A stretch of DNA of 64,000 nt from Solimonas sp. K1W22B-7 (GTDB lineage: Bacteria; Pseudomonadota; Gammaproteobacteria; Nevskiales; Nevskiaceae): positions 2,046,001 to 2,110,000 of the forward strand of contig NZ_CP031704.1 in NCBI RefSeq assembly GCF_003428335.1. Direction: 5' to 3'. The notes under the pieces are model-generated. The model had not been told where the DNA came from. It worked only from the letters and a program-made list of their open reading frames with translations, and did no database searches. Every line of letters starts with the position of its first letter. Position 1 is the stretch's first letter. Made by a program: the position numbers and the translations under genes. Shown here one piece after another: positions 1 to 64,000 of the stretch.

Positions 1-784
1 GCACCACATCCGGCAGCATGGGGTGTTCGCGGTCGATCAGGGCCAGTTGGCCGCTGCGGCCGGCGGCGCGGAAGTACTCGCCGAAGTAATCCTGAAAGCT
101 CAGGTTCTCGTCGCCCACCAGGTAGGCCTTGCCGTTCTCGCCGCGCAGCAGCGCGCCGGCCACGGCTTCGGACAGGCTGGTGGTGGAGATGAAGTTGACG
201 CCGCCGGGCATGGCGAACACCGGCACCTGCGGGATGCGGCCCAGCGCGTAGGCGGCGTGGGCCGCAAGGCCCGGCACCACCAGCCCCGGCACGTGGCCGG
301 CGACAAAGGGGGCGTTGACGCTGCAGACCTGGAAGCGGTCGCCGGCCAGGGCGCGGGCGCCTTCGTCGGCCAGCTTGCGGCCGCGCACGTAAGTGCTCTT
401 TTCGACCAGGTCCGGCCGTACCTGCGGGTAGAAGCTGCCGATGTAGACCGCACGGCGGATGCCGGCATCGCGGGCGCGGGCGAAGAAGCGCGGCACGCCC
501 TCGACGTTGGCGCGCTGCCAGTGCTCGGATTCGTCGGTGCCCGGCGGTACGTGGCGGATGTCGTTGCCGGCGGCGAACACCAGGGTGTCGAAGGAGGCGA
601 GGGCGGGAATTTCCGCGTCGGCGAGATAGTCGATCTGCAGGAATGGCAGCTTCGACAGCGGAGAGCCTTCCGCCACGGCGGCGGGCTTGCGCGCGGCGAG
701 CGTGACTTGGTGGCCGAGGCTGGCGAGGTGCAGGGCGGCGTCGCCGCCGATCAGGCCGGTACCACCGAGGACGAGGATGTTCAT
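1..784 (-). CDS. NAD-dependent epimerase/dehydratase family protein, C-terminus outside window
   Basis: An extended short-chain dehydrogenase/epimerase-type protein, cut by the window edge after about 261 residues. It opens with a Rossmann nucleotide-binding motif, GGTGLIGG at residues 7-14. A Tyr/Lys region near residue 132 (TYVRGRK) resembles the family's catalytic YxxxK but is offset by one residue. The ATG lies 10 bp after the SnoaL-like gene 795-1211 on the same strand, so the two probably form one operon. The substrate cannot be told from sequence. The family call is firm; the exact role is unknown. Confidence 0.8.
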   Translation of the reverse strand, partial: MNILVLGGTGLIGGDAALHLASLGHQVTLAARKPAAVAEGSPLSKLPFLQIDYLADAEIPALASFDTLVFAAGNDIRHVPPGTDESEHWQRANVEGVPRFFARARDAGIRRAVYIGSFYPQVRPDLVEKSTYVRGRKLADEGARALAGDRFQVCSVNAPFVAGHVPGLVVPGLAAHAAYALGRIPQVPVFAMPGGVNFISTTSLSEAVAGALLRGENGKAYLVGDENLSFQDYFGEYFRAAGRSGQLALIDREHPMLPDVV

Positions 785-794
785 CGGAGTGCCC

Positions 795-1211
795 TCAGGC
801 CGCCGGCCGCTTCTGGCCGCCGCAAAGGATGTCGGTCACCCGCTCGGTGTCCATGTATTCCTTGAACTCCACGACCTTGCCGTCGCGGAAGCGCATCAGG
901 AAGTGATACTGGTTGGTGTAGAGCTGGCCGGAGATGTGCGCGCCTTCGGACTCGGCTTCCACCGCCACGCGCTCGCCCTCGGCGGTCATGGCCTTGATGG
1001 TGAAGCGGATGCCCTGCGGGAACACCTGGTAGATGCCGCCGGCGGCCGCGGCGACCTGGTCCTTGGAGTAGGTGCCGGAGATCAGGGTGTTGCCCATGGT
1101 GACGCAGCGGCCGTCTTCGGCGTAGGCGTCGATCAGCGCGGGGACGTCGCCGCGGTTGAGGATGTCGAAGAAGGCTTGTGCCGCCTGCCTGTTGCGCTGT
1201 TCGGTAGTCAT
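795..1211 (-). CDS. SnoaL-like / NTF2-fold protein
   Basis: A 138-residue protein with the pattern of the SnoaL/ketosteroid-isomerase-like NTF2 superfamily: an N-terminal helix followed by DAYAEDGR, then a beta-rich half ending in a strand with FRDGKVVEFKEYMDTE. The family covers isomerases, cyclases, dehydratases and non-catalytic domains. The ketosteroid isomerase Asp-Pro motif is absent here, so the reaction is unknown. It sits 10 bp upstream of the epimerase gene and is probably co-transcribed with it. The ATG at 1211 gives the usual family length. Confidence 0.75.
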   Translation of the reverse strand: MTTEQRNRQAAQAFFDILNRGDVPALIDAYAEDGRCVTMGNTLISGTYSKDQVAAAAGGIYQVFPQGIRFTIKAMTAEGERVAVEAESEGAHISGQLYTNQYHFLMRFRDGKVVEFKEYMDTERVTDILCGGQKRPAA

Positions 1212-1296
1212 GGCTCCCCCGGCTGTTTTCCGATGGCCAAGACTGCGGCCCGTTCCAGGGGTGGCGCACCCCCGGAACGGACTAGGGCCTGCTTTG

Positions 1297-1674
1297 CTAC
1301 TGCCGGCTGATCGCCAGGGTCGCCGCCTCGGGGGTGACCTGGCGCAGCTGGAAGCGGTAGCGGCCCTGCTGCTTCACCGGGGCGCTGCCGGTGCCCAGGC
1401 GCAGTTCCACGGCCTTGTCGCCGACCAGGCCGCCGCGCAGTTCCAGCACCGGGGCCAGTTCGCCGGCCCAGACGCACTGCACGCCCTGCTTGCAGCGGGA
1501 GTCCTCGATCTTCTCGAGCTGCACGCTCAGGCCGTCGTCGAAGCGGACCGAGCTGCCCACGGCCAGGGTCTGGCTGCTGGGGTAGGGGGCAGCGGGCAGT
1601 TCGTTCTGGTGGGCGCAGCCGGCCAGCAGGGCGGGCAGCAGCGCGGCGAGGAACAGGGTTTTGCGATGACTCAT
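1297..1674 (-). CDS. Small predicted lipoprotein
   Basis: A 125-residue protein with a lipoprotein signal: a charged start (MSHRK), a hydrophobic run and the lipobox LLAGC with the acylated Cys near residue 20. The mature part is a short beta-rich domain with two cysteines in DSRCKQGVQCVW, probably a disulfide. It is likely tethered in the periplasm. No specific function is recognised. It stands alone, about 85 bp upstream of the next minus-strand gene and divergent from the FAD dehydrogenase. Confidence 0.7.
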   Translation of the reverse strand: MSHRKTLFLAALLPALLAGCAHQNELPAAPYPSSQTLAVGSSVRFDDGLSVQLEKIEDSRCKQGVQCVWAGELAPVLELRGGLVGDKAVELRLGTGSAPVKQQGRYRFQLRQVTPEAATLAISRQ

Positions 1675-1835
1675 GGGGCGTTACCGGGTTGGTCAGGGCG
1701 CAAAAATAGCAGCCCGGGGCCGGGGAGTCTTGCTCCCGGGGACCCCGGGGTGGCCCCGGCCGGCTCCCGGCCCGCGCGGCAATCATGGGACAATGCACGC
1801 CACAGGCCGGCCCGCCCCTTGCCCACCCGAACCCG

Positions 1836-3461
1836 ATGTTACGACTCACCGAACTCACCCTGCCGATCGAGCACCCGCCGGAAGCCCTGGCGCCGGCCAT
1901 CCAGAAGCGCCTGCGCCTGCCGGACGGTGCCCTGCTGGGCTTCACCGTGTTCAAGCGCAGCTACGACGCGCGCAAGAAGTCGGAACTGAGCTTCGTCTAC
2001 ACGGTGGACTGCGAGTTGCGCGACCCGGCGGCGATCCTGGCCAAGTTCAAGGGCGACCGCAATGTCGGCCCGGCGCCGGATACCTCCTACCACCCGGTTG
2101 CGGCGGCCCCCGCCGGCCATGCCAACCGCCCGCTGGTGATCGGCTTCGGCCCCTGCGGCATCTTCGCGGCCCTGGCGCTGGCGCAGATGGGTTTCCGCCC
2201 GATCGTGCTGGAGCGCGGCAAGGCGGTGCGCCTGCGCACCCAGGATACCTGGGGACTGTGGCGCGGCAGTGTGCTCAACCCGGAATCCAACGTGCAGTTC
2301 GGCGAGGGCGGCGCGGGCCTGTTCAGCGACGGCAAGCTCTACAGCCAGGTGAAGGATCCGAAGTTCCACGGCCGCAAGGTGCTGCAGGAGTTCGTGAAAG
2401 CCGGCGCGCCGGAGGAAATCCTCTACGTCAGCAAGCCGCATATCGGCACCTTCCGCCTCACCGGCGTGGTCACTCGCATGCGCGAGGAGATCGAGGCGCT
2501 GGGCGGCGAGGTGCGCTTCCAGCAGCAGGTCACCGACGTGCGGGTGGAAGACGGCCATATCCGCGGCGTGACCCTGGCCGGCGGCGAAACCCTGCGTGCC
2601 GACCACGTGATCCTGGCGCTGGGCCACAGCGCCCGCGAAACCTTCCGCATGCTGCACGCGCGCGACGTCTTCATGGAGGCCAAGCCGTTCTCGGTGGGCT
2701 TCCGCATCGAGCACCCGCAGTCGGTGATCGACCGTGCGCGCCTGGGCCGCTACGCCGGCCACCCGATGCTGGGCGCGGCCGACTACAAGCTGGTGCACCA
2801 CGCCGCCAACGGCCGCTCGGTCTACAGCTTCTGCATGTGCCCCGGCGGCACCGTGGTGGCAGCCACCTCGGAGCCGAACCGCGTGGTCACCAACGGCATG
2901 AGCCAGTACTCGCGCAACGAGCGCAACGCCAATGCCGGCATCGTCGTCGGCATCTCGCCGGAGGACTACCCGGGCGGTGTCGCCGCCGGCCCGCTGGCAG
3001 GCATCGCGCTGCAGGAAGCGCTGGAATCGCAGGCCTACCTGCTCGGTGGCAGCAACTACCAGGCGCCGGCGCAGCTGGTGGGCGACTTCATCGCCGGCAA
3101 GGCGTCGACCACGCTGGGCAGCGTCGAGCCCAGCTACAAGCCCGGCGTATTGCTGGGGGATCTCGCCGCGGCGCTGCCGGAATACGCGATCACCGCGATC
3201 CGCGAGGCGCTGCCGGCCTTCGACAAGCAGATCAAGGATTTTGCGATGCCCGACGCGATACTCACCGGCGTGGAGACCCGCACCTCCTCGCCGTTGCGCA
3301 TCACCCGCGGCGAGGACTACCAGAGCCTCAACACCCGCGGCCTGTATCCGGCGGGCGAGGGCGCGGGCTATGCCGGCGGCATCATGTCCGCGGGCATCGA
3401 CGGCCTGCGCGTCGCCGAGGCGCTGGCGCTGAGCCTGCTGTCCCGGCCTGCCGCCGCCTGA
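1836..3461 (+). CDS. FAD-dependent dehydrogenase (COG2509-type)
   Basis: A 541-residue flavoprotein of the uncharacterised FAD-dependent dehydrogenase family. Residues 1-90 form the family's N-terminal domain. The FAD dinucleotide-binding motif GFGPCGIFAA follows at 103-112 and ends in VLERG. A second glycine-rich segment near the C-terminus (YPAGEGAGYAGGI) completes the FAD site. The electron donor and substrate are unknown. The ATG at 1836 was chosen because the protein then begins at the conserved N-terminus; an upstream in-frame ATG at 1785 would add 17 low-complexity residues. rlmA starts 7 bp downstream, so the two are probably co-transcribed. Confidence 0.85.
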   Translation: MLRLTELTLPIEHPPEALAPAIQKRLRLPDGALLGFTVFKRSYDARKKSELSFVYTVDCELRDPAAILAKFKGDRNVGPAPDTSYHPVAAAPAGHANRPLVIGFGPCGIFAALALAQMGFRPIVLERGKAVRLRTQDTWGLWRGSVLNPESNVQFGEGGAGLFSDGKLYSQVKDPKFHGRKVLQEFVKAGAPEEILYVSKPHIGTFRLTGVVTRMREEIEALGGEVRFQQQVTDVRVEDGHIRGVTLAGGETLRADHVILALGHSARETFRMLHARDVFMEAKPFSVGFRIEHPQSVIDRARLGRYAGHPMLGAADYKLVHHAANGRSVYSFCMCPGGTVVAATSEPNRVVTNGMSQYSRNERNANAGIVVGISPEDYPGGVAAGPLAGIALQEALESQAYLLGGSNYQAPAQLVGDFIAGKASTTLGSVEPSYKPGVLLGDLAAALPEYAITAIREALPAFDKQIKDFAMPDAILTGVETRTSSPLRITRGEDYQSLNTRGLYPAGEGAGYAGGIMSAGIDGLRVAEALALSLLSRPAAA

Positions 3462-3468
3462 GCCCGAC

Positions 3469-4362
3469 ATGATCGTGATCCTCTGCCCGGTCTGCCGCCA
3501 GCCGCTGTCGCGCGACGCGAAATCCTGGCACTGCCTGCGGGAACACAGTTTCGACGTCGCCCGCGAGGGCTACATCAACCTGCTGCCGGTACAGCAGAAG
3601 AACAGCCGCGAGCCCGGCGACGATCCGCAGACGGTGATGGCGCGGCGCGAGTTCCTGCAGGCCGGGCACTACCAGCCGCTGCGCGATGCCCTGCTGGCGC
3701 TGGCCGCGCCGCTGCAGTCGCAAAGTCTGCTCGACATCGGCTGTGGCGAGGGCTACTACACCGGCGCGCTGGCCGCGGTGTCGGCGCAGGTCACCGGCAT
3801 CGACATCGCGCGGCCGGCGATCCGCATCGCCGCCAAGCGCTATCCCGAGGTGACCTGGCTGGTCGGCAGCGGTGCCCACCTGCCGGTGGCCGACGGCACG
3901 GTGGACCTGGTATGCAACATCTTCACGCAGCTGCACGTGGCGGAGATGCATCGCGTGCTGCGGCCGGAGGGCCACGTGCTGGTGGTGACGCCGGCCGCCG
4001 GGCACCTGCGCCGCATTCGCGAACAGCTGTTCGACGAAGTGCGGCCCTACGACAAGGACAAGTTCCTGGGCGCTTTCGAGGCGCAGTTCGAGCTGCGGTC
4101 GCGCCAGGAACTGCAGTTCCCGCTGAGCCTCGCGCAGCCCGGCCTGCGCCAGCTGCTGCAGATGACGCCCTACGCATGGAAGGCCAAGCCGGAGCGGCGC
4201 GCGGCCCTGGAGGCCAGCGAGCGCCAGGACACCGAGGCGGCATTTTCGCTGCTGCTGTTCCGACGGCGCCCGCCGGTGGCCGAGCTTGCCGGGGCCGCGC
4301 CGGCGGAGAAGCCGGCGCCCCGCTGGCCGGGCCGCGGCGGTTCCCAAAGCGACCCCGAGTGA
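3469..4362 (+). CDS. rlmA: 23S rRNA (guanine-N1)-methyltransferase RlmA
   Basis: A 297-residue SAM-dependent methyltransferase that would methylate N1 of a guanine in helix 35 of 23S rRNA. The N-terminal zinc site is visible (Cys6, Cys9, Cys22, His26). It is followed by the RlmA-typical FDVAREGYINLLP segment and by the SAM-binding motif LLDIGCGEGYYTG near residue 90. The C-terminus carries about 30 extra Pro/Ala-rich residues beyond the usual length. The FAD dehydrogenase gene lies 7 bp upstream. Family assignment is strong; the exact G745 versus G748 specificity is inferred. Confidence 0.9.
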   Translation: MIVILCPVCRQPLSRDAKSWHCLREHSFDVAREGYINLLPVQQKNSREPGDDPQTVMARREFLQAGHYQPLRDALLALAAPLQSQSLLDIGCGEGYYTGALAAVSAQVTGIDIARPAIRIAAKRYPEVTWLVGSGAHLPVADGTVDLVCNIFTQLHVAEMHRVLRPEGHVLVVTPAAGHLRRIREQLFDEVRPYDKDKFLGAFEAQFELRSRQELQFPLSLAQPGLRQLLQMTPYAWKAKPERRAALEASERQDTEAAFSLLLFRRRPPVAELAGAAPAEKPAPRWPGRGGSQSDPE

Positions 4363-4393
4363 CATACTCCGTACTCCCTGACGAGACTTTCCC

Positions 4394-5299
<906 letters not shown>

Positions 5300-5317
5300 G
5301 TCGAACTCGTAAACGCA

Positions 5318-5337
5318 GGAGCCAGCTTGCTGGCTCC
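5318..5337. terminator. Hairpin between convergent genes
   Basis: A perfect 9-bp inverted repeat, GGAGCCAGC-TT-GCTGGCTCC, lies between the convergent DUF808 gene and the hypothetical gene at 5344. It resembles half of the GTAGGAGC-type REP found at 16915. It could end transcription from both sides, though no T-run follows. Confidence 0.5.
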
Positions 5338-5343
5338 TACCCC

Positions 5344-6216
5344 TCACCAGTTGCCTTCCAGCTCGTAGCGACAGAGTTCCGCAGGCATTTCCGCGTCGTC
5401 CGGATCCGTGATCAGCCAGCCGCTGCGCCCATCGCCCTCCGGCGCAATGCCTTCGACCTTGCGCCGGCTGGGTTCGCCGGTCGGTTCCATCAACGGCGCC
5501 CAGCGCGCGCCTGCGCCATCGAAGATGCCCACCGCCGCACCGCTGACCGGTCCGTCGGCGACCGCGTCGGACGTGTATTCCGCCGCCGCCAGGTAGAGGG
5601 TGCGGCCGTCGCCGAGCGCGGCGGCGTCGGTGAGATGCAGGCCCACGCCGTCGATCTCGCCCAAGCTCAGCCAGCGCAGTTCCAGCAGCCGCGGCGCGGC
5701 GCCCGCCAGCACGGTCGCCGGCAGGTCGACCCAGGCATCGGTTTCGGCTGCGACGCCGCGATGGAACAGCCGCAGGCGATCGTCCAGGTGCAGCGCGCCT
5801 TCGATGTTGGGTTTTCCGCCCAGTGCCTCGCTCAGCAGCTCATAGAGCGCATCGTCGTCGCGCAGCCGCACGCTGCCATCGGCCCGCAGTTGCGCGCTGC
5901 GCCGCCGGTTAGGCTTGGAGCCGGAGCCGAACAGCCAGATCGTGCCGTCCGGCGCGCGCATCAGCGCCTCGTAGTCGGGTTTTTCCTTCTTGGGTAGCGC
6001 GCCGCCGTGGCCTTCCAGCACCTGGGGGCGAACCTGCAGGGTTGCCGGGTCGATCCAGGCCACGGCGCGTGCGTCGTCCTGCAGGGCCAGCAGGCGCGGG
6101 CCTACGGCCAGCAGCCCGGAGCCGGCGCGCACGCCGGGCAATGGCCGGACCGAACTCAGCCGGGCGCGCAGGGTGGCGTCCTGATGGGCGACGAGCGTGG
6201 AGGGGGCGGGATTCAT
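5344..6216 (-). CDS. Hypothetical protein, possibly beta-propeller-like
   Basis: A 290-residue soluble protein without a signal peptide. It has repeating beta-strand blocks (PRLLALQDDARAVAWID, GTIWLFGSGSKPNRRR, GRTLYLAAAEYTS, RKVEGIAPEGDGRSGWLITDPDD) typical of propeller-like DUF families such as DUF6929. That family link is from memory and unverified. The SGSKPNRR and EGIAPEGD motifs are the best search handles. The gene is convergent with DUF808 and followed upstream by the icmF terminator, so it is probably transcribed alone. Confidence 0.65.
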   Translation of the reverse strand: MNPAPSTLVAHQDATLRARLSSVRPLPGVRAGSGLLAVGPRLLALQDDARAVAWIDPATLQVRPQVLEGHGGALPKKEKPDYEALMRAPDGTIWLFGSGSKPNRRRSAQLRADGSVRLRDDDALYELLSEALGGKPNIEGALHLDDRLRLFHRGVAAETDAWVDLPATVLAGAAPRLLELRWLSLGEIDGVGLHLTDAAALGDGRTLYLAAAEYTSDAVADGPVSGAAVGIFDGAGARWAPLMEPTGEPSRRKVEGIAPEGDGRSGWLITDPDDAEMPAELCRYELEGNW

Positions 6217-6260
6217 GGGCGCAGCCTGCCGACCGGCGTCGCTGCTGTCCAGCAGGCATG

Positions 6261-6290
6261 AAAAAAGGGCGGATCGTCCGATCCGCCCTT
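6261..6290 (-). terminator. Rho-independent terminator of icmF
   Basis: A GGGCGGAT...ATCCGCCC stem (6267-6288) is followed on the minus strand by six T residues, 21 bp past the icmF stop codon. It is a textbook intrinsic terminator and insulates icmF from the next minus-strand gene. Confidence 0.85.
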
Positions 6291-6311
6291 GGGTCCTTGC
6301 CGCATGCAGGC

Positions 6312-9300
6312 CTACATGTTGCGCCGGTACTCGCCGCCCACGTCGTACAGCGCGTGGCTGATCTGGCCCAGGCTGTTGTACTTCACCGCTTCCAGCAGCG
6401 ACTCGAAGATGTTCTTGCGATCGCGCGCGGTGCGCTGCAGGTTCTTCAGGCTGTCGGCGGCGTAGCCGTTGCGGTTGGCGCGGTAGGACGCGACGTTGTC
6501 GATCTGCTGGCCCTTCTCCTCCTCGGTGGAGCGGATCAGTTCGATCGTGGTCGCGATCTCGCCGCCGTGGTCCTTGGGCAGGAAGGTGTTGACGCCGATC
6601 AGCGGCAGCGAGCCGTCGTACTTCTTGTGTTCGTAATACAGGCTCTCTTCCTGGATCTTGCCGCGCTGGTACATGGTGTCCATCGCGCCCAGCACGCCAC
6701 CGCGCTCGGAGATGCTCTCGAACTCCTTGTACACGGCCTCTTCCACCAGGTCGGTGAGCTGGTCGATGACGAAGCTGCCCTGCCAGGGGTTTTCGCAGAA
6801 GTTCAGGCCCAGCTCGCGGTTGATGATCAACTGGATCGCCACGGCGCGGCGCACGGATTCTTCCGTCGGCGTGGTGATGGCCTCGTCGTAGGCGTTGGTG
6901 TGCAGCGAGTTGCAGTTGTCGAACAGCGCATACAGCGCCTGCAGCGTCGTGCGGATGTCGTTGAACTGGATTTCCTGTGCGTGCAGCGAGCGGCCGGAGG
7001 TCTGGATGTGGTACTTCAGCATCTGGCTGCGCTCGTTGGCGCCATAGCGCTCCTTCATCGCGCGCGCCCAGATGCGGCGCGCCACGCGGCCGATCACGGA
7101 ATACTCCGGGTCCATGCCGTTGCTGAAGAAGAACGACAGGTTCGGCGCGAAGTCGTCGATCTTCATGCCGCGGGCCAGGTAGTACTCCACGAAGGTGAAG
7201 CCGTTGGCCAGCGTGAAGGCGAGCTGGCTGACTGGGTTCGCGCCGGCCTCGGCGATGTGATAGCCCGAGATCGACACCGAGTAGAAGTTGCGGACCTTGC
7301 GCTCGACGAAGGACTGCTGGATGTCGCCCATCATGCGCAGGGCGAACTCGGTGCTGAAGATGCAGGTGTTCTGCGCCTGGTCTTCCTTGAGGATGTCGGC
7401 CTGCACCGTGCCGCGCACGATGGACATGGTCTCGGTCTTGATCTTCGCGTAGGTCTCGGCGTCGAGCAGCTGGTCGCCGGTGATGCCGAGCAGGGCCAGG
7501 CCCAGGCCGTCGTTGGTCGGCGGCAGCTCGCCGGAGTACGTCGGGCGGGTCTTGCCGGCGAACAGTTCGGCGATCTTCTTCTCGGCGGAGGCCCAGCGCG
7601 CCGGGTCGGCCTTCAGATGCTTCTCCACCTGCTGGTCGATGGCCGTGTTCATGAACATGGCCAGGATCATCGGCGCCGGGCCGTTGATCGTCATCGACAC
7701 CGAGGTGCTCGGCGCGCAGAGATCAAAGCCGGAGTAGAGCTTCTTCATGTCGTCCAGCGTCGCGATGCTGACGCCGGAGTTGCCGATCTTGCCGTAGATG
7801 TCCGGGCGCGTTTCCGGATCTTCGCCGTACAGCGTCACCGAGTCGAAGGCGGTGGACAGGCGTGTCGGTGAGCCGGGCTGGCTCAGGTAGTGGAAGCGGC
7901 GGTTGGTGCGCTCCGGCGTGCCTTCGCCGGCGAACATGCGGATCGGGTCTTCGCCGACGCGGCGATAGGGATAGAGGCCGGCCGTGTAGGGATAGCCGCC
8001 GGGCAGGTTTTCCTTCATCAGGAAGCGCAGCAACTCGCCCCAGCTCTCGTAATGCGGCGCGGCGACCTTGGGAATCTTCTGGTGGCTCAGCGACTCGATG
8101 TAGTTGTCGCCCTTCACCGCCTTGCCGCGCACCTCGTAGGTGTACTGCGCATCGGTCACGCCCTTGAGGCGTGCCGGCCAGGCGCGCAGCAGGTCCAGCG
8201 ATTCCGGATCCAGCGAGCGGATCGCCTCGTTGTAGCGCTGGCGCAGCGTCAGCAGCGTCTTGTCGCCGCCGGCGGTGAGGTCTTCGGCGGGGTAGAGGTC
8301 CAGCGCCTTCGGCAGCTTGCCGTCTTCCAGTTCCTTCAGCGATTCCCAGAGGTTCTGGGCGCGGTTGGCGGCCTCGTCCTGGCGCTCGGCGTCCTTGTTG
8401 ATGCCGCGGCCCTGTTCGGCGATCTCGGCCAGGTAGCGCACGCGGCTGCCCGGGATCAGGATCGTGGCGCGCGGCTCCTTCAGCGAGGTGTCGAGGTCCG
8501 GCGTCCACTTGTCGTCGGGCAGGCCGAGCTTGCCGCGCAGCAGGCGGCAGAGGTTGGTGAACATCCAGGTCACGCCCGGATCGTTGAACTGGCTGGCGAT
8601 GGTCGGGTAGACCGGGACGTCCTCGTCCTTCAGCTCGAACTTCACGCGGTTGCGCTTCCACTGCTTGCGCACGTCGCGCAGCGCGTCCTCGGCGCCCTTG
8701 CGGTCGAACTTGTTCAGCACCACCAGCTCGGCGAAGTCGATCATGTCGATCTTCTCCAACTGCGAGGCAGCGCCGTACTCGCTGGTCATGACGTAGACCG
8801 GGAAGTCCACCAGGTCCACGATCTCGGAGTCGCTCTGGCCGATGCCGGCGGTCTCCACGATCACCAGGTCATAGGCCTGGCCGCGCAGGAACCCGATGCA
8901 GTCCTTCAGCACGGTATTGGTGGCGGCGTGCTGGCGGCGCGTCGCCATGGAGCGCATGAACACGCGCTTGTTGCGCAGCGAGTTCATGCGGATGCGGTCG
9001 CCCAGCAGGGCGCCGCCGGAGCGGCGGCGGGTGGGGTCCACCGCCAGCACGGCGATGCGCATCTGCGGGAAGGCCTGCAGGAAGCGCAGCAGCAGTTCGT
9101 CGACCACGGAGGACTTGCCCGCGCCGCCGGTGCCGGTGAAGCCGATCACCGGAGTCCTGGTGCCGGCCAGCTGCCATTCCTTGCGCAGCTTGGCCAGCTC
9201 GGGTTCGCCCAGCAGGCCCTCCTCGATGGTGGACAGCATCTGGCCGACGCTGATCTCGTCGTCGGCCGAGACCTTGACCGGCACGCGCGTGTCGAGGCGG

Positions 9301-9758
9301 TGCCGGTGGGCGCGCTCGACCAGGTCGTCGATCATGCCGGTGAGGCCCATCTTGGCGCCGTCGTTGGGGTGGTAGATGTACTCCACGCCCTGCGAGTGCA
9401 GCGCGGCGATCTCTTCCGGCGTGATGGTGCCGCCGCCGCCGCCGAACACGCGGATATGCGGCGCGCCGCGCTCGGCGAGCATGTCCACCATGTACTTGAA
9501 GAACTCGTTGTGGCCGCCCTGGTAGCTCGACAGGGCGATGCCGTCGGCGTCTTCCTGCAGCGCGGCGCGGACGATGTCCTCCACCGAACGGTTGTGCCCC
9601 AGGTGCACCACCTCGGCGCCCTTGCCCTGGATCAGGCGGCGCATGACGTTGATCGCGGCGTCATGGCCGTCGAACAGGCTGGCGGCGGTGACGAAACGCA
9701 GCGGAGTGGCCTCGCTGGTTTCGGTCTGGCGGGTGGCGGCGGCGGGCTGGGTATTCAT
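6312..9758 (-). CDS. icmF: Fused isobutyryl-CoA mutase IcmF (B12 domain, G-protein chaperone, mutase)
   Basis: A 1148-residue adenosylcobalamin-dependent acyl-CoA mutase that rearranges branched and linear CoA esters. Domains in order: a cobalamin-binding domain at 20-155 with the DGH motif (Asp30, His32); a MeaB-like GTPase chaperone with Walker A GTGGAGKSS (209-217), VETAG near 301 and NKFD at 349-352; then a TIM-barrel mutase with YTAGLYPYRR near 592-600 and QAQNTCIF near 794. Family members of about 1090 residues are usual; the excess appears to be a larger insertion at about 715-780 of the barrel. The position expected to hold IcmF's substrate-pocket Phe is Tyr596, while Gln796 matches the IcmF Gln. 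It is divergent from an AraC-type regulator. Confidence 0.92.
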   Translation of the reverse strand: MNTQPAAATRQTETSEATPLRFVTAASLFDGHDAAINVMRRLIQGKGAEVVHLGHNRSVEDIVRAALQEDADGIALSSYQGGHNEFFKYMVDMLAERGAPHIRVFGGGGGTITPEEIAALHSQGVEYIYHPNDGAKMGLTGMIDDLVERAHRHRLDTRVPVKVSADDEISVGQMLSTIEEGLLGEPELAKLRKEWQLAGTRTPVIGFTGTGGAGKSSVVDELLLRFLQAFPQMRIAVLAVDPTRRRSGGALLGDRIRMNSLRNKRVFMRSMATRRQHAATNTVLKDCIGFLRGQAYDLVIVETAGIGQSDSEIVDLVDFPVYVMTSEYGAASQLEKIDMIDFAELVVLNKFDRKGAEDALRDVRKQWKRNRVKFELKDEDVPVYPTIASQFNDPGVTWMFTNLCRLLRGKLGLPDDKWTPDLDTSLKEPRATILIPGSRVRYLAEIAEQGRGINKDAERQDEAANRAQNLWESLKELEDGKLPKALDLYPAEDLTAGGDKTLLTLRQRYNEAIRSLDPESLDLLRAWPARLKGVTDAQYTYEVRGKAVKGDNYIESLSHQKIPKVAAPHYESWGELLRFLMKENLPGGYPYTAGLYPYRRVGEDPIRMFAGEGTPERTNRRFHYLSQPGSPTRLSTAFDSVTLYGEDPETRPDIYGKIGNSGVSIATLDDMKKLYSGFDLCAPSTSVSMTINGPAPMILAMFMNTAIDQQVEKHLKADPARWASAEKKIAELFAGKTRPTYSGELPPTNDGLGLALLGITGDQLLDAETYAKIKTETMSIVRGTVQADILKEDQAQNTCIFSTEFALRMMGDIQQSFVERKVRNFYSVSISGYHIAEAGANPVSQLAFTLANGFTFVEYYLARGMKIDDFAPNLSFFFSNGMDPEYSVIGRVARRIWARAMKERYGANERSQMLKYHIQTSGRSLHAQEIQFNDIRTTLQALYALFDNCNSLHTNAYDEAITTPTEESVRRAVAIQLIINRELGLNFCENPWQGSFVIDQLTDLVEEAVYKEFESISERGGVLGAMDTMYQRGKIQEESLYYEHKKYDGSLPLIGVNTFLPKDHGGEIATTIELIRSTEEEKGQQIDNVASYRANRNGYAADSLKNLQRTARDRKNIFESLLEAVKYNSLGQISHALYDVGGEYRRNM

Positions 9759-9784
9759 GCTGGAAATCCTGGCAATCGGGAAAC

Positions 9785-9847
9785 TTTGTCACGTTATGCC
9801 AGAGCGGCCGCCAGGGCGATGCCCAAAAGCATCTTGTTTAGTGACAG
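9785..9847. promoter_or_regulatory. icmF/araC divergent control region with imperfect inverted repeat
   Basis: The 135-bp gap between icmF and the divergent AraC-type gene contains TTTGTCAC at 9785-9792 and the near inverse GTGACAGA at 9841-9848. The region is richer in A/T than its surroundings. It is a candidate operator or promoter region. Binding is inferred only from symmetry and position. Confidence 0.35.
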
Positions 9848-9893
9848 AATTTGCCATACATGAGCCCTTCGACCCGCCGCCGGACCCCCCGCC

Positions 9894-10934
9894 ATGCCCA
9901 GGCCCACTGAGCCGCGCGGCACCATCGCCGTGGCCTTCGTCCGGCAGGCCCTGCAAGCCCTGGCGCGGCGCGGCATGGACCCGGCCCTGGCGCTCGCAAA
10001 GTCGGGCCTGGCCCCGGACGTGCTGTCGGACGACCGGGCGCGCGTCGGCCCGGAGGTCTTCGGCAGCCTCTGGCTGACCATCGCCGACCTGCTGGACGAC
10101 GAGCTGTTCGGCCTGGACTCGCGGCCGATGCGGGTGGGCAGTTTTGCCACTTTGTGCCATTTGATGCTGCACACGCCGGACTTGCGCACGGCCCTGGTCC
10201 GCGGTGCCCGGCTGGTCAGCCTGCTGCTGGCCGACCTGCGGGTGGAGCTGGACCTGGAAGGGCCGGAGGCGCGGATGCGCTTCGTCGAACTGGGCGAGCG
10301 CCCGCTGCCGGCACGGGTTTTCGCCCACGAGACCCTGTTCGTGATGCTGCACGGCCTGATCTGTTGGCTGCTGCGCCGGCGCATCGTCATCCACGACGCC
10401 GGCTTTTCCTATCCGCCGCCGGAGTGGCACCCCGAGTACCTGCTGATCGTCGGCGAGAGCCTGCATTTCGGGCAGGCCGAAACCTGCTTTACCTTCGGTG
10501 CCAGCGACCTGGACGCCCCGGTGGTGCAGACCGAGGCGACGGCCCGTGAATTCCTGAAGGGCGCGCCGCACAACTTCCTGCTGAAGTACAAGGACCCGCA
10601 GAGTGTGTCCTTCCGCGTGCGCCGCCTGCTGCGCGAGCTGCCGCCCGAGCAATGGCCGGACTTCGAGCAGCTGGCGCGGCAGCTGCGGCGCCACCCGACG
10701 ACGCTGCGCCGCCGCCTGGAGGAGGAGGGCTCCTCCTACCGCATGGAGAAGAGCGCGCGCCGCCGCGACCTGGCGTTGGAGTACATGGCCTCGCCGGAAC
10801 GCAGCGTGCTGGAGGTGGCCCATGCCCTGGGCTTTGCGGAGCCCAGCGCGTTTCATCGGGCCTTCAGGCAGTGGACGGGAATGAGTCCGGGGGAGTATCG
10901 GAAGGTGAATTCGTCGCGCTTTGGCGATGACTAA
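9894..10934 (+). CDS. AraC-family transcriptional regulator
   Basis: A 346-residue regulator. The N-terminal part (about 20-215) resembles the arabinose-binding-like domain of OruR/ArgR-type AraC regulators. The C-terminal AraC helix-turn-helix pair spans about 240-335, ending in SVLEVAHALGFAEPSAFHRAF and the WTGMSPGEYR signature. Divergence from icmF suggests it controls that gene, perhaps in response to an acyl-CoA-derived compound; the ligand is not evident. The ATG at 9894 gives the standard family length. Confidence 0.88.
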   Translation: MPRPTEPRGTIAVAFVRQALQALARRGMDPALALAKSGLAPDVLSDDRARVGPEVFGSLWLTIADLLDDELFGLDSRPMRVGSFATLCHLMLHTPDLRTALVRGARLVSLLLADLRVELDLEGPEARMRFVELGERPLPARVFAHETLFVMLHGLICWLLRRRIVIHDAGFSYPPPEWHPEYLLIVGESLHFGQAETCFTFGASDLDAPVVQTEATAREFLKGAPHNFLLKYKDPQSVSFRVRRLLRELPPEQWPDFEQLARQLRRHPTTLRRRLEEEGSSYRMEKSARRRDLALEYMASPERSVLEVAHALGFAEPSAFHRAFRQWTGMSPGEYRKVNSSRFGDD

Positions 10935-11033
10935 ATGTCATCGCCTGCGGCGAATCACGGGCGGCCATGGATGGCCGCACCGTGGCTAGATCAGGAGGTG
11001 AAGTCTCGCCATGGATGGCGCCACCTCTTGTCT

Positions 11034-11150
11034 CCCTCTCCCGCTGGCGGGAGAGGGCTGGGGTGAGGGTGGAGCCTTCAATCGGCGGCTAAGTGCGTGA
11101 CCGCCACTGCACCACCCTCACCCTGACCCTCTCCCGCCAGCGGGAGAGGG
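11034..11150. repeat. Inverted pair of CCCTCTCCC REP-like palindromes
   Basis: Two copies of a palindrome CCCTCTCCCGC-N-GCGGGAGAGGG, at 11034-11057 and 11127-11150. Each carries the GGGGTGAGGGTGG-type tail and they face each other. Related copies occur at 13895-14025. These are dispersed REP/BIME-like repeats. The rest of 10935-11162 holds nothing else that I can recognise. Confidence 0.75.
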
Positions 11151-11162
11151 GAAAAGCTCGGA

Positions 11163-11699
11163 TCAGCGCGGCGCCGAAGGCGCCGTGCCGGTACCTTCCC
11201 ACGGCTTCCTCGGCGGCTCGCAGGCACCCGAATCCGCATTGCAGCGTTCAGCGCGCGCGGCCTCCCGCTTCTCCAGCCTCACCTTGCACTGCGCATCGGC
11301 CTCGCAGCGTGCCTTGCGCTCGGCGCGATGCTGCTCGCGCTGGGCCTTGCACTTCGCCGGATCGACGGCGCAGTCCTTGCGGTGCTGTTCGCGCTTCGCG
11401 TGATGCTGGTCCATCTTCGCTTTACAGGAGGCATCGGCCTTGCACTTCTCATGGCGGTGCTTCATGCGGGCATGACGCTGCTGCTTGCACTTCGAAGCAT
11501 CGGCCGCGCATTCGGCCTTGCGCGCTGCATGCCGCTGCTTCATCTCTTCGCATTTCTGCGGATTGGTGTCGCACTTCTGCTGCCAGGTCTGCTGCGTGGT
11601 GCCGGGCACCGCGGGCGCGTCGGGCATCGCCGCGAATGCGGGCAGGCTCAGGGACGCCAGGCCCAGGGTCAGGGTGGCGGCGAGGGTCTTCAGGTTCAT
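11163..11699 (-). CDS. Exported Cys-pair/His-rich repeat protein
   Basis: A 178-residue secreted protein with a clean Sec signal peptide (cleavage after AFA, about residue 23). The mature part has six cysteine pairs at 43/50, 64/71, 86/92, 110/117, 132/138 and 153/160, that is, CX5-6C units repeated every 21-24 residues. The linkers are Lys/Arg/Gln/His-rich and probably helical (for example RHARMKHRHEK and DQHHAKREQH). Each pair is surrounded by a D/A/P motif such as ADASKC. This points to a disulfide-stapled helical repeat, possibly metal-binding, in the periplasm. No known family is recognised. The start was set by the signal peptide inside a much longer open frame. Confidence 0.75.
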   Translation of the reverse strand: MNLKTLAATLTLGLASLSLPAFAAMPDAPAVPGTTQQTWQQKCDTNPQKCEEMKQRHAARKAECAADASKCKQQRHARMKHRHEKCKADASCKAKMDQHHAKREQHRKDCAVDPAKCKAQREQHRAERKARCEADAQCKVRLEKREAARAERCNADSGACEPPRKPWEGTGTAPSAPR

Positions 11700-11816
11700 C
11701 GGTTCAGGTCCTTGGGGGGAGACATCCAGTACAACGGCCCCCGTCCCCGGCGGTTGACAGCGGCGCTGCCGCACCGGCCAATGCTGGACGCCGGCTGAAC
11801 GGGTACTGTGCGCGCC

Positions 11817-13109
11817 ATGACCAGCATCCAGACCGCGTATCTCGTCGTCGGCATCATCGCCGCGGGCATGGGCGTGATCGTGCTGATGAGCGATCCGCGC
11901 AGCGGCGCCAGCCGGGCGCTGGCCATCGCCATGCTGCTGATGGGGTTGCGCCTCGGCCTGAGCCTGTTCGAAGACCAGGGCGGCACGGCCTGGAAACTGC
12001 AGGCGGCGGTGCTGGCGCGGCTGCTGGAAGCCGCCAACATCCTCACCGGCATCGAGTGGGCGCGGCGCATCGCGCTGCAGGCCGCGGCCCGGCTGCAGCG
12101 CACGATCCAGGTGCTGTTCCGCGTCTCGCAACTGCTGGGCGTGATCTACGGCGCGATGACGCTGGGCTACATCGCCCTGGCGCCGGAGGCAGCACTGCAC
12201 GACGTGCCCGGCGTGATGCGCTTGAGCGGCCTGGAATGGGCGGTATTCACGCCGGTGCTGGGCAGCAGCATCCTGCTCTCCGGTATCGCCATCGTGATGC
12301 TGCTGGCGGTGAGCGACGACCCGGCGGAATGCGGGCGCCTGCGCGCCCTGGTGCTGTCCACGCCCTTCCTGCTGAGCGGCCTGGCACTGGCCGAGCGCTT
12401 CGTGCCGATCTCCATCGCGGTGGGCCTGCTGATCTTCCTCGGCGGCTCGGTGCGTTATTACATCGTCCTGGCGCAGCGCGGCCAGTTCATGAGCCAGTTC
12501 CTGTCGCCGCAGGTGGCGCGCATGGTCAACCTGCAGGGCATGGGGCAGGCGATGCGGCGCGAGCGGCGCCAGATCAGCGTGGTGGTCTGCGACCTGCGCG
12601 GCTTCACGCGCTTCGCCGCCGAGCGTGTTTCCGACGAGGTCATGGATCTGCTGCAGCGTTTCTACCAGGTGGCGGGCGAAGTGGCCGCGCGCCACGGCGG
12701 CACGGTGAAGGACCATGCCGGTGACGGCCTGCTGATCCTGGTCGGTGCGCCCCTGCCGGTACAGGACCATGCACAGGCTGCGGCACGCCTGGCACTGGAA
12801 CTGATGCGCGAGACGCTGCCGCTGATGCGGCGCGAGGGCGAACTGGGCCTGGGCATCGGCATTGCCACCGGGCACCTGACGGTGGGCGCGATCCAGGGCG
12901 CGGGACGGCTGGAGTATGTGGCGGTGGGCAACGCCGTGAACCTGGCGGCGCGGCTGTGCCAGCGCGCCGAGTCCGGCGAAGTGCTTTGCGACCACCGGAC
13001 GCAGGAGGCGCTGATCGACCTGCCGGGCCTGGCGGCGCTGACGCGCGAGCCGGAGCAGTTCAAGGGTTTCGACACGCCGCTGCCGGTATACGCCCTGGCC
13101 GCGTCCTGA
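11817..13109 (+). CDS. Membrane-anchored class III adenylate/guanylate cyclase
   Basis: A 430-residue protein with about six N-terminal hydrophobic segments (residues 5-220) and a C-terminal class III nucleotide cyclase domain (about 250-410). Metal-binding aspartates are seen in VVVCDLRGFTRF (Asp259) and HAGDGLLILVGAP (Asp303); YVAVGNAVNLAARL supplies the transition-state Asn and Arg. It should make cAMP or cGMP at the inner membrane. The ATG at 11817 is preferred over an in-frame GTG three codons upstream. It is convergent with the voltage-sensor-like gene. Confidence 0.88.
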   Translation: MTSIQTAYLVVGIIAAGMGVIVLMSDPRSGASRALAIAMLLMGLRLGLSLFEDQGGTAWKLQAAVLARLLEAANILTGIEWARRIALQAAARLQRTIQVLFRVSQLLGVIYGAMTLGYIALAPEAALHDVPGVMRLSGLEWAVFTPVLGSSILLSGIAIVMLLAVSDDPAECGRLRALVLSTPFLLSGLALAERFVPISIAVGLLIFLGGSVRYYIVLAQRGQFMSQFLSPQVARMVNLQGMGQAMRRERRQISVVVCDLRGFTRFAAERVSDEVMDLLQRFYQVAGEVAARHGGTVKDHAGDGLLILVGAPLPVQDHAQAAARLALELMRETLPLMRREGELGLGIGIATGHLTVGAIQGAGRLEYVAVGNAVNLAARLCQRAESGEVLCDHRTQEALIDLPGLAALTREPEQFKGFDTPLPVYALAAS

Positions 13110-13113
13110 GCTC

Positions 13114-13884
13114 TCAGGCGCTGTGCCCTTCGCGCTCCTTCTGTTCTATCGCGGCGCGCAGTTGCGTCAGGTTCTCGCGCAGCAGGTCGGCCACCAGTTC
13201 GTCGGTGCGCGGATCCTTCAGCACTTCCTCGATCACCCGCATCGCCGCGTCGATCACGCTCTCGACGATGTCGTCATAGAACGGCAGCCTGCGCAGCCGC
13301 CCGGTCTGCTTGTCCTCGCGCAGCTTCTCCAGGATCATCGCGCGCAGTTCCTTCTGGTTTTCCTCCAGCGCGCGCGAGATGTTCTCGGTGTAGGTGCCGC
13401 GGGCCAGCACCTCCGCCACCTCGTTGAGCACCGCCACGGTGATGGCACCGCTGATCGAGTCGACGATGGCCTTCTTGAAACGGTTGACCAGGCGGTAGGT
13501 GAATTCGTCGCCCAGCGCGCGGTCGGCGGCGATGCCGAAGCGCCCCAGCAGGATCAGGATGCGGATCACGCGGAACAGCCGGAAGCCGCGCAGCGCCGGC
13601 GAGGAGATCGGGATCATGCCCAGGATCTCGTACCAGTTGCGGCCCAGGTAGCCGCGGCGCCAGCCTTCCTCGCGCCAGCGCCACAGGAACTCGGTGGCGA
13701 ACAGGCCGCAGATCAGGTAGTCGGTGCGCAGGATCCATTGCCGCTGCACCTCGGTGACCGAGCCCCAGGTTTCCCAGCTGAGCAGGCCGATCGACAGCAG
13801 GGCCAGCACCAGCATGATCCAGTCGGTCGGACGGATGCGGCGGGCGACTTGGAGCGGGGTGGGCAGTTCGGAGTCTTGGGTCAT
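13114..13884 (-). CDS. Voltage-sensor-domain protein without pore
   Basis: A 256-residue protein with four predicted transmembrane helices resembling S1-S4 of voltage-gated channels: S1 about 20-42, S2 about 52-72 (TDYLICGLFATEFLWRW), S3 about 83-93 (NWYEILGMIPI) and S4 with arginines at 99, 102, 105, 108 and 115. The region after S4 has no second helix pair with a selectivity filter. It is instead a charged, helical cytoplasmic tail of about 130 residues (ALEENQKELRAMILEKLRED). This is the layout of a stand-alone sensor such as Hv1, not a tetrameric channel with a pore. Function unknown; ion-transporter family. Confidence 0.7.
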   Translation of the reverse strand: MTQDSELPTPLQVARRIRPTDWIMLVLALLSIGLLSWETWGSVTEVQRQWILRTDYLICGLFATEFLWRWREEGWRRGYLGRNWYEILGMIPISSPALRGFRLFRVIRILILLGRFGIAADRALGDEFTYRLVNRFKKAIVDSISGAITVAVLNEVAEVLARGTYTENISRALEENQKELRAMILEKLREDKQTGRLRRLPFYDDIVESVIDAAMRVIEEVLKDPRTDELVADLLRENLTQLRAAIEQKEREGHSA

Positions 13885-13894
13885 GAATTTTTAT

Positions 13895-14025
13895 CCCCTC
13901 TCCCGCTTGCGGGAGAGGGGGAGGGGAGAGGGTGTCTGTAGATGGTGAAGGGCTAGCCTTAACCATCATTTACAGAAACCCTCTCCCGGCCCTGCGGGCC
14001 ACCCTCTCCCGTAGACGGGAGAGGG
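13895..14025. repeat. Second pair of CCCTCTCCC REP-like palindromes
   Basis: Palindromes CCCCTCTCCCGC-N-GCGGGAGAGGGG (13895-13920) and CCCTCTCCCGT-N-ACGGGAGAGGG (14002-14025), the same family as at 11034-11150, fill the 145-bp gap between two minus-strand genes. Either could end transcription. They also flank the three-gene block 11163-13884 together with the first pair. Confidence 0.75.
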
Positions 14026-14029
14026 AAGA

Positions 14030-14521
14030 TTACATCGCCGGCGACTGCAAGGTCAGTGCGCAGCTCTGCCCCACGTCCAGCACCCGCATCGCCCGCCCGG
14101 CGCCCAGCCACAGTGCCACCGACAGGGTCAGCTCCACGATCTCGGCATCGGAGTAGGCCGCGCGGAAGCGCTGCCAGAACTCGTCGTCGGCACGCAGCAG
14201 CACGTGGTCCAGCGCGAAGCGTTCGGCGAACTCCGCGGCCAGGCGCTCGCGCGCCGAGAAACCGGGGGCGTTGCGCCAGTCGTCCACCTGCGCGTACAGC
14301 ACCTCATCGATGCCCTGCGCCGGCCCTTGCGCCTGCCGCGCATTGAGGCAGACCTCGCACTGGTTGATCTCGGCGATGCGCCGGCGCGCGATCTCGCGTT
14401 CGCGCAGCGGCAGCCGCGCCTTGCCGTAGACCGCCTCGCTGAACGCGACCAGGCCTGAGCCCATGTCCGGCTGCAGCTGCATCCAGCTGCCAAGATCGTC
14501 GGTGACGTCGATGCGTGCCAT
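14030..14521 (-). CDS. Carboxymuconolactone decarboxylase (CMD/AhpD-like) family protein
   Basis: A 163-residue helical protein of the CMD/AhpD superfamily. The redox-type motif is NQCEVCLNARQ near residue 65; the CxxC is intact, but the His that usually follows (ClNaH) is Arg. LTLSVALWLGAGR near the C-terminus is typical. Members act as peroxidase partners or ring-opening decarboxylases. This one is the last gene of a minus-strand operon with a ketosteroid isomerase. The start at 14521 (MARIDVTDD) fits the family and lies 14 bp after the upstream stop. Confidence 0.82.
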   Translation of the reverse strand: MARIDVTDDLGSWMQLQPDMGSGLVAFSEAVYGKARLPLREREIARRRIAEINQCEVCLNARQAQGPAQGIDEVLYAQVDDWRNAPGFSARERLAAEFAERFALDHVLLRADDEFWQRFRAAYSDAEIVELTLSVALWLGAGRAMRVLDVGQSCALTLQSPAM

Positions 14522-14535
14522 GGGCTTCTCCGGGC

Positions 14536-14997
14536 TCAAGCCATCTTCAGCGCTTTCTTCATCCAGTCCGGCATGCCGTGGTCGTAGCAGTGCTGCTCCG
14601 AACGCTCGACGATGCGCCAGCCTTCGGCGGTGCGGCGGTAGCGGTCGATGTACCACAGGCCCAGGAACATGGTTTCGGTGCCACCGTCCGGCTTGGGCAC
14701 CACCATCGGGTTGAAGCAGGCGATGCGGCCGGTGGCCTCGTCGCCCTTGATCTCGAAGTGGAAGTTGCCGACGAAGTGCATGAACGACGGGAAGTGCTTC
14801 AGCGCCTCCGGCAGCCAGGCCTTGACCTTGGGGTAGGGGCCGTCGATGCCGCCCATGGCGCGGTAGTCGATGTAGGCGTCCGGCAGGAACACGCGGTCCA
14901 TGCGCTCGAACTCGCGGGCGTCGAGCGCGTTGGCGTACTCGGTGACCAGATCCTGCAGCTCGATCCGGTCGGACAACTGCTGCAGGGAGAGCGTCAC
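14536..14997 (-). CDS. NTF2-like (SnoaL_4-type) protein, GTG start
   Basis: A 153-residue NTF2-fold protein beginning IELQDLVTEYANALDARE and carrying DAYIDYRAMGGIDG and LGLWYIDRYRRTAEGWRI, a layout shared with scytalone-dehydratase-like and ring-hydroxylase small-subunit-like proteins. The GTG start overlaps the upstream stop (GTGA, 4 bp), so translation is coupled to the isomerase gene. It may be a dehydratase or isomerase acting on the same pathway; the reaction is not shown by the sequence. Confidence 0.8.
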   Translation of the reverse strand: MTLSLQQLSDRIELQDLVTEYANALDAREFERMDRVFLPDAYIDYRAMGGIDGPYPKVKAWLPEALKHFPSFMHFVGNFHFEIKGDEATGRIACFNPMVVPKPDGGTETMFLGLWYIDRYRRTAEGWRIVERSEQHCYDHGMPDWMKKALKMA

Positions 14998-15374
14998 GGC
15001 GTCATCACCATGTCGCTCTTGCCCCAGAACGCGCGCATCGAGCTGAACTTGCCGGCGTCGTTGAACGTCATGACATCGATCACCTGGATATGGGCCTTGC
15101 CCTCGGGCATGTTCAGCTTCACGTCGAAGGCCATGGCGGCCGAGTTGCCGTGCGAGGCGCGGATCGGGGCGGCCAGGGCCAGCTTGGCGCCGGTGGCGAC
15201 GGCCATCTTGTAGAACTTGAGGATCTCGGGTTTGCCGCTCTTGACCGGCGAACCCACCGGATCCTCGACGGTGGCGTCCTCGGCATAGAGGTCGGCGATC
15301 GCCTGGGGGTCGGAGACGTTGAAGGCGTCGATATAGGCTTGCATCGCCTGGCGCATCTGCGTTTCGCTGGTCAT
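14994..15374 (-). CDS. ksi: Steroid delta-isomerase (ketosteroid isomerase)
   Basis: A 126-residue protein that fits bacterial delta5-3-ketosteroid isomerase, which moves a 5,6 double bond to the 4,5 position of 3-ketosteroids. The catalytic triad is in place: Tyr14, Asp38 in ATVEDPVGSP, and Asp100 in VIDVMTFN (Asp99 or 103 in studied enzymes). The C-terminal GKFSSMRAFWG is also typical. It is the first gene of a coupled three-gene operon and divergent from a LuxR-type regulator, with a perfect 16-bp palindrome in between. The ATG at 15374 is fixed by the Tyr14 register. Confidence 0.88.
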   Translation of the reverse strand: MTSETQMRQAMQAYIDAFNVSDPQAIADLYAEDATVEDPVGSPVKSGKPEILKFYKMAVATGAKLALAAPIRASHGNSAAMAFDVKLNMPEGKAHIQVIDVMTFNDAGKFSSMRAFWGKSDMVMTP

Positions 15375-15492
15375 GGGGTCTGGACGGGTGTGCGGGAATG
15401 GGGCGCCGCGCAGGCATGGCGGGCGCGGTGGCGCCCGCCTGGCGACGGTTGGGTTGCATTTACATCTTGATCGTGGCCCCTCGGGAGTTGGA

Positions 15493-15508
15493 TCATCCAT
15501 ATGGATGA
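15493..15508. promoter_or_regulatory. 16-bp palindrome in the ksi/LuxR intergenic region
   Basis: TCATCCATATGGATGA is a perfect palindrome 119 bp upstream of the isomerase start and 111 bp upstream of the LuxR-type start. It sits in the only A/T-rich stretch of the 244-bp gap. It is a likely operator for the adjacent regulator; binding is inferred. Confidence 0.5.
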
Positions 15509-15618
15509 GGCATGCAAAGGGCACTCCGGTGACCCTTACACCCGCAGCTTCCGTATCGCTCCTGACGAGAAAAATACAAATAACCGTCAGCCGGAAGTCC
15601 ACCGACGAGGAGAGTTTG

Positions 15619-16842
15619 ATGGTAGCTTTGGCGAATGCGAGTGCCGCCCGTTTCCGGGCCCGGCCGGAGAACGGCGTGGCTGCCACCAAGGCTGTCGCGA
15701 TACAGGTATCGGAAGTAGACAGGCTTGACCGCCTGCTGGGGGCGGTCTACGACGGCCCGACCGAGTCGCCCCCCTGGAATACTGCACTGCAGCAAATGCG
15801 CGAGGTCCTGAAGGCGGCCCACGTGACGCTGATGCTGCGTCCGCCGTCCTCCGAGTCCCATGGCGTGATGATCAACACCGGCCAGGTGACCTCGCAGGGC
15901 GTCGAGTCCTACGAATCCCACTTCTTCGCCCTGGACCCCTTCGTGCGCCTGCCCGAAGGCGAGGTGGTCACCGCCGAGGAGCTGATCGGCTCCCAGCAGT
16001 GGCTCAAGAGCCCGATGTACCAGGAGTACCTCAAGCCCCTGGACATCCGGCACCTGCTCGGCGCCGACATCTACACCAAGGAAGGCATCGAGTGCCGCCT
16101 GCGCATCACGCGCTCGCATGACGCCGAGGCCTTTTCCCCCGATGACAAGGCTTTGGTGCGGCTGCTGCTGCCGCACCTGAAGCGCTCCATCCGCCTGCAC
16201 GCCAAGCTCGACTACCTCGAGTGCGACCGCCAGCTCTTCGCCGGCGCCGTCAACCGCATGCTGGTAGGCATGATTACCTTTGGTCAGGACGGTTCGATCC
16301 TGGAGCTGAACCAGGAAGCCCAGCGCATCCTGGTCGAGAAGGACGGCATCGGCCGCAGCGGCACCGGCATCGCCCTGTCCAGCAACCACGAGAACCGCGA
16401 CCTGCAGCGCATGATCCGCCACGCCGTGACCGGTGGCCCCATCGAGGAGCCGGTAGCGGGCGCCGCGGTGGTCGAGGCCATGTCGGTGACGCGGCCCTCG
16501 GGCCGCGCCAAGCTCGGCATCGTCGTGCGTACCATCCCTCTGGGCGAGTTCACCGGCGCCAAGCAGCGCCCGGCCGCCGTCGTGTTCCTGCGCGATCCGG
16601 AATCCAGCGGCACCCAGCCTTCGCAGGAAGTGGTGCGCCGCCTGTTCGGCCTGACCCGCATGGAGGCCGCCCTGGCCCTGCTGCTGGCCGAGGGCCTGAC
16701 CCTGGACGAAGCCGCCGAGAAGCTCAACGTGCGCCGCAACACCGCCCGTACGCACCTGCGCTCGATCTTCTGCAAGACCGGCGTCACCCGCCAGACCATG
16801 CTGGTGCGCATGCTGCTGAACAGCGTGATCTCGCTGGGCTGA
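15619..16842 (+). CDS. LuxR-type HTH regulator with PAS-like domain
   Basis: A 407-residue regulator. The N-terminal two thirds look like a sensory region with a PAS-like segment at about 215-320 (MLVGMITFGQDGSILELNQEA). The C-terminal LuxR helix-turn-helix at about 338-400 includes LTRMEAALALLLAEGLTLDEAAEKL and RNTARTHLRSIFCKTG. The ATG at 15619 follows a good ribosome site (GAGGAGAG). Divergence from a ketosteroid isomerase operon recalls steroid-responsive LuxR-type regulators such as TeiR, but the ligand is inference. A strong terminator follows. Confidence 0.87.
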   Translation: MVALANASAARFRARPENGVAATKAVAIQVSEVDRLDRLLGAVYDGPTESPPWNTALQQMREVLKAAHVTLMLRPPSSESHGVMINTGQVTSQGVESYESHFFALDPFVRLPEGEVVTAEELIGSQQWLKSPMYQEYLKPLDIRHLLGADIYTKEGIECRLRITRSHDAEAFSPDDKALVRLLLPHLKRSIRLHAKLDYLECDRQLFAGAVNRMLVGMITFGQDGSILELNQEAQRILVEKDGIGRSGTGIALSSNHENRDLQRMIRHAVTGGPIEEPVAGAAVVEAMSVTRPSGRAKLGIVVRTIPLGEFTGAKQRPAAVVFLRDPESSGTQPSQEVVRRLFGLTRMEAALALLLAEGLTLDEAAEKLNVRRNTARTHLRSIFCKTGVTRQTMLVRMLLNSVISLG

Positions 16843-16860
16843 GCCGCTACCGTTGCAATG

Positions 16861-16888
16861 AAAAAGCCCGCCGGACGGCGGGCTTTTT
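16861..16888 (+). terminator. Rho-independent terminator after the LuxR-type gene
   Basis: AAAAAGCCCGCCG followed by CGGCGGGCTTTTT forms a strong stem with a T-run, 19 bp after the stop codon. The A-run on the other side makes it usable in both directions. Confidence 0.9.
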
Positions 16889-16914
16889 CGTGGTGCGGCC
16901 CCAAGGCGTGACCT

Positions 16915-16987
16915 GTAGGAGCGAGCTTGCTCGCGACCGGGTGGTTTGTGAACTCGACCCCGTGGTCGCGAGCAAGCTCGCTCCTAC
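16915..16987. repeat. REP pair, GTAGGAGCGAGC type
   Basis: A perfect 24-bp inverted repeat: arms at 16915-16938 and 16964-16987, beginning GTAGGAGCGAGCTTGCTCGC, with a 25-nt spacer. It is the classic gammaproteobacterial REP/BIME form and lies between a terminator and a convergent gene end. Confidence 0.85.
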
Positions 16988-17037
16988 ACCGCGGGTGGGC
17001 CAGGGGGTCGGGAAACAAGCTTCTTGCAACGATCGCT

Positions 17038-17478
17038 TTAACCCAGCTTGTCCCAATGGTCGTGCCGCTCGCGCCGTTCCTGCCGGTAGCTGGTGATCTC
17101 CAGGCGGATGCCGTCGGGGTCCTGGAAGAAGACCGCGCGGTAGTCCGGCGCATATTCGGGGTAGCGCCGCGGTTCGCTGGTGCTGATCCCGGCGGCGCGC
17201 AGTGCGGTCGCCGCCGCGTCCACGTCGGCCTCGGTGTCCACGCGCAGGCACAGGTGGTGCAGGCCGGGCGTATAGGAGTCGTGTGGGGAGGTGCTGCGTG
17301 CCGGCCGCAGCACGAAGCCGAACAGGCGGTTGTAGTACTGCACATGCGGATCGCCGCCGATCTCGAAGCGGTTCTTGCGGAAGCCCAGCGCCGGCATCGC
17401 GCGGTCGTAGAAGGCTTCCGATGCGGCCATGTCCGACACGGCGAGGTAGATATGGTCGATGCCGGTGACCTCGGTCAC
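17038..17478 (-). CDS. VOC-family (glyoxalase-like) protein, GTG start
   Basis: A 146-residue vicinal-oxygen-chelate domain protein. Metal-ligand positions typical of the fold are visible: His in GIDHIYLAV, His in GLHHLCLRV, and Glu in DPDGIRLEITSY. The substrate is unknown. The GTG start overlaps the stop of the upstream hydrolase gene by 4 bp (GTGA), showing translational coupling in the operon thioesterase - SGNH hydrolase - VOC. Confidence 0.82.
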   Translation of the reverse strand: MTEVTGIDHIYLAVSDMAASEAFYDRAMPALGFRKNRFEIGGDPHVQYYNRLFGFVLRPARSTSPHDSYTPGLHHLCLRVDTEADVDAAATALRAAGISTSEPRRYPEYAPDYRAVFFQDPDGIRLEITSYRQERRERHDHWDKLG

Positions 17479-18185
17479 GGCGGGCTCCAGCGCTGGCGGA
17501 TGCGCGCGGCCAATTGCTCGGCCCAGAGGCTGTAGGCGCCGGGGCCCGGGTGGAAGCCATCGCTGGCCATGAGGGCGAGATCGCCGGGGAATTCCGTCGC
17601 AATGAACTCGCAGTCGCCATGCTGCTGCGCCCAGGCCTGCAGACCCTGGTTGTAACGCTGCGCCTGCGCACCCACATACCAGCGCAGGGGTTGCGGCAGG
17701 GCGGGGAAGATGTGCATCGGCGGCAGCGCCGACAGCAGGATATGGCGTGCCTGGAACTGCTCGCGCAGCAGGCTCACCAGCTGTTCCTGCTGTTGCAGCC
17801 ACAGCCGCGTGGGCGTGCGCCCGGTGAGATCGTTGACGCCCAGCGAGGTCACGACCACGTCATAGGCCGCATGCGGCAGTTCGCGCAGGCGCTGCAGGGC
17901 CTGCGCCGTGGTATGCCCGGTGGTTGCCGCCAGGGTCCAGGACACGCGGAAGTCCGCCGCCAGCAATGCTGTCAGCCGCCCGGCCAGCGCCTGGGCCTGC
18001 TGCTCCGCGCCAACGCCGGCCGCGGCCGAGTCGCCCGCGATCAGGAGGCGCAGCGGCGGCCCCGCGCCGAGTTCGCCCTGGCGCTCGCCGGCCGCTTCCG
18101 GCAGGCGCGGCGTCACGCGCTTGACGTGCCGGCCCTGCAACAGCAGCAGGGGGCCAAGGCCGATGGTGGCAAGGGTGTGGCGCAT
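17475..18185 (-). CDS. SGNH/GDSL hydrolase
   Basis: A 236-residue esterase of the SGNH family. Block I is GDSAAAG (Ser53), block III is GVND (116-119), and block V is DGFHPG with Asp209 and His212 completing the triad. The N-terminal 20 residues are hydrophobic and may anchor or export it. It lies between a hotdog thioesterase and a VOC gene in a minus-strand operon. The substrate could be a lipid or acyl ester. Confidence 0.85.
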   Translation of the reverse strand: MRHTLATIGLGPLLLLQGRHVKRVTPRLPEAAGERQGELGAGPPLRLLIAGDSAAAGVGAEQQAQALAGRLTALLAADFRVSWTLAATTGHTTAQALQRLRELPHAAYDVVVTSLGVNDLTGRTPTRLWLQQQEQLVSLLREQFQARHILLSALPPMHIFPALPQPLRWYVGAQAQRYNQGLQAWAQQHGDCEFIATEFPGDLALMASDGFHPGPGAYSLWAEQLAARIRQRWSPP

Positions 18186-18205
18186 GGTTCAGCTGAAGCC
18201 GGACG

Positions 18206-18628
18206 TCATGGCAGGGTCCCGGACTCGGGGCTCGATGGGACGGCGAGGTGCTTTTCCAGCTCGGCACGCTGCACGGCGGGGATGGGCACGGACTTCTGTG
18301 CGTCGAAGTCGAAGGCCACCATCACCGCCTTGCCGCGCGCCACGACCTTGTCCTTCTGCCAGGCCTCGTGCAGCACGACGAAGGAGCTGTTGCCCAGCTT
18401 TTCGATGGAGGTCCTGATCGAGACCTCATGGCCGAAGTAGGTCTGCGCGACGAAGTCCACCTCGATGCGCGCCAGGATCAGGGTCAGCCCGCGGATCGGG
18501 AAGTCCGGCGAGAAGATGCGCAGCACCGGTTCGCGCGCCGTCTCGAACCAGCCGGTCATGACGGTATTGTTGATATGGCCGAAGGCGTCGGTTTCGTAGA
18601 AGCGCGGGGAGACGGTGAGGGTGAACAT
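18206..18628 (-). CDS. Acyl-CoA thioesterase, YbgC/FadM type
   Basis: A 140-residue hotdog-fold thioesterase. The signature YETDAFGHINNTVMTGWFE, with the catalytic Asp, lies at residues 11-29; the second strand block is FGHEVSIRTSIEKLGNSS. It would hydrolyse acyl-CoA esters in the cytoplasm. The ATG at 18628 gives the conserved N-terminus. It is the first gene of the operon with the SGNH hydrolase, 20 bp downstream. Confidence 0.87.
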   Translation of the reverse strand: MFTLTVSPRFYETDAFGHINNTVMTGWFETAREPVLRIFSPDFPIRGLTLILARIEVDFVAQTYFGHEVSIRTSIEKLGNSSFVVLHEAWQKDKVVARGKAVMVAFDFDAQKSVPIPAVQRAELEKHLAVPSSPESGTLP

Positions 18629-18800
18629 GGCTCGCCAAGGGGCTGTGATCCCACTGATTCTACGACAAGCCCCGACACGGCAAGGCCCTTGTCGGTCGGA
18701 CCTCGCCGTGTATCCGCCCTGCCGGGAAAACCGGCCCGGGATGCGGAAAATGCGCGGGTGGCCGGGCACAAGCCCTGCATGGATGCCAGCCCGGGAGTTC

Positions 18801-19070
18801 ATGGACTACGCGAAGAAAAAGCGGATGGAGATGCAGTGGTGGCAGCATTTCAGGCTGGCCGCCATGGCCGTGCTGAGCATTGGCGCGGCGGGATTCCTGC
18901 TGTATTGCCTGTGCCGGATCGCGGAGAGGCCGCTCAGGCAGGTGGAGCAGGCCATCGTGCCGGAGGCTGGCGTGGGCGCAGGCCTGCGAGAGCCCTCGCA
19001 AGGTCCGCAGCCGGAATCCGGTTCTCCGGGTTCCTTTGAGGGCGTGCAGGGCGGGAGTATCCCGTTATGA
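18801..19070 (+). CDS. Small single-pass membrane protein, hypothetical
   Basis: An 89-residue protein: a basic N-terminus (MDYAKKKRMEMQWWQH), one transmembrane helix at about 20-41 (LAAMAVLSIGAAGFLLYCLC) and a Gly/Ser/Pro-rich tail. The start at 18801 has GGGAG six bases upstream. A longer frame from 18615 overlaps the thioesterase promoter and is unlikely. No family is recognised. Confidence 0.5.
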   Translation: MDYAKKKRMEMQWWQHFRLAAMAVLSIGAAGFLLYCLCRIAERPLRQVEQAIVPEAGVGAGLREPSQGPQPESGSPGSFEGVQGGSIPL

Positions 19071-19077
19071 AGCCGCG

Positions 19078-22000
19078 CTAGTGAAAATCCCGCGATTCCA
19101 TCCGCATGCCGCCCAGCCAGTCGCTGTAATCACGCGCCTTGGCCATCACCACGTTGGTGACGCCGTCGGCGGTCTGCAGTTCGCCGCTGACCACGATCAG
19201 GGTGGAGCCGATGATTTCGTGGCGCAGTTCTTCCTGCACGCGTGGCCAGACGATCAGATTGGCGGTGCCGGTTTCGTCCTCGATCGACATGAAGATCACG
19301 CCGGAGGCGGTGCCGGGGCGCTGGCGGTGGGTGACGATGCCAGCCACGCGCACGGTCTGGCCGTTGCGCAGGGTCGGCAGCTCGGCGGCGCGGCGCACGC
19401 GCAGGCGGTCCAGGCGTGGGCGCAGCACGGCCAGCGGATGGCGGCGCAGGGTCAGGCCGGTGCTGCGGTAGTCGGCCATGATGTCCTGGCCTTCGGTGGG
19501 CTCGCGCAGTTCCACCGCGTCCTCCTCGGCGGAATGACCGGCGAGCAGGCCGGGCAGACGTTCGTTCCCCAGGGTGGCCCAGCGCGCGCGGTGGCGGTGT
19601 CCGCCCAGCGTGGCCAGGGCATCGGCACAGGCCAGTGCGTCCAGCATCTTGCGTGAGAGCTTCAGGCGATGGGCGAGATCGTCCACGCTGGCAAAGGGGC
19701 GTTCGCGCCGCGCCTGCATCAGCGCCAGGCCCTCGGCCTCGGCGAAGCCCGAGACCATGCGCAGGCCCAGGCGCACCGCGGGCTTTTCTGCGTCCGGCGG
19801 GTCCAGCGAGCAATCCCAGTCGCTGTGCATGACATCCGCCGGCAGGAACTCCACGCCGTGGCGGCGCGCATCGGCCATCAGCTGGGCCGGTGCGTAGAAA
19901 CCCATCGGCCAGCTGTTGATCAGTGCGGCGCAGAAGGCGGCGGGGTGATGACACTTGAGCCAGGCGGAGACGTAGGCCAGCTTGGCGAAGCCGGCGGCGT
20001 GTGATTCCGGGAACCCGTAGTCGCCGAAGCCGAGGATCTGCTGGTAGATGCGCTCGGCGAATTCCTCCTTGTAGCCGTTCTTCAGCATGCCGCCGATCAG
20101 CTTGTCGCGCAGATGCTCCAGACCGCCGCGGCGCTTCCAGGCCGCCATCGAGCGGCGCAGGTTGTCGGCCTCGCCGGGAGTGAAGTCCGCGGCAACCATC
20201 GCGATCTCCATCACCTGCTCCTGGAACAGCGGCACGCCCTCGGTGCGGCCCAGCACTTTTTCCAGGGCCTCGCTGGGATAGTCCACCGCTTCCTTGCCGC
20301 TGCGCCGACGCAGGTAGGGATGCACCATGTCGCCCTGGATCGGCCCGGGACGCACGATCGCCACCTGGATCGTCAGGTCATAGTGGCAGCGGGGCTTGAG
20401 GCGCGGCAGCATCGACATCTGCGCCCGCGACTCCACCTGGAACACGCCGACCGAGTCGGCCTTGCCGAGCATGTCGTAGGTGGGGCCATCATCATCGGGG
20501 ATGTCCTGCATGCGCTGCCGCGCAGCGGGATTGGGCTTCAGCAGATCGAAGCAGCGGCGGATCGCGCTGAGCATGCCCAGCGCCAGGCAATCCACCTTCA
20601 GCAGTTTCAGGGACTCGAGGTCATCCTTGTCCCACTGGATGATCGTGCGGTCCGCCATCGCCGCGTTCTCCACCGGCACCAGTGTGTGCAAGGGAGCTTC
20701 GGAGATGACGAAGCCACCGACGTGCTGCGACAGGTGGCGCGGAAATTCGAGGAGTTCCTGCACGAAGCCGATCAGCATGCGGGACATGGGCGCTTCGGGG
20801 TCGAGACCCAGTTGCCTGAAGCGCTCTGCCATCTGTGCCGCGTCGTCGAACCAGTACATCGACTTGGCCAGGGCGTCGATGTGGTCGGGGCTGAAGCCCA
20901 GCGCACGGCCGACATCGCGCAGGGCGCTGCGCGGCTGGTAGCGGATCACGGTAGCAGCCAGCGCGGCGCGTTCGCGGCCATAGCGGCGATACACGTACTG
21001 CATCACCTCTTCGCGGCGCTGGTGCTCGAAGTCCACGTCGATGTCGGGTGGCTCACCGCGTTCGCGCGACAGGAAACGCCCGAACAGCAGGTTGCTGATC
21101 GCCGGGTCCATCTCGGTGACGTGCAGGGCGAAGCAGACCGCCGAGTTGGCGGCCGATCCGCGTCCCTGGCAGAGGATGCCCTGCTCGCGCGCCCAGCGGA
21201 CGATGTCGGCCACGGTCAGGAAGTAGTGCTCATACTGCAGTTCCTCGATCAGCTGCAGTTCCTGCTCCAGCTGGTCGGTGACTTTCTGCAGCATGCCGCC
21301 GGGCCAGCGCCTGGCGCTGCCTTCCTGCACCAGCTGGCGCAGGTGATCGATTGGCGTGCGTCCCTCCGGTACCACCTCGTGTGGATAGCGGTAACGCAGT
21401 TCGGTGAGCCTGAACGTGCAGCGCTCCGCGATGCGCAGTGTTTCCGCCAGCAGCTCAGGCGGATACAGCCGCCGCAGCGTCGCCAGCGGTCGCAGGTGGC
21501 GTTCGCCATTGGGGAACAGCGCATGCCCGGCATCGGCGACGCTGCAGCCGATCCGGATCGAGGTCATCACGTCGTGCAGGCGGCGGCGTTCGCGAACGTG
21601 GTAATGCACGCCGCCGGTGGCCACGCAGGGCAGGCCGGTCTCACGGCCCAGGGACAGCAGGGCTGCCATCCGCTCCGCGTCGTCGGCCTGCAGCAGCTGC
21701 GTGATGCCGATCCAGCCGCGATCCGGGAAGTGCTCACGCAGCCAGTGCGCGTCGGCATCGGCGATGGCCGGTCCCGGCGTCCAGATTGCCAGGCAATGCG
21801 CCAGGCCTTGTTCGAAGTCGCTGCGCAGCAGGCGATAACGCCCCTTGCCGGCCTTGCGGCGGCCCCGCGTGATCAGGCGGCAGAGTTCGGAGTAGGCATC
21901 GTGGTCCGGTGCCAGCAACACCAGATGCAGTCCGTCATCGAGACGGAACTCCGAGCCGACCAGCAGCTTGAGCCCGGCCTCTTCGGCCGCGTCGTGTGCA

Positions 22001-22146
22001 CGCACGATGCCGGCCAGGGAGCATTCGTCGGTGATCGCCAGCGCGGCATAGCCCTCGGTCTTGGCACGTTCCACCAGCTCCTTCGCATGCGAGGCGCCGC
22101 GCTGGAAGGAGAAATTGCTGAGGCAGTGCAGCTCGGCGTAGCTCAT
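19078..22146 (-). CDS. dnaE2: Error-prone DNA polymerase DnaE2/ImuC
   Basis: A 1022-residue C-family DNA polymerase, the catalytic subunit of the ImuA-ImuB-DnaE2 mutasome for translesion synthesis. An N-terminal PHP domain (ELHCLSNFSFQRGASH) is followed by the polymerase core with the catalytic PDIDVDF motif and GRGSAANSAVCF, then an OB-fold near the C-terminus (NGQTVRVAGIVTHRQRPGT). The length and motifs indicate an intact protein. It belongs with imuA-imuB upstream, but an IS30-type element and a REP pair separate it from them. No LexA-like palindrome was seen directly upstream. Confidence 0.93.
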   Translation of the reverse strand: MSYAELHCLSNFSFQRGASHAKELVERAKTEGYAALAITDECSLAGIVRAHDAAEEAGLKLLVGSEFRLDDGLHLVLLAPDHDAYSELCRLITRGRRKAGKGRYRLLRSDFEQGLAHCLAIWTPGPAIADADAHWLREHFPDRGWIGITQLLQADDAERMAALLSLGRETGLPCVATGGVHYHVRERRRLHDVMTSIRIGCSVADAGHALFPNGERHLRPLATLRRLYPPELLAETLRIAERCTFRLTELRYRYPHEVVPEGRTPIDHLRQLVQEGSARRWPGGMLQKVTDQLEQELQLIEELQYEHYFLTVADIVRWAREQGILCQGRGSAANSAVCFALHVTEMDPAISNLLFGRFLSRERGEPPDIDVDFEHQRREEVMQYVYRRYGRERAALAATVIRYQPRSALRDVGRALGFSPDHIDALAKSMYWFDDAAQMAERFRQLGLDPEAPMSRMLIGFVQELLEFPRHLSQHVGGFVISEAPLHTLVPVENAAMADRTIIQWDKDDLESLKLLKVDCLALGMLSAIRRCFDLLKPNPAARQRMQDIPDDDGPTYDMLGKADSVGVFQVESRAQMSMLPRLKPRCHYDLTIQVAIVRPGPIQGDMVHPYLRRRSGKEAVDYPSEALEKVLGRTEGVPLFQEQVMEIAMVAADFTPGEADNLRRSMAAWKRRGGLEHLRDKLIGGMLKNGYKEEFAERIYQQILGFGDYGFPESHAAGFAKLAYVSAWLKCHHPAAFCAALINSWPMGFYAPAQLMADARRHGVEFLPADVMHSDWDCSLDPPDAEKPAVRLGLRMVSGFAEAEGLALMQARRERPFASVDDLAHRLKLSRKMLDALACADALATLGGHRHRARWATLGNERLPGLLAGHSAEEDAVELREPTEGQDIMADYRSTGLTLRRHPLAVLRPRLDRLRVRRAAELPTLRNGQTVRVAGIVTHRQRPGTASGVIFMSIEDETGTANLIVWPRVQEELRHEIIGSTLIVVSGELQTADGVTNVVMAKARDYSDWLGGMRMESRDFH

Positions 22147-22183
22147 GGCGAGATCAGCGCAATGTCAGCCCAACTCAGGGAAA

Positions 22184-22249
22184 CGTCATGCCGGCGGAAG
22201 CCGGCATCCAGTCCCTGGGCAATGGCCGACGCTTCACGACTGGATGCCG
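22184..22249. repeat. Left part of REP pair interrupted by IS30
   Basis: One full REP arm (22184-22211, CGTCATGCCGGC...GCATCCAG), a spacer and the beginning of the inverted arm (CTGGATGCCG, 22240-22249). The inverted arm resumes at 23281 after the insertion element. This is the common proteobacterial CGTCAT-CCGGCG-AAAGCCGG repeat. Confidence 0.75.
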
Positions 22250-23277
22250 TGAGTTCACAAACCAAATGCAACACCCTATTACGAGGGTGCTGCAATGGGA
22301 CGCAAGAGCTTTGAGCAGTTTGGAATCGAGGAACGGTGTGAGATTTCCCGTCGGCGCCAAGCCGGGGAGTCGATCCGGCAAATTGCGGCAGCTCTGGATC
22401 GCGCGCCATCGAGCATTTCTCGGGAACTGAAGCGCAACACTGGCGCGACGGGCTACCAGAGCGTCTATGCCGGCGAGCAAGCTCGGGCGCGCCGCTGGCA
22501 AGGTAGCCGGCTTCTGCGTGATGCCGAGCTGCAAGCCAGGGTTCTGGAGGGATTGCGCCGAGGCTGGTCTCCCGAGCAGGTATCGCGGCGGCTGGCTCAG
22601 CAGGATCTGCAGATCAGCTACGAGAGCATCTATCGCTTCATTGCCGCCCAGATCGCCCGGACCAACGACTTTTCCTGGCGTCTCTATCTGCCCCGTGCCA
22701 AGAGCAAGCGCGGCTTCCGTGGCCGCAAGGGCGGCAGCCCGGCAGAGCACATCCAGCAGCGGGTTTCGATCGAAAAGCGCCCCAAGGCTGCGGCTGACCG
22801 GCGCCAGGCGGGACACTGGGAAGCCGACCTGATGCTCTTTGCGCGCTATGGCCAAGCCATCCTGACCCTGCATGAGCGAACGTCCCGGCTGACCGCCATC
22901 GTCCGCCAGCCCAGCAAGGCCGCTGCGCCGGTGGCGCAAACCCTCCAGGCCTTGCTGGCCCCACTGCCCCCAGCCCTGCGCCGCAGCATCACCTTCGACA
23001 ACGGCACCGAATTCGCCTTGCACTACACCCTGCATCAGCCCCTGGGCTTGCAGACCTATTTCTGCGATCCGCATTCCCCCTGGCAGAAGGGTGGCGTCGA
23101 GAATGCCAACGGGCGTTTGCGCCGCTGGCTACCCCGGGGAACCAACGTCGAAGACCTCTCACCAGACCAACTCTTGCAGATCGCTCAGATCTACAATCAC
23201 ACGCCACGCAAGTGCCTCGGCTTCAAAACCCCAGCCGAGGTCTTCGCCAAAGTGTTGCATTTCAAATGTGAATCCAC
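22249..23277 (+). mobile_element. IS30-family insertion sequence
   Basis: An element of about 1.03 kb with one DDE transposase gene. The terminal inverted repeats run GTGAGTTCACA...AAATGCAACAC (22249-22274) and, inverted, 23252-23277; 20 of 26 positions match. The right repeat lies inside the 3' end of the transposase gene. The element sits inside one arm of a REP pair between the VOC gene and dnaE2. The exact ends and target duplication are uncertain by a few bases; CCG occurs at both junctions (22247-22249 and 23281-23283). Confidence 0.85.
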
Positions 23278-23299
23278 CTACCGGCTTTCGCCGGTATGA
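22295..23299 (+). CDS. IS30-family transposase
   Basis: A 334-residue transposase. The N-terminal helix-turn-helix is at 8-48 (GESIRQIAAALDRAPSSISR). The DDE catalytic residues are Asp178 (HWEADLM), Asp235 (TFDNGTEF) and Glu269 (KGGVENANGRLRRWLP). The length is normal and the gene is intact. The reading frame runs through the right inverted repeat and stops at a TGA in the flanking REP arm, so the last seven or so residues (ending RLSPV) come from target DNA. Confidence 0.93.
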   Translation: MGRKSFEQFGIEERCEISRRRQAGESIRQIAAALDRAPSSISRELKRNTGATGYQSVYAGEQARARRWQGSRLLRDAELQARVLEGLRRGWSPEQVSRRLAQQDLQISYESIYRFIAAQIARTNDFSWRLYLPRAKSKRGFRGRKGGSPAEHIQQRVSIEKRPKAAADRRQAGHWEADLMLFARYGQAILTLHERTSRLTAIVRQPSKAAAPVAQTLQALLAPLPPALRRSITFDNGTEFALHYTLHQPLGLQTYFCDPHSPWQKGGVENANGRLRRWLPRGTNVEDLSPDQLLQIAQIYNHTPRKCLGFKTPAEVFAKVLHFKCESTYRLSPV

Positions 23300-23301
23300 C
23301 G
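23281..23301. repeat. Right part of the interrupted REP arm
   Basis: CCGGCTTTCGCCGGTATGACG continues the inverted REP arm that begins at 22240. Joining the two halves restores a 28-bp arm matching the left arm at 26 of 28 positions. Confidence 0.75.
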
Positions 23302-23311
23302 TGTCCATGCC

Positions 23312-23938
23312 TCACTCGTCGCGCGGCCCGATCCAGAAATGCGGGTTGTGGGCTACTTCCCAGAGGTGGCCGTCCGGGTCCTGGAAGTAGCCGGAGTAGC
23401 CGCCCCAGAACACCTTTTGCGCGGGTTTGAGCAGGCGCGCGCCCGCCGCCACGGCCTGCTCGATCAGCGCGTCGACCTCGGCTTCGGATTCGACGTTGTG
23501 CGCGAGGGTGAAGCCGGCGAAGCCATTGCCTGCGGCGGGGATACCGGCGTCTTCCGCCAGGGCCTCGCGGCCGTAGAGGCACAGCCAGCTGCCGTTGAGG
23601 CTGAAGAAGGCGACCTTGGGGTCGGAGTTCATGCGCGGCAGGCCCAAGCCCTGTTCGTAGAAGCGGACCGATGCCTCCATGTCGCGCACCGCCAGGGTGA
23701 TCATGCTGATACGGGGTTTCATGGGCTCGGCTCCTGCAGTGGCGTGGCTGGAGAACAGCCTTGGAAGCATCTGTTCCAGGGCTTCGGACAGGGAGATTGG
23801 CCCGTTGGCTTCGCTGCGCGCTTCCGGCTGCCGGTGCCGCGCACCGGCGCTGCCGAGCAACTGCTGCAGGGCCTGGTCGTCCCAGGCGTGGAGATGGGCG
23901 AGGTGGGAGGCTGCCGTTTGCGAGGTCGAGGTTTTCAT
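23312..23938 (-). CDS. VOC-family protein with N-terminal extension, within the imu cassette
   Basis: A 208-residue protein. Residues 73-208 are a VOC/glyoxalase-like domain (ISMITLAVRDMEASVRFYEQ ... YFQDPDGHLWEVAHNPHFW). The first 72 residues are an extension with helical stretches (ASHLAHLHAWDDQALQQLLG and LSEALEQMLPRLF) not typical of the fold. The ATG at 23938 overlaps the imuB stop (TGATG), which favours the long form; an internal ATG at 23722 would give the VOC domain alone. Its position between imuB and dnaE2 is unusual. Function unknown; it may be a passenger. Confidence 0.78.
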   Translation of the reverse strand: MKTSTSQTAASHLAHLHAWDDQALQQLLGSAGARHRQPEARSEANGPISLSEALEQMLPRLFSSHATAGAEPMKPRISMITLAVRDMEASVRFYEQGLGLPRMNSDPKVAFFSLNGSWLCLYGREALAEDAGIPAAGNGFAGFTLAHNVESEAEVDALIEQAVAAGARLLKPAQKVFWGGYSGYFQDPDGHLWEVAHNPHFWIGPRDE

Positions 23939-25332
23939 CAGGCCCAGAGTCCGTGCATGAACCAGTTGCCGTTGAGCGCGTCGCGGTACACCCAGAGTTG
24001 CGAGCCGCTGTCGGATTCGGCGAGGAAGTAGTCGCGCTGCGCATCGGCGCCGTCCCACCAGCCGCCTTCGATGCGCTCGGGGCGGCCGCGCAGGCGCGGC
24101 GGGTGCTGCAGTGCCTGCGGTCGTGCCAGCAGCCAGAAAGGGCGGGGCGGGAAGTCGGCCTTGCCGGGTTGCGGCTGGCGCGCGGCATGCCAGCTGCGCT
24201 CCGGCAGGTGCTCGGCGCGCAGGCCCAGGAAGCGGATCGCATCGGAGCCCAGGCGCGCCTGCAGTTTTTCCAGCAGGCCCAGCCATTCGCCGTCCTGCTG
24301 CAGGCGCTGGTCGAACAGATCGCCCTGGTGCAGGTCGGGCACCAGGAAGCGCTCGGCGCGCAGGGTCAGCGCCAGCGACGGCGCCGGCAGCGCCAGGCGT
24401 TCGAGCCGCTCGCGCACGATCACCAGGAAATGCGCGGCATCGCGTGCGGCGGCGGTCAGGCGCAGGTCCATGCGCGTGCGGGGGTGACCCTCGTGCTCGA
24501 ACTCGATGACGAAGTGCTGCACCGCGCTGTCGCGGGCGCGCAGGTAGCCCTGGAACTCGGTCAGCGCGCGGCGGATCGGGAACAGCAGGCCCTCGGTGCT
24601 TTCGATGGCGCCGAGGAATTCCATGCGGCGGCGATAGACCCGCGGCGGCAGGTAGCGCTCGCGCACATCGGCGCGCTGGCCCAGCAGGCGCTGCAGGTAG
24701 TCCGGCAGTGCCGGTCCGAAGCGGCGGGCGAGACCGTCGGCCGGCAGGCTCAACAGTTCCGCCAGGGTCTTCACGCCGCTGCCGGCCAAGCCGTCCACGG
24801 CCTCGGGGAAGGGCAGCCAGCGCAGCGGGTAGAAACCCAGGCGCGAGGACAGCTCGCGCCAGTTCAGGATCGGGCCGTCTTCGGCATGGGCATTCCAGGC
24901 CGCGGCCTCCGGCGTGGGGGCGATGCCGATGCCGGCGCTGTAGCCCAGGCCCTGCAGAGAGGTCTGCAGGCGCGGCAGCAGGGAATCCAGGCCGCCGAAG
25001 TACTTCAGGCTGGCGCCGATCTCCAGCCACAGCAGCTGGCGGTGGTGGTCGAAGAACAGCTCGCTGCCGAACTGCCGCGCCCAGTCGGCGAGGTGCTGCA
25101 GGGCCTGCTTCTCGGCGCGCGGCTGGCGTTCCACCGTGCGCAGCGCCGGCAGCAGGGCCTGCGCGGCGGTGAGCGCCATGCCGGTTTCGATGCGCTGGCG
25201 CTCGGCGGCCGCGTTGACCGCGACCAGGAAGCGCTTGTTGCCACGGCGTTCGAAGACCGCGAGGGGCACGTCAGGCGGCGGGCTGAGCGCCTCCAGTGGC
25301 AGGGCTGGCAGGTACAGGCAGAGCCATAGCAT
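23938..25332 (-). CDS. imuB: ImuB, catalytically dead Y-family polymerase homologue
   Basis: A 464-residue Y-family-like protein that bridges the mutasome to the beta sliding clamp. The N-terminus LCLYLPALPLEAL lacks the first catalytic Asp of active Y-family polymerases, as expected for ImuB. A clamp-binding motif QGDLF is at residues 336-340. The little-finger-like region and a C-terminal tail follow. It begins 14 bp after imuA and overlaps the next gene by one base, so the cassette is tightly coupled. Confidence 0.92.
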   Translation of the reverse strand: MLWLCLYLPALPLEALSPPPDVPLAVFERRGNKRFLVAVNAAAERQRIETGMALTAAQALLPALRTVERQPRAEKQALQHLADWARQFGSELFFDHHRQLLWLEIGASLKYFGGLDSLLPRLQTSLQGLGYSAGIGIAPTPEAAAWNAHAEDGPILNWRELSSRLGFYPLRWLPFPEAVDGLAGSGVKTLAELLSLPADGLARRFGPALPDYLQRLLGQRADVRERYLPPRVYRRRMEFLGAIESTEGLLFPIRRALTEFQGYLRARDSAVQHFVIEFEHEGHPRTRMDLRLTAAARDAAHFLVIVRERLERLALPAPSLALTLRAERFLVPDLHQGDLFDQRLQQDGEWLGLLEKLQARLGSDAIRFLGLRAEHLPERSWHAARQPQPGKADFPPRPFWLLARPQALQHPPRLRGRPERIEGGWWDGADAQRDYFLAESDSGSQLWVYRDALNGNWFMHGLWA

Positions 25333-25346
25333 CGCAGGGCATCCGC

Positions 25347-26030
25347 TCAGGGTGAGGTGAGGGCTGCACGGCGGACGGGGGGTATCGCGGGAACCAGAGG
25401 GCCCAACGACCGCGGAGGAGTCGGTCGCCGGAAAGGGTCCACCTGCAACACGCCCGGCCGTCCGCCGCGCGCCTTCAGCAAATCGATCCGCAGCTTGCCG
25501 TTCTGCGGAGTCAGTGCCATGCGCACCGCCGCCGTCGAGGACTCGGCGATTGCGGACATGGGACGAAAAAGAAAGAGGAGCGCCTGGCTGGCCTCGGCCG
25601 CGAGCTGCAGGCGGCGCAGCTCCAGCGGATCGACACTGGCATTCCAGTACAGCACCGCGCTGACCGCGCCGCTGCGCAGGCTCTGCTCGGCGGCCCACTG
25701 AGCATCGTCGCCGGCGGCGTCGATCCAGGCGATGCGCTCCAGCGGCAGCCCGCTCTGCGCCAGCGCCGGGGCATAGGGCAGGAACGGCGGCTGCACGAAG
25801 GCCACGCGCTTTTCGGTGGCCAGGCGCCGCAGCGCCGGCAGCAGCAGCGAGACTTCGCCGATGCCGGGCACGGGCGTGAGGATTTCCACCAGACTGCCGC
25901 GCGGCCAGCCGTGGCCGGGCAGCTGGCGGTCCAGCGCCAGGTGGCCGCTGGCCACGGCGGGGACGGGGGCGGTTTCGACGCCGACCCAGACGCCGCGGAC
26001 CTGCCGCAGGGGATCCAGACGCGGATTCAT
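25347..26030 (-). CDS. imuA: ImuA, mutasome RecA/SulA-like protein
   Basis: A 227-residue ImuA, a RecA-like protein acting with ImuB and DnaE2 in damage-induced mutagenesis. Family features are the N-terminal VASGHLALDRQLPGHGWPRG segment, GSLVEI, and the late strand RMALTPQNGKLRIDLLKARGGRPG. Its ATG overlaps the lexA stop by one base (TGATG), so it is translated together with lexA. Confidence 0.9.
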   Translation of the reverse strand: MNPRLDPLRQVRGVWVGVETAPVPAVASGHLALDRQLPGHGWPRGSLVEILTPVPGIGEVSLLLPALRRLATEKRVAFVQPPFLPYAPALAQSGLPLERIAWIDAAGDDAQWAAEQSLRSGAVSAVLYWNASVDPLELRRLQLAAEASQALLFLFRPMSAIAESSTAAVRMALTPQNGKLRIDLLKARGGRPGVLQVDPFRRPTPPRSLGPLVPAIPPVRRAALTSP

Positions 26031-26683
26031 CAGGAGGTCTCGCGGTTCTGGCGGATGAGGCCGGCGAACAGGCCGATGATCTCGCAGCGCTGCCGGCCCA
26101 GGTCGATCACGATGGGCGCGTAGGTCTGCTGGTCGTCGTTCTCCGACAGCAGGGTCACCATCTGGCCTTGCTGGCGGTAGCGCTTCAGCGTCAGCGTCGG
26201 CTCGCCGGTCAGGCGGTCCTCGATGGAGACGGCGACGATCTGCTGGTTGCGCGCCGTGGCCTGCTGGTGGATGCCGACCAGGTCGCCGGGCAGGATGTGC
26301 GCGCGCTCCATCGAGCGGCCCTGCACGCGGTAGAGGAAGTCGGCGCGCGGCTGGAACAGGGCGGGGTCCACGCGCAGCTGTTCCTCGACCTGATCCGGCG
26401 CCAGCACCGGCTGGCCGGCGGCGATGCGGCCCACCAGGGGCAGGCGCCAGGGGTCATTGGCAGCCAGCGCGGCATCGTCCAGGATACGGATGCCGCGCGA
26501 GGTGTCGGGCAGCAGTTCGATCAGGCCCTTGCCGGCCAGCGCACGCAGGTGCTGGTCGGCGGTCTGGCGGGTGATGCCCAGGGCAGAGGCGATGTCCCCC
26601 CGCGTCGGCGGCAGGCCCGCATCCCGCGCAAAGCGCAGGATGAAATCCATCAGGTCCTGCTGTCTGGGGGGGAGCTTGTTCAT
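26030..26683 (-). CDS. lexA: LexA-type SOS repressor
   Basis: A 217-residue LexA. The winged helix-turn-helix is at 8-65 (PTRGDIASALGITRQTADQHL). The self-cleavage site is Ala89-Gly90 in RIAAGQPV; the catalytic dyad is Ser124 (QGRSMERAHILPGD) and Lys167 (LTLKRY). It would repress the cassette and be cleaved after RecA activation. Because it heads the imu operon, it is probably a LexA2-type copy rather than the sole cell-wide regulator; that is inference. A 16-bp palindrome 16 bp upstream is its likely operator. Confidence 0.92.
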   Translation of the reverse strand: MNKLPPRQQDLMDFILRFARDAGLPPTRGDIASALGITRQTADQHLRALAGKGLIELLPDTSRGIRILDDAALAANDPWRLPLVGRIAAGQPVLAPDQVEEQLRVDPALFQPRADFLYRVQGRSMERAHILPGDLVGIHQQATARNQQIVAVSIEDRLTGEPTLTLKRYRQQGQMVTLLSENDDQQTYAPIVIDLGRQRCEIIGLFAGLIRQNRETS

Positions 26684-26698
26684 GGGCTCAACGATATA

Positions 26699-26714
26699 CC
26701 TGACAGGCGTCAGG
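26699..26714 (-). promoter_or_regulatory. Probable LexA operator
   Basis: CCTGACAGGCGTCAGG, a perfect 6-4-6 inverted repeat just upstream of lexA. It differs from the Escherichia coli SOS box (CTG-N10-CAG), although it also contains CTGAC/GTCAG half sites. The position suits autoregulation of the lexA-imuA-imuB operon. Confidence 0.6.
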
Positions 26715-26732
26715 CATCAAGGCCGCTCCCCG

Positions 26733-26783
26733 GAAAAATCCTTATGCAGCGCGACTAGCCCTTGATTCAAGGGCGGATTTTTC
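26733..26783. promoter_or_regulatory. Nested inverted repeats between lexA and the phospholipase operon
   Basis: GAAAAATCC (26733-26741) and GGATTTTTC (26775-26783) enclose CCCTTGATTCAAGGG (26759-26773). This lies in the divergent 157-bp gap. It could be an operator or an mRNA structure for the plus-strand operon. Confidence 0.35.
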
Positions 26784-26840
26784 ATCGTCCTGTCCCATTG
26801 CCTCCCTAGGCTGGCCTCATCCGACTTTCATGGAGAGGCC

Positions 26841-27053
26841 ATGTCCCGTTCATATTCCCTGGCCGCCGGCCTGCTGCTGGTGGCCGCACTGACGGCTTGC
26901 GGCCGTTCGGAGGCCCCTGCGGCCACCGAGCCGGGTTCCGGCCCCACCGAACCGGCGCCGCGCGTCATGCGCTGCCCGCCGGCACCGGGCGCACAGGACG
27001 TCGCGGCGCAGCCCGCCGGCAACTGCGGCGAGAACGCCGGGGCGCGCACATGA
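26841..27053 (+). CDS. Small lipoprotein coupled to the phospholipase gene
   Basis: A 70-residue predicted lipoprotein: SLAAGLLLVAALTAC gives the lipobox and acylated Cys at residue 20. The mature part is short, Pro/Ala-rich and has two further cysteines (RCPPAP and GNCGEN). Its stop overlaps the phospholipase start (ATGA). A ribosome site (GGAGAGG) lies upstream. Function unknown. Confidence 0.65.
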   Translation: MSRSYSLAAGLLLVAALTACGRSEAPAATEPGSGPTEPAPRVMRCPPAPGAQDVAAQPAGNCGENAGART

Positions 27054-29158
27054 GCGGCATGGACCGTCGCCGCTTCCTGCAACTCACTGGCGGTGCCGCC
27101 GTGGGCACGCTGTTCCCGCAGATCCTGGCCGAGGCCTTGTCGATTCCCGCGGCCAAGCGCAGCGGCACCATCCATGACGTGGAGCACGTGGTGATCCTGA
27201 TGCAGGAGAACCGCGGCTTCGATCATTATTTCGGCACGATGCGCGGCGTGCGCGGCTACGGCGACCGTTTCACCGTGCCGCAGAGCGGCGGACGCACGGT
27301 CTGGGACCAGCGCAACCTCGCCGGGCAGATCATCCGGCCGTATCACCTCGACAGCAGCATCGGCAACGCGCAGCGCGTGGACGGTACGCCGCATGGCTGG
27401 TCCGACGCGGTGCCGGCCTGGAACAAGGGCCGCTTCGGGCGCTGGCCCACGTTCAAGCAGAACCAGTCGATGGGTTATTACCGCGAGGCCGAGTTGCCGT
27501 TCCAGTTCGCGCTCGCCAATGCCTTCACGATCTGCGACGCCTATCACTGCGCCTACATGGGCAACACCAATCCCAACCGCCTGTTCATGTTCACCGGCTG
27601 GAACGATCCCCTGGGCACCGGCGGCGGCCCGCGGCTGTACAACGACAACGACGACCTCGGCCCCTCCTCGGAAGGTTTCACCTGGACCACCTATGCCGAG
27701 CGCCTGCAGGCGGCCGGCGTGTCCTGGAAGGTCTACCAGGACATGGACGACAACTTCACCGACAACTCGCTGGAGGGTTTCCGCAATTTCCGTCTTGCCT
27801 ACGAGAACCGCGAGAGTGAGCCGAACAACCCGCTGCTGCTGCGCGGCCTGAGTACGACGATGCCTGCGGGGACCTTCGACGGCCTGCGCAACGACGTGCT
27901 CGCCAACCGCCTGCCGCAGGTGTCCTACGTCGTCGCGCCCGCCGCGTACTCCGAGCACACCGGGCCGTCGAGCCCGGTGCAGGGGGGCTGGTTCATCCAG
28001 GAGACGATCCGCGCGCTGATCGCCGACCCGGCGGTGTGGAGCAAGACCGTGCTGCTGGTGATGTTCGACGAGAACGACGGTTTCTTCGACCACGTGCCGG
28101 CGCCGGCCGCGCCTTCCTACCTGCTGGGTGGCCAGGCCACGGGCGCGCTGGCCGGCGCCTCCACTGCCGACGACACCGGCGAGCGCTATGTCACCGGCCC
28201 CAACTCGCGCGATCCGAGCTTTGTCGGCAGCAGTTTCGGTCCCGGCCCGCGCGTGCCGATGTACATCATTTCGCCCTGGAGCCGCGGTGGCTGGGTCAAC
28301 TCGCAGTGCTTCGATCACACCTCGATCGTCCGCTTTCTCGAAGAGCGCTTCGGCGTCGCCGAGCCCAACATCACGCCCTATCGCCGTGCCTTCCTCGGCG
28401 ATCTCAGTTCCTGCTTCAACTTCGCCAACCCCAACGACGAGGTCTTTCCCGCGCTGCCGCAGACCACGCGCGAAGCGGCCGAAGCGCTGCGCCAGGCGCA
28501 GGAACAGCTGGCGCAGATTCCGGCGCCCACCGGCGACGCCGGCACGCTGCCGCAGCAGGAACCCGGCGTGCGCTACTCGCGCGCGCTGCCTTACGAGTTG
28601 CACGTCGAGTCACGCCGCAGCGCGCTGGGCGGGATGGAGCTGTTCTTCAGCAACACCGGCAATGCCGGTGCCGTGTTCCATGTCTACGACATGAACGATC
28701 TGGACGGCGTGCCGCATCGCTACGCGGTGGAACCGGGCAAGCAGCTGAGCCATGCCTGGAGTGCGGGCCTGTCGGGCAGCCATGACCTCTGGGTGCTGGG
28801 GCCCAATGGCTTCCATCGCCGTTTCAGCGGTGCCGGCGCACTGTCTTCCGCCGCGATACCCGAGGTCCGCGTCTGCTACGACATCGCCAATGGCGACATC
28901 AGTCTCAAGCTGCGCAACGAGGGCACGGCGGCCTGCACGTTCCGTGTCGCGGCCAATGCCTACCGCAGCGATGGTCCCTGGACGTTTACGGTGAATCCCG
29001 GCCAGGAGATCGAGCACTTCTGGGCGCTGGGCACGAGTGGCGCCTGGTATGACCTCAGCGTGACGGTGGAGGGGGACGGCAGCTTCCTGCGGCGTGTGGC
29101 GGGGCGTGTGGAGACCGGGCGGCATTCGGTCAGTGATCCAGCAATGGCGACAAGGTGA
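27050..29158 (+). CDS. Phospholipase C, phosphocholine-specific (PlcN/PlcH type), Tat-exported
   Basis: A 702-residue enzyme that would cleave phosphatidylcholine-type lipids to diacylglycerol and phosphocholine. A twin-arginine signal (DRRRFLQL, residues 5-12) directs Tat export. The phosphoesterase core starts with QENRGFDHYFGT near 52-63 and includes LLVMFDENDGFFDHV near 340. Two C-terminal beta domains of the DUF756 type follow (about 505-690). Such enzymes are often induced by phosphate starvation, which fits the phosphonate operon 1 kb away. It is translated from an ATG overlapping the small lipoprotein's stop. Confidence 0.92.
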   Translation: MSGMDRRRFLQLTGGAAVGTLFPQILAEALSIPAAKRSGTIHDVEHVVILMQENRGFDHYFGTMRGVRGYGDRFTVPQSGGRTVWDQRNLAGQIIRPYHLDSSIGNAQRVDGTPHGWSDAVPAWNKGRFGRWPTFKQNQSMGYYREAELPFQFALANAFTICDAYHCAYMGNTNPNRLFMFTGWNDPLGTGGGPRLYNDNDDLGPSSEGFTWTTYAERLQAAGVSWKVYQDMDDNFTDNSLEGFRNFRLAYENRESEPNNPLLLRGLSTTMPAGTFDGLRNDVLANRLPQVSYVVAPAAYSEHTGPSSPVQGGWFIQETIRALIADPAVWSKTVLLVMFDENDGFFDHVPAPAAPSYLLGGQATGALAGASTADDTGERYVTGPNSRDPSFVGSSFGPGPRVPMYIISPWSRGGWVNSQCFDHTSIVRFLEERFGVAEPNITPYRRAFLGDLSSCFNFANPNDEVFPALPQTTREAAEALRQAQEQLAQIPAPTGDAGTLPQQEPGVRYSRALPYELHVESRRSALGGMELFFSNTGNAGAVFHVYDMNDLDGVPHRYAVEPGKQLSHAWSAGLSGSHDLWVLGPNGFHRRFSGAGALSSAAIPEVRVCYDIANGDISLKLRNEGTAACTFRVAANAYRSDGPWTFTVNPGQEIEHFWALGTSGAWYDLSVTVEGDGSFLRRVAGRVETGRHSVSDPAMATR

Positions 29159-29177
29159 TTCGAGCGACCTGCGGTCT

Positions 29178-30059
29178 TTAACCCGCCCCGGACTGCAACT
29201 CGCGCACCACCTCAACGAAGGCTCCGACCAGCTGTGTATCGAGCCGTTCCTTCAGGCAGATCACCTGGGCGTTGGTGGTGATCTCGACGTCGCTGATCGG
29301 CAGCAGCTTGATGCGCGGGTCCGGTACGTGCTCGCGCGCGGAAACAAAGGAGATGCCGAGTCCCTGGGCGACCGCTTCGCGGATCGCCTCGCGGCTGCCG
29401 ATCTGCATCGCCACCCTGACCGCGACATTGCGCTCCAGCAGGGCCTGCTCGAACAATCGCCGCGTGGTGGAGCCGCGCTCGCGGAAGATCAGCGGCTGGC
29501 CGGCCAGCTGTTCCAGGCGCAGGCTGGCGTGGCGCGCCAGGGGATGACCGGCCGGGAGGATCAGCATCACCGGGTGCTCGCGGTAGGGGAACACCGCCAG
29601 TTCCTCATGGGCGTCGAGCTGCGCCAGCACGCCGATCTCGCATTCGTAGCGCAGCACCTTCTCCAGCACTTCCTTCGAGTCGCCGAGCATCATCTCCACC
29701 GTCACCGAGGGATAGCGGCGATGAAAGGCGGCCAGCATCTCCACCGCGTGGAAGGGGCCGACGGCGGCCACGCGCAGCAGGCCGCTGCGTAGCGCCCCGG
29801 CCTCCGCCAGCAGCGTGTAGGCCTCGCTTTCGGCGTCGAAGTAGCGATTGGTGACCCGCAGCAGCCGCTCGCCGAGTTCGGTAGGGCGCACCTCGCGGCC
29901 CTGGCGCAGGAACAGGCGCACGCCGAAACGCTCCTCCAGTTCCTTGACCAGGGTCGAGACGCTGGGCTGCGAGACGCCGAGCTGGCGTGCGGCGGCGGAG
30001 AAGCCGTGCTGGCGCGCGACGGCGTGGAAGGCGCGTAGATGACTGTGACCTATAGGCAT
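29178..30059 (-). CDS. LysR-family regulator of the phosphonate operon
   Basis: A 293-residue LysR-type regulator. The winged HTH is at 4-62 (FHAVARQHGFSAAARQLGVS) and the periplasmic-binding-like effector domain follows from about 90. It is divergent from the aminophosphonate operon, separated by 106 bp that hold a perfect 20-bp palindrome, so it very likely controls that operon. The effector could be 2-aminoethylphosphonate or a breakdown product; this is inference. Confidence 0.9.
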   Translation of the reverse strand: MPIGHSHLRAFHAVARQHGFSAAARQLGVSQPSVSTLVKELEERFGVRLFLRQGREVRPTELGERLLRVTNRYFDAESEAYTLLAEAGALRSGLLRVAAVGPFHAVEMLAAFHRRYPSVTVEMMLGDSKEVLEKVLRYECEIGVLAQLDAHEELAVFPYREHPVMLILPAGHPLARHASLRLEQLAGQPLIFRERGSTTRRLFEQALLERNVAVRVAMQIGSREAIREAVAQGLGISFVSAREHVPDPRIKLLPISDVEITTNAQVICLKERLDTQLVGAFVEVVRELQSGAG

Positions 30060-30075
30060 GGATTATAGTTTAGTA

Positions 30076-30095
30076 CGGATTTACCAATAAATCCG
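30076..30095. promoter_or_regulatory. LysR operator candidate upstream of the phosphonate operon
   Basis: CGGATTTACCAATAAATCCG is a perfect palindrome, A/T-rich in otherwise GC-rich DNA, starting 17 bp upstream of the LysR start and ending 70 bp before the first operon gene. It contains the T-N11-A core form of LysR boxes. A lone CTGTCAT (a Pho-box half) lies at 30106-30112 without a clear second half. Confidence 0.65.
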
Positions 30096-30165
30096 ATAGA
30101 ACGCCTGTCATCGTCGATGCCTAGGATGTCGCTCCATCACACCGAGGGCGCGGCTGCGCCGGCAG

Positions 30166-31359
30166 ATGGAAACCATGGGAACTCTCTCGACAACACCCGC
30201 GCTTAGCGGCGAGCTGGCGCAGCGGCTGCGCCTGCCGGCCACGGCCTGGCTGCCGGCGCAACCGGTGCCGGTGCGCTTCGGCGCCGGGGTGTTCGCCGAG
30301 CTGGGGCAACAGCTGCGCGGGCGTCCCTATGTGCTGCTGACCTATCCGCAGCCGCGTTTCACCGCGCTGGCGCGGCGGCTGGCGGTCGGCGCCGGCCAGC
30401 CGCGGCAGCTGCTGGACACGGTGCGGCCGAACCCGACGCTGGCGGACCTCGAGACACTGGCGGCACCGCTGCGCGGCCTGGGCGGCCCGACGCCGGTGCT
30501 GGTCGCCCTCGGCGGCGGTTCGGTGATCGACAGCGCCAAGGTCGTCGCCGCGCTGGCCGCGGCGCCCGGACTGGAGCTGCGTGCGCTGCTGGCGCAGCCG
30601 GCCGCCGCCGCGGCGCGCGCCTGGCCGGTGATCGCGGTGCCCACGACCGCCGGCACCGGCAGCGAGGTCACGCCCTGGGCCACGGTCTGGGACCCGGCGA
30701 ACGACCGCAAGCATTCGCTGAGCCGGCCCGACCTGTTCCCGGAGCTGGCGCTGGTCGATCCCGAGCTGACGCTGGGCGCGCCGCGCGGGCTGACGCTGCA
30801 GACCGGGCTGGACGCGCTGTCGCACGCGCTGGAAAGCCTGTGGAACCGCAACGCCGGCCCCTGCAGCAGCGTGCTGGCCGTGGCCGCCGCCCGGCGCGTG
30901 CTGGAGACCTTGCCGCGGCTGCTCGAAAACCCCGGCGACCTCGAATTGCGTACGCGCCAGGCCGAGGCCTCGCTGCTCGCCGGCCTGGCCTTCGCGCAGA
31001 CGCGCACGGCGCTGGCGCATGAGCTGTCCTACCCGCTGACCCTGCGGCACGGCGTGCCGCACGGCATCGCCTGCTCGTTCACGCTGCCACAGATCATGCA
31101 GGCCGTGATCGGCGCGGATGCCGACTGCGATCACGCGCTGGCGGAAATCTTCGGCGCCGACCTGCAGGCCGGCGTGGCGACGCTGCGCCGCTTCCTGCGG
31201 GACCTCGGCGTCGGCCTGTCGCCGGCCGACTACGGCGTCGCCGAAGACGAATGGCACGCGATCCAGGAGGCTGCCGGACAGGGTCCGCGCGGCCGCAATT
31301 TTCTGGCGGCATCTGCCGCCGACCTGTCGTTTTTTCCCAACACCGACCCCACCACCTAA
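30166..31359 (+). CDS. Iron-containing alcohol dehydrogenase, probable phosphonoacetaldehyde reductase
   Basis: A 397-residue group III (iron-type) alcohol dehydrogenase. The NAD(P) motif LGGGSVIDSAK is near residue 117; metal ligands are expected in GLDALSHALE and in the YPLTLRHGVPHG segment. Relatives in phosphonate clusters (PhpC/PsrA-type) reduce phosphonoacetaldehyde to 2-hydroxyethylphosphonate. Here it is the first gene of the operon containing phnX, which uses the same aldehyde. An alternative ATG at 30175 has a better-spaced GGAA. The substrate is inferred from context. Confidence 0.82.
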   Translation: METMGTLSTTPALSGELAQRLRLPATAWLPAQPVPVRFGAGVFAELGQQLRGRPYVLLTYPQPRFTALARRLAVGAGQPRQLLDTVRPNPTLADLETLAAPLRGLGGPTPVLVALGGGSVIDSAKVVAALAAAPGLELRALLAQPAAAAARAWPVIAVPTTAGTGSEVTPWATVWDPANDRKHSLSRPDLFPELALVDPELTLGAPRGLTLQTGLDALSHALESLWNRNAGPCSSVLAVAAARRVLETLPRLLENPGDLELRTRQAEASLLAGLAFAQTRTALAHELSYPLTLRHGVPHGIACSFTLPQIMQAVIGADADCDHALAEIFGADLQAGVATLRRFLRDLGVGLSPADYGVAEDEWHAIQEAAGQGPRGRNFLAASAADLSFFPNTDPTT

Positions 31360-31368
31360 GGGAGTTTT

Positions 31369-32655
31369 ATGCGCTTCATCCACCTGGCGCCTCTCGTCGG
31401 CGTCTGCACTCTCGCTTTGTCCGGCGCCGTCGCGGCGCAGGAAGTCCTGCCGACGATTCCGGTCGTGCCGCTGCATCCGGCGCAGGACGAAATCACGTTC
31501 AAGGTCAAGACCCGCGGCGGCTTCGGCATCGAGTCCAGCGACGGCATGGCCGGCTTCGAACTGGAAGGCCGCGCCGCCTACGATGTCGATGTCTTCGACG
31601 GTCTCTACAACCTCAACGGCCATGGCGACAGCGGCAGCGAATCGGAACTGCGCCGCCTGCGCTTCGGCTTCAGCGGCTGGTACACGAAGAACTGGAACTA
31701 CTCGATCCTGATCGACATCGAGGACGGCGACCGCGCCATCGACGATTCCGTGACCACGATCGACACCGCGATGCTGCAGTACACCGGCTTCAAGTATGCC
31801 GACCTGACGATCGGCCGCTTCAAGCGCCCGGTGTCGATGGAGGTGCTGACCAGTTCCAACTGGCTGTCCTTCAACGAGCAGTCCTTCATCTGGGAACTGG
31901 CGCCGGCCAACGACATCGCCAAGTTCTCGCTGATGGCCAGCAAGCTGTTCGAGTTCGGCGGCAGCGGCCTGCTGTACCAGTTCGCAGTGTCCGACGACTA
32001 CCAGGAAGACCTGCCGGCCAAGAGCGGCAGCGACAGCCACGCCATCAATGCCCGCGCCGTGTACACGCCCTGGGCGGAGAAGGGCCGCGTGCTGCACTTC
32101 GGCGCCTCCTATGGCGACCAGAACCCGGGCGAGGCGGCGACCACGCGCGTGCGCTCGCGCCTGGGCGTTCACGGCATCGACCGCTTCGTGCTGCTCGACA
32201 CCATCGACATCGACAGCGACCGCCAGTACGCGCTGGAAGCCGCGCTGATCCAGGGGCCGTTCTCGCTGCAGGCCGAGTATGTCAGCCGCGCGATCGGCGG
32301 CCGCAGCGGCGATCCGGACGTCGATGTCGACGGCTGGTACCTCCAGGGCACCTGGACGCTGACCGGCGAGCCGCGCGGCTACAAGCGCAAGGACGGCCGC
32401 TTCGATCGCGTCGATCCGAAGAACAAGGACTACGGCGCCGTCGAGCTGGTGGCGCGCGCGCAGCAGGGCACGGTGTCGCCGGACGGCGGCACGGAAGTCG
32501 AAGCCAGCGGCTACCAGTTCGGCGTCAACTGGTATCCGCTGCGCTCCATCAAGCTGATGCTCGACTACACCACCGCGTCGGTCGACAACATCGACACCCA
32601 GGATGCCGGTGACGACGGCAACGCCATCACCAGCCGCATCCAGTGGGTTTTCTAA
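31369..32655 (+). CDS. Phosphate-selective porin O/P family (OprP-like)
   Basis: A 428-residue outer-membrane barrel protein with a Sec signal (cleavage after AVAA, about residue 24). Alternating strands, the LRRLRFGFSGWYTKNWNY segment, IGRFKRPVSMEVLTSS and the C-terminal aromatic residue (IQWVF) are typical of the OprP/OprO family. It should admit phosphate, pyrophosphate or phosphonates through the outer membrane. GGGAG lies upstream. It is 9 bp after the dehydrogenase gene and 10 bp before the binding-protein gene. Confidence 0.87.
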   Translation: MRFIHLAPLVGVCTLALSGAVAAQEVLPTIPVVPLHPAQDEITFKVKTRGGFGIESSDGMAGFELEGRAAYDVDVFDGLYNLNGHGDSGSESELRRLRFGFSGWYTKNWNYSILIDIEDGDRAIDDSVTTIDTAMLQYTGFKYADLTIGRFKRPVSMEVLTSSNWLSFNEQSFIWELAPANDIAKFSLMASKLFEFGGSGLLYQFAVSDDYQEDLPAKSGSDSHAINARAVYTPWAEKGRVLHFGASYGDQNPGEAATTRVRSRLGVHGIDRFVLLDTIDIDSDRQYALEAALIQGPFSLQAEYVSRAIGGRSGDPDVDVDGWYLQGTWTLTGEPRGYKRKDGRFDRVDPKNKDYGAVELVARAQQGTVSPDGGTEVEASGYQFGVNWYPLRSIKLMLDYTTASVDNIDTQDAGDDGNAITSRIQWVF

Positions 32656-32665
32656 GGAGTTCCCG

Positions 32666-33733
32666 ATGAAACATTGCAAGCACAAGATCGCCGCGCTGCT
32701 GGCGTTGACCCTGATCGCCGCCTGCGGCAAGAAAGAGCAGGCTGCCGAACCCGCCGCTGCCGCGCCGGCGCCGGCCGCGAAGACCGAACTGACGGTCTAC
32801 ACCGCCTTCGAGCCCGAGCAGCTGCCCGGCTTCAAGCAGGCCTTCGAAGCCGCGAACCCCGAGATCACCCTGAGCTGGGTGCGCGATTCCACCGGCGTGA
32901 TCACCGCACGCCTGCTGGCGGAGAAGGACAATCCGCGCGCCGATGCGGTCTGGGGCCTGGCCGCCAGTTCTCTGATGCTGCTGAAGGCGCAAGGCATGCT
33001 CGCGCCCTACGCGCCGCAGGGTGTCGAAAAGCTCGACCCGCGCTTCGTCGACAGCGCGACGCCGCCGCAGTGGACCGCCGACGACGCCTGGGAGGCGGCG
33101 ATCTGCGTCAACACGGTCGAGGCGCAGAAGCACAAGCTGCCGATGCCGAAGAGCTGGGCGGACCTGGCCAAGCCGGTCTACAAGGGCTACATCGTGATGC
33201 CGAATCCGAACTCCTCCGGCACCGGCTTCCTCGCGGTGTCCGGCTGGCTGCAGCAGATGGGCGAGGAGCCGGCCTGGAAGTACATGGACGCGCTGCATGC
33301 CAACGTCGCGCGCTACACCCACTCCGGCTCCAAGCCCTGCAAGGAAGCCGCGGCGGGCGAGATCGCAATCGGCATCTCCATCGGCTACACCGGCGCCAAG
33401 CAGAAGGCCAAGGGCGCCCCGATCGAGATCGTGCACGCCGCCGAGGGCGTGGGCTGGGACATGGAGGCCAACGCCATCGTCGCCGGCACGAAGAAGCTCG
33501 AGGCCAGCAAGAAGCTGATGGACTTCGCCGTCTCCGAGGCCGCCAACCAGCTCTACAACGAGGCTTATCCGGTGGTCGCGCTGCCGGGCATCGCCAAGCC
33601 GGTGGAGCACTACCCGGCGAACCTGGCGGACAAGCTGATCAAGAACGACTTCGCCTGGGCCGCGACCAACCGCGAACGCATTCTCGCCGAGTGGCAGAAG
33701 CGCTACGACGGCAAGTCCGAGCCGAAGTCGTAA
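32666..33733 (+). CDS. 2-aminoethylphosphonate ABC transporter, substrate-binding lipoprotein
   Basis: A 355-residue binding protein of the iron(III)/aminoethylphosphonate class. The lipobox LIAAC puts the acyl Cys at residue 20. The mature protein starts with LTVYTAFEPEQLPGFKQAFE, and contains NPNSSGTGFLAVSGWLQQMGE and GYTGAKQKAKGAPIEIV, which fit the PhnS/AepX-type proteins that capture 2-aminoethylphosphonate. A strong AAGGAG precedes the ATG. A stable hairpin follows before the ATPase gene. Confidence 0.88.
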   Translation: MKHCKHKIAALLALTLIAACGKKEQAAEPAAAAPAPAAKTELTVYTAFEPEQLPGFKQAFEAANPEITLSWVRDSTGVITARLLAEKDNPRADAVWGLAASSLMLLKAQGMLAPYAPQGVEKLDPRFVDSATPPQWTADDAWEAAICVNTVEAQKHKLPMPKSWADLAKPVYKGYIVMPNPNSSGTGFLAVSGWLQQMGEEPAWKYMDALHANVARYTHSGSKPCKEAAAGEIAIGISIGYTGAKQKAKGAPIEIVHAAEGVGWDMEANAIVAGTKKLEASKKLMDFAVSEAANQLYNEAYPVVALPGIAKPVEHYPANLADKLIKNDFAWAATNRERILAEWQKRYDGKSEPKS

Positions 33734-33745
33734 ACCAGGCAGGCT

Positions 33746-33765
33746 GCCCGCCGGCGACGGCGGGC
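33746..33765 (+). promoter_or_regulatory. Intercistronic hairpin with GCGA loop
   Basis: GCCCGCCG-GCGA-CGGCGGGC: an 8-bp perfect stem closed by a GNRA-type tetraloop in the 42-bp gap between the binding protein and ATPase genes. Such hairpins commonly protect binding-protein mRNA from decay and lower downstream expression. Confidence 0.5.
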
Positions 33766-33775
33766 GGCAATTCCC

Positions 33776-34828
33776 ATGTCCGAAACCATCCTCAACATCC
33801 GCGGCCTGCACAAGCGCTACGGCCAGGCCACGGCGCTGCGCGACATCGACCTCGACGTGCGCGCGGGCGAGTTCGTCTGCTTCCTGGGTCCCTCCGGCTG
33901 CGGCAAGACCACGCTGCTGCGCGCGATCGCCGGGCTCGATCCGCAGACCTCGGGAACGATCCAGCTGTACCAGCAGGACATCTCGCGGCGGCCGCCGGAG
34001 CAGCGCGGTTTCGGCATCGTGTTCCAGTCCTACGCCTTGTTTCCCAACCTGAGCGTGCTGGACAACGTCACCTACGGCCTGGTCGGCAAGGGACTGCCCC
34101 GCGCCCGGCGGGAGGCCCGCGGGCGCGAGCTGCTGTCCCTGGTCGGCCTGGCCGGTTTCGATGCCAAGTATCCCGGCCAGTGCTCCGGCGGCCAGCAGCA
34201 GCGCATCGCGCTGGCGCGGGCGCTGGCGCCGGAGCCGAGCCTGCTGCTGCTGGACGAGCCCCTGTCGGCGCTGGACGCGAAGGTGCGCGTGCACCTGCGC
34301 AGCGAGATCAAGGCGCTGCAGGAAAAGCTCGGCGTCACCACGATCATGGTCACGCACGACCAGGAGGAGGCGCTGACCATGGCCGACCGCATCGTGGTGA
34401 TGGACCATGGCGCGATCGAGCAGGTCGGCACGCCGCAGGACATCTACGAGCGGCCGGCCAGCCGCTTCGTCGCCGAATTCGTCGGTGCGATGAACTTCCT
34501 GCCGGCGCGGGTATTGCGGCCCGACGCGCTGCTGCTCGGCGAGCGCGAGCTGCGGTTGCCGCGGCCTTGCCTGCACCCGGTTGGCGAAAAGGTGCTTGCC
34601 GCCATCCGCCCGGAGCACCTGCGCCTGGACGGGCAGGGGCTGCCGGCGACGCTGACCTGGCGCGAGTTCCTCGGCAGCCACACGCGCCTGTGGCTGCAGC
34701 TCGACGACGGCACCGAAGCGCAGCTGCTGCTTGCGCCCCAGGCCTGCGACGAGTTGCCGGCGGATGGCAGCCGGGTCGCACTCGGGTTCGATCCGCGTCA
34801 CCTGCACGTGTACAAGGCCAAGGCATGA
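33776..34828 (+). CDS. 2-aminoethylphosphonate ABC transporter, ATPase
   Basis: A 350-residue ABC ATPase. Walker A is GPSGCGKTT (about 41-49), the signature is CSGGQQQRIALARAL, and Walker B is LLLLDEPLSALD. The C-terminal TOBE-like region (VLAAIRPEHLRL) is characteristic of the spermidine/iron/AEP group (PhnT type). It energises import with the fused permease, whose ATG overlaps this gene's stop (ATGA). Confidence 0.9.
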   Translation: MSETILNIRGLHKRYGQATALRDIDLDVRAGEFVCFLGPSGCGKTTLLRAIAGLDPQTSGTIQLYQQDISRRPPEQRGFGIVFQSYALFPNLSVLDNVTYGLVGKGLPRARREARGRELLSLVGLAGFDAKYPGQCSGGQQQRIALARALAPEPSLLLLDEPLSALDAKVRVHLRSEIKALQEKLGVTTIMVTHDQEEALTMADRIVVMDHGAIEQVGTPQDIYERPASRFVAEFVGAMNFLPARVLRPDALLLGERELRLPRPCLHPVGEKVLAAIRPEHLRLDGQGLPATLTWREFLGSHTRLWLQLDDGTEAQLLLAPQACDELPADGSRVALGFDPRHLHVYKAKA

Positions 34829-36513
34829 GGCTCGCCTTGCCGCTGGCGCCGCTGGCTCCCACGCGGGGCGACTGGGTTGCGCGCGCGCTGATGGCACTGG
34901 GCGTGCTGGCGATCGTTGCCGGCCTGGTGCTGCCGCTGTTCGTCCTGGGCGAGCGCGCCTTTCTCGACCGCGCCGGCCAGTGGATCGGCGGCGGCAACTT
35001 CCTGGCCTACGTCGGCAACCCGGCGCTGCGCATCGCGCTGTGGCATTCGCTGTGGGTGTCGGCGCTGGCGACGCTGATCGTCGTCACGCTGGCCTTCTTC
35101 GCCGCCTGGGCGGTCACGCGCACGGCGATGCCGGGGCGCGGCCTGTTCCGCGTGGTCCTGTTCCTGCCGCTGCTGGCGCCCTCGCTGCTGGCGGGCTTGT
35201 CGCTGGTGTACTGGTTCGGCGCGCAAGGCGCCGCCAAGGGTCTGCTGTTCGGTGCGCCGCTGTACGGGGCCGTCGGTATCGTGCTCGGCTCCTGCTTCTG
35301 GACCCTGCCGCATGCCTTCCTGATCCTGATCACCGCCTTCGCCAACGCCGACGGCCGCGTCTACGAGGCCGCGCGGGTGCTCGGCGCCAGCCCCTTCCGC
35401 GTATTCCGCACCGTGACGCTACCCTCGGTGCGCTATGGCGTGGTCAGCGCCGGCTTTGTCGTATTTACCCTGGTATTCACCGACTTCGGTGTGCCCAAGG
35501 TCATCGGCGGGTCCTACAACATGGTCGCCACCGACATCTACAAGCAGGTCATCGGCCAGCAGAACTTCGGCATGGGCGCGGCGATCAGCCTGATGCTGCT
35601 GCTGCCGGCGGTGCTGAGCTTCTTCGCCGAGCGCTGGGCCTCGAAACGCCAGGACGCCGGCCTGGGCTCGCGTGCCACGCGCCACGTGCCGGCGCCCGGG
35701 CCGTGGCGCGACCGCTGTGCCGCCGCCTACGCGCTGCTGCTGTCGGGCCTGATCCTGGCGATGATCGGCATGGCCTTCTATGCCTCGCTGGTGAAGTACT
35801 GGCCCTACGACCTGTCGCCGACGCTGGCGCACTACCGCTTCGAGTCCGTACCCGGCTCGGGCTGGCGCGCCTTCGGCAACTCGCTGCGGCTGGCGCTGTA
35901 TGTCGCCTGCATCGGTACCGCCTGCGTCTTCCTGTGGGCCTACCTGACCGAGAAGGGCCGCAGTCTCGGCGCATTGCGCGGGCTGTTCCGCTTCCTGGTG
36001 ATGCTGCCGCTGGCGATTCCCGGTCTGGTGCTGGGCCTGGGCTACGTGTTCTTCTTCAATGCGCCCGGCAATCCGCTGAACGCCCTCTACGGCGGCATGG
36101 CGCTGCTGGTGCTGTGCACCATCGTGCATTTCTACAGCGTCGCGCAGCTGACCGCGGCGAGCGCCATCAACCAGCTCGACCGCGAGTTCGAGTCCGCCAG
36201 CAGCATGCTGCGCGCGCCGTTCTGGCGCCTGCTCGGCCGCGTCACCCTGCCGGTGTGCCTGCCGGCGGTGCTGGATGTCTGGTTCTACCTGTTCGTCAAC
36301 GCCATGACCACCGTGTCGGCGGTGATCTTCCTGTACTCGCCGGACACCATGCTGGCCTCGGTGGCCGCGCTGAACCTGGACGATTCCGGCGAGACCGCCG
36401 GTGCCGCGGCGATGGCCAGCCTGATCGTCGTCGCCTGTGCGCTGGTGCGCCTGGCGCACTGGGCGGTTTCCCGATACCTGCTGGCGCGCATGCAGCGCTG
36501 GCGCAATCCCTGA
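34825..36513 (+). CDS. 2-aminoethylphosphonate ABC transporter, fused permease
   Basis: A 562-residue integral membrane protein with two permease halves of about six helices each. EAA-type loops are seen in each half: VYEAARVLGASPFRVFRTVTLP near residue 180 and FESASSMLRAPFWRLLGRVTLP near 460. A hydrophilic linker lies at about 270-290. This is the PhnU/PhnV-fused form associated with aminoethylphosphonate systems. It overlaps the ATPase gene by 4 bp. Confidence 0.9.
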   Translation: MRLALPLAPLAPTRGDWVARALMALGVLAIVAGLVLPLFVLGERAFLDRAGQWIGGGNFLAYVGNPALRIALWHSLWVSALATLIVVTLAFFAAWAVTRTAMPGRGLFRVVLFLPLLAPSLLAGLSLVYWFGAQGAAKGLLFGAPLYGAVGIVLGSCFWTLPHAFLILITAFANADGRVYEAARVLGASPFRVFRTVTLPSVRYGVVSAGFVVFTLVFTDFGVPKVIGGSYNMVATDIYKQVIGQQNFGMGAAISLMLLLPAVLSFFAERWASKRQDAGLGSRATRHVPAPGPWRDRCAAAYALLLSGLILAMIGMAFYASLVKYWPYDLSPTLAHYRFESVPGSGWRAFGNSLRLALYVACIGTACVFLWAYLTEKGRSLGALRGLFRFLVMLPLAIPGLVLGLGYVFFFNAPGNPLNALYGGMALLVLCTIVHFYSVAQLTAASAINQLDREFESASSMLRAPFWRLLGRVTLPVCLPAVLDVWFYLFVNAMTTVSAVIFLYSPDTMLASVAALNLDDSGETAGAAAMASLIVVACALVRLAHWAVSRYLLARMQRWRNP

Positions 36514-36524
36514 AGGAGTTTCCC

Positions 36525-37355
36525 TTGAACTACCGCTACTCCCGGCGCTATGCCGGGCCGCTCGAAGCCGTGATCCTGGATTGGGCCGGCACCGTGATCG
36601 ACTTCGGCTGCGTCGCCCCGGCGGAGGCGTTCACCGAACTGTTCCGCCGCGAGGGCGTGCCGCTGACCGTGGCGCAGGCACGCGAGCCGATGGGCACCGA
36701 GAAGCGCGAGCACATCCGCCGCGTGCTGCGCATTCCTGCAGTGGCCGCGGGCTGGCAACAGGCCAAGGGCGCGGAAGCGACCGAGGCCGACATCGACCGC
36801 CTGTACCACGACTTCCTGCCGATCCAGCTGGAGACGATCCGCCAGCGCGCGCAGATGATCCCCGGCGCGGTGGAGCTGATCGGCCGCCTGCGCGAGCGCG
36901 GCCTCAAGGTTGGCGCCAACACCGGCTACAACCGCGAAATGATCGCGCTCTGCGAGGCAGCCGCGCGCGGGCAGGGCTATGCCCCGGACGTCAGCCTCGC
37001 CGCCGAGGACGCGCCGCGCGGCCGGCCTTCGGCTGACCTGGCGCTGCTCAATGCGGTGCAGCTGGGGGTGTCCTGCGTGCAGGCCTGCGTCAAGGTCGAC
37101 GACACCGTGCCGGGCATCGAGGAAGGTCTCAACGCCGGCATGTGGACTGTCGCCGTCGCCGTGTCCGGCAACGAGGTCGGCCTGGCGCCGGACGAGTGGG
37201 CTGCGCTGGATGCCGAGGCGCAGCAGGCGCGCCGCGCCGCGGCGGTGCGACGGCTGTCGCAGGCCGGCGCGCACTATGTGATCGACAGCGTCGCCGACCT
37301 GGAGGACTGCCTCGGCGATATCGAAGCGCGCCTGGCCGCGGGCGACCAGCCCTGA
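36525..37355 (+). CDS. phnX: Phosphonoacetaldehyde hydrolase (phosphonatase), TTG start
   Basis: A 276-residue HAD-superfamily enzyme that splits phosphonoacetaldehyde to acetaldehyde and phosphate. The nucleophile is Asp19 in ILDWAGTVIDFG. The Schiff-base lysine is Lys60 in EPMGTEKREHIR (Lys53 in the Bacillus enzyme), with the conserved Met56. ANTGYNREM and VKVDDTVPGIEEGLNAGMW complete the HAD motifs. The start is TTG at 36525 with AAGGAG seven bases upstream; no ATG suits, so automated callers may truncate it. Confidence 0.93.
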   Translation: MNYRYSRRYAGPLEAVILDWAGTVIDFGCVAPAEAFTELFRREGVPLTVAQAREPMGTEKREHIRRVLRIPAVAAGWQQAKGAEATEADIDRLYHDFLPIQLETIRQRAQMIPGAVELIGRLRERGLKVGANTGYNREMIALCEAAARGQGYAPDVSLAAEDAPRGRPSADLALLNAVQLGVSCVQACVKVDDTVPGIEEGLNAGMWTVAVAVSGNEVGLAPDEWAALDAEAQQARRAAAVRRLSQAGAHYVIDSVADLEDCLGDIEARLAAGDQP

Positions 37356-37365
37356 GGGATTGATG

Positions 37366-38319
37366 ATGCGAACAGCGCTGCGGTTCTCCCATGCGCGGCC
37401 AGTGGCGGTTTTGCTGGCCGTGCTTTTTCTTGCCGCCTGCGGGCAGAGCGAGGCGCCTGGCGGCGATCGTGAAGCGCGCGTGCTGGTGATCGGCATCGAC
37501 GGGCTGCGCACCGACGCCCTGCAGGGCGCCGATACGCCGAACATCGATCGCCTGATCGCGGAGGGTGCGTTCGACGACCGCTCGCAGGTGGACTACGTCA
37601 CCGTCAGCGGTCCCGGCTGGAGCAGCATGCTGACCGGTGTGTGGTGCGACAAGCACGGCGTGCGCGACAACTCCTTCGACGGCTCCAACTACGACGCCTA
37701 TCCGCACTTCTACCGCCATGTCCGCGAGCTGCGTCCGGACCTGGTCACCGTGTCCTACGCGCACTGGGCACCGATCAACGAAAACATCCTGCGCAACGAG
37801 GCGGATATTGTCGGGCTCGGCAGCGACGAGGAGGTCGCACAACTCACCGCCAAGGCCCTGCGCGAGCGCGACGTGCACGTCGTGTTCGCGGATTTCGACG
37901 ATGTGGATCATGCCGGTCACAGCTGCTGTTTCAGTCCGCTCAGCGCCAACTACCGCGACGCGATCGAACTGACCGACCGCTACGTCGGCGTCATCGTCGA
38001 TGCGCTGAAGAGCCGCCCCCGCTATGCCGAAGAGAACTGGCTGGTGCTGATGGCGACCGACCATGGCGGCTCCGGCGTCAGCCATGGCCGCGATGAGCCG
38101 GAGCACCGCAACACCTGGTTTCTCAGCAGCGGCGCGGCTTCGGCGCCACTGACCCCGGGATCGACCCGGGTGACCGATCTGGCGGTCACCGCGATGATCC
38201 ACCTGGGCATCGCGATCCGCCCCGAGTGGAACCTGGACGGCATTGCCGTCGGCCTGAAGAACGCCCCGGCGATGACCCGCCGCGAATCGCGCAACAGCTG
38301 CGAGGCGCAGGCGCCATGA
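37366..38319 (+). CDS. Alkaline-phosphatase-superfamily lipoprotein
   Basis: A 317-residue predicted lipoprotein (lipobox LFLAAC) of the alkaline phosphatase/nucleotide pyrophosphatase fold. Metal-site motifs are IGIDGLRTDAL, DFDDVDHAGH and ATDHGGSG; the nucleophile is probably in VTVSGPGWSSMLTG. It would act on a phosphate or phosphonate ester in the periplasm; phosphonoacetate hydrolase belongs to the same fold. Starts at 37363 or 37366 are both possible; GAGGGA is better spaced for 37366. It overlaps the next phosphatase gene by 4 bp. Confidence 0.8.
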   Translation: MRTALRFSHARPVAVLLAVLFLAACGQSEAPGGDREARVLVIGIDGLRTDALQGADTPNIDRLIAEGAFDDRSQVDYVTVSGPGWSSMLTGVWCDKHGVRDNSFDGSNYDAYPHFYRHVRELRPDLVTVSYAHWAPINENILRNEADIVGLGSDEEVAQLTAKALRERDVHVVFADFDDVDHAGHSCCFSPLSANYRDAIELTDRYVGVIVDALKSRPRYAEENWLVLMATDHGGSGVSHGRDEPEHRNTWFLSSGAASAPLTPGSTRVTDLAVTAMIHLGIAIRPEWNLDGIAVGLKNAPAMTRRESRNSCEAQAP

Positions 38320-39905
38320 CGCACATCCGGCACCCGCGCCAGGGCGTTTCGCGACGGCGCCTGCTGCAGGCTGCGGCCGGGCTGCCGCTGCTGGCGGCCT
38401 GCCATGACAGCACGCCCCTCCGTCCGGAGTCCGCAGAGCAGCGGGTCTTCCAGCACGGTGTCGCTTCCGGCGACCCCCTGGCTGACCGCGTGATCCTGTG
38501 GACCCGCATCTCCGCTGCGCAGGCACCGGCGACGGTGCGCTGGGAGGTCTACCGCGATCCCTTCCTGACGTTGCGTGTCACGCAGGGCGAGGGCGAGGTC
38601 AGCGGCGACAGCGACGGGTGCTACAAGGTCGATGTTTCCGGCCTCGACGCCGGTCGGACCTACTACTACCGCTTTCTTGCGCTGGACCAGGTTTCGCCGA
38701 CCGGGCGCACCCGCACGCTGCCGCGGGGCGCGGTCGAGCGGCTGCGCCTGGCGGTCTGTTCCTGCGCCTACCTGCCGGACGAGCCCGGCACGCGTTTCCA
38801 CAACGCCTACGGCCAGATTGCGCAACGCGCCGATCTCGATGCGGTGCTGCACCTGGGCGATTACGTCTACGCCGACAGCGACCTGTCGCTGGCCGAGTAC
38901 CGCGCGCGCCATGCGCAATACAAGGCGCAGAGCGCGGAGCTGCGCGAGGCGCACCGGCAGCATCCCTTCATCACGGTCTGGGACGACCACGAGACCACTG
39001 ACAACTGCTGGCAGGATGGCGGCTACCAGCCGCCGGACAAGCCGCTCATCCCGTTCGCCGAGCGCAAGCAGAACGCGATGCGCGCCTACCACGAGTGGCT
39101 GCCGATCCGCACGCCCGATCCCGCCGACCTTGGCCGCATCTGGCGCAGTTTCGACTTCGGCGACCTGCTCACGGTGGTGGCGCCGGAGACGCGGCTGCAC
39201 GCACGTGCGGCACAGGCCTATTCCTTCAACCGGGTCGGCAGCCCGATCGCGGGTGCCGAGGGCCGCGAACTGCTCGGCGCGGAGCAGATGGACTGGCTGC
39301 GCGGGACGCTGCGCGCCGCGCCGACGCAATGGAAGCTGTTCATGAACCCGGTGCAGATCGGCCAGCTTTACGCCGGACTGCCGGATGAAGAGGGTGGCGG
39401 CACCCGCTACCGCAACATGGACCAGTGGGACGGCTATGCCGCCGAGCGCGGGCGCCTGTTCGACATCCTCGACGGTGCCGACGGCGGCGCGCCGGTGCAG
39501 GACCTGATCTTCATGACCGGCGACTGGCACTGCCAGTTCGCCAACGACGTGCTGCGCGCGCCCTATGGGGCGGCCTATCGCGAGCGCGGCGAGGGCGTGC
39601 TCGGCACGGAGTTCACGATTCCCTGCGTGTCCTCGGGGCTGGAAGGCTACGAGCCGGCGGAACTGTTCGCCGCCAATCCCCACTTCAAGAATCATGAGTT
39701 CCCGGCACGCCACGGGCATGCGCTGGTGGACCTGCGACGCGATACCGCAACGGTGGAGTTCTGGCACACCGACACGGTCGAGACCCGCGAGCACCGCTAT
39801 CGGCTCAACGTCGGCTTTCCGCTCACGGCCGGCGCCAACCGCATCGGCGAGCTGCTTCGAACGCCCACGCCCACCAACACCGAGGCGCCGTCGCTGGCGC
39901 CCTGA
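38316..39905 (+). CDS. PhoD-like alkaline phosphatase, Tat lipoprotein
   Basis: A 529-residue PhoD-family phosphatase/phosphodiesterase. The N-terminus carries a twin-arginine motif (SRRRLLQ) and a lipobox (LLAAC), so it is probably a Tat-exported lipoprotein. Core motifs are GVASGDPLADRVILWTR, LHLGDYVYAD, VWDDHETTDN and TGDWHCQFAN, which supply the metal ligands. It should release phosphate from esters outside the cytoplasm. Its ATG overlaps the preceding phosphatase stop (ATGA). Confidence 0.9.
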   Translation: MTHIRHPRQGVSRRRLLQAAAGLPLLAACHDSTPLRPESAEQRVFQHGVASGDPLADRVILWTRISAAQAPATVRWEVYRDPFLTLRVTQGEGEVSGDSDGCYKVDVSGLDAGRTYYYRFLALDQVSPTGRTRTLPRGAVERLRLAVCSCAYLPDEPGTRFHNAYGQIAQRADLDAVLHLGDYVYADSDLSLAEYRARHAQYKAQSAELREAHRQHPFITVWDDHETTDNCWQDGGYQPPDKPLIPFAERKQNAMRAYHEWLPIRTPDPADLGRIWRSFDFGDLLTVVAPETRLHARAAQAYSFNRVGSPIAGAEGRELLGAEQMDWLRGTLRAAPTQWKLFMNPVQIGQLYAGLPDEEGGGTRYRNMDQWDGYAAERGRLFDILDGADGGAPVQDLIFMTGDWHCQFANDVLRAPYGAAYRERGEGVLGTEFTIPCVSSGLEGYEPAELFAANPHFKNHEFPARHGHALVDLRRDTATVEFWHTDTVETREHRYRLNVGFPLTAGANRIGELLRTPTPTNTEAPSLAP

Positions 39906-39928
39906 TCCATTATCTTCAGAGAGCCGTC

Positions 39929-41065
39929 ATGAGCACACAGCAATCCTATGACCTCGCCGTTGTCGGCGCCGGTATCCTCGGCCTGGCCCATGCACTCGCC
40001 GCCGCCCGGCGCGGCCTGCGCGTCGCCCTGATCGACCGCAGCGAGCGGGCCGTGGGTGCCTCGGTGCGCAACTTCGGCCTGATCTGGCCTATCGGCCAGC
40101 CGGCCGGGCCGCTGCTGCAGCGCGCGCTGCGGGCGCGCGAGGTCTGGCTGGAACTGAAGCAGGCCGCCGGCCTGCCGGTGGAGGAGACGGGATCGCTGCA
40201 GGTGGCCCGTCATCCCACCGAGATGGCGGTGCTGGAGGAGTTTGTCGCGCGCAACCGCGAATCCGGCTATGACATCGCCCTGCTGACGCCGGACGAAGCC
40301 GTCGCCCGTTCGCCGCTGCTGCGCCGCGAGGGCCTGCTGGGCGCGCTGTGGAGCGGCAGCGAGCTGATCGCCACCTCGCCGCTGTGCATCCGGGCGCTGC
40401 CGGGATACCTCGCCGAGCGCTATGGCGTCACGGTCATGCAGGACTGCGCGGTAACGCGTGTCGAGAGCGGCCTGCTGCACAGCGAGCGCGGCACGATCCG
40501 CGCCTCGCGCATCGTGGTCTGCAGCGGCCCCGACCTGCAGACCCTGTTCCCGGAGGTGCTCAAGGACCTGGTGGTGTGCAAGCTGCAGATGCTGTCGGCG
40601 GCGCCGCTGGACCCGGCGTTCCGGCTCGGGCCGGGGCTCTGTGCCGGCCTGACGCTGCTGCACTACGATGCCTTCCTCGGCTGCACCGACTCGCTGCCGG
40701 CCTACCGGCAGTACGCCGAGGAACGCTACCCGGAGCAGCGCCGCTGGGGTGTCCACGTGCTGGTGTCGCAGCATGCCGGCGGCGAGCTGATCATCGGCGA
40801 CTCGCACGAGTACAGCCGCACCACGGTCGAGCCCTTCGACCGCGAGGAGATCAACGTGGCGATCCTCGACTACCTGAACGAGTTCGCGCAGCTGCCGCCG
40901 CACCGCATCACGCGGCGCTGGCAGGGTGTCTATCCCAAGCTCAAGGGCGGCAGCGAACTGGTGGTGGATCCGCTGCCGGGCGTCACCGTGGTCAACGCCC
41001 CTGGCGGCGCCGGCATGACCCTGTCCTTCGGCCTGGCCGAAGAAGTGCTGGCATCGCGGCTATGA
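39929..41065 (+). CDS. FAD-dependent amine oxidase of phosphonate operons (TIGR03364-type)
   Basis: A 378-residue glycine/D-amino-acid-oxidase-like flavoprotein. The FAD motif VVGAGILGLAHALAA is at 11-25, SVRNFGLIWPIGQ near 46-58, and the C-terminal NAPGGAGMTLSFGLAEE matches the family end. The phosphonate-linked clade is proposed to oxidise aminophosphonates, and some relatives act on N-methylated 2-aminoethylphosphonate to give phosphonoacetaldehyde. That fits here, because phnW is absent and phnX is present. It overlaps the HD gene by 4 bp. Confidence 0.87.
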   Translation: MSTQQSYDLAVVGAGILGLAHALAAARRGLRVALIDRSERAVGASVRNFGLIWPIGQPAGPLLQRALRAREVWLELKQAAGLPVEETGSLQVARHPTEMAVLEEFVARNRESGYDIALLTPDEAVARSPLLRREGLLGALWSGSELIATSPLCIRALPGYLAERYGVTVMQDCAVTRVESGLLHSERGTIRASRIVVCSGPDLQTLFPEVLKDLVVCKLQMLSAAPLDPAFRLGPGLCAGLTLLHYDAFLGCTDSLPAYRQYAEERYPEQRRWGVHVLVSQHAGGELIIGDSHEYSRTTVEPFDREEINVAILDYLNEFAQLPPHRITRRWQGVYPKLKGGSELVVDPLPGVTVVNAPGGAGMTLSFGLAEEVLASRL

Positions 41066-41613
41066 ACCCCGGGAGTCTCCAGGGTCTGCTGGACCTGCTG
41101 GTCGCGCGTGGTGGCGCGCAGTACGGCGGCGAGCCGGTGACGCAACTGGCGCATGCGCTGCAGACCGCCACGCTGGCGGAGCAGGCCGGCGAGCCGGCGG
41201 AACTGATCGCCGCCGCGCTGCTGCACGACCTGGGGCATTTCACCGACGGCGCCGACGTCGAGCGTGCCGGGCAGGGCATCGACGACCGGCACGAGCGACG
41301 CGCCCTGCCACTGCTGATGCGCTGGTTCGGGCCCGGGGTGGTGGAGCCGGTGCGCCTGCACGTCGAGGCCAAGCGCTACCTTTGCACCGTCGAGCCTCGA
41401 TACATGGATGAACTCAGCGCAGCGTCGCTCGGCAGCCTGGCGCTGCAGGGCGGGGTGTTCCGTCCGGAGGAAGCCGAGGCCTTCATCCGCCAGCCCCATG
41501 CCGGGGCTGCCGTGCGCCTGCGGCGCTACGACGACCTGGCCAAGGACCCGCGCCGTGCCACCCCGGGGCCGGCGCACTTCCTGCGCTATCTGCAGGCCGC
41601 GGCGCGGTCCTGA
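41062..41613 (+). CDS. PhnZ-like HD-domain phosphonate dioxygenase
   Basis: A 183-residue HD protein of the phosphonate-operon clade. Residues matching PhnZ are in place: Tyr21 and Glu24 (YGGE, substrate gating), His31, His55-Asp56 (LLHDLGH), His77, His100, Lys104 and Asp157 or 158. PhnZ is a mixed-valent diiron enzyme that cleaves 2-amino-1-hydroxyethylphosphonate to glycine and phosphate. The usual partner hydroxylase PhnY is not in the window, so the substrate may come from elsewhere or differ. It is the last gene of the operon. Confidence 0.87.
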   Translation: MNPGSLQGLLDLLVARGGAQYGGEPVTQLAHALQTATLAEQAGEPAELIAAALLHDLGHFTDGADVERAGQGIDDRHERRALPLLMRWFGPGVVEPVRLHVEAKRYLCTVEPRYMDELSAASLGSLALQGGVFRPEEAEAFIRQPHAGAAVRLRRYDDLAKDPRRATPGPAHFLRYLQAAARS

Positions 41614-41617
41614 ACCC

Positions 41618-42013
41618 TCACGCGACCAAGGCTCCATCCGGTGGCTCGCCATCCGGCCGCAGCAACTGCACGCTGCCATCCGGCGCCAGCGCCCCCAGCA
41701 CCAGGAACTGGCTGGTGAATCCCGCGATGCGCTTTTCGCCGAGATTGATCGCGCCGACCACGCGCCGGCCCACCAGCGACTCCGCTGGGTAATGGGTGAT
41801 CTGCGCGCTGCTCTGCAACACACCGACGACGGGGCCGAAGTCGACGCGCAACTGGTAGGCCGGCTTGCGCGCCTTGGCGAAGGGCTCTGCGCTCAGCACG
41901 GTGCCGACGCGCAGATCCAGCGCCAGGAAACCCTCGCTGCCGCAGTCCGGCTTGCGCGGCCATTTCTCCGGCGCGTAGGGCTGGCTTTCGGGATCGATGA
42001 CGTGCTGCACCAT
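41618..42013 (-). CDS. CsaA-like tRNA-binding-domain protein
   Basis: A 131-residue protein with an EMAP/CsaA-type OB-fold tRNA-binding domain: FLALDLRVGTVLSAEPFAKARKPAYQLRVDFG and VGAINLGEKRIAGFTSQFLVLG blocks. CsaA has been linked to secretion chaperoning and tRNA binding. The extra N-terminal 25 residues (PYAPEKWPRKPDCGSEGF) are unusual for the short family. It is convergent with the phosphonate operon, only 4 bp from its end; no terminator was seen between them. Confidence 0.83.
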   Translation of the reverse strand: MVQHVIDPESQPYAPEKWPRKPDCGSEGFLALDLRVGTVLSAEPFAKARKPAYQLRVDFGPVVGVLQSSAQITHYPAESLVGRRVVGAINLGEKRIAGFTSQFLVLGALAPDGSVQLLRPDGEPPDGALVA

Positions 42014-42032
42014 GTTGCGCTCCAGAAAACAT

Positions 42033-42108
42033 GTAGCCCGGTTTCGCGTAGCGAAGCCGGGGGATGGTCGAAGTGTCGTCCCGGCTTGCCTTCGGCAAAC
42101 CGGGCTAC
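42033..42108. repeat. REP pair, GTAGCCCGGTTT type
   Basis: GTAGCCCGGTTT (42033-42044) and its exact inverse AAACCGGGCTAC (42097-42108) bracket further internal symmetry (CGAAGCCGGG / CCCGGCTT). A third REP family for this window; it lies between ilvE and the CsaA-like gene. Confidence 0.75.
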
Positions 42109-42121
42109 GTTCTTTGCAGGC

Positions 42122-43186
42122 TCAGCAGGCCACCCGCCAGTCCGCATGCTCCTTCGCCGTGCCTTCCTGCACCGCCTTGAGCCGTTCCGACAGGCGCTCG
42201 GGCAGGCCGTTGTCCGGGATCGCGATCTCGCCATGCACGCTGCCCACGCCCTGGATGCGCACGATGCGCGAGGCGGTGCCGCAGCCGAAGGCGCAGCCCA
42301 GCGTGCCGCTGGTGGCGGCGGTGCGCAACTGGCCCAGGCCGATGCCCTGTTCGGCCACCTCGAGGCCTTCCTTGCGCGCCAGCTGCAGCAGCGAGTCGCG
42401 CGTCACGCCGGCCAGGATCGTGCCGTCCAGGGGTGGCGTCAGCAGGCGCCCGCCGATCTGCACGAACAGGTTCATGGTGCCGGCTTCGCCCAGCCAGCGA
42501 TGCGTGGCGGCGTCGAGCCAGATCACGTCGTCGTAGCCGCGCTCGCGGGCGCGCAGCAGGCCGGACAGGCCGGCGGCGTAGTTGGCACCGGTCTTGGCAG
42601 CACCCAGGCCGCCCGGCGCGGCGCGGATCAGCTCATCCTCGGCCCACATGCGCAGCGACTTCAGCTGCGGGTCGCTGCCCGGCGTCACCGTCACGCTGTA
42701 GCGGTGGCGCGCGGCCTGCTTCAGGCCCAGCGCCTCCTCGTCGGCATGGATCGTCGGGCGCAGGTACAGCGCGCCGCGGCCAGCCGGCGGCAGCATCGCC
42801 TCGTGCACGCGCACCGCCAGCATGCAGCTGCGCAGGAACAGCGCCTCGTCCACTGGTGGCAGGTGCAGGCGTGCGGCGCTGGCCTGCAGGCGCCGCAGGT
42901 GCATCTGCGGGCGGAACAGGTGGATACCGCCATCCGGCGCGCGATAGGCCTTCATGCCTTCGAACACCGACAGCCCGTATTGCAGGCCGCCGCTGGCGAT
43001 GGCCAGGCGCGCGTCGTCGCGGCGCAGGATCCGGGCCGCGCTCCAGCCGCTGCCGTCGTGGTCGGCGGTGATGAGGTAGGGGCCCAGGTGCTGGCCGAAG
43101 CCCAGCGCCTCCGGCGCGGGCCAGTCGGCGGGCAGGGCGGCGCGCACGAGTTCGGGATCGAGGTTGGGTTCGGTGATGAGGGTCAT
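42122..43186 (-). CDS. ilvE: Branched-chain amino acid aminotransferase
   Basis: A 354-residue class IV PLP aminotransferase of the larger bacterial BCAT type. SGGLQYGLSVFEGMKAYRAPDG, ALYLRPTIHADEEALG and the PLP-lysine segment GGLGAAKTGANYAAGL are clear. It makes valine, leucine and isoleucine from their keto acids. It starts 35 bp downstream of ilvG on the same strand and is probably controlled by the same attenuator. Confidence 0.93.
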   Translation of the reverse strand: MTLITEPNLDPELVRAALPADWPAPEALGFGQHLGPYLITADHDGSGWSAARILRRDDARLAIASGGLQYGLSVFEGMKAYRAPDGGIHLFRPQMHLRRLQASAARLHLPPVDEALFLRSCMLAVRVHEAMLPPAGRGALYLRPTIHADEEALGLKQAARHRYSVTVTPGSDPQLKSLRMWAEDELIRAAPGGLGAAKTGANYAAGLSGLLRARERGYDDVIWLDAATHRWLGEAGTMNLFVQIGGRLLTPPLDGTILAGVTRDSLLQLARKEGLEVAEQGIGLGQLRTAATSGTLGCAFGCGTASRIVRIQGVGSVHGEIAIPDNGLPERLSERLKAVQEGTAKEHADWRVAC

Positions 43187-43221
43187 GGCAGTTCTCGGGC
43201 GGTAAAAAGTTCAGGGTGGAT

Positions 43222-44880
43222 TCAGTGGATCACTTCGGTATTCGCGGAGCCCGGCGCCACCATCGGCAGCACCAGTTCCTCGGCCCCGATCGGCGCGCGG
43301 ATCAGCACCGGGCCGGGGCGGGAGAAGGCGGCGCGCAAGGCGCGCTCGGGGTCGTGGGCAATCGCCAGGTCGTAGGCCGGCACGCCGAAGGCTTCGGCGA
43401 TCCGGGTCAGGGCAGGGGGCTGCGCGTACAGCGAGCCGCTGAAGCGCGACTGGTAGAACAGCTGCTGCTGCTGGCGCACCATGCCCAGCGCGGCGTTGTC
43501 CATCACCACGATCTTCACGTCCAGCTGCAGCTCGGCCAGCGTCGCCAGCTCCTGGATGTTCATCATCAGGCTGCCGTCGCCGGTGAAGCACACCACCGGC
43601 GTGCGCGGCAGCGCCAGCGCGGCGCCGATCGCGGCCGGCAGGCCGAAGCCCATCGTGCCCAGGCCGCCCGAGGTCAGCCAGCGCTCCGGCCGCGAGAAGG
43701 GATAGCTCTGCGCCACCCACATCTGGTGCTGGCCCACGTCGGTGGTGATCGCCGCGTCGGGGCCGGCCAGCCGTCCCACGGTGTTGATCAGGCCGTAGGG
43801 CCGGCGCGGATCGTCGATGCCCGGCAGCAGCAGCGGCAGTTCGCGGCGCAGCTCACCCACGCGCTCCAGCCAGGGCGTGCGCAGCGCCGGCTGCACCGTG
43901 GCGGCCAGCGCTTCCAGCGCGTAGCCGGCGTCGGCGCAGATCGCCAGTTCGGCGCGGCGGATCTTGTGCAGCTCGCGCGGGTCGGCGTCGATGTGGATCA
44001 CCTTGGCGTGCGGCGCGAAGCGGTCCACGCGGCCGGTGGCGCGGTCGTCGAAGCGCGCGCCGATGGCGATCAGCAGGTCGCATTCCTCGATCACCTTGTT
44101 GGTGTAGCGCGCGCCGTGCATGCCCAGCATGCCCAGGCCCAGCGGGTGCTCCGGCGGCAGCGTGCCCAGGGCCATCAGCGTGGTGGTGGTCGGCAGGCTG
44201 GCGCGTTCCGCCAGCTGCTGCGCCAGGGCCTGCGCGCGTGCCTGTGTCACGCCGCCGCCCAGGTACAGCACCGGGCGCCTGGCCGCGGCGATCATCGCCA
44301 CCGCGCGTGCGATCAGCGAGGGGTCGGGCCGGCGCGCGCGCGCCGGCTGCACCGCCTCGGGTATCCAGGCGTCGTGGATGATCTCGGTCTGCACGTCCTT
44401 GGGGATGTCCAGCAGCACCGGGCCGGGCCGGCCGCTCTCGGCCAGGCGGAAGGCCTCCGGCAGCAGCTCCAGCAACTCGGCGGCGGCGCCCACGTGGAAG
44501 GCGGCCTTGGTGATGGGCCGGGTCATCGGCACCGTCGCCACCTCCTGGAAGGCGTCGGTGCCGATCATCCGGCGCGACACCTGGCCGGCGATGCACACCA
44601 GCGGCACGGAATCCATCCTGGCATCGGCCAGCGCCGTCACCACGTTGGTCACGCCGGGGCCGGAGGTAGCCAGGACCACGCCGGCACGTCCCGTCACCCG
44701 CGCCTGGCCGTGCGCGATGAAAGCCGCGCCCTGCTCGTGGCGGGCCAGGATATGGGTCAGCGTCGAATCGGCCAGCGCCCGGTACAGCGGCAGCAGCGCG
44801 CCGCCGGGGATGCCCGGCACCAGCGCCACGCCCTGGCGTTCCAGGAAGCGGGTGATCAGTTGTGCGCCTGTGATGTCCAT
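43222..44880 (-). CDS. ilvG: Acetolactate synthase, large subunit
   Basis: A 552-residue ThDP enzyme of valine/isoleucine synthesis. The catalytic Glu lies in ILARHEQGAAFIAHG; the FAD/regulatory region and the ThDP motif FTGDGSLMMNIQELATLAE are in order; VMDNAALGMVRQQQ and LYAQPP are biosynthetic-type. It resembles ilvG of the ilvGMEDA operon, but no ilvM small subunit gene fits in the 35 bp before ilvE. A leader peptide and attenuator precede it. Confidence 0.93.
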   Translation of the reverse strand: MDITGAQLITRFLERQGVALVPGIPGGALLPLYRALADSTLTHILARHEQGAAFIAHGQARVTGRAGVVLATSGPGVTNVVTALADARMDSVPLVCIAGQVSRRMIGTDAFQEVATVPMTRPITKAAFHVGAAAELLELLPEAFRLAESGRPGPVLLDIPKDVQTEIIHDAWIPEAVQPARARRPDPSLIARAVAMIAAARRPVLYLGGGVTQARAQALAQQLAERASLPTTTTLMALGTLPPEHPLGLGMLGMHGARYTNKVIEECDLLIAIGARFDDRATGRVDRFAPHAKVIHIDADPRELHKIRRAELAICADAGYALEALAATVQPALRTPWLERVGELRRELPLLLPGIDDPRRPYGLINTVGRLAGPDAAITTDVGQHQMWVAQSYPFSRPERWLTSGGLGTMGFGLPAAIGAALALPRTPVVCFTGDGSLMMNIQELATLAELQLDVKIVVMDNAALGMVRQQQQLFYQSRFSGSLYAQPPALTRIAEAFGVPAYDLAIAHDPERALRAAFSRPGPVLIRAPIGAEELVLPMVAPGSANTEVIH

Positions 44881-44932
44881 TGTCGTGTGTCCTGTGGTGG
44901 ACCCGACGACGAAATACCGGCGCAGAAACGAG

Positions 44933-44963
44933 AAAACCCCCGCCGGTATCGCGCCGGCGGGGG
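44933..44963 (-). terminator. ilvGE transcription attenuator
   Basis: On the minus strand CCCCCGCCGG - 7 nt - CCGGCGGGGG followed by TTTTC: a 10-bp perfect stem with a U-run, 22 nt past the leader stop codon and 52 nt before ilvG. This is the terminator of a leader-peptide attenuator. The upstream CGGTCGTCGTTACCGACG segment could form a competing structure. Confidence 0.88.
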
Positions 44964-44985
44964 TCTGTCAGTCGTGCAGAGTCCC

Positions 44986-45048
44986 CTACGGCGCGTCGGT
45001 AACGACGACCGCTACGAGGATGGCAATGCTCTGCGTGAAGGTGTTCAT
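44986..45048 (-). CDS. ilvL: ilv operon leader peptide
   Basis: A 20-residue open frame rich in the regulatory amino acids: SIAILVAVVV has two Ile, one Leu and four Val within ten residues, followed by TDAP and a stop. Ribosome stalling at these codons when branched-chain aminoacyl-tRNA is scarce would prevent terminator formation. There is no evident ribosome site, and a promoter-like -10 lies only about 10 nt upstream, so it may be translated from a leaderless transcript. Confidence 0.85.
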   Translation of the reverse strand: MNTFTQSIAILVAVVVTDAP

Positions 45049-45057
45049 TCGGCGCGC

Positions 45058-45087
45058 AGTGTAGTGCGGGGCGGGGCCGGGAGGCAA
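45058..45087 (-). promoter_or_regulatory. Probable promoter of the ilv leader
   Basis: On the minus strand TTGCCT (45087-45082), an 18-bp spacer, then TACACT (45063-45058). Transcription would begin only a few bases before the leader ATG at 45048. Confidence 0.5.
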
Positions 45088-45109
45088 GCGGCAGGCCTTG
45101 AGGGGGCGA

Positions 45110-45970
45110 TCAGCGCTGCCGGGGACGCCGGTCGCGATAGCTGTATTGCAGCTGCCGCGACAGCGCCGGCAGGTCCAGCTCGTGCTCGCGGCTGAGCCGC
45201 TCGGCGCGCTCGCGGATCGCCAGCCAGTCCGGGGCCTGCTGAGGAGCGTTGCAGGCGAACACCACGCGGTTGCCCAGGCCGCGCACCTCCACCGACATGA
45301 CCGCGCCGAAGACCTCGCCGAGCATCTGCTGCAGCTCGTTGACGCGCGTCGCCGGCCCCAGCAGGTTCACCACCACGATGGCGTCGCGCTGCAGCCGCGA
45401 CTGCAGGTTGCGGTAGAACGCCTCTTCGCAGAGCGCACCCACCGTGCCGTTGTGATCGCAGCCGTCGATCAGCACCACGTCGGCGCGCTCCTGCGTGCGG
45501 GCAAACCATTCCACGGCATCGGCGTGCACGATGCGCATGCGCGAGTCCTGCGGCGGCAGCTGGAACCATTCGCCGAAGGCGATCACCTCCTCGTCGATCT
45601 CCAGCGTCGTCAGCTGCGTCTGCGGCAGGTGACGGTGGCAGTAGCGCGTCAGCGAGCCGCCGCCGAGGCCGACGATGACCACGTGGCGCGGCTGCGGCAG
45701 CAACAGCAGGAAGCCCATCATCTTGCGCGTGTAGGCGAAGGCCAGCCTGTCCGGCGATTGCAGGTCGATCTGGCTCTGCACGTAGCGCAGGTTGAAATGC
45801 AGGCGCCGCGAGGCGCCGTCGTCGAACAGGAAGGGCTTGCCGTATTCGTCGTCGCGCAGGCGCCGCCGCAGGTCGGGGATGTCCGCTCCCGGCGGTTCGC
45901 GCAAGCGGATCACGCCCTTTTCCGACAGGAAACGGGCGGGGATCTCATACCACTCCAGGGCCTTGCTCAT
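45110..45970 (-). CDS. Spermidine-synthase-like methyltransferase-fold protein
   Basis: A 286-residue protein of the polyamine synthase family. The core VVIVGLGGGSLTRYCHRHLP is the propylamine-transferase motif I region, followed by TTLEIDEEVIAFGEWF and ADVVLIDGCD. The usual substrate Asp motif after LIDG is changed (GCDHNG), and the N-terminal domain is short, so it may not make spermidine. The ATG at 45970 is preferred to a TTG five codons upstream. Confidence 0.78.
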   Translation of the reverse strand: MSKALEWYEIPARFLSEKGVIRLREPPGADIPDLRRRLRDDEYGKPFLFDDGASRRLHFNLRYVQSQIDLQSPDRLAFAYTRKMMGFLLLLPQPRHVVIVGLGGGSLTRYCHRHLPQTQLTTLEIDEEVIAFGEWFQLPPQDSRMRIVHADAVEWFARTQERADVVLIDGCDHNGTVGALCEEAFYRNLQSRLQRDAIVVVNLLGPATRVNELQQMLGEVFGAVMSVEVRGLGNRVVFACNAPQQAPDWLAIRERAERLSREHELDLPALSRQLQYSYRDRRPRQR

Positions 45971-46146
45971 GCAGACAGACGTCAAAAGAGGACTCGCTGG
46001 AGGATACCAGAGGGTTTTTGCCGGTTTTCAGGGGCTTTTTCAGCGGCTTCAGCCGCGGTTCATCCGAACGGGCGAGTCCACTTGTTCGAGGAAGGTTAAG
46101 GCGCCGCTTGCTAAGGTGATCCCGTAGTCCGCAGAAGGCCGTAACC

Positions 46147-46326
46147 ATGTCGCCGCAAGCTGATCGTCTGACTCGCCGTACCGCCCCTCTCCACCGGGTG
46201 CGGCCGCTGCGCGCAGCGCCAGCCGCCATCCCCCAGTCCGAGTTGCTGATACCGTTCTGCGGCTTTGCCGCGGCCATGGCGGACCTGGCGCGACAGTCCC
46301 AGGACCCGCGCAGTCCCGGTCGCTGA
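46147..46326 (+). CDS. Possible small protein, hypothetical
   Basis: A 59-residue frame starting at an ATG with AAGG upstream. The first half is Arg-rich, and the second half has LLIPFCGFAAAMADLARQSQD. It is the only candidate gene in the 450-bp stretch 45971-46420, which otherwise shows nothing I recognise. An overlapping reverse frame is equally open, so this call is weak. Confidence 0.3.
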   Translation: MSPQADRLTRRTAPLHRVRPLRAAPAAIPQSELLIPFCGFAAAMADLARQSQDPRSPGR

Positions 46327-46420
46327 TCCTCCGGGGCCGACAGGCCTGTCCGCACTCACGGTGCGGAGGAGGACTGCGCAAGGCCTACAATGCCGCCATC
46401 CACTTTCGAGGAGCGGCGGC

Positions 46421-46819
46421 ATGAGCGAACTGCAGAACCCCACGCGCCAGACCCTGGCGACCACGCTGGACATGGACATCGTCGAGATGACCAAGGAGCG
46501 CGTCGTCGCGCGCATGCCGGTGGCGCCCAAGGTGCACCAGCCCTTCGGCCTGCTGCACGGCGGTGCCTCGGTGGCGCTGGCCGAGACGGTAGCCTCCATC
46601 GGCGGCTGGATGAACGTGGACCAGAGCAAGGAAGGTGTCGTTGGCCTGGAGATCAATGCCAACCACCTGCGCGGCAAGCGTGACGGCGTGGTGACCGCGG
46701 TGGCGACGCCGATCCACGTCGGCCGCCGTACCCAGGTCTGGGAAATCCGCATCAGCGACGAGGACGGCAAGCTGGTCTGCCTGTCGCGCTGCACGCTGGC
46801 GGTGGTTCCGGCCGGTTGA
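46421..46819 (+). CDS. PaaI-type hotdog thioesterase
   Basis: A 132-residue hotdog thioesterase of the PaaI/EntH/MenI group. FGLLHGGASVALAETVASIGG (with the catalytic Glu) and GLEINANHLRGKRDGVV are hallmarks. It would hydrolyse aryl- or acyl-CoA esters. The ATG at 46421 is preceded by GAGGAG at a distance. It stands alone upstream of the DUF3617 gene. Confidence 0.88.
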   Translation: MSELQNPTRQTLATTLDMDIVEMTKERVVARMPVAPKVHQPFGLLHGGASVALAETVASIGGWMNVDQSKEGVVGLEINANHLRGKRDGVVTAVATPIHVGRRTQVWEIRISDEDGKLVCLSRCTLAVVPAG

Positions 46820-46913
46820 GAACTGCTGCGCAGACAGCGCCATCATCCGGGTGCAATCTGCGCCCCTATACTGGCTCACCGGCGCTGGCCGGCCATAAAA
46901 CGGGAGAGACTTC

Positions 46914-47396
46914 ATGTACAAGCAGTGGACGATGGCCCTGCTGGGTCTGGCCGCGAGCGCCGTGGCCCTGGCTGGCGAGCCGCAGATCGGCAAATGGGAA
47001 TACACCAGCGTGATGAAGATGGATGGCGGCCCGGCCATGCCCACCGAAACCCCGCAGCTGCCGCCCGGCATGAAACTGCCGCCGGGCATGCAGATGCCGC
47101 AGTTCGGTCCCAAGGGCATGACCATGACCTTCCAGCGCTGCGTCACCAAGGACGACCTGGTGCCCAAGAACGAGCGCGACAAGTGCAAGATCACCAAGAT
47201 GGATCGCCAGGGCAACACGATCAACTGGTCGGCCAGCTGCGACACCCCGGGCGGCAAGGCCGAGGGCACGGGCACCGCGACCTACACCGCGACCAACATG
47301 ACCTCGACCATGACCACCACCATGAACGACAAGGACATGGGCAAGATCAAGATGACGCAGGAAACCACCGGCCACTACGTCGGCCCCTGCCTGTAG
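46914..47396 (+). CDS. DUF3617 periplasmic protein
   Basis: A 160-residue secreted protein (signal through about residue 20, AVALAGEP). The DUF3617 pattern is clear: GKWEYTSVMKM near the N-terminus, the paired cysteines in QRCVTKDDL and DKCKITK, then NWSASCDTPGGKAEGTG and a final GPCL. A Pro/Met/Lys-rich insert (PPGMKLPPGMQMPQFGPKGM) sits after the first strand. Function unknown in the family. Confidence 0.85.
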   Translation: MYKQWTMALLGLAASAVALAGEPQIGKWEYTSVMKMDGGPAMPTETPQLPPGMKLPPGMQMPQFGPKGMTMTFQRCVTKDDLVPKNERDKCKITKMDRQGNTINWSASCDTPGGKAEGTGTATYTATNMTSTMTTTMNDKDMGKIKMTQETTGHYVGPCL

Positions 47397-47411
47397 TCGG
47401 AGCATGACCCG

Positions 47412-47443
47412 GCGCCCCGGTCTCCCTCTGGAGGCCGGGGCGC
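47412..47443. terminator. Terminator between convergent genes
   Basis: GCGCCCCGG (47412-47420) and CCGGGGCGC (47435-47443) form a perfect 9-bp stem between the DUF3617 gene and the convergent serine hydrolase. The T-run is weak. Confidence 0.6.
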
Positions 47444-47458
47444 TGTCGTTTCAGGGCC

Positions 47459-48712
47459 TCAGACGGCCGGGCAGGCCGAGCCGATCGCCCCGACCACCTG
47501 CGTGACGCGCAGGAAGCCCGAGGGCGACAGCGACTTGCCGGTGTTGAGCAGGGCCACGGAAATGTCGCGCGCCGGGTCGGCCCAGCAGATCACGGTCATG
47601 AAGCCGATGTGGCCGAAGGCCTGGCCGCTGTTGAGACCATACAGGCCCACCGGGTTGGCGCCGAGCATGAAGCCGGGGGAGAAAGGCATGGGGATGCCCA
47701 GGGTGTGGTCGAATTGCCAGGAGCGGCCGACGCGCGTAGTCATTTCGCGCACCGTTTCCGGCTTGAACAGGCGCCGGCCGTCGTAGGTGCCGCCATTGAG
47801 CAGCATCTGGAATACGCGGCTGGTTTCGTCGGCGGTCGCCCAGATGTTGCCGGCCGGCACGACGGCATCGTAGAACGCATCCGCGTTGGAGGCTTCCACC
47901 GCGGCGTCGAAGGGCACGCCCAGCACCTGCTGGGCCAGGCGCGTCAGCGGCCATACCGGCGTGATGCCGGTGCAGGCATTGCGCGGTGCCTTGGCGCGGT
48001 CGGCGGCAGCCAGGCCGTAGGTCATGTAGCGGCAGCCCAGCGGCTCGGCGATCCACTCGCGCAGCAGTTCCGGCAGCTCGCGCCCGGTGATGCGCCGCAG
48101 CAGTTCGCCGACGATGAAGCCGGCGGTCAGTGCGTGGTAGGCCTGCTTGTCGAAATCCGGATCGAAGGGCTTGGCTTCGCAGAGCAGACGCACGATCTCG
48201 TCCCACTCCAGCAGCAGTTCCGGCTTCGGGTCGACGTGCGGCAGGTCCGGGATGCCGGCACGGTGTCCCAGCAGCTGGCGCACCGTGACGCGGCCCTTGC
48301 CGCATTGCGCGAACTCCGGGATGGTGTCGGCGATGCGGTCCTCGAGCCGGAGCTTGCCCTGCTCGATCAGCTTGTGCAGCAGCAGCGCCGAGATCGCCTT
48401 GGAGGCGGAGAACAGGCAGATCGGCGCATCCGGCTGCAGCGGCACCAGCGGGCTGCTGTCACCGGGGCCGTTGCCGGAAACCGCGCCGAGCGCGCGCTTC
48501 ATCACGATGCGGCCGTGGCGGCGGATCACCAGGGTGATCGCCGGCTGCAGGCCGCTGCGGTACAGCGATTCCACCGACCGCCAGATGCGGTTCACGCCGT
48601 CCTCGGTCATGCCCACGTCCTGCGGGCGGCACTCCGCGGCATGATCGATGGCGGTGAGCGGGCGCAGGTCGCGCGGTACGGCGATGCGCCCGGGGCGCAG
48701 GTACATCAGCAT
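47459..48712 (-). CDS. Serine hydrolase, class C beta-lactamase-like
   Basis: A 417-residue protein of the beta-lactamase/EstB superfamily. The catalytic SxxK is Ser102-Lys105 in CLFSASKAIS; the Tyr of the YxN-like site is in KQAYHALTAGFI; the third motif is near GQAFGHIGFMT (HxG type). No signal peptide is seen, so it is probably a cytoplasmic esterase rather than an antibiotic-resistance enzyme. Confidence 0.87.
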   Translation of the reverse strand: MLMYLRPGRIAVPRDLRPLTAIDHAAECRPQDVGMTEDGVNRIWRSVESLYRSGLQPAITLVIRRHGRIVMKRALGAVSGNGPGDSSPLVPLQPDAPICLFSASKAISALLLHKLIEQGKLRLEDRIADTIPEFAQCGKGRVTVRQLLGHRAGIPDLPHVDPKPELLLEWDEIVRLLCEAKPFDPDFDKQAYHALTAGFIVGELLRRITGRELPELLREWIAEPLGCRYMTYGLAAADRAKAPRNACTGITPVWPLTRLAQQVLGVPFDAAVEASNADAFYDAVVPAGNIWATADETSRVFQMLLNGGTYDGRRLFKPETVREMTTRVGRSWQFDHTLGIPMPFSPGFMLGANPVGLYGLNSGQAFGHIGFMTVICWADPARDISVALLNTGKSLSPSGFLRVTQVVGAIGSACPAV

Positions 48713-48803
48713 GGAATTCCCCTGGAATCTTGAGCCTGCCGCCGCGGCCTTGAGGCCGGGCCGGCGGGTGCGCGGACCATGAGTCCGGCGAGTCAGCCCT
48801 ATG

Positions 48804-50033
48804 TTACGCAGGCAGCAGCGACTTCAGCGGTACCGACTCGTCTGCGAGCTGCTCCGGATTTATCTGTGCGCGCAGCGCGACCAGCTTCTTGGCGAACATG
48901 AAATCCTGTGGCCGGCTGACGGCGTCGGCGGCGATCAGCTTGCCGTCGCCCAGGTAGAAGGCGGCAAAGGAGCGCGTGGCCGGGTCGCCGCGCAGCACGA
49001 AGCGGTCGAAGCCGGCCGACAGGCCCACCATCTGCAGCTTGAGGTCGTACTGGTCCGACCAGAACCAGGGCACCATGTCGTAGCGCCGCGGCTGGCCGGC
49101 GAGGGCATGCGCGGCGGCGCGGCCCTGTTCCATCGCGTTCTGCACCGACTCCAGGCGCAGGCGGCGGCCGTAGTGGATGTTCGGGTGGTTGCTGCAGTCG
49201 CCGGCGGCGACGATGTCCGGGTCCGAGGTCTGCGTGAACTCGTCGACGACGATGCCGTTGTCCACCTCCAGGCCTGCCGCCTGCGCCAGCTCGACGTTGG
49301 CGATCAGGCCGATGCCGGCGACCACGAAGTCGGCCTGGATACGCGTGCCGTCGCCGAGCAGGACATGGGTCACCGTGTCGCCGCCCTCGAAAGCGCTGAT
49401 CTGCACGCCGGTACGCAGGTCCACCCCGGCGTCGCGATGCGCTTTCTCGTAGAACTCCGAGATCTCCGGCACCGTCACGCGCGCCAGCACGCGCGGCAGG
49501 CTTTCCAGCACGGTCACCTGCAGCCCCAGCTTGACCGCCACCGCCGCCACTTCCAGGCCGATGAAGCCGCCGCCGACGATCACGGCGCGCTTGCCCGGCT
49601 GGCAGTGCGCGCGGATCGATTCGACGTCGGCGATCGAGCGCAGCGGGTAGACGTTGGGCTTGTCGGCACCGGGCAGGCTCAGCATGCGCGCGCGGCCGCC
49701 GGTGGCCAGGGCCAGCTTCGAGTACGCCAGCGTGCCGCCGCCGGAGAGGGCCAGGCGCTTGTTCGCGCGGTCGATGCTTTCCACGCGGCAATCGGTGATC
49801 ACCTCGATGCCGGCCTTCTCCAGGTTCGGTCGCTGCATCACGTAGAGGCTTTCCGCACTGACGCTGCCGGCGAGATAAGCCTTGGACAGCGGCGGGCGCT
49901 TGTAGGGCAGATGGGGTTCTTCACCCACGATGACGATGCGGCCCTGGTGTCCGAGCTTGCGCAACTCCACGGCGGTTTCCGCGCCGGCCTGGCCGGCGCC
50001 AACGATGACGATGGGATCCTGGGTGTCGCTCAT
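48804..50033 (-). CDS. NAD(P)/FAD ferredoxin-reductase-like oxidoreductase
   Basis: A 409-residue flavoprotein of the rubredoxin/ferredoxin reductase group serving oxygenase electron chains. The FAD motif IVIVGAGQAGAETAVELRKLG is near residues 8-28; PYKRPPLSKAYLAG is typical; the NAD motif is VIVGGGFIGLEVAAVA; the second FAD motif is VAAGDCSNHPNIHYGRRLRLESVQNA. The ATG at 50033 (MSDTQDP) was chosen over an upstream start with an unconserved tail. No partner ferredoxin or oxygenase lies nearby. Confidence 0.88.
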   Translation of the reverse strand: MSDTQDPIVIVGAGQAGAETAVELRKLGHQGRIVIVGEEPHLPYKRPPLSKAYLAGSVSAESLYVMQRPNLEKAGIEVITDCRVESIDRANKRLALSGGGTLAYSKLALATGGRARMLSLPGADKPNVYPLRSIADVESIRAHCQPGKRAVIVGGGFIGLEVAAVAVKLGLQVTVLESLPRVLARVTVPEISEFYEKAHRDAGVDLRTGVQISAFEGGDTVTHVLLGDGTRIQADFVVAGIGLIANVELAQAAGLEVDNGIVVDEFTQTSDPDIVAAGDCSNHPNIHYGRRLRLESVQNAMEQGRAAAHALAGQPRRYDMVPWFWSDQYDLKLQMVGLSAGFDRFVLRGDPATRSFAAFYLGDGKLIAADAVSRPQDFMFAKKLVALRAQINPEQLADESVPLKSLLPA

Positions 50034-50122
50034 GCCCTGCTGCCTGCTTGATGGTGCGGCAGTGTCGGGCAGGGCCGGCGCCCGCTGCATCCGCCGTTTG
50101 GGGTAGCGGAGGGGCCGGATTC

Positions 50123-51118
50123 CTAATGCGCCAGCAGCGCCTCGATGTCCGGCAGCAGCCCGCGCAGGCGCGCCGCCAGTGCCGGGTCGTAGTAGCTGCC
50201 GGCGCGTTCCAGGATCAGTGCCACCGCCTGCGCCGGCGGGCGTGCCGGGCGGTAGCTGCGCGGCGAGATGATGGCGCAGAAGGCATCGACGATGGCGACG
50301 ATGCGGCCCGCCAGCGGGATCGCTTCGCCGGCCAGGCCCCAGGGATAGCCGCCGCCGTCCCAGTGCTCATGGTGGGTCAGGGCGACGATGCGCGCGGTAT
50401 CGAGCAGGGGGTGGCCGTGCTGGCCGATGATCTGCGCACCGATCAGCGGGTGGCGGCGCATCTGCTCCCAGTCGTCCAGCGACAGCGCCTCGATCTTGTA
50501 CAGCACGCTGTCCGGCACACCGATCTTGCCGACGTCGCGCAGCAGCGCCGCCAGCGCCAGGGTATCGGCGCTGCGCTCGTCCAGTCCCGCGGCCAGCGCC
50601 AGCAGGCGCGTCAGCGGGCCGGCGAGATCGGCACCGGCGGGATCGGGGTCCACGCGCAGCTCGGCGGCGCGGCCGAAGCGCTGGATCAGCTGCAGGCGAC
50701 TCTCCTCCAGCTCGGCCAGCCGCCGCGCCTGGGCGGCCAGCGTCAGCTGCGTGGCGACGCGGGCGCGCAGCAGCGCCGGGCTGAGCGGGCCCACCAGGCA
50801 GTCGACGCCCGCCATGGCGAAGAACTCGGCGTCGTCGCGCAGCTGCTCCGGGTCGGCCAGCAGGACCACCGGAATGCGGCGCGTGCGCGTGTCGGCCTTG
50901 AGCCGGCGGCAGAGTTCGTAGCCGTCCATGCCCGGCACGGCGGCATCGACCAGCACCAGGTCCGGCGGTGGTTCCTCGCTGGTCAGTGCCAGCGCGGATT
51001 CGGCATTGGTCGCCAGCAGCAGCGAGTGCTGGTCCTGGAGGATGGCGCGCAGGGCATCGAGGCGGGACGGATCGTCGTCCACCAGCAGCAGGGTTGCCTT
51101 GCGGGGTTCAACCAGCAT
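50123..51118 (-). CDS. Response regulator with degenerate HD-GYP domain
   Basis: A 331-residue protein. The receiver domain (1-120) has the phospho-acceptor Asp58 (LVLVDAAVPGMDG), but the conserved Lys before the last Pro is Gly110 (VGPLSP). The HD-GYP domain (140-325) keeps DVGKIGVPD, HHEHWDGGGYP and the GYP triplet, but the His of the HD pair is Arg194 (LLRDVGK) and the FDAL site reads AFCAI. It is therefore probably weak or inactive as a cyclic-di-GMP phosphodiesterase. No histidine kinase is adjacent. Confidence 0.85.
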   Translation of the reverse strand: MLVEPRKATLLLVDDDPSRLDALRAILQDQHSLLLATNAESALALTSEEPPPDLVLVDAAVPGMDGYELCRRLKADTRTRRIPVVLLADPEQLRDDAEFFAMAGVDCLVGPLSPALLRARVATQLTLAAQARRLAELEESRLQLIQRFGRAAELRVDPDPAGADLAGPLTRLLALAAGLDERSADTLALAALLRDVGKIGVPDSVLYKIEALSLDDWEQMRRHPLIGAQIIGQHGHPLLDTARIVALTHHEHWDGGGYPWGLAGEAIPLAGRIVAIVDAFCAIISPRSYRPARPPAQAVALILERAGSYYDPALAARLRGLLPDIEALLAH

Positions 51119-51185
51119 CCAGTTCTCCGGTCTGCCATCACTCTAAGGCATCCGGAGTTTTCTGCGTGCTGAACCGCGATCCGGT

Positions 51186-52253
51186 TCAGCGTGCGTAGGG
51201 TTTCAGTTCCGGCTCCCCGGTAGACAAGTGCAGCTGCGGCAGCCCGGCGGCGGCGTCCTGCGGCAGGATGCCGAGCAGGCCCAGCAGCAATTGCGGCAGC
51301 GGCGCGATCTCGAGGGACGGCAGGATCGGCAGCAGGCCGCAGAGCGCGGACTGGCCGCCCGCGGCTTCCAGCACGCGCTCGACGTTCGCCGGTCCCGGGT
51401 GCCCGATCGCGTCCAGCGCCAGCTCGAAGGCCAGGCGATCGATCAGGCCGATGGTGACGTGGTCGACGATGCGCCCCGGGCAGACATCCTGCAGCAGGAT
51501 GTTGGCCACCTTCGGATTGTCCTGCTGCCAGTCCACCGCCGCGGTCGGCACCGGGTTGACCGGCTGCACCAGCTCGTCGAACAGGGTGTACATCGCGCTG
51601 TAGGAGATGTCGCCCGGCGTTTCGTCGCCGGCATTGGTGGCCTGGATGAAGGCCGAATTGCCGACCATCTGGTACAGCGCCTCGGGCAGGACCGGTGCGG
51701 CGCTGCTGGCGCCCGGGAGTATCGGCCGCAGCAGGGTGAAAAGACCCACCGGATCGCCGCCATGGTTGGGGCCGGCCTGCATCACGAAGTCATCCACCGC
51801 GTCGCGCGCCGAGGGCCACCACTTGATCGCCCAGCGCGGCACCGCCACGCCCTGGCTGTGGCCGATCATCGCCACCTTGCGGCCACTGCGCGCGCGCATC
51901 TGGCGCAGGGCATGCACCACGTATTCCGCGGAGATCTGCGCATCGCCGAGGCCGCGGTCCGGGTAGGTCACCGTGCAGACGTCGTAGCCGCGCGCGACGA
52001 GCAGGGGCTTGTAGGTCCAGTCGTACTGCTCGAAACCGGCGGTGAAGGTGCCGTGCACCAGCAGCACCGCGGGCTTGTCCGGGTGCGTGAACTCCGTGCA
52101 GCTCAGGCCGGCCTCGAGCTTGGCGACATCGGTTTCCAGCGGCGGCTCGGTTACGCTGGACTCCCCCGAGGCGGAGCCGCCGGTGCAGGCGGACAGCAGC
52201 AGGGTGGTTGCGAGTGCGGCGAGAGCAGGGATGCGAAGGGTCATGGTGGGCAT
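51186..52253 (-). CDS. Lipase/esterase lipoprotein, alpha/beta hydrolase
   Basis: A 355-residue predicted lipoprotein (lipobox LLSAC, Cys23). The alpha/beta hydrolase features are VLLVHGTFTAG (oxyanion region) and the nucleophile elbow GHSQG (Ser133). The pattern resembles Candida antarctica lipase B-like bacterial lipases acting on triacylglycerol or polyesters. ATG at 52253 or 52244 are both possible. It stands alone between the HD-GYP gene and a REP pair. Confidence 0.86.
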   Translation of the reverse strand: MPTMTLRIPALAALATTLLLSACTGGSASGESSVTEPPLETDVAKLEAGLSCTEFTHPDKPAVLLVHGTFTAGFEQYDWTYKPLLVARGYDVCTVTYPDRGLGDAQISAEYVVHALRQMRARSGRKVAMIGHSQGVAVPRWAIKWWPSARDAVDDFVMQAGPNHGGDPVGLFTLLRPILPGASSAAPVLPEALYQMVGNSAFIQATNAGDETPGDISYSAMYTLFDELVQPVNPVPTAAVDWQQDNPKVANILLQDVCPGRIVDHVTIGLIDRLAFELALDAIGHPGPANVERVLEAAGGQSALCGLLPILPSLEIAPLPQLLLGLLGILPQDAAAGLPQLHLSTGEPELKPYAR

Positions 52254-52327
52254 TCCGGTAGCGATGCCGCAGCCTCGGGCATGGCGGTGAACGCTGCCTC
52301 ATCCGATCAAGGTATGCACAGCGTCCC

Positions 52328-52386
52328 GTGGGAGCGACGCAAGTCGCGATCTCTTGGGGAAAGATCGCGACTTGCGTCGCTCCCAC
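52328..52386. repeat. REP pair, GTGGGAGCGACGC type
   Basis: A perfect 25-bp inverted repeat (52328-52352 and 52362-52386) beginning GTGGGAGCGACGCAAGTCGC, related to the repeat at 16915-16987. It lies in the 144-bp gap upstream of the lipase gene and downstream of selO. Confidence 0.85.
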
Positions 52387-52397
52387 AGAAGCCAGGC

Positions 52398-53894
52398 TCA
52401 GGACGAGCAGCTCACGCTGATATGCCGGGCCTCCGCCGGCGGTTCCGCCGCATAAGCCTCGAACTCCGGCTGCTCGTCGAAAGGCCTCGCCAGCAGCTGC
52501 ATCAGCCGCCCGAGCTCGCCGAAGTCCCCGGCCTCGGCCCGCTCGATGCAGGCTTGCGCCAGGTGATTGCGCAGCACGTACTTCGGGTTCACCGCGTTCA
52601 TCGCCGCGGCGCGCATGGCGTCGTCGGACTGCTCTGCGCGCAGACGCGCGCGGTAGTCGGTCACCCAGGCGTCGAAGGCTTCCTGCGCGACGATCTCCTC
52701 GCGCACGCCCGTGGCCGGCCCCTCGTCGCCGGCACGGATGCGCGACAGGTGGCGGAAGCTGCGCGTGAAGTCGCTGCGGCCCTGGTGCATCAGCGTCAGC
52801 AGGCGGTTGACCAGCTGCTCGTCGCCGTCGTGGTGCTCGCGCAGGCCGATCTTGGCGCGCCAGCGCTGTACCACTTCCTGGCCATAGGCGGTGCCATAGC
52901 CGTCGATGATCGCGGTGCCGATCTCCACCGCCGTGTCCGGGTTCTCGTGCAGCAGCGGCAGCGTGGCCTGCACCAGGCGCGAGACGTTCCAGTGGCCGAT
53001 GCGCGGCTGCTGGTCGTAGGCGTAGCGCCCGCCCTCGTCGGAGTGGTTGCAGATGTGGCCGGCGTCGAAGCCGTCCATGAAGCCGTAGGGGCCGTAGTCC
53101 AGGGTCAGGCCCAGGATCGACATGTTGTCGGTGTTCATCACGCCGTGGCAGAAGCCCGCGGTCTGCCACTGTGCCATCAGCCGCGCCGTGCGCTCGCAGA
53201 CCTCGGTCAGCCAGGCGCGGTAGCGGTCCGGGCGCCCGGCGAACTGCGGGAAGAAGCTTTCGATCGCGTAGTCGGCCAGCGGCCGCAGCTGCTCGTGCTG
53301 GTTGCGGTAGAAGAACACTTCGAAGTGGCCGAAGCGCAGGAAGCTTGGCGCCATGCGGCAGACCACCGCCGCGTGTTCGACGGTTTCGCGCCGCACCGGC
53401 TCGCTGCTGCCGACCAGGCATAGCGCCCGCGTGGTGGGGATGCCCAGCCGATGCATCGCCTCGCCGCAGAGATACTCGCGGATGCTGGAGCGCAGCACCG
53501 CGCGGCCGTCGGCGAAGCGCGAGAACGGTGTCGGCCCGGCGCCCTTGAGCTGCAGCTCCCAGGTTTCGCCGCGGGTGTTGCGCACGGCGCCGATGAGCAG
53601 CGCGCGGCCGTCACCCAGCTGCGGCACCCACTGGCCGAACTGGTGACCGGCATAGAGCGAGGCCAGGTAGTCGCCGCCGGGCAGCTCGGCATTGCCTGCC
53701 ATCACCGCCAGGAAGGCCGGATCGTCCGCCGCCGCCGGATCCAGGCCGATCAGCGCGGCGGCGTCCGGGTTGAAATGCAGCAGGCGGGCGTCGGGCAGGG
53801 GAGCGGGGCTGACGCGGGCGTGATAGCTGCCGCCCAGGGCGGCGTATCCGTGGTCCAGCGGCAGGTCCTGGAGAGGGGAGGTCGGGTCCGGCAT
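52398..53894 (-). CDS. selO: Protein adenylyltransferase SelO (YdiU)
   Basis: A 498-residue SelO pseudokinase-fold enzyme that AMPylates protein Ser/Thr/Tyr residues in oxidative stress. LYAGHQFGQWVPQLGDGRALLIG, WELQLKGAGPTPFSRFADGRAV, LRSSIREYLCGEAMHRLGIPTTRAL and GVMNTDNMSILGLTLDYGPYGFMD are family hallmarks with the nucleotide-binding Lys, Arg and Asn/Asp residues. It ends in SCSS, the Cys counterpart of the selenocysteine site. The ATG at 53894 (MPDPTSP) was chosen; longer starts add unconserved sequence. Confidence 0.93.
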   Translation of the reverse strand: MPDPTSPLQDLPLDHGYAALGGSYHARVSPAPLPDARLLHFNPDAAALIGLDPAAADDPAFLAVMAGNAELPGGDYLASLYAGHQFGQWVPQLGDGRALLIGAVRNTRGETWELQLKGAGPTPFSRFADGRAVLRSSIREYLCGEAMHRLGIPTTRALCLVGSSEPVRRETVEHAAVVCRMAPSFLRFGHFEVFFYRNQHEQLRPLADYAIESFFPQFAGRPDRYRAWLTEVCERTARLMAQWQTAGFCHGVMNTDNMSILGLTLDYGPYGFMDGFDAGHICNHSDEGGRYAYDQQPRIGHWNVSRLVQATLPLLHENPDTAVEIGTAIIDGYGTAYGQEVVQRWRAKIGLREHHDGDEQLVNRLLTLMHQGRSDFTRSFRHLSRIRAGDEGPATGVREEIVAQEAFDAWVTDYRARLRAEQSDDAMRAAAMNAVNPKYVLRNHLAQACIERAEAGDFGELGRLMQLLARPFDEQPEFEAYAAEPPAEARHISVSCSS

Positions 53895-53981
53895 GGCGCG
53901 CAGGATAGCGCGCCGGCCGTTCATGCGGCGTTCGAAGTGCCTTCCGCATGGCCCGTGCATACCCAAGGAAGGGATGTGGCG

Positions 53982-54164
53982 ATGAACTACGGATACGGCG
54001 GCATCTTCGGCATTCTGGTCTTGATCGCGGTGGTATATGCCGTCATCAACATCGCCCAGAGCGGTGCCGATCCGGGCAGGAAGGCGCTGTGGATCGTGCT
54101 GCTGCTGCTGCCGGTACTGGGCTTGATCCTGTGGTTCTTCCTGGGGCCCAAGAGCGGACGCTGA
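53982..54164 (+). CDS. Small PLDc_N-type membrane protein
   Basis: A 60-residue protein with two transmembrane helices (GILVLIAVVYAVINIA and ALWIVLLLLPVLGLILWFFL) and the GPKSGR end, typical of the phospholipase-D-nuclease N-terminal-like family of short membrane proteins. AAGGAAGGG lies upstream. Function unknown. Confidence 0.82.
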   Translation: MNYGYGGIFGILVLIAVVYAVINIAQSGADPGRKALWIVLLLLPVLGLILWFFLGPKSGR

Positions 54165-54222
54165 TCCCGCCGAAGCGGGAGGTAATTGATCCCGGGGCAA
54201 CCCCCGGCGCTATGATGCGGGC

Positions 54223-57200
54223 ATGCCCACATGCCCCTCCTGTAGCAGCCAGAACCCCGACGGCGCGCGCTTCTGCAACCAGTGCGGCCAGCGCCTGGAT
54301 GCCGCCCCCGCGGCGCCGCGCAGCTATACGCCGCGGCACCTGGCCGAGCAGGTGCTGCGCAGCCGCGCGGCGCTGCAGGGCGAGCGCAAGCGCGTCACCG
54401 TGCTGTTCGCCGACGTCAAGGGCTCCACGCGCCTGGCGGCGGAAGCCGGCCCCGAGCTGTGGCACTCGATCCTCGACCGCTTCTTCTCGATCCTGTCGGC
54501 GGCGGTGCACCGCTACGAAGGCACCGTCAACCAGTACACCGGCGACGGCATCATGGCCCTGTTCGGCGCGCCGGTGGCGCACGAGGACCATGCCAGCCGT
54601 GCCTGCTTCGCGGCGCTGGAGATGCAGCGCGAGGTGCGGCGCTTCGCCGACGAGCTGCGCCTGAAGAACGGACTCAACCTGTCGATGCGCGTCGGGCTCA
54701 ACACCGGCGAGGTGATCGTCGGCCGCATCGGCGACGACCTGCGCATGGACTACACCGCGCAGGGCCACACCGTGAACCTGGCGGCGCGCATGGAGCACAT
54801 CTGCGAGCCGGGCCGGGTCTATCTGACGCGCCTGACCGCGCGCCAGGTCGAGGGCTATTTCCGCCTGCGCGAGCTGGGGCCGATGCAGGTCGCCGGCGTC
54901 GAGGAGGCGGTGGAGGTCTACGAGCTGGAAGGGCAGAACGCCGGGCGCACGCGCCTGGACCTGAGCCTGGCCCGCTCCGGCTCGCCCTTCGTCGGTCGCG
55001 AACGCGAACTGGGCCTGCTGCTGTCGGCGCTGGACCGCGTGCGCAACGGCGAAGGGCAGGTGGTGGCGGTGATCGGCAATGCCGGCATCGGCAAGTCGCG
55101 CCTCTGCCACGAGTTTGCCCGCGCCTGCGCGGTCGCCGGCCTGCCGGTGCACCGTGCCACCGGCGTGCCCTACCGCAACGCCGTGCCGATGCAGCCGATC
55201 CGCATGCTGGCGCGCAGCCGTCTGGGCCTGACCCAGGAATCCGGCGCCGAGGAAGTGCGGCGGCTGGTGGCCGGCACCTTCTTGCTGCAGAACCCTGCGC
55301 TGGTGCCGCTGCTGCCCGCGGTCTTCGACTTCCTCGGCGCGGGCGGCGGCGAGACGGTGGCGCCCGACCAGGCCGAGCAGGCGCGCGCAAAGCTGATGGA
55401 GCTGCTGGCCGAGCACCTGGCCTGCAGCGACGGCGAACAGACGCAGTTGCTGTTGCTGGAAGATCTGCATTTCCTCGATTCCAACAGCGAGGAATTCGTC
55501 GCGCAGCTCTGCTCGAAGATTCGCGGCAGCCGCACGCTGCTGCTGCTGAACTACCGCCCCGACTACATCAGCGAAGGCCTGATCCCCTGGCTCGACGAGC
55601 AGGTGCGCGTGGCGGCGCTGGACGACGCGCAGATCGAGCGCCTGGCGCGCAGCCTGCTGGGCGACGATCCCAGCCTGCAGAACCTGCCGCGGACGCTGCG
55701 CGAGCGCGCCGGCGGCAATCCCTTCTTCGTCGAGGAGGCGGTGCTGTCGCTGGCCGACTCGGGCGAACTGGAGGGTGAGCGCGGCGCCTACCGGCTGACC
55801 CGTGAGATCCGCCACTGGAGCGTGCCGGACACCGTGCATGCGCTGCTGGCCGCGCGCATCGACCGCCTGCCGGACGACGCCAAGACCCTGCTGCAATCGG
55901 CCGCCGTGATCGGCCAGGAGTTCCGTGCACCGCTGCTGGCGACGCTGGCCGAACGCCAGGACGAAGCTTTCGAGGAACAGCTCGGCCTGCTGGAAGAAGC
56001 CGGTTTCGTACACCAGCGCGATGTCTCCGAGTACGCCTTCTGTCATCCGCTGATGCAGGAGGTGGCCTACCAGGCGCAGCTGGAATCGCGCCGCGCCCAC
56101 GCGCATGGCCGGCTTGCCGCCGAGCTGGAGGCGCAGCACCCCAAGGCCGGCGAGCCCACCGAGCTGGCGCTGCGCATCGCGCACCACTGGCAGCACGCCG
56201 GCGAATGGCTGCAGGCCGGGCGCTGGAACCTGCAGGCGGCGCGCTGGGCCGCGCCGCGCGACATGCGTACCGCCCTGGAGCAGTTCCGCCTGGCGCAGGC
56301 CCATCTGGACCGCGCGCCCGACAGCGATGGCGCGCGTCAGCTGCGCATCGTCGCCCGCTCCGGACTGATCCGCATGGCGCAGTTCGCGGCCATCCCCGAG
56401 GACGAGGTCGAGAAGGCTTATCACGAGGCCCGGCACATGGCGGAGGAGGGTGCCGACGTCGTCACCATCGCCGAGCTGATGATCTCCTACGGCAACGAGC
56501 AGCTGCACCGCGGTGACTGCGAATCCGCCGCGCAGTACCAGGCCGGGGCTGCGCGGCTGGCGCTGGAGGCCGGCGAGAAGCCGTTCGTCAACCGCTTCCG
56601 TCTCGGCATCCTGCTGACCCACACCGCCGCGGGCCGGCCGCGCGACGGCATCGCCCTGCTCGACGCCGCCGGCGAAGAATGGCGCACCGGTCCGATCGAG
56701 GGTGACAATTTCATGTCGCGGGCCTTCTATGCCCTGATGCTGGGCTGGCTGGGGCAACTCGAGGAAGCGCAGCGCGACCTGGCCGCTGCCGCCGCCTTTG
56801 CCGACACCGACGATCGCGCCGCCAGCTGGATCTATGCCAATCGCGTGGACCTGGCGATGCTCACCGGCGACTACCGCGAAGTCCTGCCCTGGGCGGAGAA
56901 GGCGATGCTGCGCTCTTCGCAGTCGGACAGCGCCTTCTTCGAGCAGATCGCCAACCGCGTCACCGGCCTGGCGCTGTGCCTGCACCGCCGCTACGAGGAA
57001 GCGATCGAGCAGCTGGAGCGCACGCTGCACCTGGTGCGGCCGGGCGCCTTCGCGCATCAGTTCGAGGCCGGCCACTGTGCCGTGCTGGCCACCGCCTATA
57101 TCGGTGCCGGGCGGCTGGACGACGGCCTGCGCCTGGCCCGCGAGGGCATCGCCAGCGGCAAGCGCTCCGGCTCTCGCATCTGGGAGTCGCAGGCCCTGCT

Positions 57201-57465
57201 GGCCCTGCTGCGCCTGCCGCCGGACATGGCGGCAGAGGTGCAGCCCGAGGCGCCGCTGGCGCGGCTGCGCCAGCTGGTGGACGCCACCGGTGCGCACGGC
57301 CTGGAACCCTGGCTGGCACTGGCGCAGTCCCATTGGGCGACCGGCACCGAGGCGCAGCGCTGGCGGGCGGCGGCGGAAAGCGGGTTCCTGAGCCTGGGAG
57401 CGGTCCGGCACGCCGAGCGCCTGCGGCTCGGCGAGGTCCCCCTGCAGCGTCTTCCAGCGGCCTGA
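54223..57465 (+). CDS. Zinc-ribbon class III cyclase with AAA ATPase and TPR-like region
   Basis: A 1080-residue cytoplasmic signalling protein. Order: zinc ribbon (Cys4, 7, 18, 21); class III nucleotide cyclase at 55-235 with Asp64 (FADVKGST), Asp108 (YTGDGIMALFGAP) and Asn185/Arg189 (HTVNLAARM); STAND/AAA-type ATPase from about 255 with Walker A GNAGIGKS (285-292) and LLLEDLHFLD; then helical TPR-like repeats to the end. It probably senses partners and makes cAMP or cGMP. The gene for an RND exporter with a cyclic-nucleotide-binding domain lies just downstream. Confidence 0.9.
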   Translation: MPTCPSCSSQNPDGARFCNQCGQRLDAAPAAPRSYTPRHLAEQVLRSRAALQGERKRVTVLFADVKGSTRLAAEAGPELWHSILDRFFSILSAAVHRYEGTVNQYTGDGIMALFGAPVAHEDHASRACFAALEMQREVRRFADELRLKNGLNLSMRVGLNTGEVIVGRIGDDLRMDYTAQGHTVNLAARMEHICEPGRVYLTRLTARQVEGYFRLRELGPMQVAGVEEAVEVYELEGQNAGRTRLDLSLARSGSPFVGRERELGLLLSALDRVRNGEGQVVAVIGNAGIGKSRLCHEFARACAVAGLPVHRATGVPYRNAVPMQPIRMLARSRLGLTQESGAEEVRRLVAGTFLLQNPALVPLLPAVFDFLGAGGGETVAPDQAEQARAKLMELLAEHLACSDGEQTQLLLLEDLHFLDSNSEEFVAQLCSKIRGSRTLLLLNYRPDYISEGLIPWLDEQVRVAALDDAQIERLARSLLGDDPSLQNLPRTLRERAGGNPFFVEEAVLSLADSGELEGERGAYRLTREIRHWSVPDTVHALLAARIDRLPDDAKTLLQSAAVIGQEFRAPLLATLAERQDEAFEEQLGLLEEAGFVHQRDVSEYAFCHPLMQEVAYQAQLESRRAHAHGRLAAELEAQHPKAGEPTELALRIAHHWQHAGEWLQAGRWNLQAARWAAPRDMRTALEQFRLAQAHLDRAPDSDGARQLRIVARSGLIRMAQFAAIPEDEVEKAYHEARHMAEEGADVVTIAELMISYGNEQLHRGDCESAAQYQAGAARLALEAGEKPFVNRFRLGILLTHTAAGRPRDGIALLDAAGEEWRTGPIEGDNFMSRAFYALMLGWLGQLEEAQRDLAAAAAFADTDDRAASWIYANRVDLAMLTGDYREVLPWAEKAMLRSSQSDSAFFEQIANRVTGLALCLHRRYEEAIEQLERTLHLVRPGAFAHQFEAGHCAVLATAYIGAGRLDDGLRLAREGIASGKRSGSRIWESQALLALLRLPPDMAAEVQPEAPLARLRQLVDATGAHGLEPWLALAQSHWATGTEAQRWRAAAESGFLSLGAVRHAERLRLGEVPLQRLPAA

Positions 57466-57591
57466 AACAGCCCTGGCCGGCGGTTCTTTGCGATCCATAG
57501 CGCGAAACCGTCGCCGTGGATGCATTATTCTTGGGAAACAACAAACGGCAGCGCCCTGCGCGCGGCCAGACCAAGGGGTCGGGAGAGCGTC

Positions 57592-58425
57592 ATGATCAGA
57601 ATGCTCGCGGGGATCGTCTTTCTGGCCGCACCGGTACTGGCCCTGGCCGCGACCGCGCCACCCGCGCCACCCGCGTCACCCTCGGGCGCCGCTCCTGCCG
57701 CTCCTGCCGCCGCCAGCGCGGCGACGCCCCTGGTCACCTGCATGCGCAACAACATCCCCCCTTCGGTGCAGGTCAAGGAAGTGGAGCTGATTTCGCGCGA
57801 CCGCAGCGGTGGCGAGCGCCAGATGCGTGGCCGGCTCTACGCCAAGAACGACAAGGACCGGATCAAGGCGATGCTCAAGATCGGTTCGCCGCCGGACCTG
57901 GCGGGCGCCGCCTACCTGATGAAGGAAGGCGAGAAGGCCGACGAAATCTACGTTTACGTGCCGGCCCTGAACAAGGTGCGGCGCGTCACCGGCGGCAGCA
58001 TGGACGGCCCGCTGTGGGGCACCGACCTGTCCTACAACGACCTCAAGCAGGTGCAGAACGCCTTCTTCGATCCCAATGCCAGGCTGGAAGGCAAGGGCGA
58101 TCTCGACGGCACGCCGGTGCAGATCCTGCAGTTTTCGCCGCAGCCCGGGCAGAGCTCGCGCTACACCTCGATCCGTGCCTGGGTGGAGCCCAAGAGCTGC
58201 ATGGCGCTGAAGGCCGAGTTCTACGAGGGCCAGAGCGTGCGCAAGCGCTTCTCCGGCAATGCCAAGGACCTGCGCCAGTCCGGTCCGACCTGGTACCTGG
58301 CCGACATGCTGGTGGCGGATCTCAAGGAAGGCACGCAGACGCGGCTCAAGGTCACCGGCGTAACCGCGGGCAAGGACCTGGCGGACCGGCTGTTCAATCC
58401 CTCGACGTTCTACGTCGGCAACTAA
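57592..58425 (+). CDS. LolA-like outer-membrane lipoprotein-sorting family protein
   Basis: A 277-residue exported protein: Sec signal (FLAAPVLALAATA), a Pro/Ala-rich linker, then the LolA-like domain of MMPL/RND-associated partners (ISRDRSGGERQMRGRLYAKN, EIYVYVPALNKVRRV, LWGTDLSYNDL, TSIRAWVEPKSCMALKAEFY). It probably carries lipid between the membranes with the RND protein encoded 27 bp downstream. The ATG at 57592 fits the signal peptide; a longer frame from 57520 is less likely. Confidence 0.87.
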   Translation: MIRMLAGIVFLAAPVLALAATAPPAPPASPSGAAPAAPAAASAATPLVTCMRNNIPPSVQVKEVELISRDRSGGERQMRGRLYAKNDKDRIKAMLKIGSPPDLAGAAYLMKEGEKADEIYVYVPALNKVRRVTGGSMDGPLWGTDLSYNDLKQVQNAFFDPNARLEGKGDLDGTPVQILQFSPQPGQSSRYTSIRAWVEPKSCMALKAEFYEGQSVRKRFSGNAKDLRQSGPTWYLADMLVADLKEGTQTRLKVTGVTAGKDLADRLFNPSTFYVGN

Positions 58426-58452
58426 AGTCACTTCCGCCGCCGCCCGGGGCCC

Positions 58453-61167
58453 ATGCAACGGATCATCCGCTGGATCGCCGCACATCCGCTCTATTGCATG
58501 GCGGTGGTGGCGATACTGTCGCTGGCGGCTTTCCTGGTCGTCTACGACGTTCATGAAGGCCGCCTGCGGCTGAAGATCGATCCGACGATCGAGCGCCTGC
58601 TGCCGGAAAAGGGCGAGGACCGCGCGGTGTTCGACCGCGCCCGCCAGACCTTCGGCGACAGCGACGCCGTGCTGGTCGCGGTGCAGATGGACGAGGTGTT
58701 CACGCCGGCGGGCATTGCCCAGATCGACCTGCTGACGCAGCGTTTCGGCGAACTGCCCGGCGTGCGCCAGGCCTCCTCGCTGGCCAACGTGCCCAATCCC
58801 CTGGCCAAGGGCGACCTGCTGGAGATCAGCACCTTCGGCGTGCAGGCGCGCGAGAACCCTGCCAGCGTCAAGGACTTCCCGGCGCAGATCGCCGCCAACC
58901 CGATGTATCGCGATTCGCTGGTCTCCAAGGACGGCCGCACCGTCGCCTTCTCGATCTCGCTGGGCGACATCGAAGAGGAAGCCTTCCGCAAGCAGCACTA
59001 CACCGAGAAGATCCGCGCACTGGCGCAGCAGGTCACCGGCTCCCAGCGCATCTGGATCACCGGCGGCCCGGTGATCAAGGCCGCCACGGTCGATGCCCTG
59101 CTCGACACCCTGGCCTTCACGCTGCCGATGGTGCTCGGCCTGATCGTGGTGATGCTGCTGCTGGTCAGCCGCAGCATCTGGGGCATGGTCGCGGGCGCCA
59201 CCACGGTGGTGACCTCGCTACTGTGGACCATGGCCTCGGCGGTGCTGCTCGACATCCCGATCAACCTGGTCACGGCGATCGTGCCGCCGCTGCTGCTGAC
59301 CCTGGGCCTGTCCTACGCCGTGCACCTGCAGGCCGACTACTTCGCCTCGCGCGAGCCGACTCCCGAAGCGCGGGTGCGGCACGTGCTGTCGCAGGTCGGC
59401 CCCGGCCTGTTCCTGTCGGGCGCCACCACCGTCGCCGGTTTCCTGGCACTGATGCCGCAGGCGCTGCCGGCGATCCAGCAGTTCGCCGGCCTGTCGGCGC
59501 TGGGCGTGATCTACGGCATGCTGCTGACGCTGATCTTCCTGCCCTCCGCGCTGCGCCTGCAGGGCAAGAACATCATGCGCCGCCCGCTGGGCGAACGCTT
59601 CTTCCTGGTGCAGGCGCGGCGCCTGGCGGTGTTCGACCTGCGCTGGCGCAACTGGATCATCGGCATCGCCCTGCTGACGATTCCCATCGACCTCTATTTC
59701 GCCAGCCGCATCCACGTCGGCACCGAGTACATCAAGAGCTTCCATGAAGATGCCGAGGTGCGGCAGGACTTCGAGGCGATCAACCGCGCCTTCAACGGCG
59801 CCAGCATCGTCTCGATCCTGATCGAGACCCATGTCAACGACGCGCTGACCGATCCCGAGCTGATCACCCAGGTGGAATCGCTGCAGCACTGGCTGCGGCG
59901 CCAGCCGGAAGTCGGCAGCGTGGTGTCCTATGTCGATCACCTCAAGCTGATCAACCAGAGCCTCAACGAGGGCGACCCGGCCTACTACGCCGTGCCGCGC
60001 GAGGCCGCCGCGGTCAAGCAGCTGCTGGTGTTCGGCGGCAGCCCTGAGATCAAGCGCGCGATCGACTCGCGCTTCCGCACCGCGCTGCTGACGGTGCGCA
60101 TCAACGTCGACAGCTCCGCGGCGATCCAGGACTTCATCCAGCGTGCCGAGACCCGCCTGGGCGAGCTGCAGCCGCCGCTCAACGCCAGCCTCACCGGCAG
60201 CCCGGTGCTGGCGACGCGCGCCGTCAACGCCATCACCTCCGGCCAGATCTCCTCGATCTTCCTGGCCTCGTTCGCGATCTGGGTGATGCTGTCATTCATG
60301 TTCACCTCGCCGCGCGCCGCGCTGCTGGCGATGCTGCCCAACCTGCTGCCGGTGCTGCTGTACTTCGGCATCCTGGGCATCAGCGGCATCAGCCTGAACC
60401 CCACCACCAGCATGATCGCCAGCATCGTGCTGGGCATCGCGGTGGACGATACCATCCATTTCCTGGCGCGCTTCAACGCCGACGCCCGCGCCAAGGGCAA
60501 CGAGACCGCGGCGGTCAAGAGCGCCCTGGCCAGCATCCTGCGGCCGGTGACCTTCACCGTGCTGTCGCTGTGCATCGGCTTCCTGGTGTTCACCGGCAGC
60601 GAGCTGAAGAACCAGGTGCAGTTCGGCGCGCTGGCCTCGTTCACGCTGTTCATCGCCTGGTTCGCCGACATCCTGCTGACGCCGGCGCTGGGCTCCAAGC
60701 TGCGCATCGTCACCCTTTGGGACCTGCTGCGCCTGGACCTGGGCCAGTCGCCGCAGCACACCATCCCGCTGCTATCGGGCCTGAGCCTGCGCCAGGCGCG
60801 CGTGTTCGCGCTGATGTCCAAGATGGAGCGCCAGCACGAGGGCAGCCGCCTGATCCGCCAGGGCGACCTGTCGCGCGACATCTACGTGGTGGTCGACGGC
60901 ACGCTCGAGGCCTGGATCGACCGCGGCGGCGAGCGCAAGACCCTGGCCACCCTGGGCCGCGGTGCCGTGATCGGCGAGGCCGGCTACTTCGGCCAGCGCC
61001 GCACCGCGAATGTCGACGCCGTCACTCCCGCGCGCGTGCTGCGCTTCGACTCGCAGGACCTCGAGCGCCTGCGACTGCGCTACCCGCGCATCGCCGCCAT
61101 CATCTTCCGCAACCTCAACCGCGTGCAGGCCGAGCGCATCGCGCGTACCACGGCGATGCTGCAGTAG
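58453..61167 (+). CDS. RND/MMPL-type exporter with C-terminal cyclic-nucleotide-binding domain
   Basis: A 904-residue membrane protein. Two RND halves, each with one helix, a periplasmic domain and five helices; GLSYAVHLQADYF and VDDTIHFLARFNADAR are the conserved transmembrane segments of the HpnN/MMPL group, which move lipids or hopanoids. After about residue 770 a cyclic-nucleotide-binding domain follows (RQGDLSRDIYVVVDGTLEAW), with a phosphate-binding cassette GEAGYFGQRRTANV at 841-854 that keeps the Glu and Arg. Fusion of this domain to an RND exporter is unusual. The upstream genes are its LolA-like partner and a cyclase. Confidence 0.9.
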   Translation: MQRIIRWIAAHPLYCMAVVAILSLAAFLVVYDVHEGRLRLKIDPTIERLLPEKGEDRAVFDRARQTFGDSDAVLVAVQMDEVFTPAGIAQIDLLTQRFGELPGVRQASSLANVPNPLAKGDLLEISTFGVQARENPASVKDFPAQIAANPMYRDSLVSKDGRTVAFSISLGDIEEEAFRKQHYTEKIRALAQQVTGSQRIWITGGPVIKAATVDALLDTLAFTLPMVLGLIVVMLLLVSRSIWGMVAGATTVVTSLLWTMASAVLLDIPINLVTAIVPPLLLTLGLSYAVHLQADYFASREPTPEARVRHVLSQVGPGLFLSGATTVAGFLALMPQALPAIQQFAGLSALGVIYGMLLTLIFLPSALRLQGKNIMRRPLGERFFLVQARRLAVFDLRWRNWIIGIALLTIPIDLYFASRIHVGTEYIKSFHEDAEVRQDFEAINRAFNGASIVSILIETHVNDALTDPELITQVESLQHWLRRQPEVGSVVSYVDHLKLINQSLNEGDPAYYAVPREAAAVKQLLVFGGSPEIKRAIDSRFRTALLTVRINVDSSAAIQDFIQRAETRLGELQPPLNASLTGSPVLATRAVNAITSGQISSIFLASFAIWVMLSFMFTSPRAALLAMLPNLLPVLLYFGILGISGISLNPTTSMIASIVLGIAVDDTIHFLARFNADARAKGNETAAVKSALASILRPVTFTVLSLCIGFLVFTGSELKNQVQFGALASFTLFIAWFADILLTPALGSKLRIVTLWDLLRLDLGQSPQHTIPLLSGLSLRQARVFALMSKMERQHEGSRLIRQGDLSRDIYVVVDGTLEAWIDRGGERKTLATLGRGAVIGEAGYFGQRRTANVDAVTPARVLRFDSQDLERLRLRYPRIAAIIFRNLNRVQAERIARTTAMLQ

Positions 61168-61196
61168 GGTCTTCGAGTTCAAGAATCGATCCAGTC

Positions 61197-61252
61197 CGCA
61201 AATGAACGCGAATGGACGCAAATTGAAGACCAGGCATTCGCGTTCATTTGCG
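61197..61252. repeat. 18-bp inverted repeat after the RND gene
   Basis: CGCAAATGAACGCGAATG (61197-61214) and its exact inverse (61235-61252) with a 20-nt loop. It may be a terminator-like or dispersed repeat. The rest of the 229-bp gap to the SDR gene shows only the SDR ribosome site (GGAGGATGTC). Confidence 0.65.
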
Positions 61253-61396
61253 TGTATTTGCGGACTGCACATCTTTTGCGTGCCGCACGGCGGTAATTCC
61301 GCCTTCCATACGGATGATATGCAGCCTGCCGCTTCTGGCTAGAATCGACCCCAGCAAGCTGCATTCGCCTGGAAATACCTGTTACTGGAGGATGTC

Positions 61397-62242
61397 ATGA
61401 GTCTCAAGGGCAAAACCCTGTTCATCACCGGCGGTTCGCGCGGTATCGGCCTGGCCATCGCCGTGCGCGCGGCGCGCGACGGCGCCAACGTGGCGATAGC
61501 CGCCAAGACCGCCGAGCCGCATCCCAAGCTGCCGGGCACGATCTATTCCTCGGCCGAGGAGATCGAGAAGGCCGGCGGCAAGGCGCTGCCGATCCTCTGC
61601 GACATCCGCGAGGAACAGCAGCTGGCCGACGCGGTGAAGAAAACCGCCGACACCTTCGGCGGCATCGACATCCTGGTCAACAACGCCAGCGCGATCCAGC
61701 TCACCGGCACGCTGCAGACCGACATGAAGCGCTACGATCTGATGAACGGGATCAACGCGCGCGGCACCTACATGAGCGGCCGCATCTGCATTCCTTACCT
61801 GCAGAAGGCCGCCAACCCGCACATCCTGACGCTGTCGCCGCCGCTGGACATGAAGCCCAAGTGGTTCGGGCCGAACCTGGCCTATGCCATGGCCAAGTAC
61901 GGCATGAGCCTCTGCACTCTGGGCTGGGCCGAGGAGTTCCGCAAGGCCGGCATCGCCGCCAACTCGCTGTGGCCGCGCACCACCATCGCCACGGCCGCGG
62001 TGAAGATGATCGGCGGGGATTCCTTCCTCAAGCAGTCGCGCACGCCTGAAGTCATGGCCGACGCGGCGCACGCGATCCTGACCAGGAACTCGCGCGAGTT
62101 CAGCGGCAACTTCTGCATCGACGACCTGGTGCTCTACGAAGCCGGCGTGCGCGACTTCTCGCAGTACGCCGCCGTGCCGGGCACCACCCAGTTCCTGCCG
62201 GACTTCTTCCTGCCGGACGACACGCCCGCGCTGCCGATCTGA
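61397..62242 (+). CDS. Short-chain dehydrogenase, HSDL2-like
   Basis: A 281-residue SDR. The NAD(P) motif TGGSRGIG is at 11-18, NNAS near 95, and the YxxxK site is AYAMAKYGMSL. The LSPPLDMKPKWF and AANSLWPRTTIATAAV segments are typical of hydroxysteroid-dehydrogenase-like protein 2 relatives. The substrate is unknown; steroid or fatty acyl compounds are possible. A strong GGAGG precedes the ATG, and a terminator follows. Confidence 0.9.
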   Translation: MSLKGKTLFITGGSRGIGLAIAVRAARDGANVAIAAKTAEPHPKLPGTIYSSAEEIEKAGGKALPILCDIREEQQLADAVKKTADTFGGIDILVNNASAIQLTGTLQTDMKRYDLMNGINARGTYMSGRICIPYLQKAANPHILTLSPPLDMKPKWFGPNLAYAMAKYGMSLCTLGWAEEFRKAGIAANSLWPRTTIATAAVKMIGGDSFLKQSRTPEVMADAAHAILTRNSREFSGNFCIDDLVLYEAGVRDFSQYAAVPGTTQFLPDFFLPDDTPALPI

Positions 62243-62258
62243 CAAAACTGCGTTTCCG

Positions 62259-62291
62259 AGCCGGGGCTACAATCGTGGCCCCGGCTTTTTT
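62259..62291 (+). terminator. Rho-independent terminator after the SDR gene
   Basis: AGCCGGGGC - 10 nt - GCCCCGGCT followed by TTTTTT, 16 bp after the SDR stop and just before greB. Confidence 0.9.
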
Positions 62292-62305
62292 CTTGCCCGA
62301 AAATC

Positions 62306-62806
62306 ATGTCCCGCTGGCGTCCCCCCGCAGAAAAATCCTCGCCCTACATCACCGCCGAAGGCCATGCGCGGCTGAAGGCCGAGTTCGAGCAGCTCTGGCG
62401 GGTACGTCGCCCCGAGGTGGTGCGGGCGCTGTCGGCCGCCGCTGCCGAGGGTGACCGCTCCGAGAACGCCGAGTACCAGTACCGCAAGAAGGAGTTGCGC
62501 GAGATCGACGCGCGGCTGAAGTACCTCACCACCCGGCTGCAGGAGGTCAAGATCGCCGGGGGCCGGCCGGCGGACCCCTCGCGGGTGTTCTTCGGGGCGA
62601 CGGTGCAGGTGGCGGACGAGGAGGGCGAGGAGCGCAGCTTCCGCGTCGTCGGCGCCGACGAGACCGACGCCGCCGACGGCCGCATCAGTGTCGATTCGCC
62701 GGTGGCCCGGGCCCTGCTGGGCAAGGCCGAGGGCGAGGTCGTGCGGGTGCGCCTGCCGGGCGGCGAGGCCGAATATGAAATCATCTCGGTAAGTTACATC
62801 GCCTGA
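62306..62806 (+). CDS. greB: Transcription elongation factor GreB
   Basis: A 166-residue GreA/GreB factor that rescues backtracked RNA polymerase by stimulating transcript cleavage. The coiled-coil tip carries GDRSENAEYQYRKKELREID with the catalytic acidic pair; YITAEGHARLKAEFEQLW and the C-terminal FKBP-like domain (FRVVGADETDAADGRISVDSP) follow. The extended N-terminus with WRPP and the R-x-YxxxP-type start favour GreB over GreA. Confidence 0.93.
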   Translation: MSRWRPPAEKSSPYITAEGHARLKAEFEQLWRVRRPEVVRALSAAAAEGDRSENAEYQYRKKELREIDARLKYLTTRLQEVKIAGGRPADPSRVFFGATVQVADEEGEERSFRVVGADETDAADGRISVDSPVARALLGKAEGEVVRVRLPGGEAEYEIISVSYIA

Positions 62807-62945
62807 TCTGCCGCTCCCGGCCACGCGTCATCCGCCCCGGCGAGGGAGTGCCGCAAGCCACTCATTGGATTGGTTATTTGTGGACAGGCATCCATGGAAC
62901 CGGCTTCGGCGTAATCTGTCACAAGGACGTATCCGGAGTTCTACC

Positions 62946-63455
62946 ATGGCTGCCTGCAAAACCGTCAAGTCCGTCGCCGCCGCTGCCCTGGCAGTCCCCC
63001 TGCTGCTGGCCGGCTGCGCCACCACCACCCCTTACCAGCCCATGAAGAACGGGCAGGGTTACGGCGACCAGCGCATCGAGAGCAACCGCTACCGCGTCAG
63101 CTTCTCCGGTAACTCCTCGACTCCCCGCGAGACGGTCGAGAACTACCTGCTGTTCCGTGCCGCCGAACTGACCCTGCAGAACGGCTACGACTACTTCGTC
63201 ATGAGCGGCACCGATACCGAGGCGCAGACCCGCTACCAGCAGAACGTCAGCGCCTTCGGCGGCTACGGCTGGTACTCGCGCTATGCCTTCGACAGTGTCG
63301 CCGTCGGCAGCTCCTACCCGATCACCGAATACCAGGCCCAGGCCTACGTCACCCTGTACAAGGGCAAGCGCCCGGCCGAAGTGACCGACGCCTTCGACGC
63401 CCGCCAGGTGCGCGACAACCTCGGGCCGCTGGTGAAGTACGCCGAAAAGCGCTGA
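62946..63455 (+). CDS. CC0125/CC1285-family lipoprotein
   Basis: A 169-residue lipoprotein (lipobox LLAGC, Cys24). The mature part begins TTTPYQPMKNGQGYGDQRIE, followed by NRYRVSFSGNSSTPRETVENYLLFRAAELT, the recognised CC0125/CC1285 pattern. Function unknown; probably envelope-located. The ATG at 62946 fits the signal, with CCGGAG just upstream. Confidence 0.88.
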   Translation: MAACKTVKSVAAAALAVPLLLAGCATTTPYQPMKNGQGYGDQRIESNRYRVSFSGNSSTPRETVENYLLFRAAELTLQNGYDYFVMSGTDTEAQTRYQQNVSAFGGYGWYSRYAFDSVAVGSSYPITEYQAQAYVTLYKGKRPAEVTDAFDARQVRDNLGPLVKYAEKR

Positions 63456-63497
63456 GCGGAGGCGAGGCAGGCCGGGCTCCCGCCGTATAGTTGCGGC

Positions 63498-64000
63498 ATG
63501 AGTTCCTGGATCGAAACACTGCTCGGCGGCGACTGCCTTGCTGTCCCATGTCCCGGCGTGGCCGACTGGTGGCCGCGCCATCTCGCGCGCTCGCGCGAGC
63601 GCCCCTGCAGCATCGGCCAGGCCATCCTCGGCGGTTACGCCGCCGACCGCGTCGGCTGGGCCTTTGCCTCCGCCTACCAGGCCGCGCTGCGGGCACTGGT
63701 GCCCGGTCTTCCCCTGGATCGGGTCGCCGCGCTCTGTGTCACCGAGAAGGACGGCAACAGCCCGCGCGCCATCCGCACCGAGCTGAGCGGCAATGTGCTG
63801 AACGGCGCCAAGCGCTGGACCACGCTGGGCCCGGATGGCCAGCTGTTCCTGGTGGTGGCGCGCGATAACGCCGTGCAGTCCGACAAGCCCGCGCTGCGCC
63901 TGCTGCGCGTCGCGGCCGACCAGCCGGGCGTACACATCGAAGCCATGCCGCCGACACCCTTCGTGCCCGAGGTGCCGCATGCGAGCCTGCGCTTCGAGAA
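63498..64000 (+). CDS. Acyl-CoA dehydrogenase-like protein, C-terminus outside window
   Basis: The first 167 residues of a protein whose middle resembles the acyl-CoA dehydrogenase fold: helical start (GQAILGGYAADRVGWAFASA), then VTEKDGNSPRAIRTELSG and VLNGAKRWTTLG, the counterpart of the TE...G.KxWI flavin segment. No full motif for the catalytic Glu is visible in this part. It might be a degenerate or specialised member of the family. Confidence 0.7.
   Translation, partial: MSSWIETLLGGDCLAVPCPGVADWWPRHLARSRERPCSIGQAILGGYAADRVGWAFASAYQAALRALVPGLPLDRVAALCVTEKDGNSPRAIRTELSGNVLNGAKRWTTLGPDGQLFLVVARDNAVQSDKPALRLLRVAADQPGVHIEAMPPTPFVPEVPHASLRFE

Follow-up and report, generated by a model that had tools for sequence, protein, structure and literature searches.

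The closest described counterpart of the locus considered here is the PbfD2-PhnX cluster of Mariniblastus fucicola, in which PhnX is accompanied by a TIGR03364-type FAD amine oxidase, with PhnW missing from the cluster and, apparently, from the genome; in this phnW-less phnX cluster PbfD2 was shown, with kinetics, to convert aminoethylphosphonate (AEP) and N-methyl-AEP into phosphonoacetaldehyde (PAA) (Zangelmi 2023, PMC10590968). Another described group includes the HD oxygenases PhnZ, TmpB and GmPhnZ1, for which the roles of the diiron and YxxE residues of PhnZ and TmpB are known (PMC8177086). A passage of PMC11203657 reports PhnHD genes (TIGR03276) near phnX, beside the phosphonatase operons of glyphosate-grown Achromobacter soil strains. 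With respect to 2-hydroxyethylphosphonate (HEP), a part of PMC9381506 states that in marine high-molecular-weight organic matter up to 20% of the phosphorus is present as methylphosphonate and HEP esters; the relevant passage of PMC5649143 describes HEP breakdown via C-P lyase with release of ethylene, and a section of PMC12366243 considers PbfF as an HEP dehydrogenase, a role then excluded by assay.

We analysed a window of 64 000 nucleotides, the whole stretch of Solimonas sp. DNA presented above, and made family calls by comparing bit scores with curated model cut-offs. All eleven genes listed in the initial annotation (11 of 11) were found where it had placed them: a LysR gene on the minus strand (29178..30059) and a divergent unit of ten plus-strand genes ending at 41613. 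With the starts chosen in this analysis, three pairs of genes in the ten-gene operon overlap by 4 bp and all gaps are ≤42 bp. The same annotation overlooked an adjoining phospholipase C gene, as well as the iron-containing alcohol dehydrogenase (Fe-ADH) as a possible second PAA-forming enzyme. Through this operon the bacterium seems to obtain phosphate from several compounds with carbon-phosphorus bonds; the fullest explanation that we can offer, an aerobic scavenging operon in which several entry enzymes would feed routes meeting at PAA, is a reasonably probable one, with all functions in it inferred. Substrates would enter through a porin of the phosphate-selective O/P type (OprP/O; 31369..32655; PF07396, 194.8 bits) and an AEP ABC transporter made of the substrate-binding protein PhnS2 of the PF13343 class (32666..33733; TIGR03261, 490 versus cut-off 392.75), the ATPase PhnT2 (33776..34828; TIGR03265, 462.8 versus 457.7) and the fused permease PhnU2 (34825..36513; TIGR03262, 747.4 versus 593.25).

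Downstream of the importer lies phnX (36525..37355, TTG start chosen). Its product, a phosphonoacetaldehyde hydrolase, exceeded the TIGR01422 cut-off (330.6 versus 220), the phosphonatase motifs could be placed, and it aligned to solved phosphonatases, 3iru among them. The PbfD-type FAD amine oxidase gene (39929..41065; TIGR03364, 402 versus 285.1) encodes the one TIGR03364 oxidase above cut-off in the genome. A profile search of the complete 5.37-Mb genome bore out the claimed absence of phnW, as the best match reached 66.7 bits against a cut-off of 360.8; a PhnW from another locus (L028), genuine by the same model (501 bits), found 29 bits at best. The best class V aminotransferase was far under every curated cut-off that it matched, ruling out a hidden phnW; PhnJ was not found in the complete genome either. 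The locus thus falls outside the PhnWX pathway, with phnW missing genome-wide. Since the genome has no phnW, a single TIGR03364 oxidase above cut-off and a PhnX above cut-off with its motifs, the FAD oxidase is the likely PAA source, as the initial annotation had proposed; by analogy with PbfD2 we consider it very probable that this oxidase supplies PAA to PhnX and that PhnW is not needed. The enzyme, together with O2, would deaminate AEP and N-methyl-AEP to PAA, as its family suggests, and PhnX would split PAA into acetaldehyde and phosphate. What does not stand is the description of the pathway as possibly undescribed: the replacement of the transaminase by an oxidase is already published (PMC10590968).

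Comparison with other FAD loci is consistent with this assignment. The set consisted of 30 loci, the window included and L042 dropped; of 15 plasmid FAD records, context was examined for H11. In the FAD tree the window protein fell into a clade (support 100/99) of 16 rows with PhnW in 0 of the 16 examined stretches, versus 2 of the 14 other rows, a small difference taken from stretches many of which are short, in a tree that leaves out the PbfD1 and PbfD2 references. Two relatives sharing the operon core (L015 and L016, genomes G053 and G054) were likewise without phnW genome-wide; they keep this core without Fe-ADH. In comparison with the M. fucicola cluster, for which FAD oxidase, PhnX and PhnW were the genes compared, the window also has a TIGR03405 Fe-ADH, an HD oxygenase, an OprP-type porin, an NPP-type phosphodiesterase, a PhoD-like protein and a neighbouring phospholipase C.

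The Fe-ADH gene (30166..31359; TIGR03405, NCBI name PsrA) opens the operon; its protein passed the cut-off by 1.8 bits (425.5 versus 423.7). The presumed Fe ligands D216, H220, H285 and H299 were invariant in 23 of 23 aligned rows, a count that excludes L059 and L081. We surveyed gene context at 23 Fe-ADH loci besides the window, keeping L059 (210 bits, under cut-off) as outgroup and leaving out a second place on plasmid record H5. PAA-consuming enzymes were present at 14 of the 23 loci (PhnX in six, PhnA and PhnY in eight; four of the PhnA/PhnY proteins were checked against curated cut-offs), and at 13 of these 14 PhnW was missing nearby; at the other nine no PAA-consuming enzyme was seen. 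Absences carry little weight where the stretches are short (L085, 9.8 kb; L086, 13.3 kb; L019, 5.9 kb; also those with G handles). As so many Fe-ADH loci carry PhnX or PhnA and PhnY, mostly with no PhnW nearby, gene context suggests, with roughly equal odds for and against, that Fe-ADH oxidises HEP to PAA; it would then join the PbfD oxidase upstream of PhnX as a second PAA entry. Among such clusters, those of the type LysR-phnDCE-FeADH-phnX, for example on a Comamonas antarctica plasmid (L092), share LysR, Fe-ADH and PhnX without PhnW with the window, and in both a phospholipase C gene is convergent with the LysR gene; the plasmid cluster differs in having the importer PhnDCE and neither FAD oxidase nor HD gene. 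The importer of the window operon counts against HEP as its substrate, judging by AepX of the same PF13343 class, which is highly AEP-specific (PMC8316502); at the 23 Fe-ADH loci, moreover, an importer of this class was found solely in the two with PhnW, and PhnD in 13. In the Fe-ADH tree the window row paired with L090; because support was 82/26 and the branch long, we make no claim on the origin of the gene.

Two parts of the locus, the Fe-ADH and the exported phosphodiesterases, go beyond PMC10590968, and the Fe-ADH clusters offer a concrete HEP dehydrogenase candidate. One could speculate that this enzyme is an as yet undescribed HEP dehydrogenase giving access to a route without C-P lyase, from HEP through PAA to phosphate via PhnX or PhnY and PhnA, joined here to the PbfD oxidase, with exported phosphodiesterases or phospholipase C acting first, on phosphonolipids or polysaccharide esters, to set HEP or AEP free. 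A hydrolytic HEP route, if true, would alter the reading of genomes with such clusters, and together with release it would make one locus lead from lipid or polymer to phosphate. We regard this combined reading as rather doubtful, having lowered it from a slightly better standing, because two controls on the esterase link were unfavourable and the importer type suits AEP better.

Three genes would serve the release step, the least certain one. An exported NPP-type phosphodiesterase with a lipoprotein-like signal read from sequence (37360..38319; PF01663, 82.5 bits) matched solved NPP relatives with 41.8 bits at best; a PhoD-like phosphatase/phosphodiesterase with a twin-arginine-like signal, also read from sequence (38316..39905; PF09423, 240.8 bits), matched solved PhoD relatives. 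The phosphocholine-specific phospholipase C (27047..29158, plus strand; TIGR03396, 900.9 versus cut-off 580.25; PF04185 and PF05506) is encoded directly beside LysR, in convergent orientation; release of phosphonate head groups is a possible role for it. As exported phosphodiesterases recur beside some related clusters, although controls are mixed, these enzymes might free phosphonates from lipids or esters, a tentative suggestion. The NPP as a phosphonoacetate hydrolase was rejected, since it had no match to the PhnA model TIGR02335, which does detect the proteins of L077 and L098.

Porins of the OprP type, PhoD and phospholipase C commonly serve in ordinary phosphate scavenging. There is about an even chance that NPP and PhoD, together with phospholipase C and the porin, form a kit for phosphate starvation in general, freeing ordinary phosphate and merely neighbouring the phosphonate genes. 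Across 369 genomes the nearest NPP relatives besides the window's own gene were at L060 and L061, where none of the queried phosphonate genes occurred in the 14–18 kb examined; NPP and PhoD are missing from L015 and L016; and in plasmid records with PhnX and phospholipase C the best phospholipase place was ≤10 kb from PhnX in one of five. In plasmid records of Fe-ADH with phospholipase C, however, the distance to Fe-ADH was ≤10 kb in two of three, in L015 and L016 the HD gene is followed by a tandem pair of phospholipase C genes, AP/NPP-type genes occur at 4 of the 23 Fe-ADH loci (L086, L087, L092 and L098) and phospholipase C at two (L092 and L098). Adjacency was judged from plasmid records and fetched stretches, and these cases of recurrence come from few lineages. 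Fe-ADH and the exported esterases hint at substrates so far undescribed for such operons.

Two other roles for Fe-ADH have to be weighed against HEP oxidation. It could simply reduce the acetaldehyde made by PhnX (PMC10590968) to ethanol, leaving the oxidase as the only PAA source; there are ethanol and lactaldehyde enzymes among Fe-ADH relatives, and PhnX adjoins Fe-ADH in 6 of the 23 loci. We consider this unlikely as the main role, since 8 of the 14 clusters with PAA-consuming enzymes carry PhnA and PhnY, which lead to acetate rather than acetaldehyde. The enzyme could also work in the opposite direction, as a PAA reductase producing HEP from AEP-derived PAA; such a role is suggested for the phpC of AEP operons in section 12 of PMC9381506, the annotation of two Vibrio homologues reads ‘phosphonoacetaldehyde reductase’, and a PepM-like motif was seen at 1 of the 23 loci. 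This, too, is improbable: in three genomes (G306, G627 and G654) Fe-ADH accompanies PhnX or PhnA and PhnY, with neither phnW nor TIGR03364 above cut-off as a source of PAA to reduce, and the importer protein PhnD is encoded at 13 of the 23 loci.

The last gene of the operon (41062..41613) encodes an HD-domain oxygenase of the PhnZ/TmpB/TIGR03276 type. It scored 213.6 against the TIGR03276 cut-off of 214.6, 1 bit short, with this family still the best one, and 122 bits with TmpB and 82 bits with PhnZ. As in PhnZ, TmpB and GmPhnZ1, the HD diiron ligands (H...HD...H...H...D) and the YxxE loop are present; the residues kept are YxxE 21–24, H31, H55, D56, H77, H100 and D157. The conserved residues make it fairly probable that the enzyme cleaves a 1-hydroxy-2-aminoethylphosphonate directly to phosphate. 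The operon differs from the PhnZ-type systems in having no PhnY*/TmpA-type hydroxylase; elsewhere in the genome there are two PhyH-domain genes, one without NCBIfam match at E 0.001 and the other matching only a chlorinating-enzyme model, far under cut-off. The HD gene lies near phnX, as with Achromobacter PhnHD, and here it overlaps the FAD oxidase gene. The idea that the FAD oxidase mainly uses a hydroxylated aminophosphonate, with the HD enzyme rather than PhnX as its partner, draws on this 4-bp overlap, on the co-occurrence of the two genes in 8 of the 30 FAD loci (window included) and on the TIGR03364 description, which suggests 1-hydroxy-2-aminoethylphosphonate (quoted in PMC10590968), but it is very unlikely, as the characterised PbfD enzymes act on N-methyl-AEP and AEP (PMC10590968) and the HD gene is missing from the examined stretch in 22 of the 30 loci.

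The LysR protein itself has TIGR03339 (aminoethylphosphonate-associated) as its best family, with 301.3 bits under the cut-off of 341.1. The interval between the LysR and Fe-ADH genes holds an inverted repeat (30076..30095, 8-bp arms), a weak candidate for a LysR operator: the window contains 71 palindromes with such arms and the 15 related LysR upstream regions examined do not share it. A promoter scan gave 0 sites versus 0.8 expected, and seven terminators were found versus 4.8 expected.

The LysR gene and divergent ten-gene unit at window 29178–41613 were borne out as the initial annotation had listed them; the gene order was Fe-ADH (TIGR03405 iron alcohol dehydrogenase), OprP/O-type porin, PhnS2, PhnT2 and PhnU2 (ABC importer), PhnX, NPP-type phosphodiesterase, PhoD, TIGR03364 FAD oxidase and HD protein (PhnZ/TmpB-type oxygenase). 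With the starts chosen, intergenic gaps did not exceed 42 bp, and three pairs (ATPase/permease, NPP/PhoD and FAD/HD) overlapped by 4 bp. A 13-pair hairpin followed by a run of T, resembling a terminator, was seen directly past phnX, within the start of the NPP gene (window 37393–37423); as the terminator scan gave 7 sites versus 4.8 expected, this hairpin may have arisen by chance.

The host genome, which contains the window, is complete (5,373,342 bases) and belongs to the same family as Stagnimonas aquatica. The absence of phnW, for which the annotation had asked a complete-genome search, was confirmed: the best profile match to the PhnW-AepZ model reached 66.7 bits versus a cut-off of 360.8, and a query with Andreprevotia PhnW (locus L028; 501 bits to the same model) produced no match above 29 bits. 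PhnJ of C-P lyase was not found in this genome; one gene was above the TIGR03364 cut-off.

The suggestion of a possibly undescribed pathway did not hold for the core route. According to passages of PMC10590968, PbfD2 of M. fucicola converts both N-methyl-AEP and 2-aminoethylphosphonate (AEP) to phosphonoacetaldehyde (PAA), with kcat/KM of 13500 and 3400 per M per s, respectively; its cluster, and apparently its genome too, is without phnW, and PbfD2 + PhnX is named there as a separate pathway. In its core, the operon is one more example of a pathway already in print. The variation lies in the additional Fe-ADH, HD and esterase genes; that these open the way to a new substrate is plausible and can be tested. 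In the FAD tree, the window protein fell into a 16-row clade (support 100/99), with PhnW in none of the 16 stretches versus 2 of the 14 other rows; since the tree was built without reference PbfD sequences, assignment of the window oxidase to PbfD2 is likely rather than proven.

Close FAD relatives were present in 3 of 85 genomes of the order, window included, and in none of the three other genomes of the host genus at E 1e-60. Two relatives from one genus, L015 and L016, keep the porin, transporter, PhnX, FAD and HD genes and are missing Fe-ADH, NPP and PhoD; no phnW was above cut-off in their genomes. A Comamonas endophytica plasmid, the one examined of 15 plasmid FAD records, carries HD, FAD and PhnX without PhnW; the core combination is therefore not unique. 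At five cyanobacterial loci (L019, L021, L024, L029 and L041), an FAD oxidase relative adjoins, in place of PhnX, a distantly PhnX-like HAD protein, accompanied by a PF13343-type transporter in L021 and L024 and additionally by an HD gene in L024; no NCBIfam model matched the L024 HAD protein at E 1e-60. These loci could possibly be an uncharacterised sister system.

Among solved structures, the HD protein aligned to TmpB with 122 bits and to PhnZ with 82 bits, and it keeps Y21-x-x-E24, H31, H55, D56, H77, H100 and D157. Published studies associate the YxxE loop with substrate amino-group binding (PMC8177086), place phnZ beside phnWX in 15 of 1,186 clusters and beside phnWAY in 24 of 75 (PMC8154272), and likewise describe PhnHD in Achromobacter (PMC11203657). 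As the operon has no hydroxylase partner, a 1-hydroxy-aminophosphonate for the HD protein would have to be external.

Members of the Fe-ADH family are uncommon: a sample of 369 genomes of the class yielded 3 at E 1e-60, counting that of the window. Our survey covered 23 further loci: 14 from the order of G306 (399 genomes), and 9 plasmid records. In the stretches examined, PAA-consuming enzymes were present at 14 loci (PhnX in 6, PhnA+PhnY in 8) and absent from the other 9; 4 PhnX, 2 PhnA and 2 PhnY calls were checked, all above curated cut-offs. PhnW was nearby in 2 of the 23 loci, and not nearby in 13 of the 14 with PhnX or PhnA+PhnY; a PepM-like motif occurred at one. At the genome level, 6 of 14 Fe-ADH genomes had no phnW above cut-off, and 3 of 10 searched had TIGR03364. 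Three genomes (G306, G627 and G654) combine Fe-ADH with PhnX or PhnA+PhnY and have neither phnW nor TIGR03364, these two being the PAA sources that the genome search covered. Residues R375 and N378 were invariant in all 23 alignment rows used, window included, with a gap in the outgroup; one could guess at a role in phosphonate binding.

PAA, not acetaldehyde, is the common denominator of the PhnX and PhnA+PhnY clusters; on the simplest reading the Fe-ADH makes PAA, the obvious alcohol being 2-hydroxyethylphosphonate (HEP). A HEP dehydrogenase role was considered for PbfF and excluded by assay (passages of PMC12366243), and phpC in AEP operons was interpreted as HEP synthesis (passages of PMC9381506). 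The string 'hydroxyethylphosphon' has zero occurrences in a 2023 review (PMC10574752), and no catabolic HEP dehydrogenase was reported among the matches listed for open-access PMC literature (titles and abstract starts); the NCBI name PsrA for TIGR03405 may have a source outside those matches. Features of the operon count against the HEP reading here: its Fe-ADH is 1.8 bits above cut-off and on a long branch, and its importer uses a PF13343-class binding protein. AepX of this class is highly AEP-specific, PhnD promiscuous (PMC8316502); importers at Fe-ADH loci were PhnD in 13 of 23, and of PF13343 type only in the two with PhnW.

A phosphocholine-specific phospholipase C gene adjoins the LysR gene in the window. 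Phospholipase C cleaves between phosphorus and the lipid moiety; acting on a phosphonolipid, it would release AEP. Two tandem phospholipase C genes follow HD in L015 and L016, and AP-type and phospholipase C genes lie next to the Fe-ADH clusters of L092 (Comamonas antarctica plasmid) and L098. Of the 23 Fe-ADH loci, 4 have AP/NPP-type genes and 2 have phospholipase C, which also occurs at 2 of the 29 FAD loci besides the window; weaker NPP matches (24 to 82 bits) occurred in four FAD loci. Few lineages are represented among these loci. Where Fe-ADH plasmid records carry a phospholipase C, it was within 10 kb in 2 of 3. Ordinary phosphate scavenging would account for NPP, PhoD and phospholipase C as well or better: among plasmid records with PhnX and phospholipase C, the best phospholipase place was near PhnX in only 1 of 5, and the two closest other NPP relatives sit apart from phosphonate genes. 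No phospholipase C in AEP operons was reported among the matches listed for titles and abstract starts of open-access PMC literature.

Two LysR-phnDCE-FeADH-phnX clusters each encode an exported phosphodiesterase of NPP type carrying a pair of N-terminal PAN domains, which might bind glycans or proteins: L086:10951–12408, after PhnX and last in its cluster, and L087:12813–14312, directly before phnD. On the Variovorax sp. PDNC026 plasmid (L098:8947–19049), Fe-ADH, PhnA, PhnY, AP-type phosphodiesterase and phospholipase C genes are successive on one strand.

Elsewhere in the window, 19078–26683 is apparently an SOS mutasome cassette split by an IS30-family insertion: a DnaE2-type error-prone polymerase gene (19078–22146, minus strand) and an ImuB-like gene (23938–25698, minus strand) are separated by the transposase gene (22295–23299, plus strand), with ImuA (25347–26030) and LexA (26030–26683) past the ImuB-like gene.
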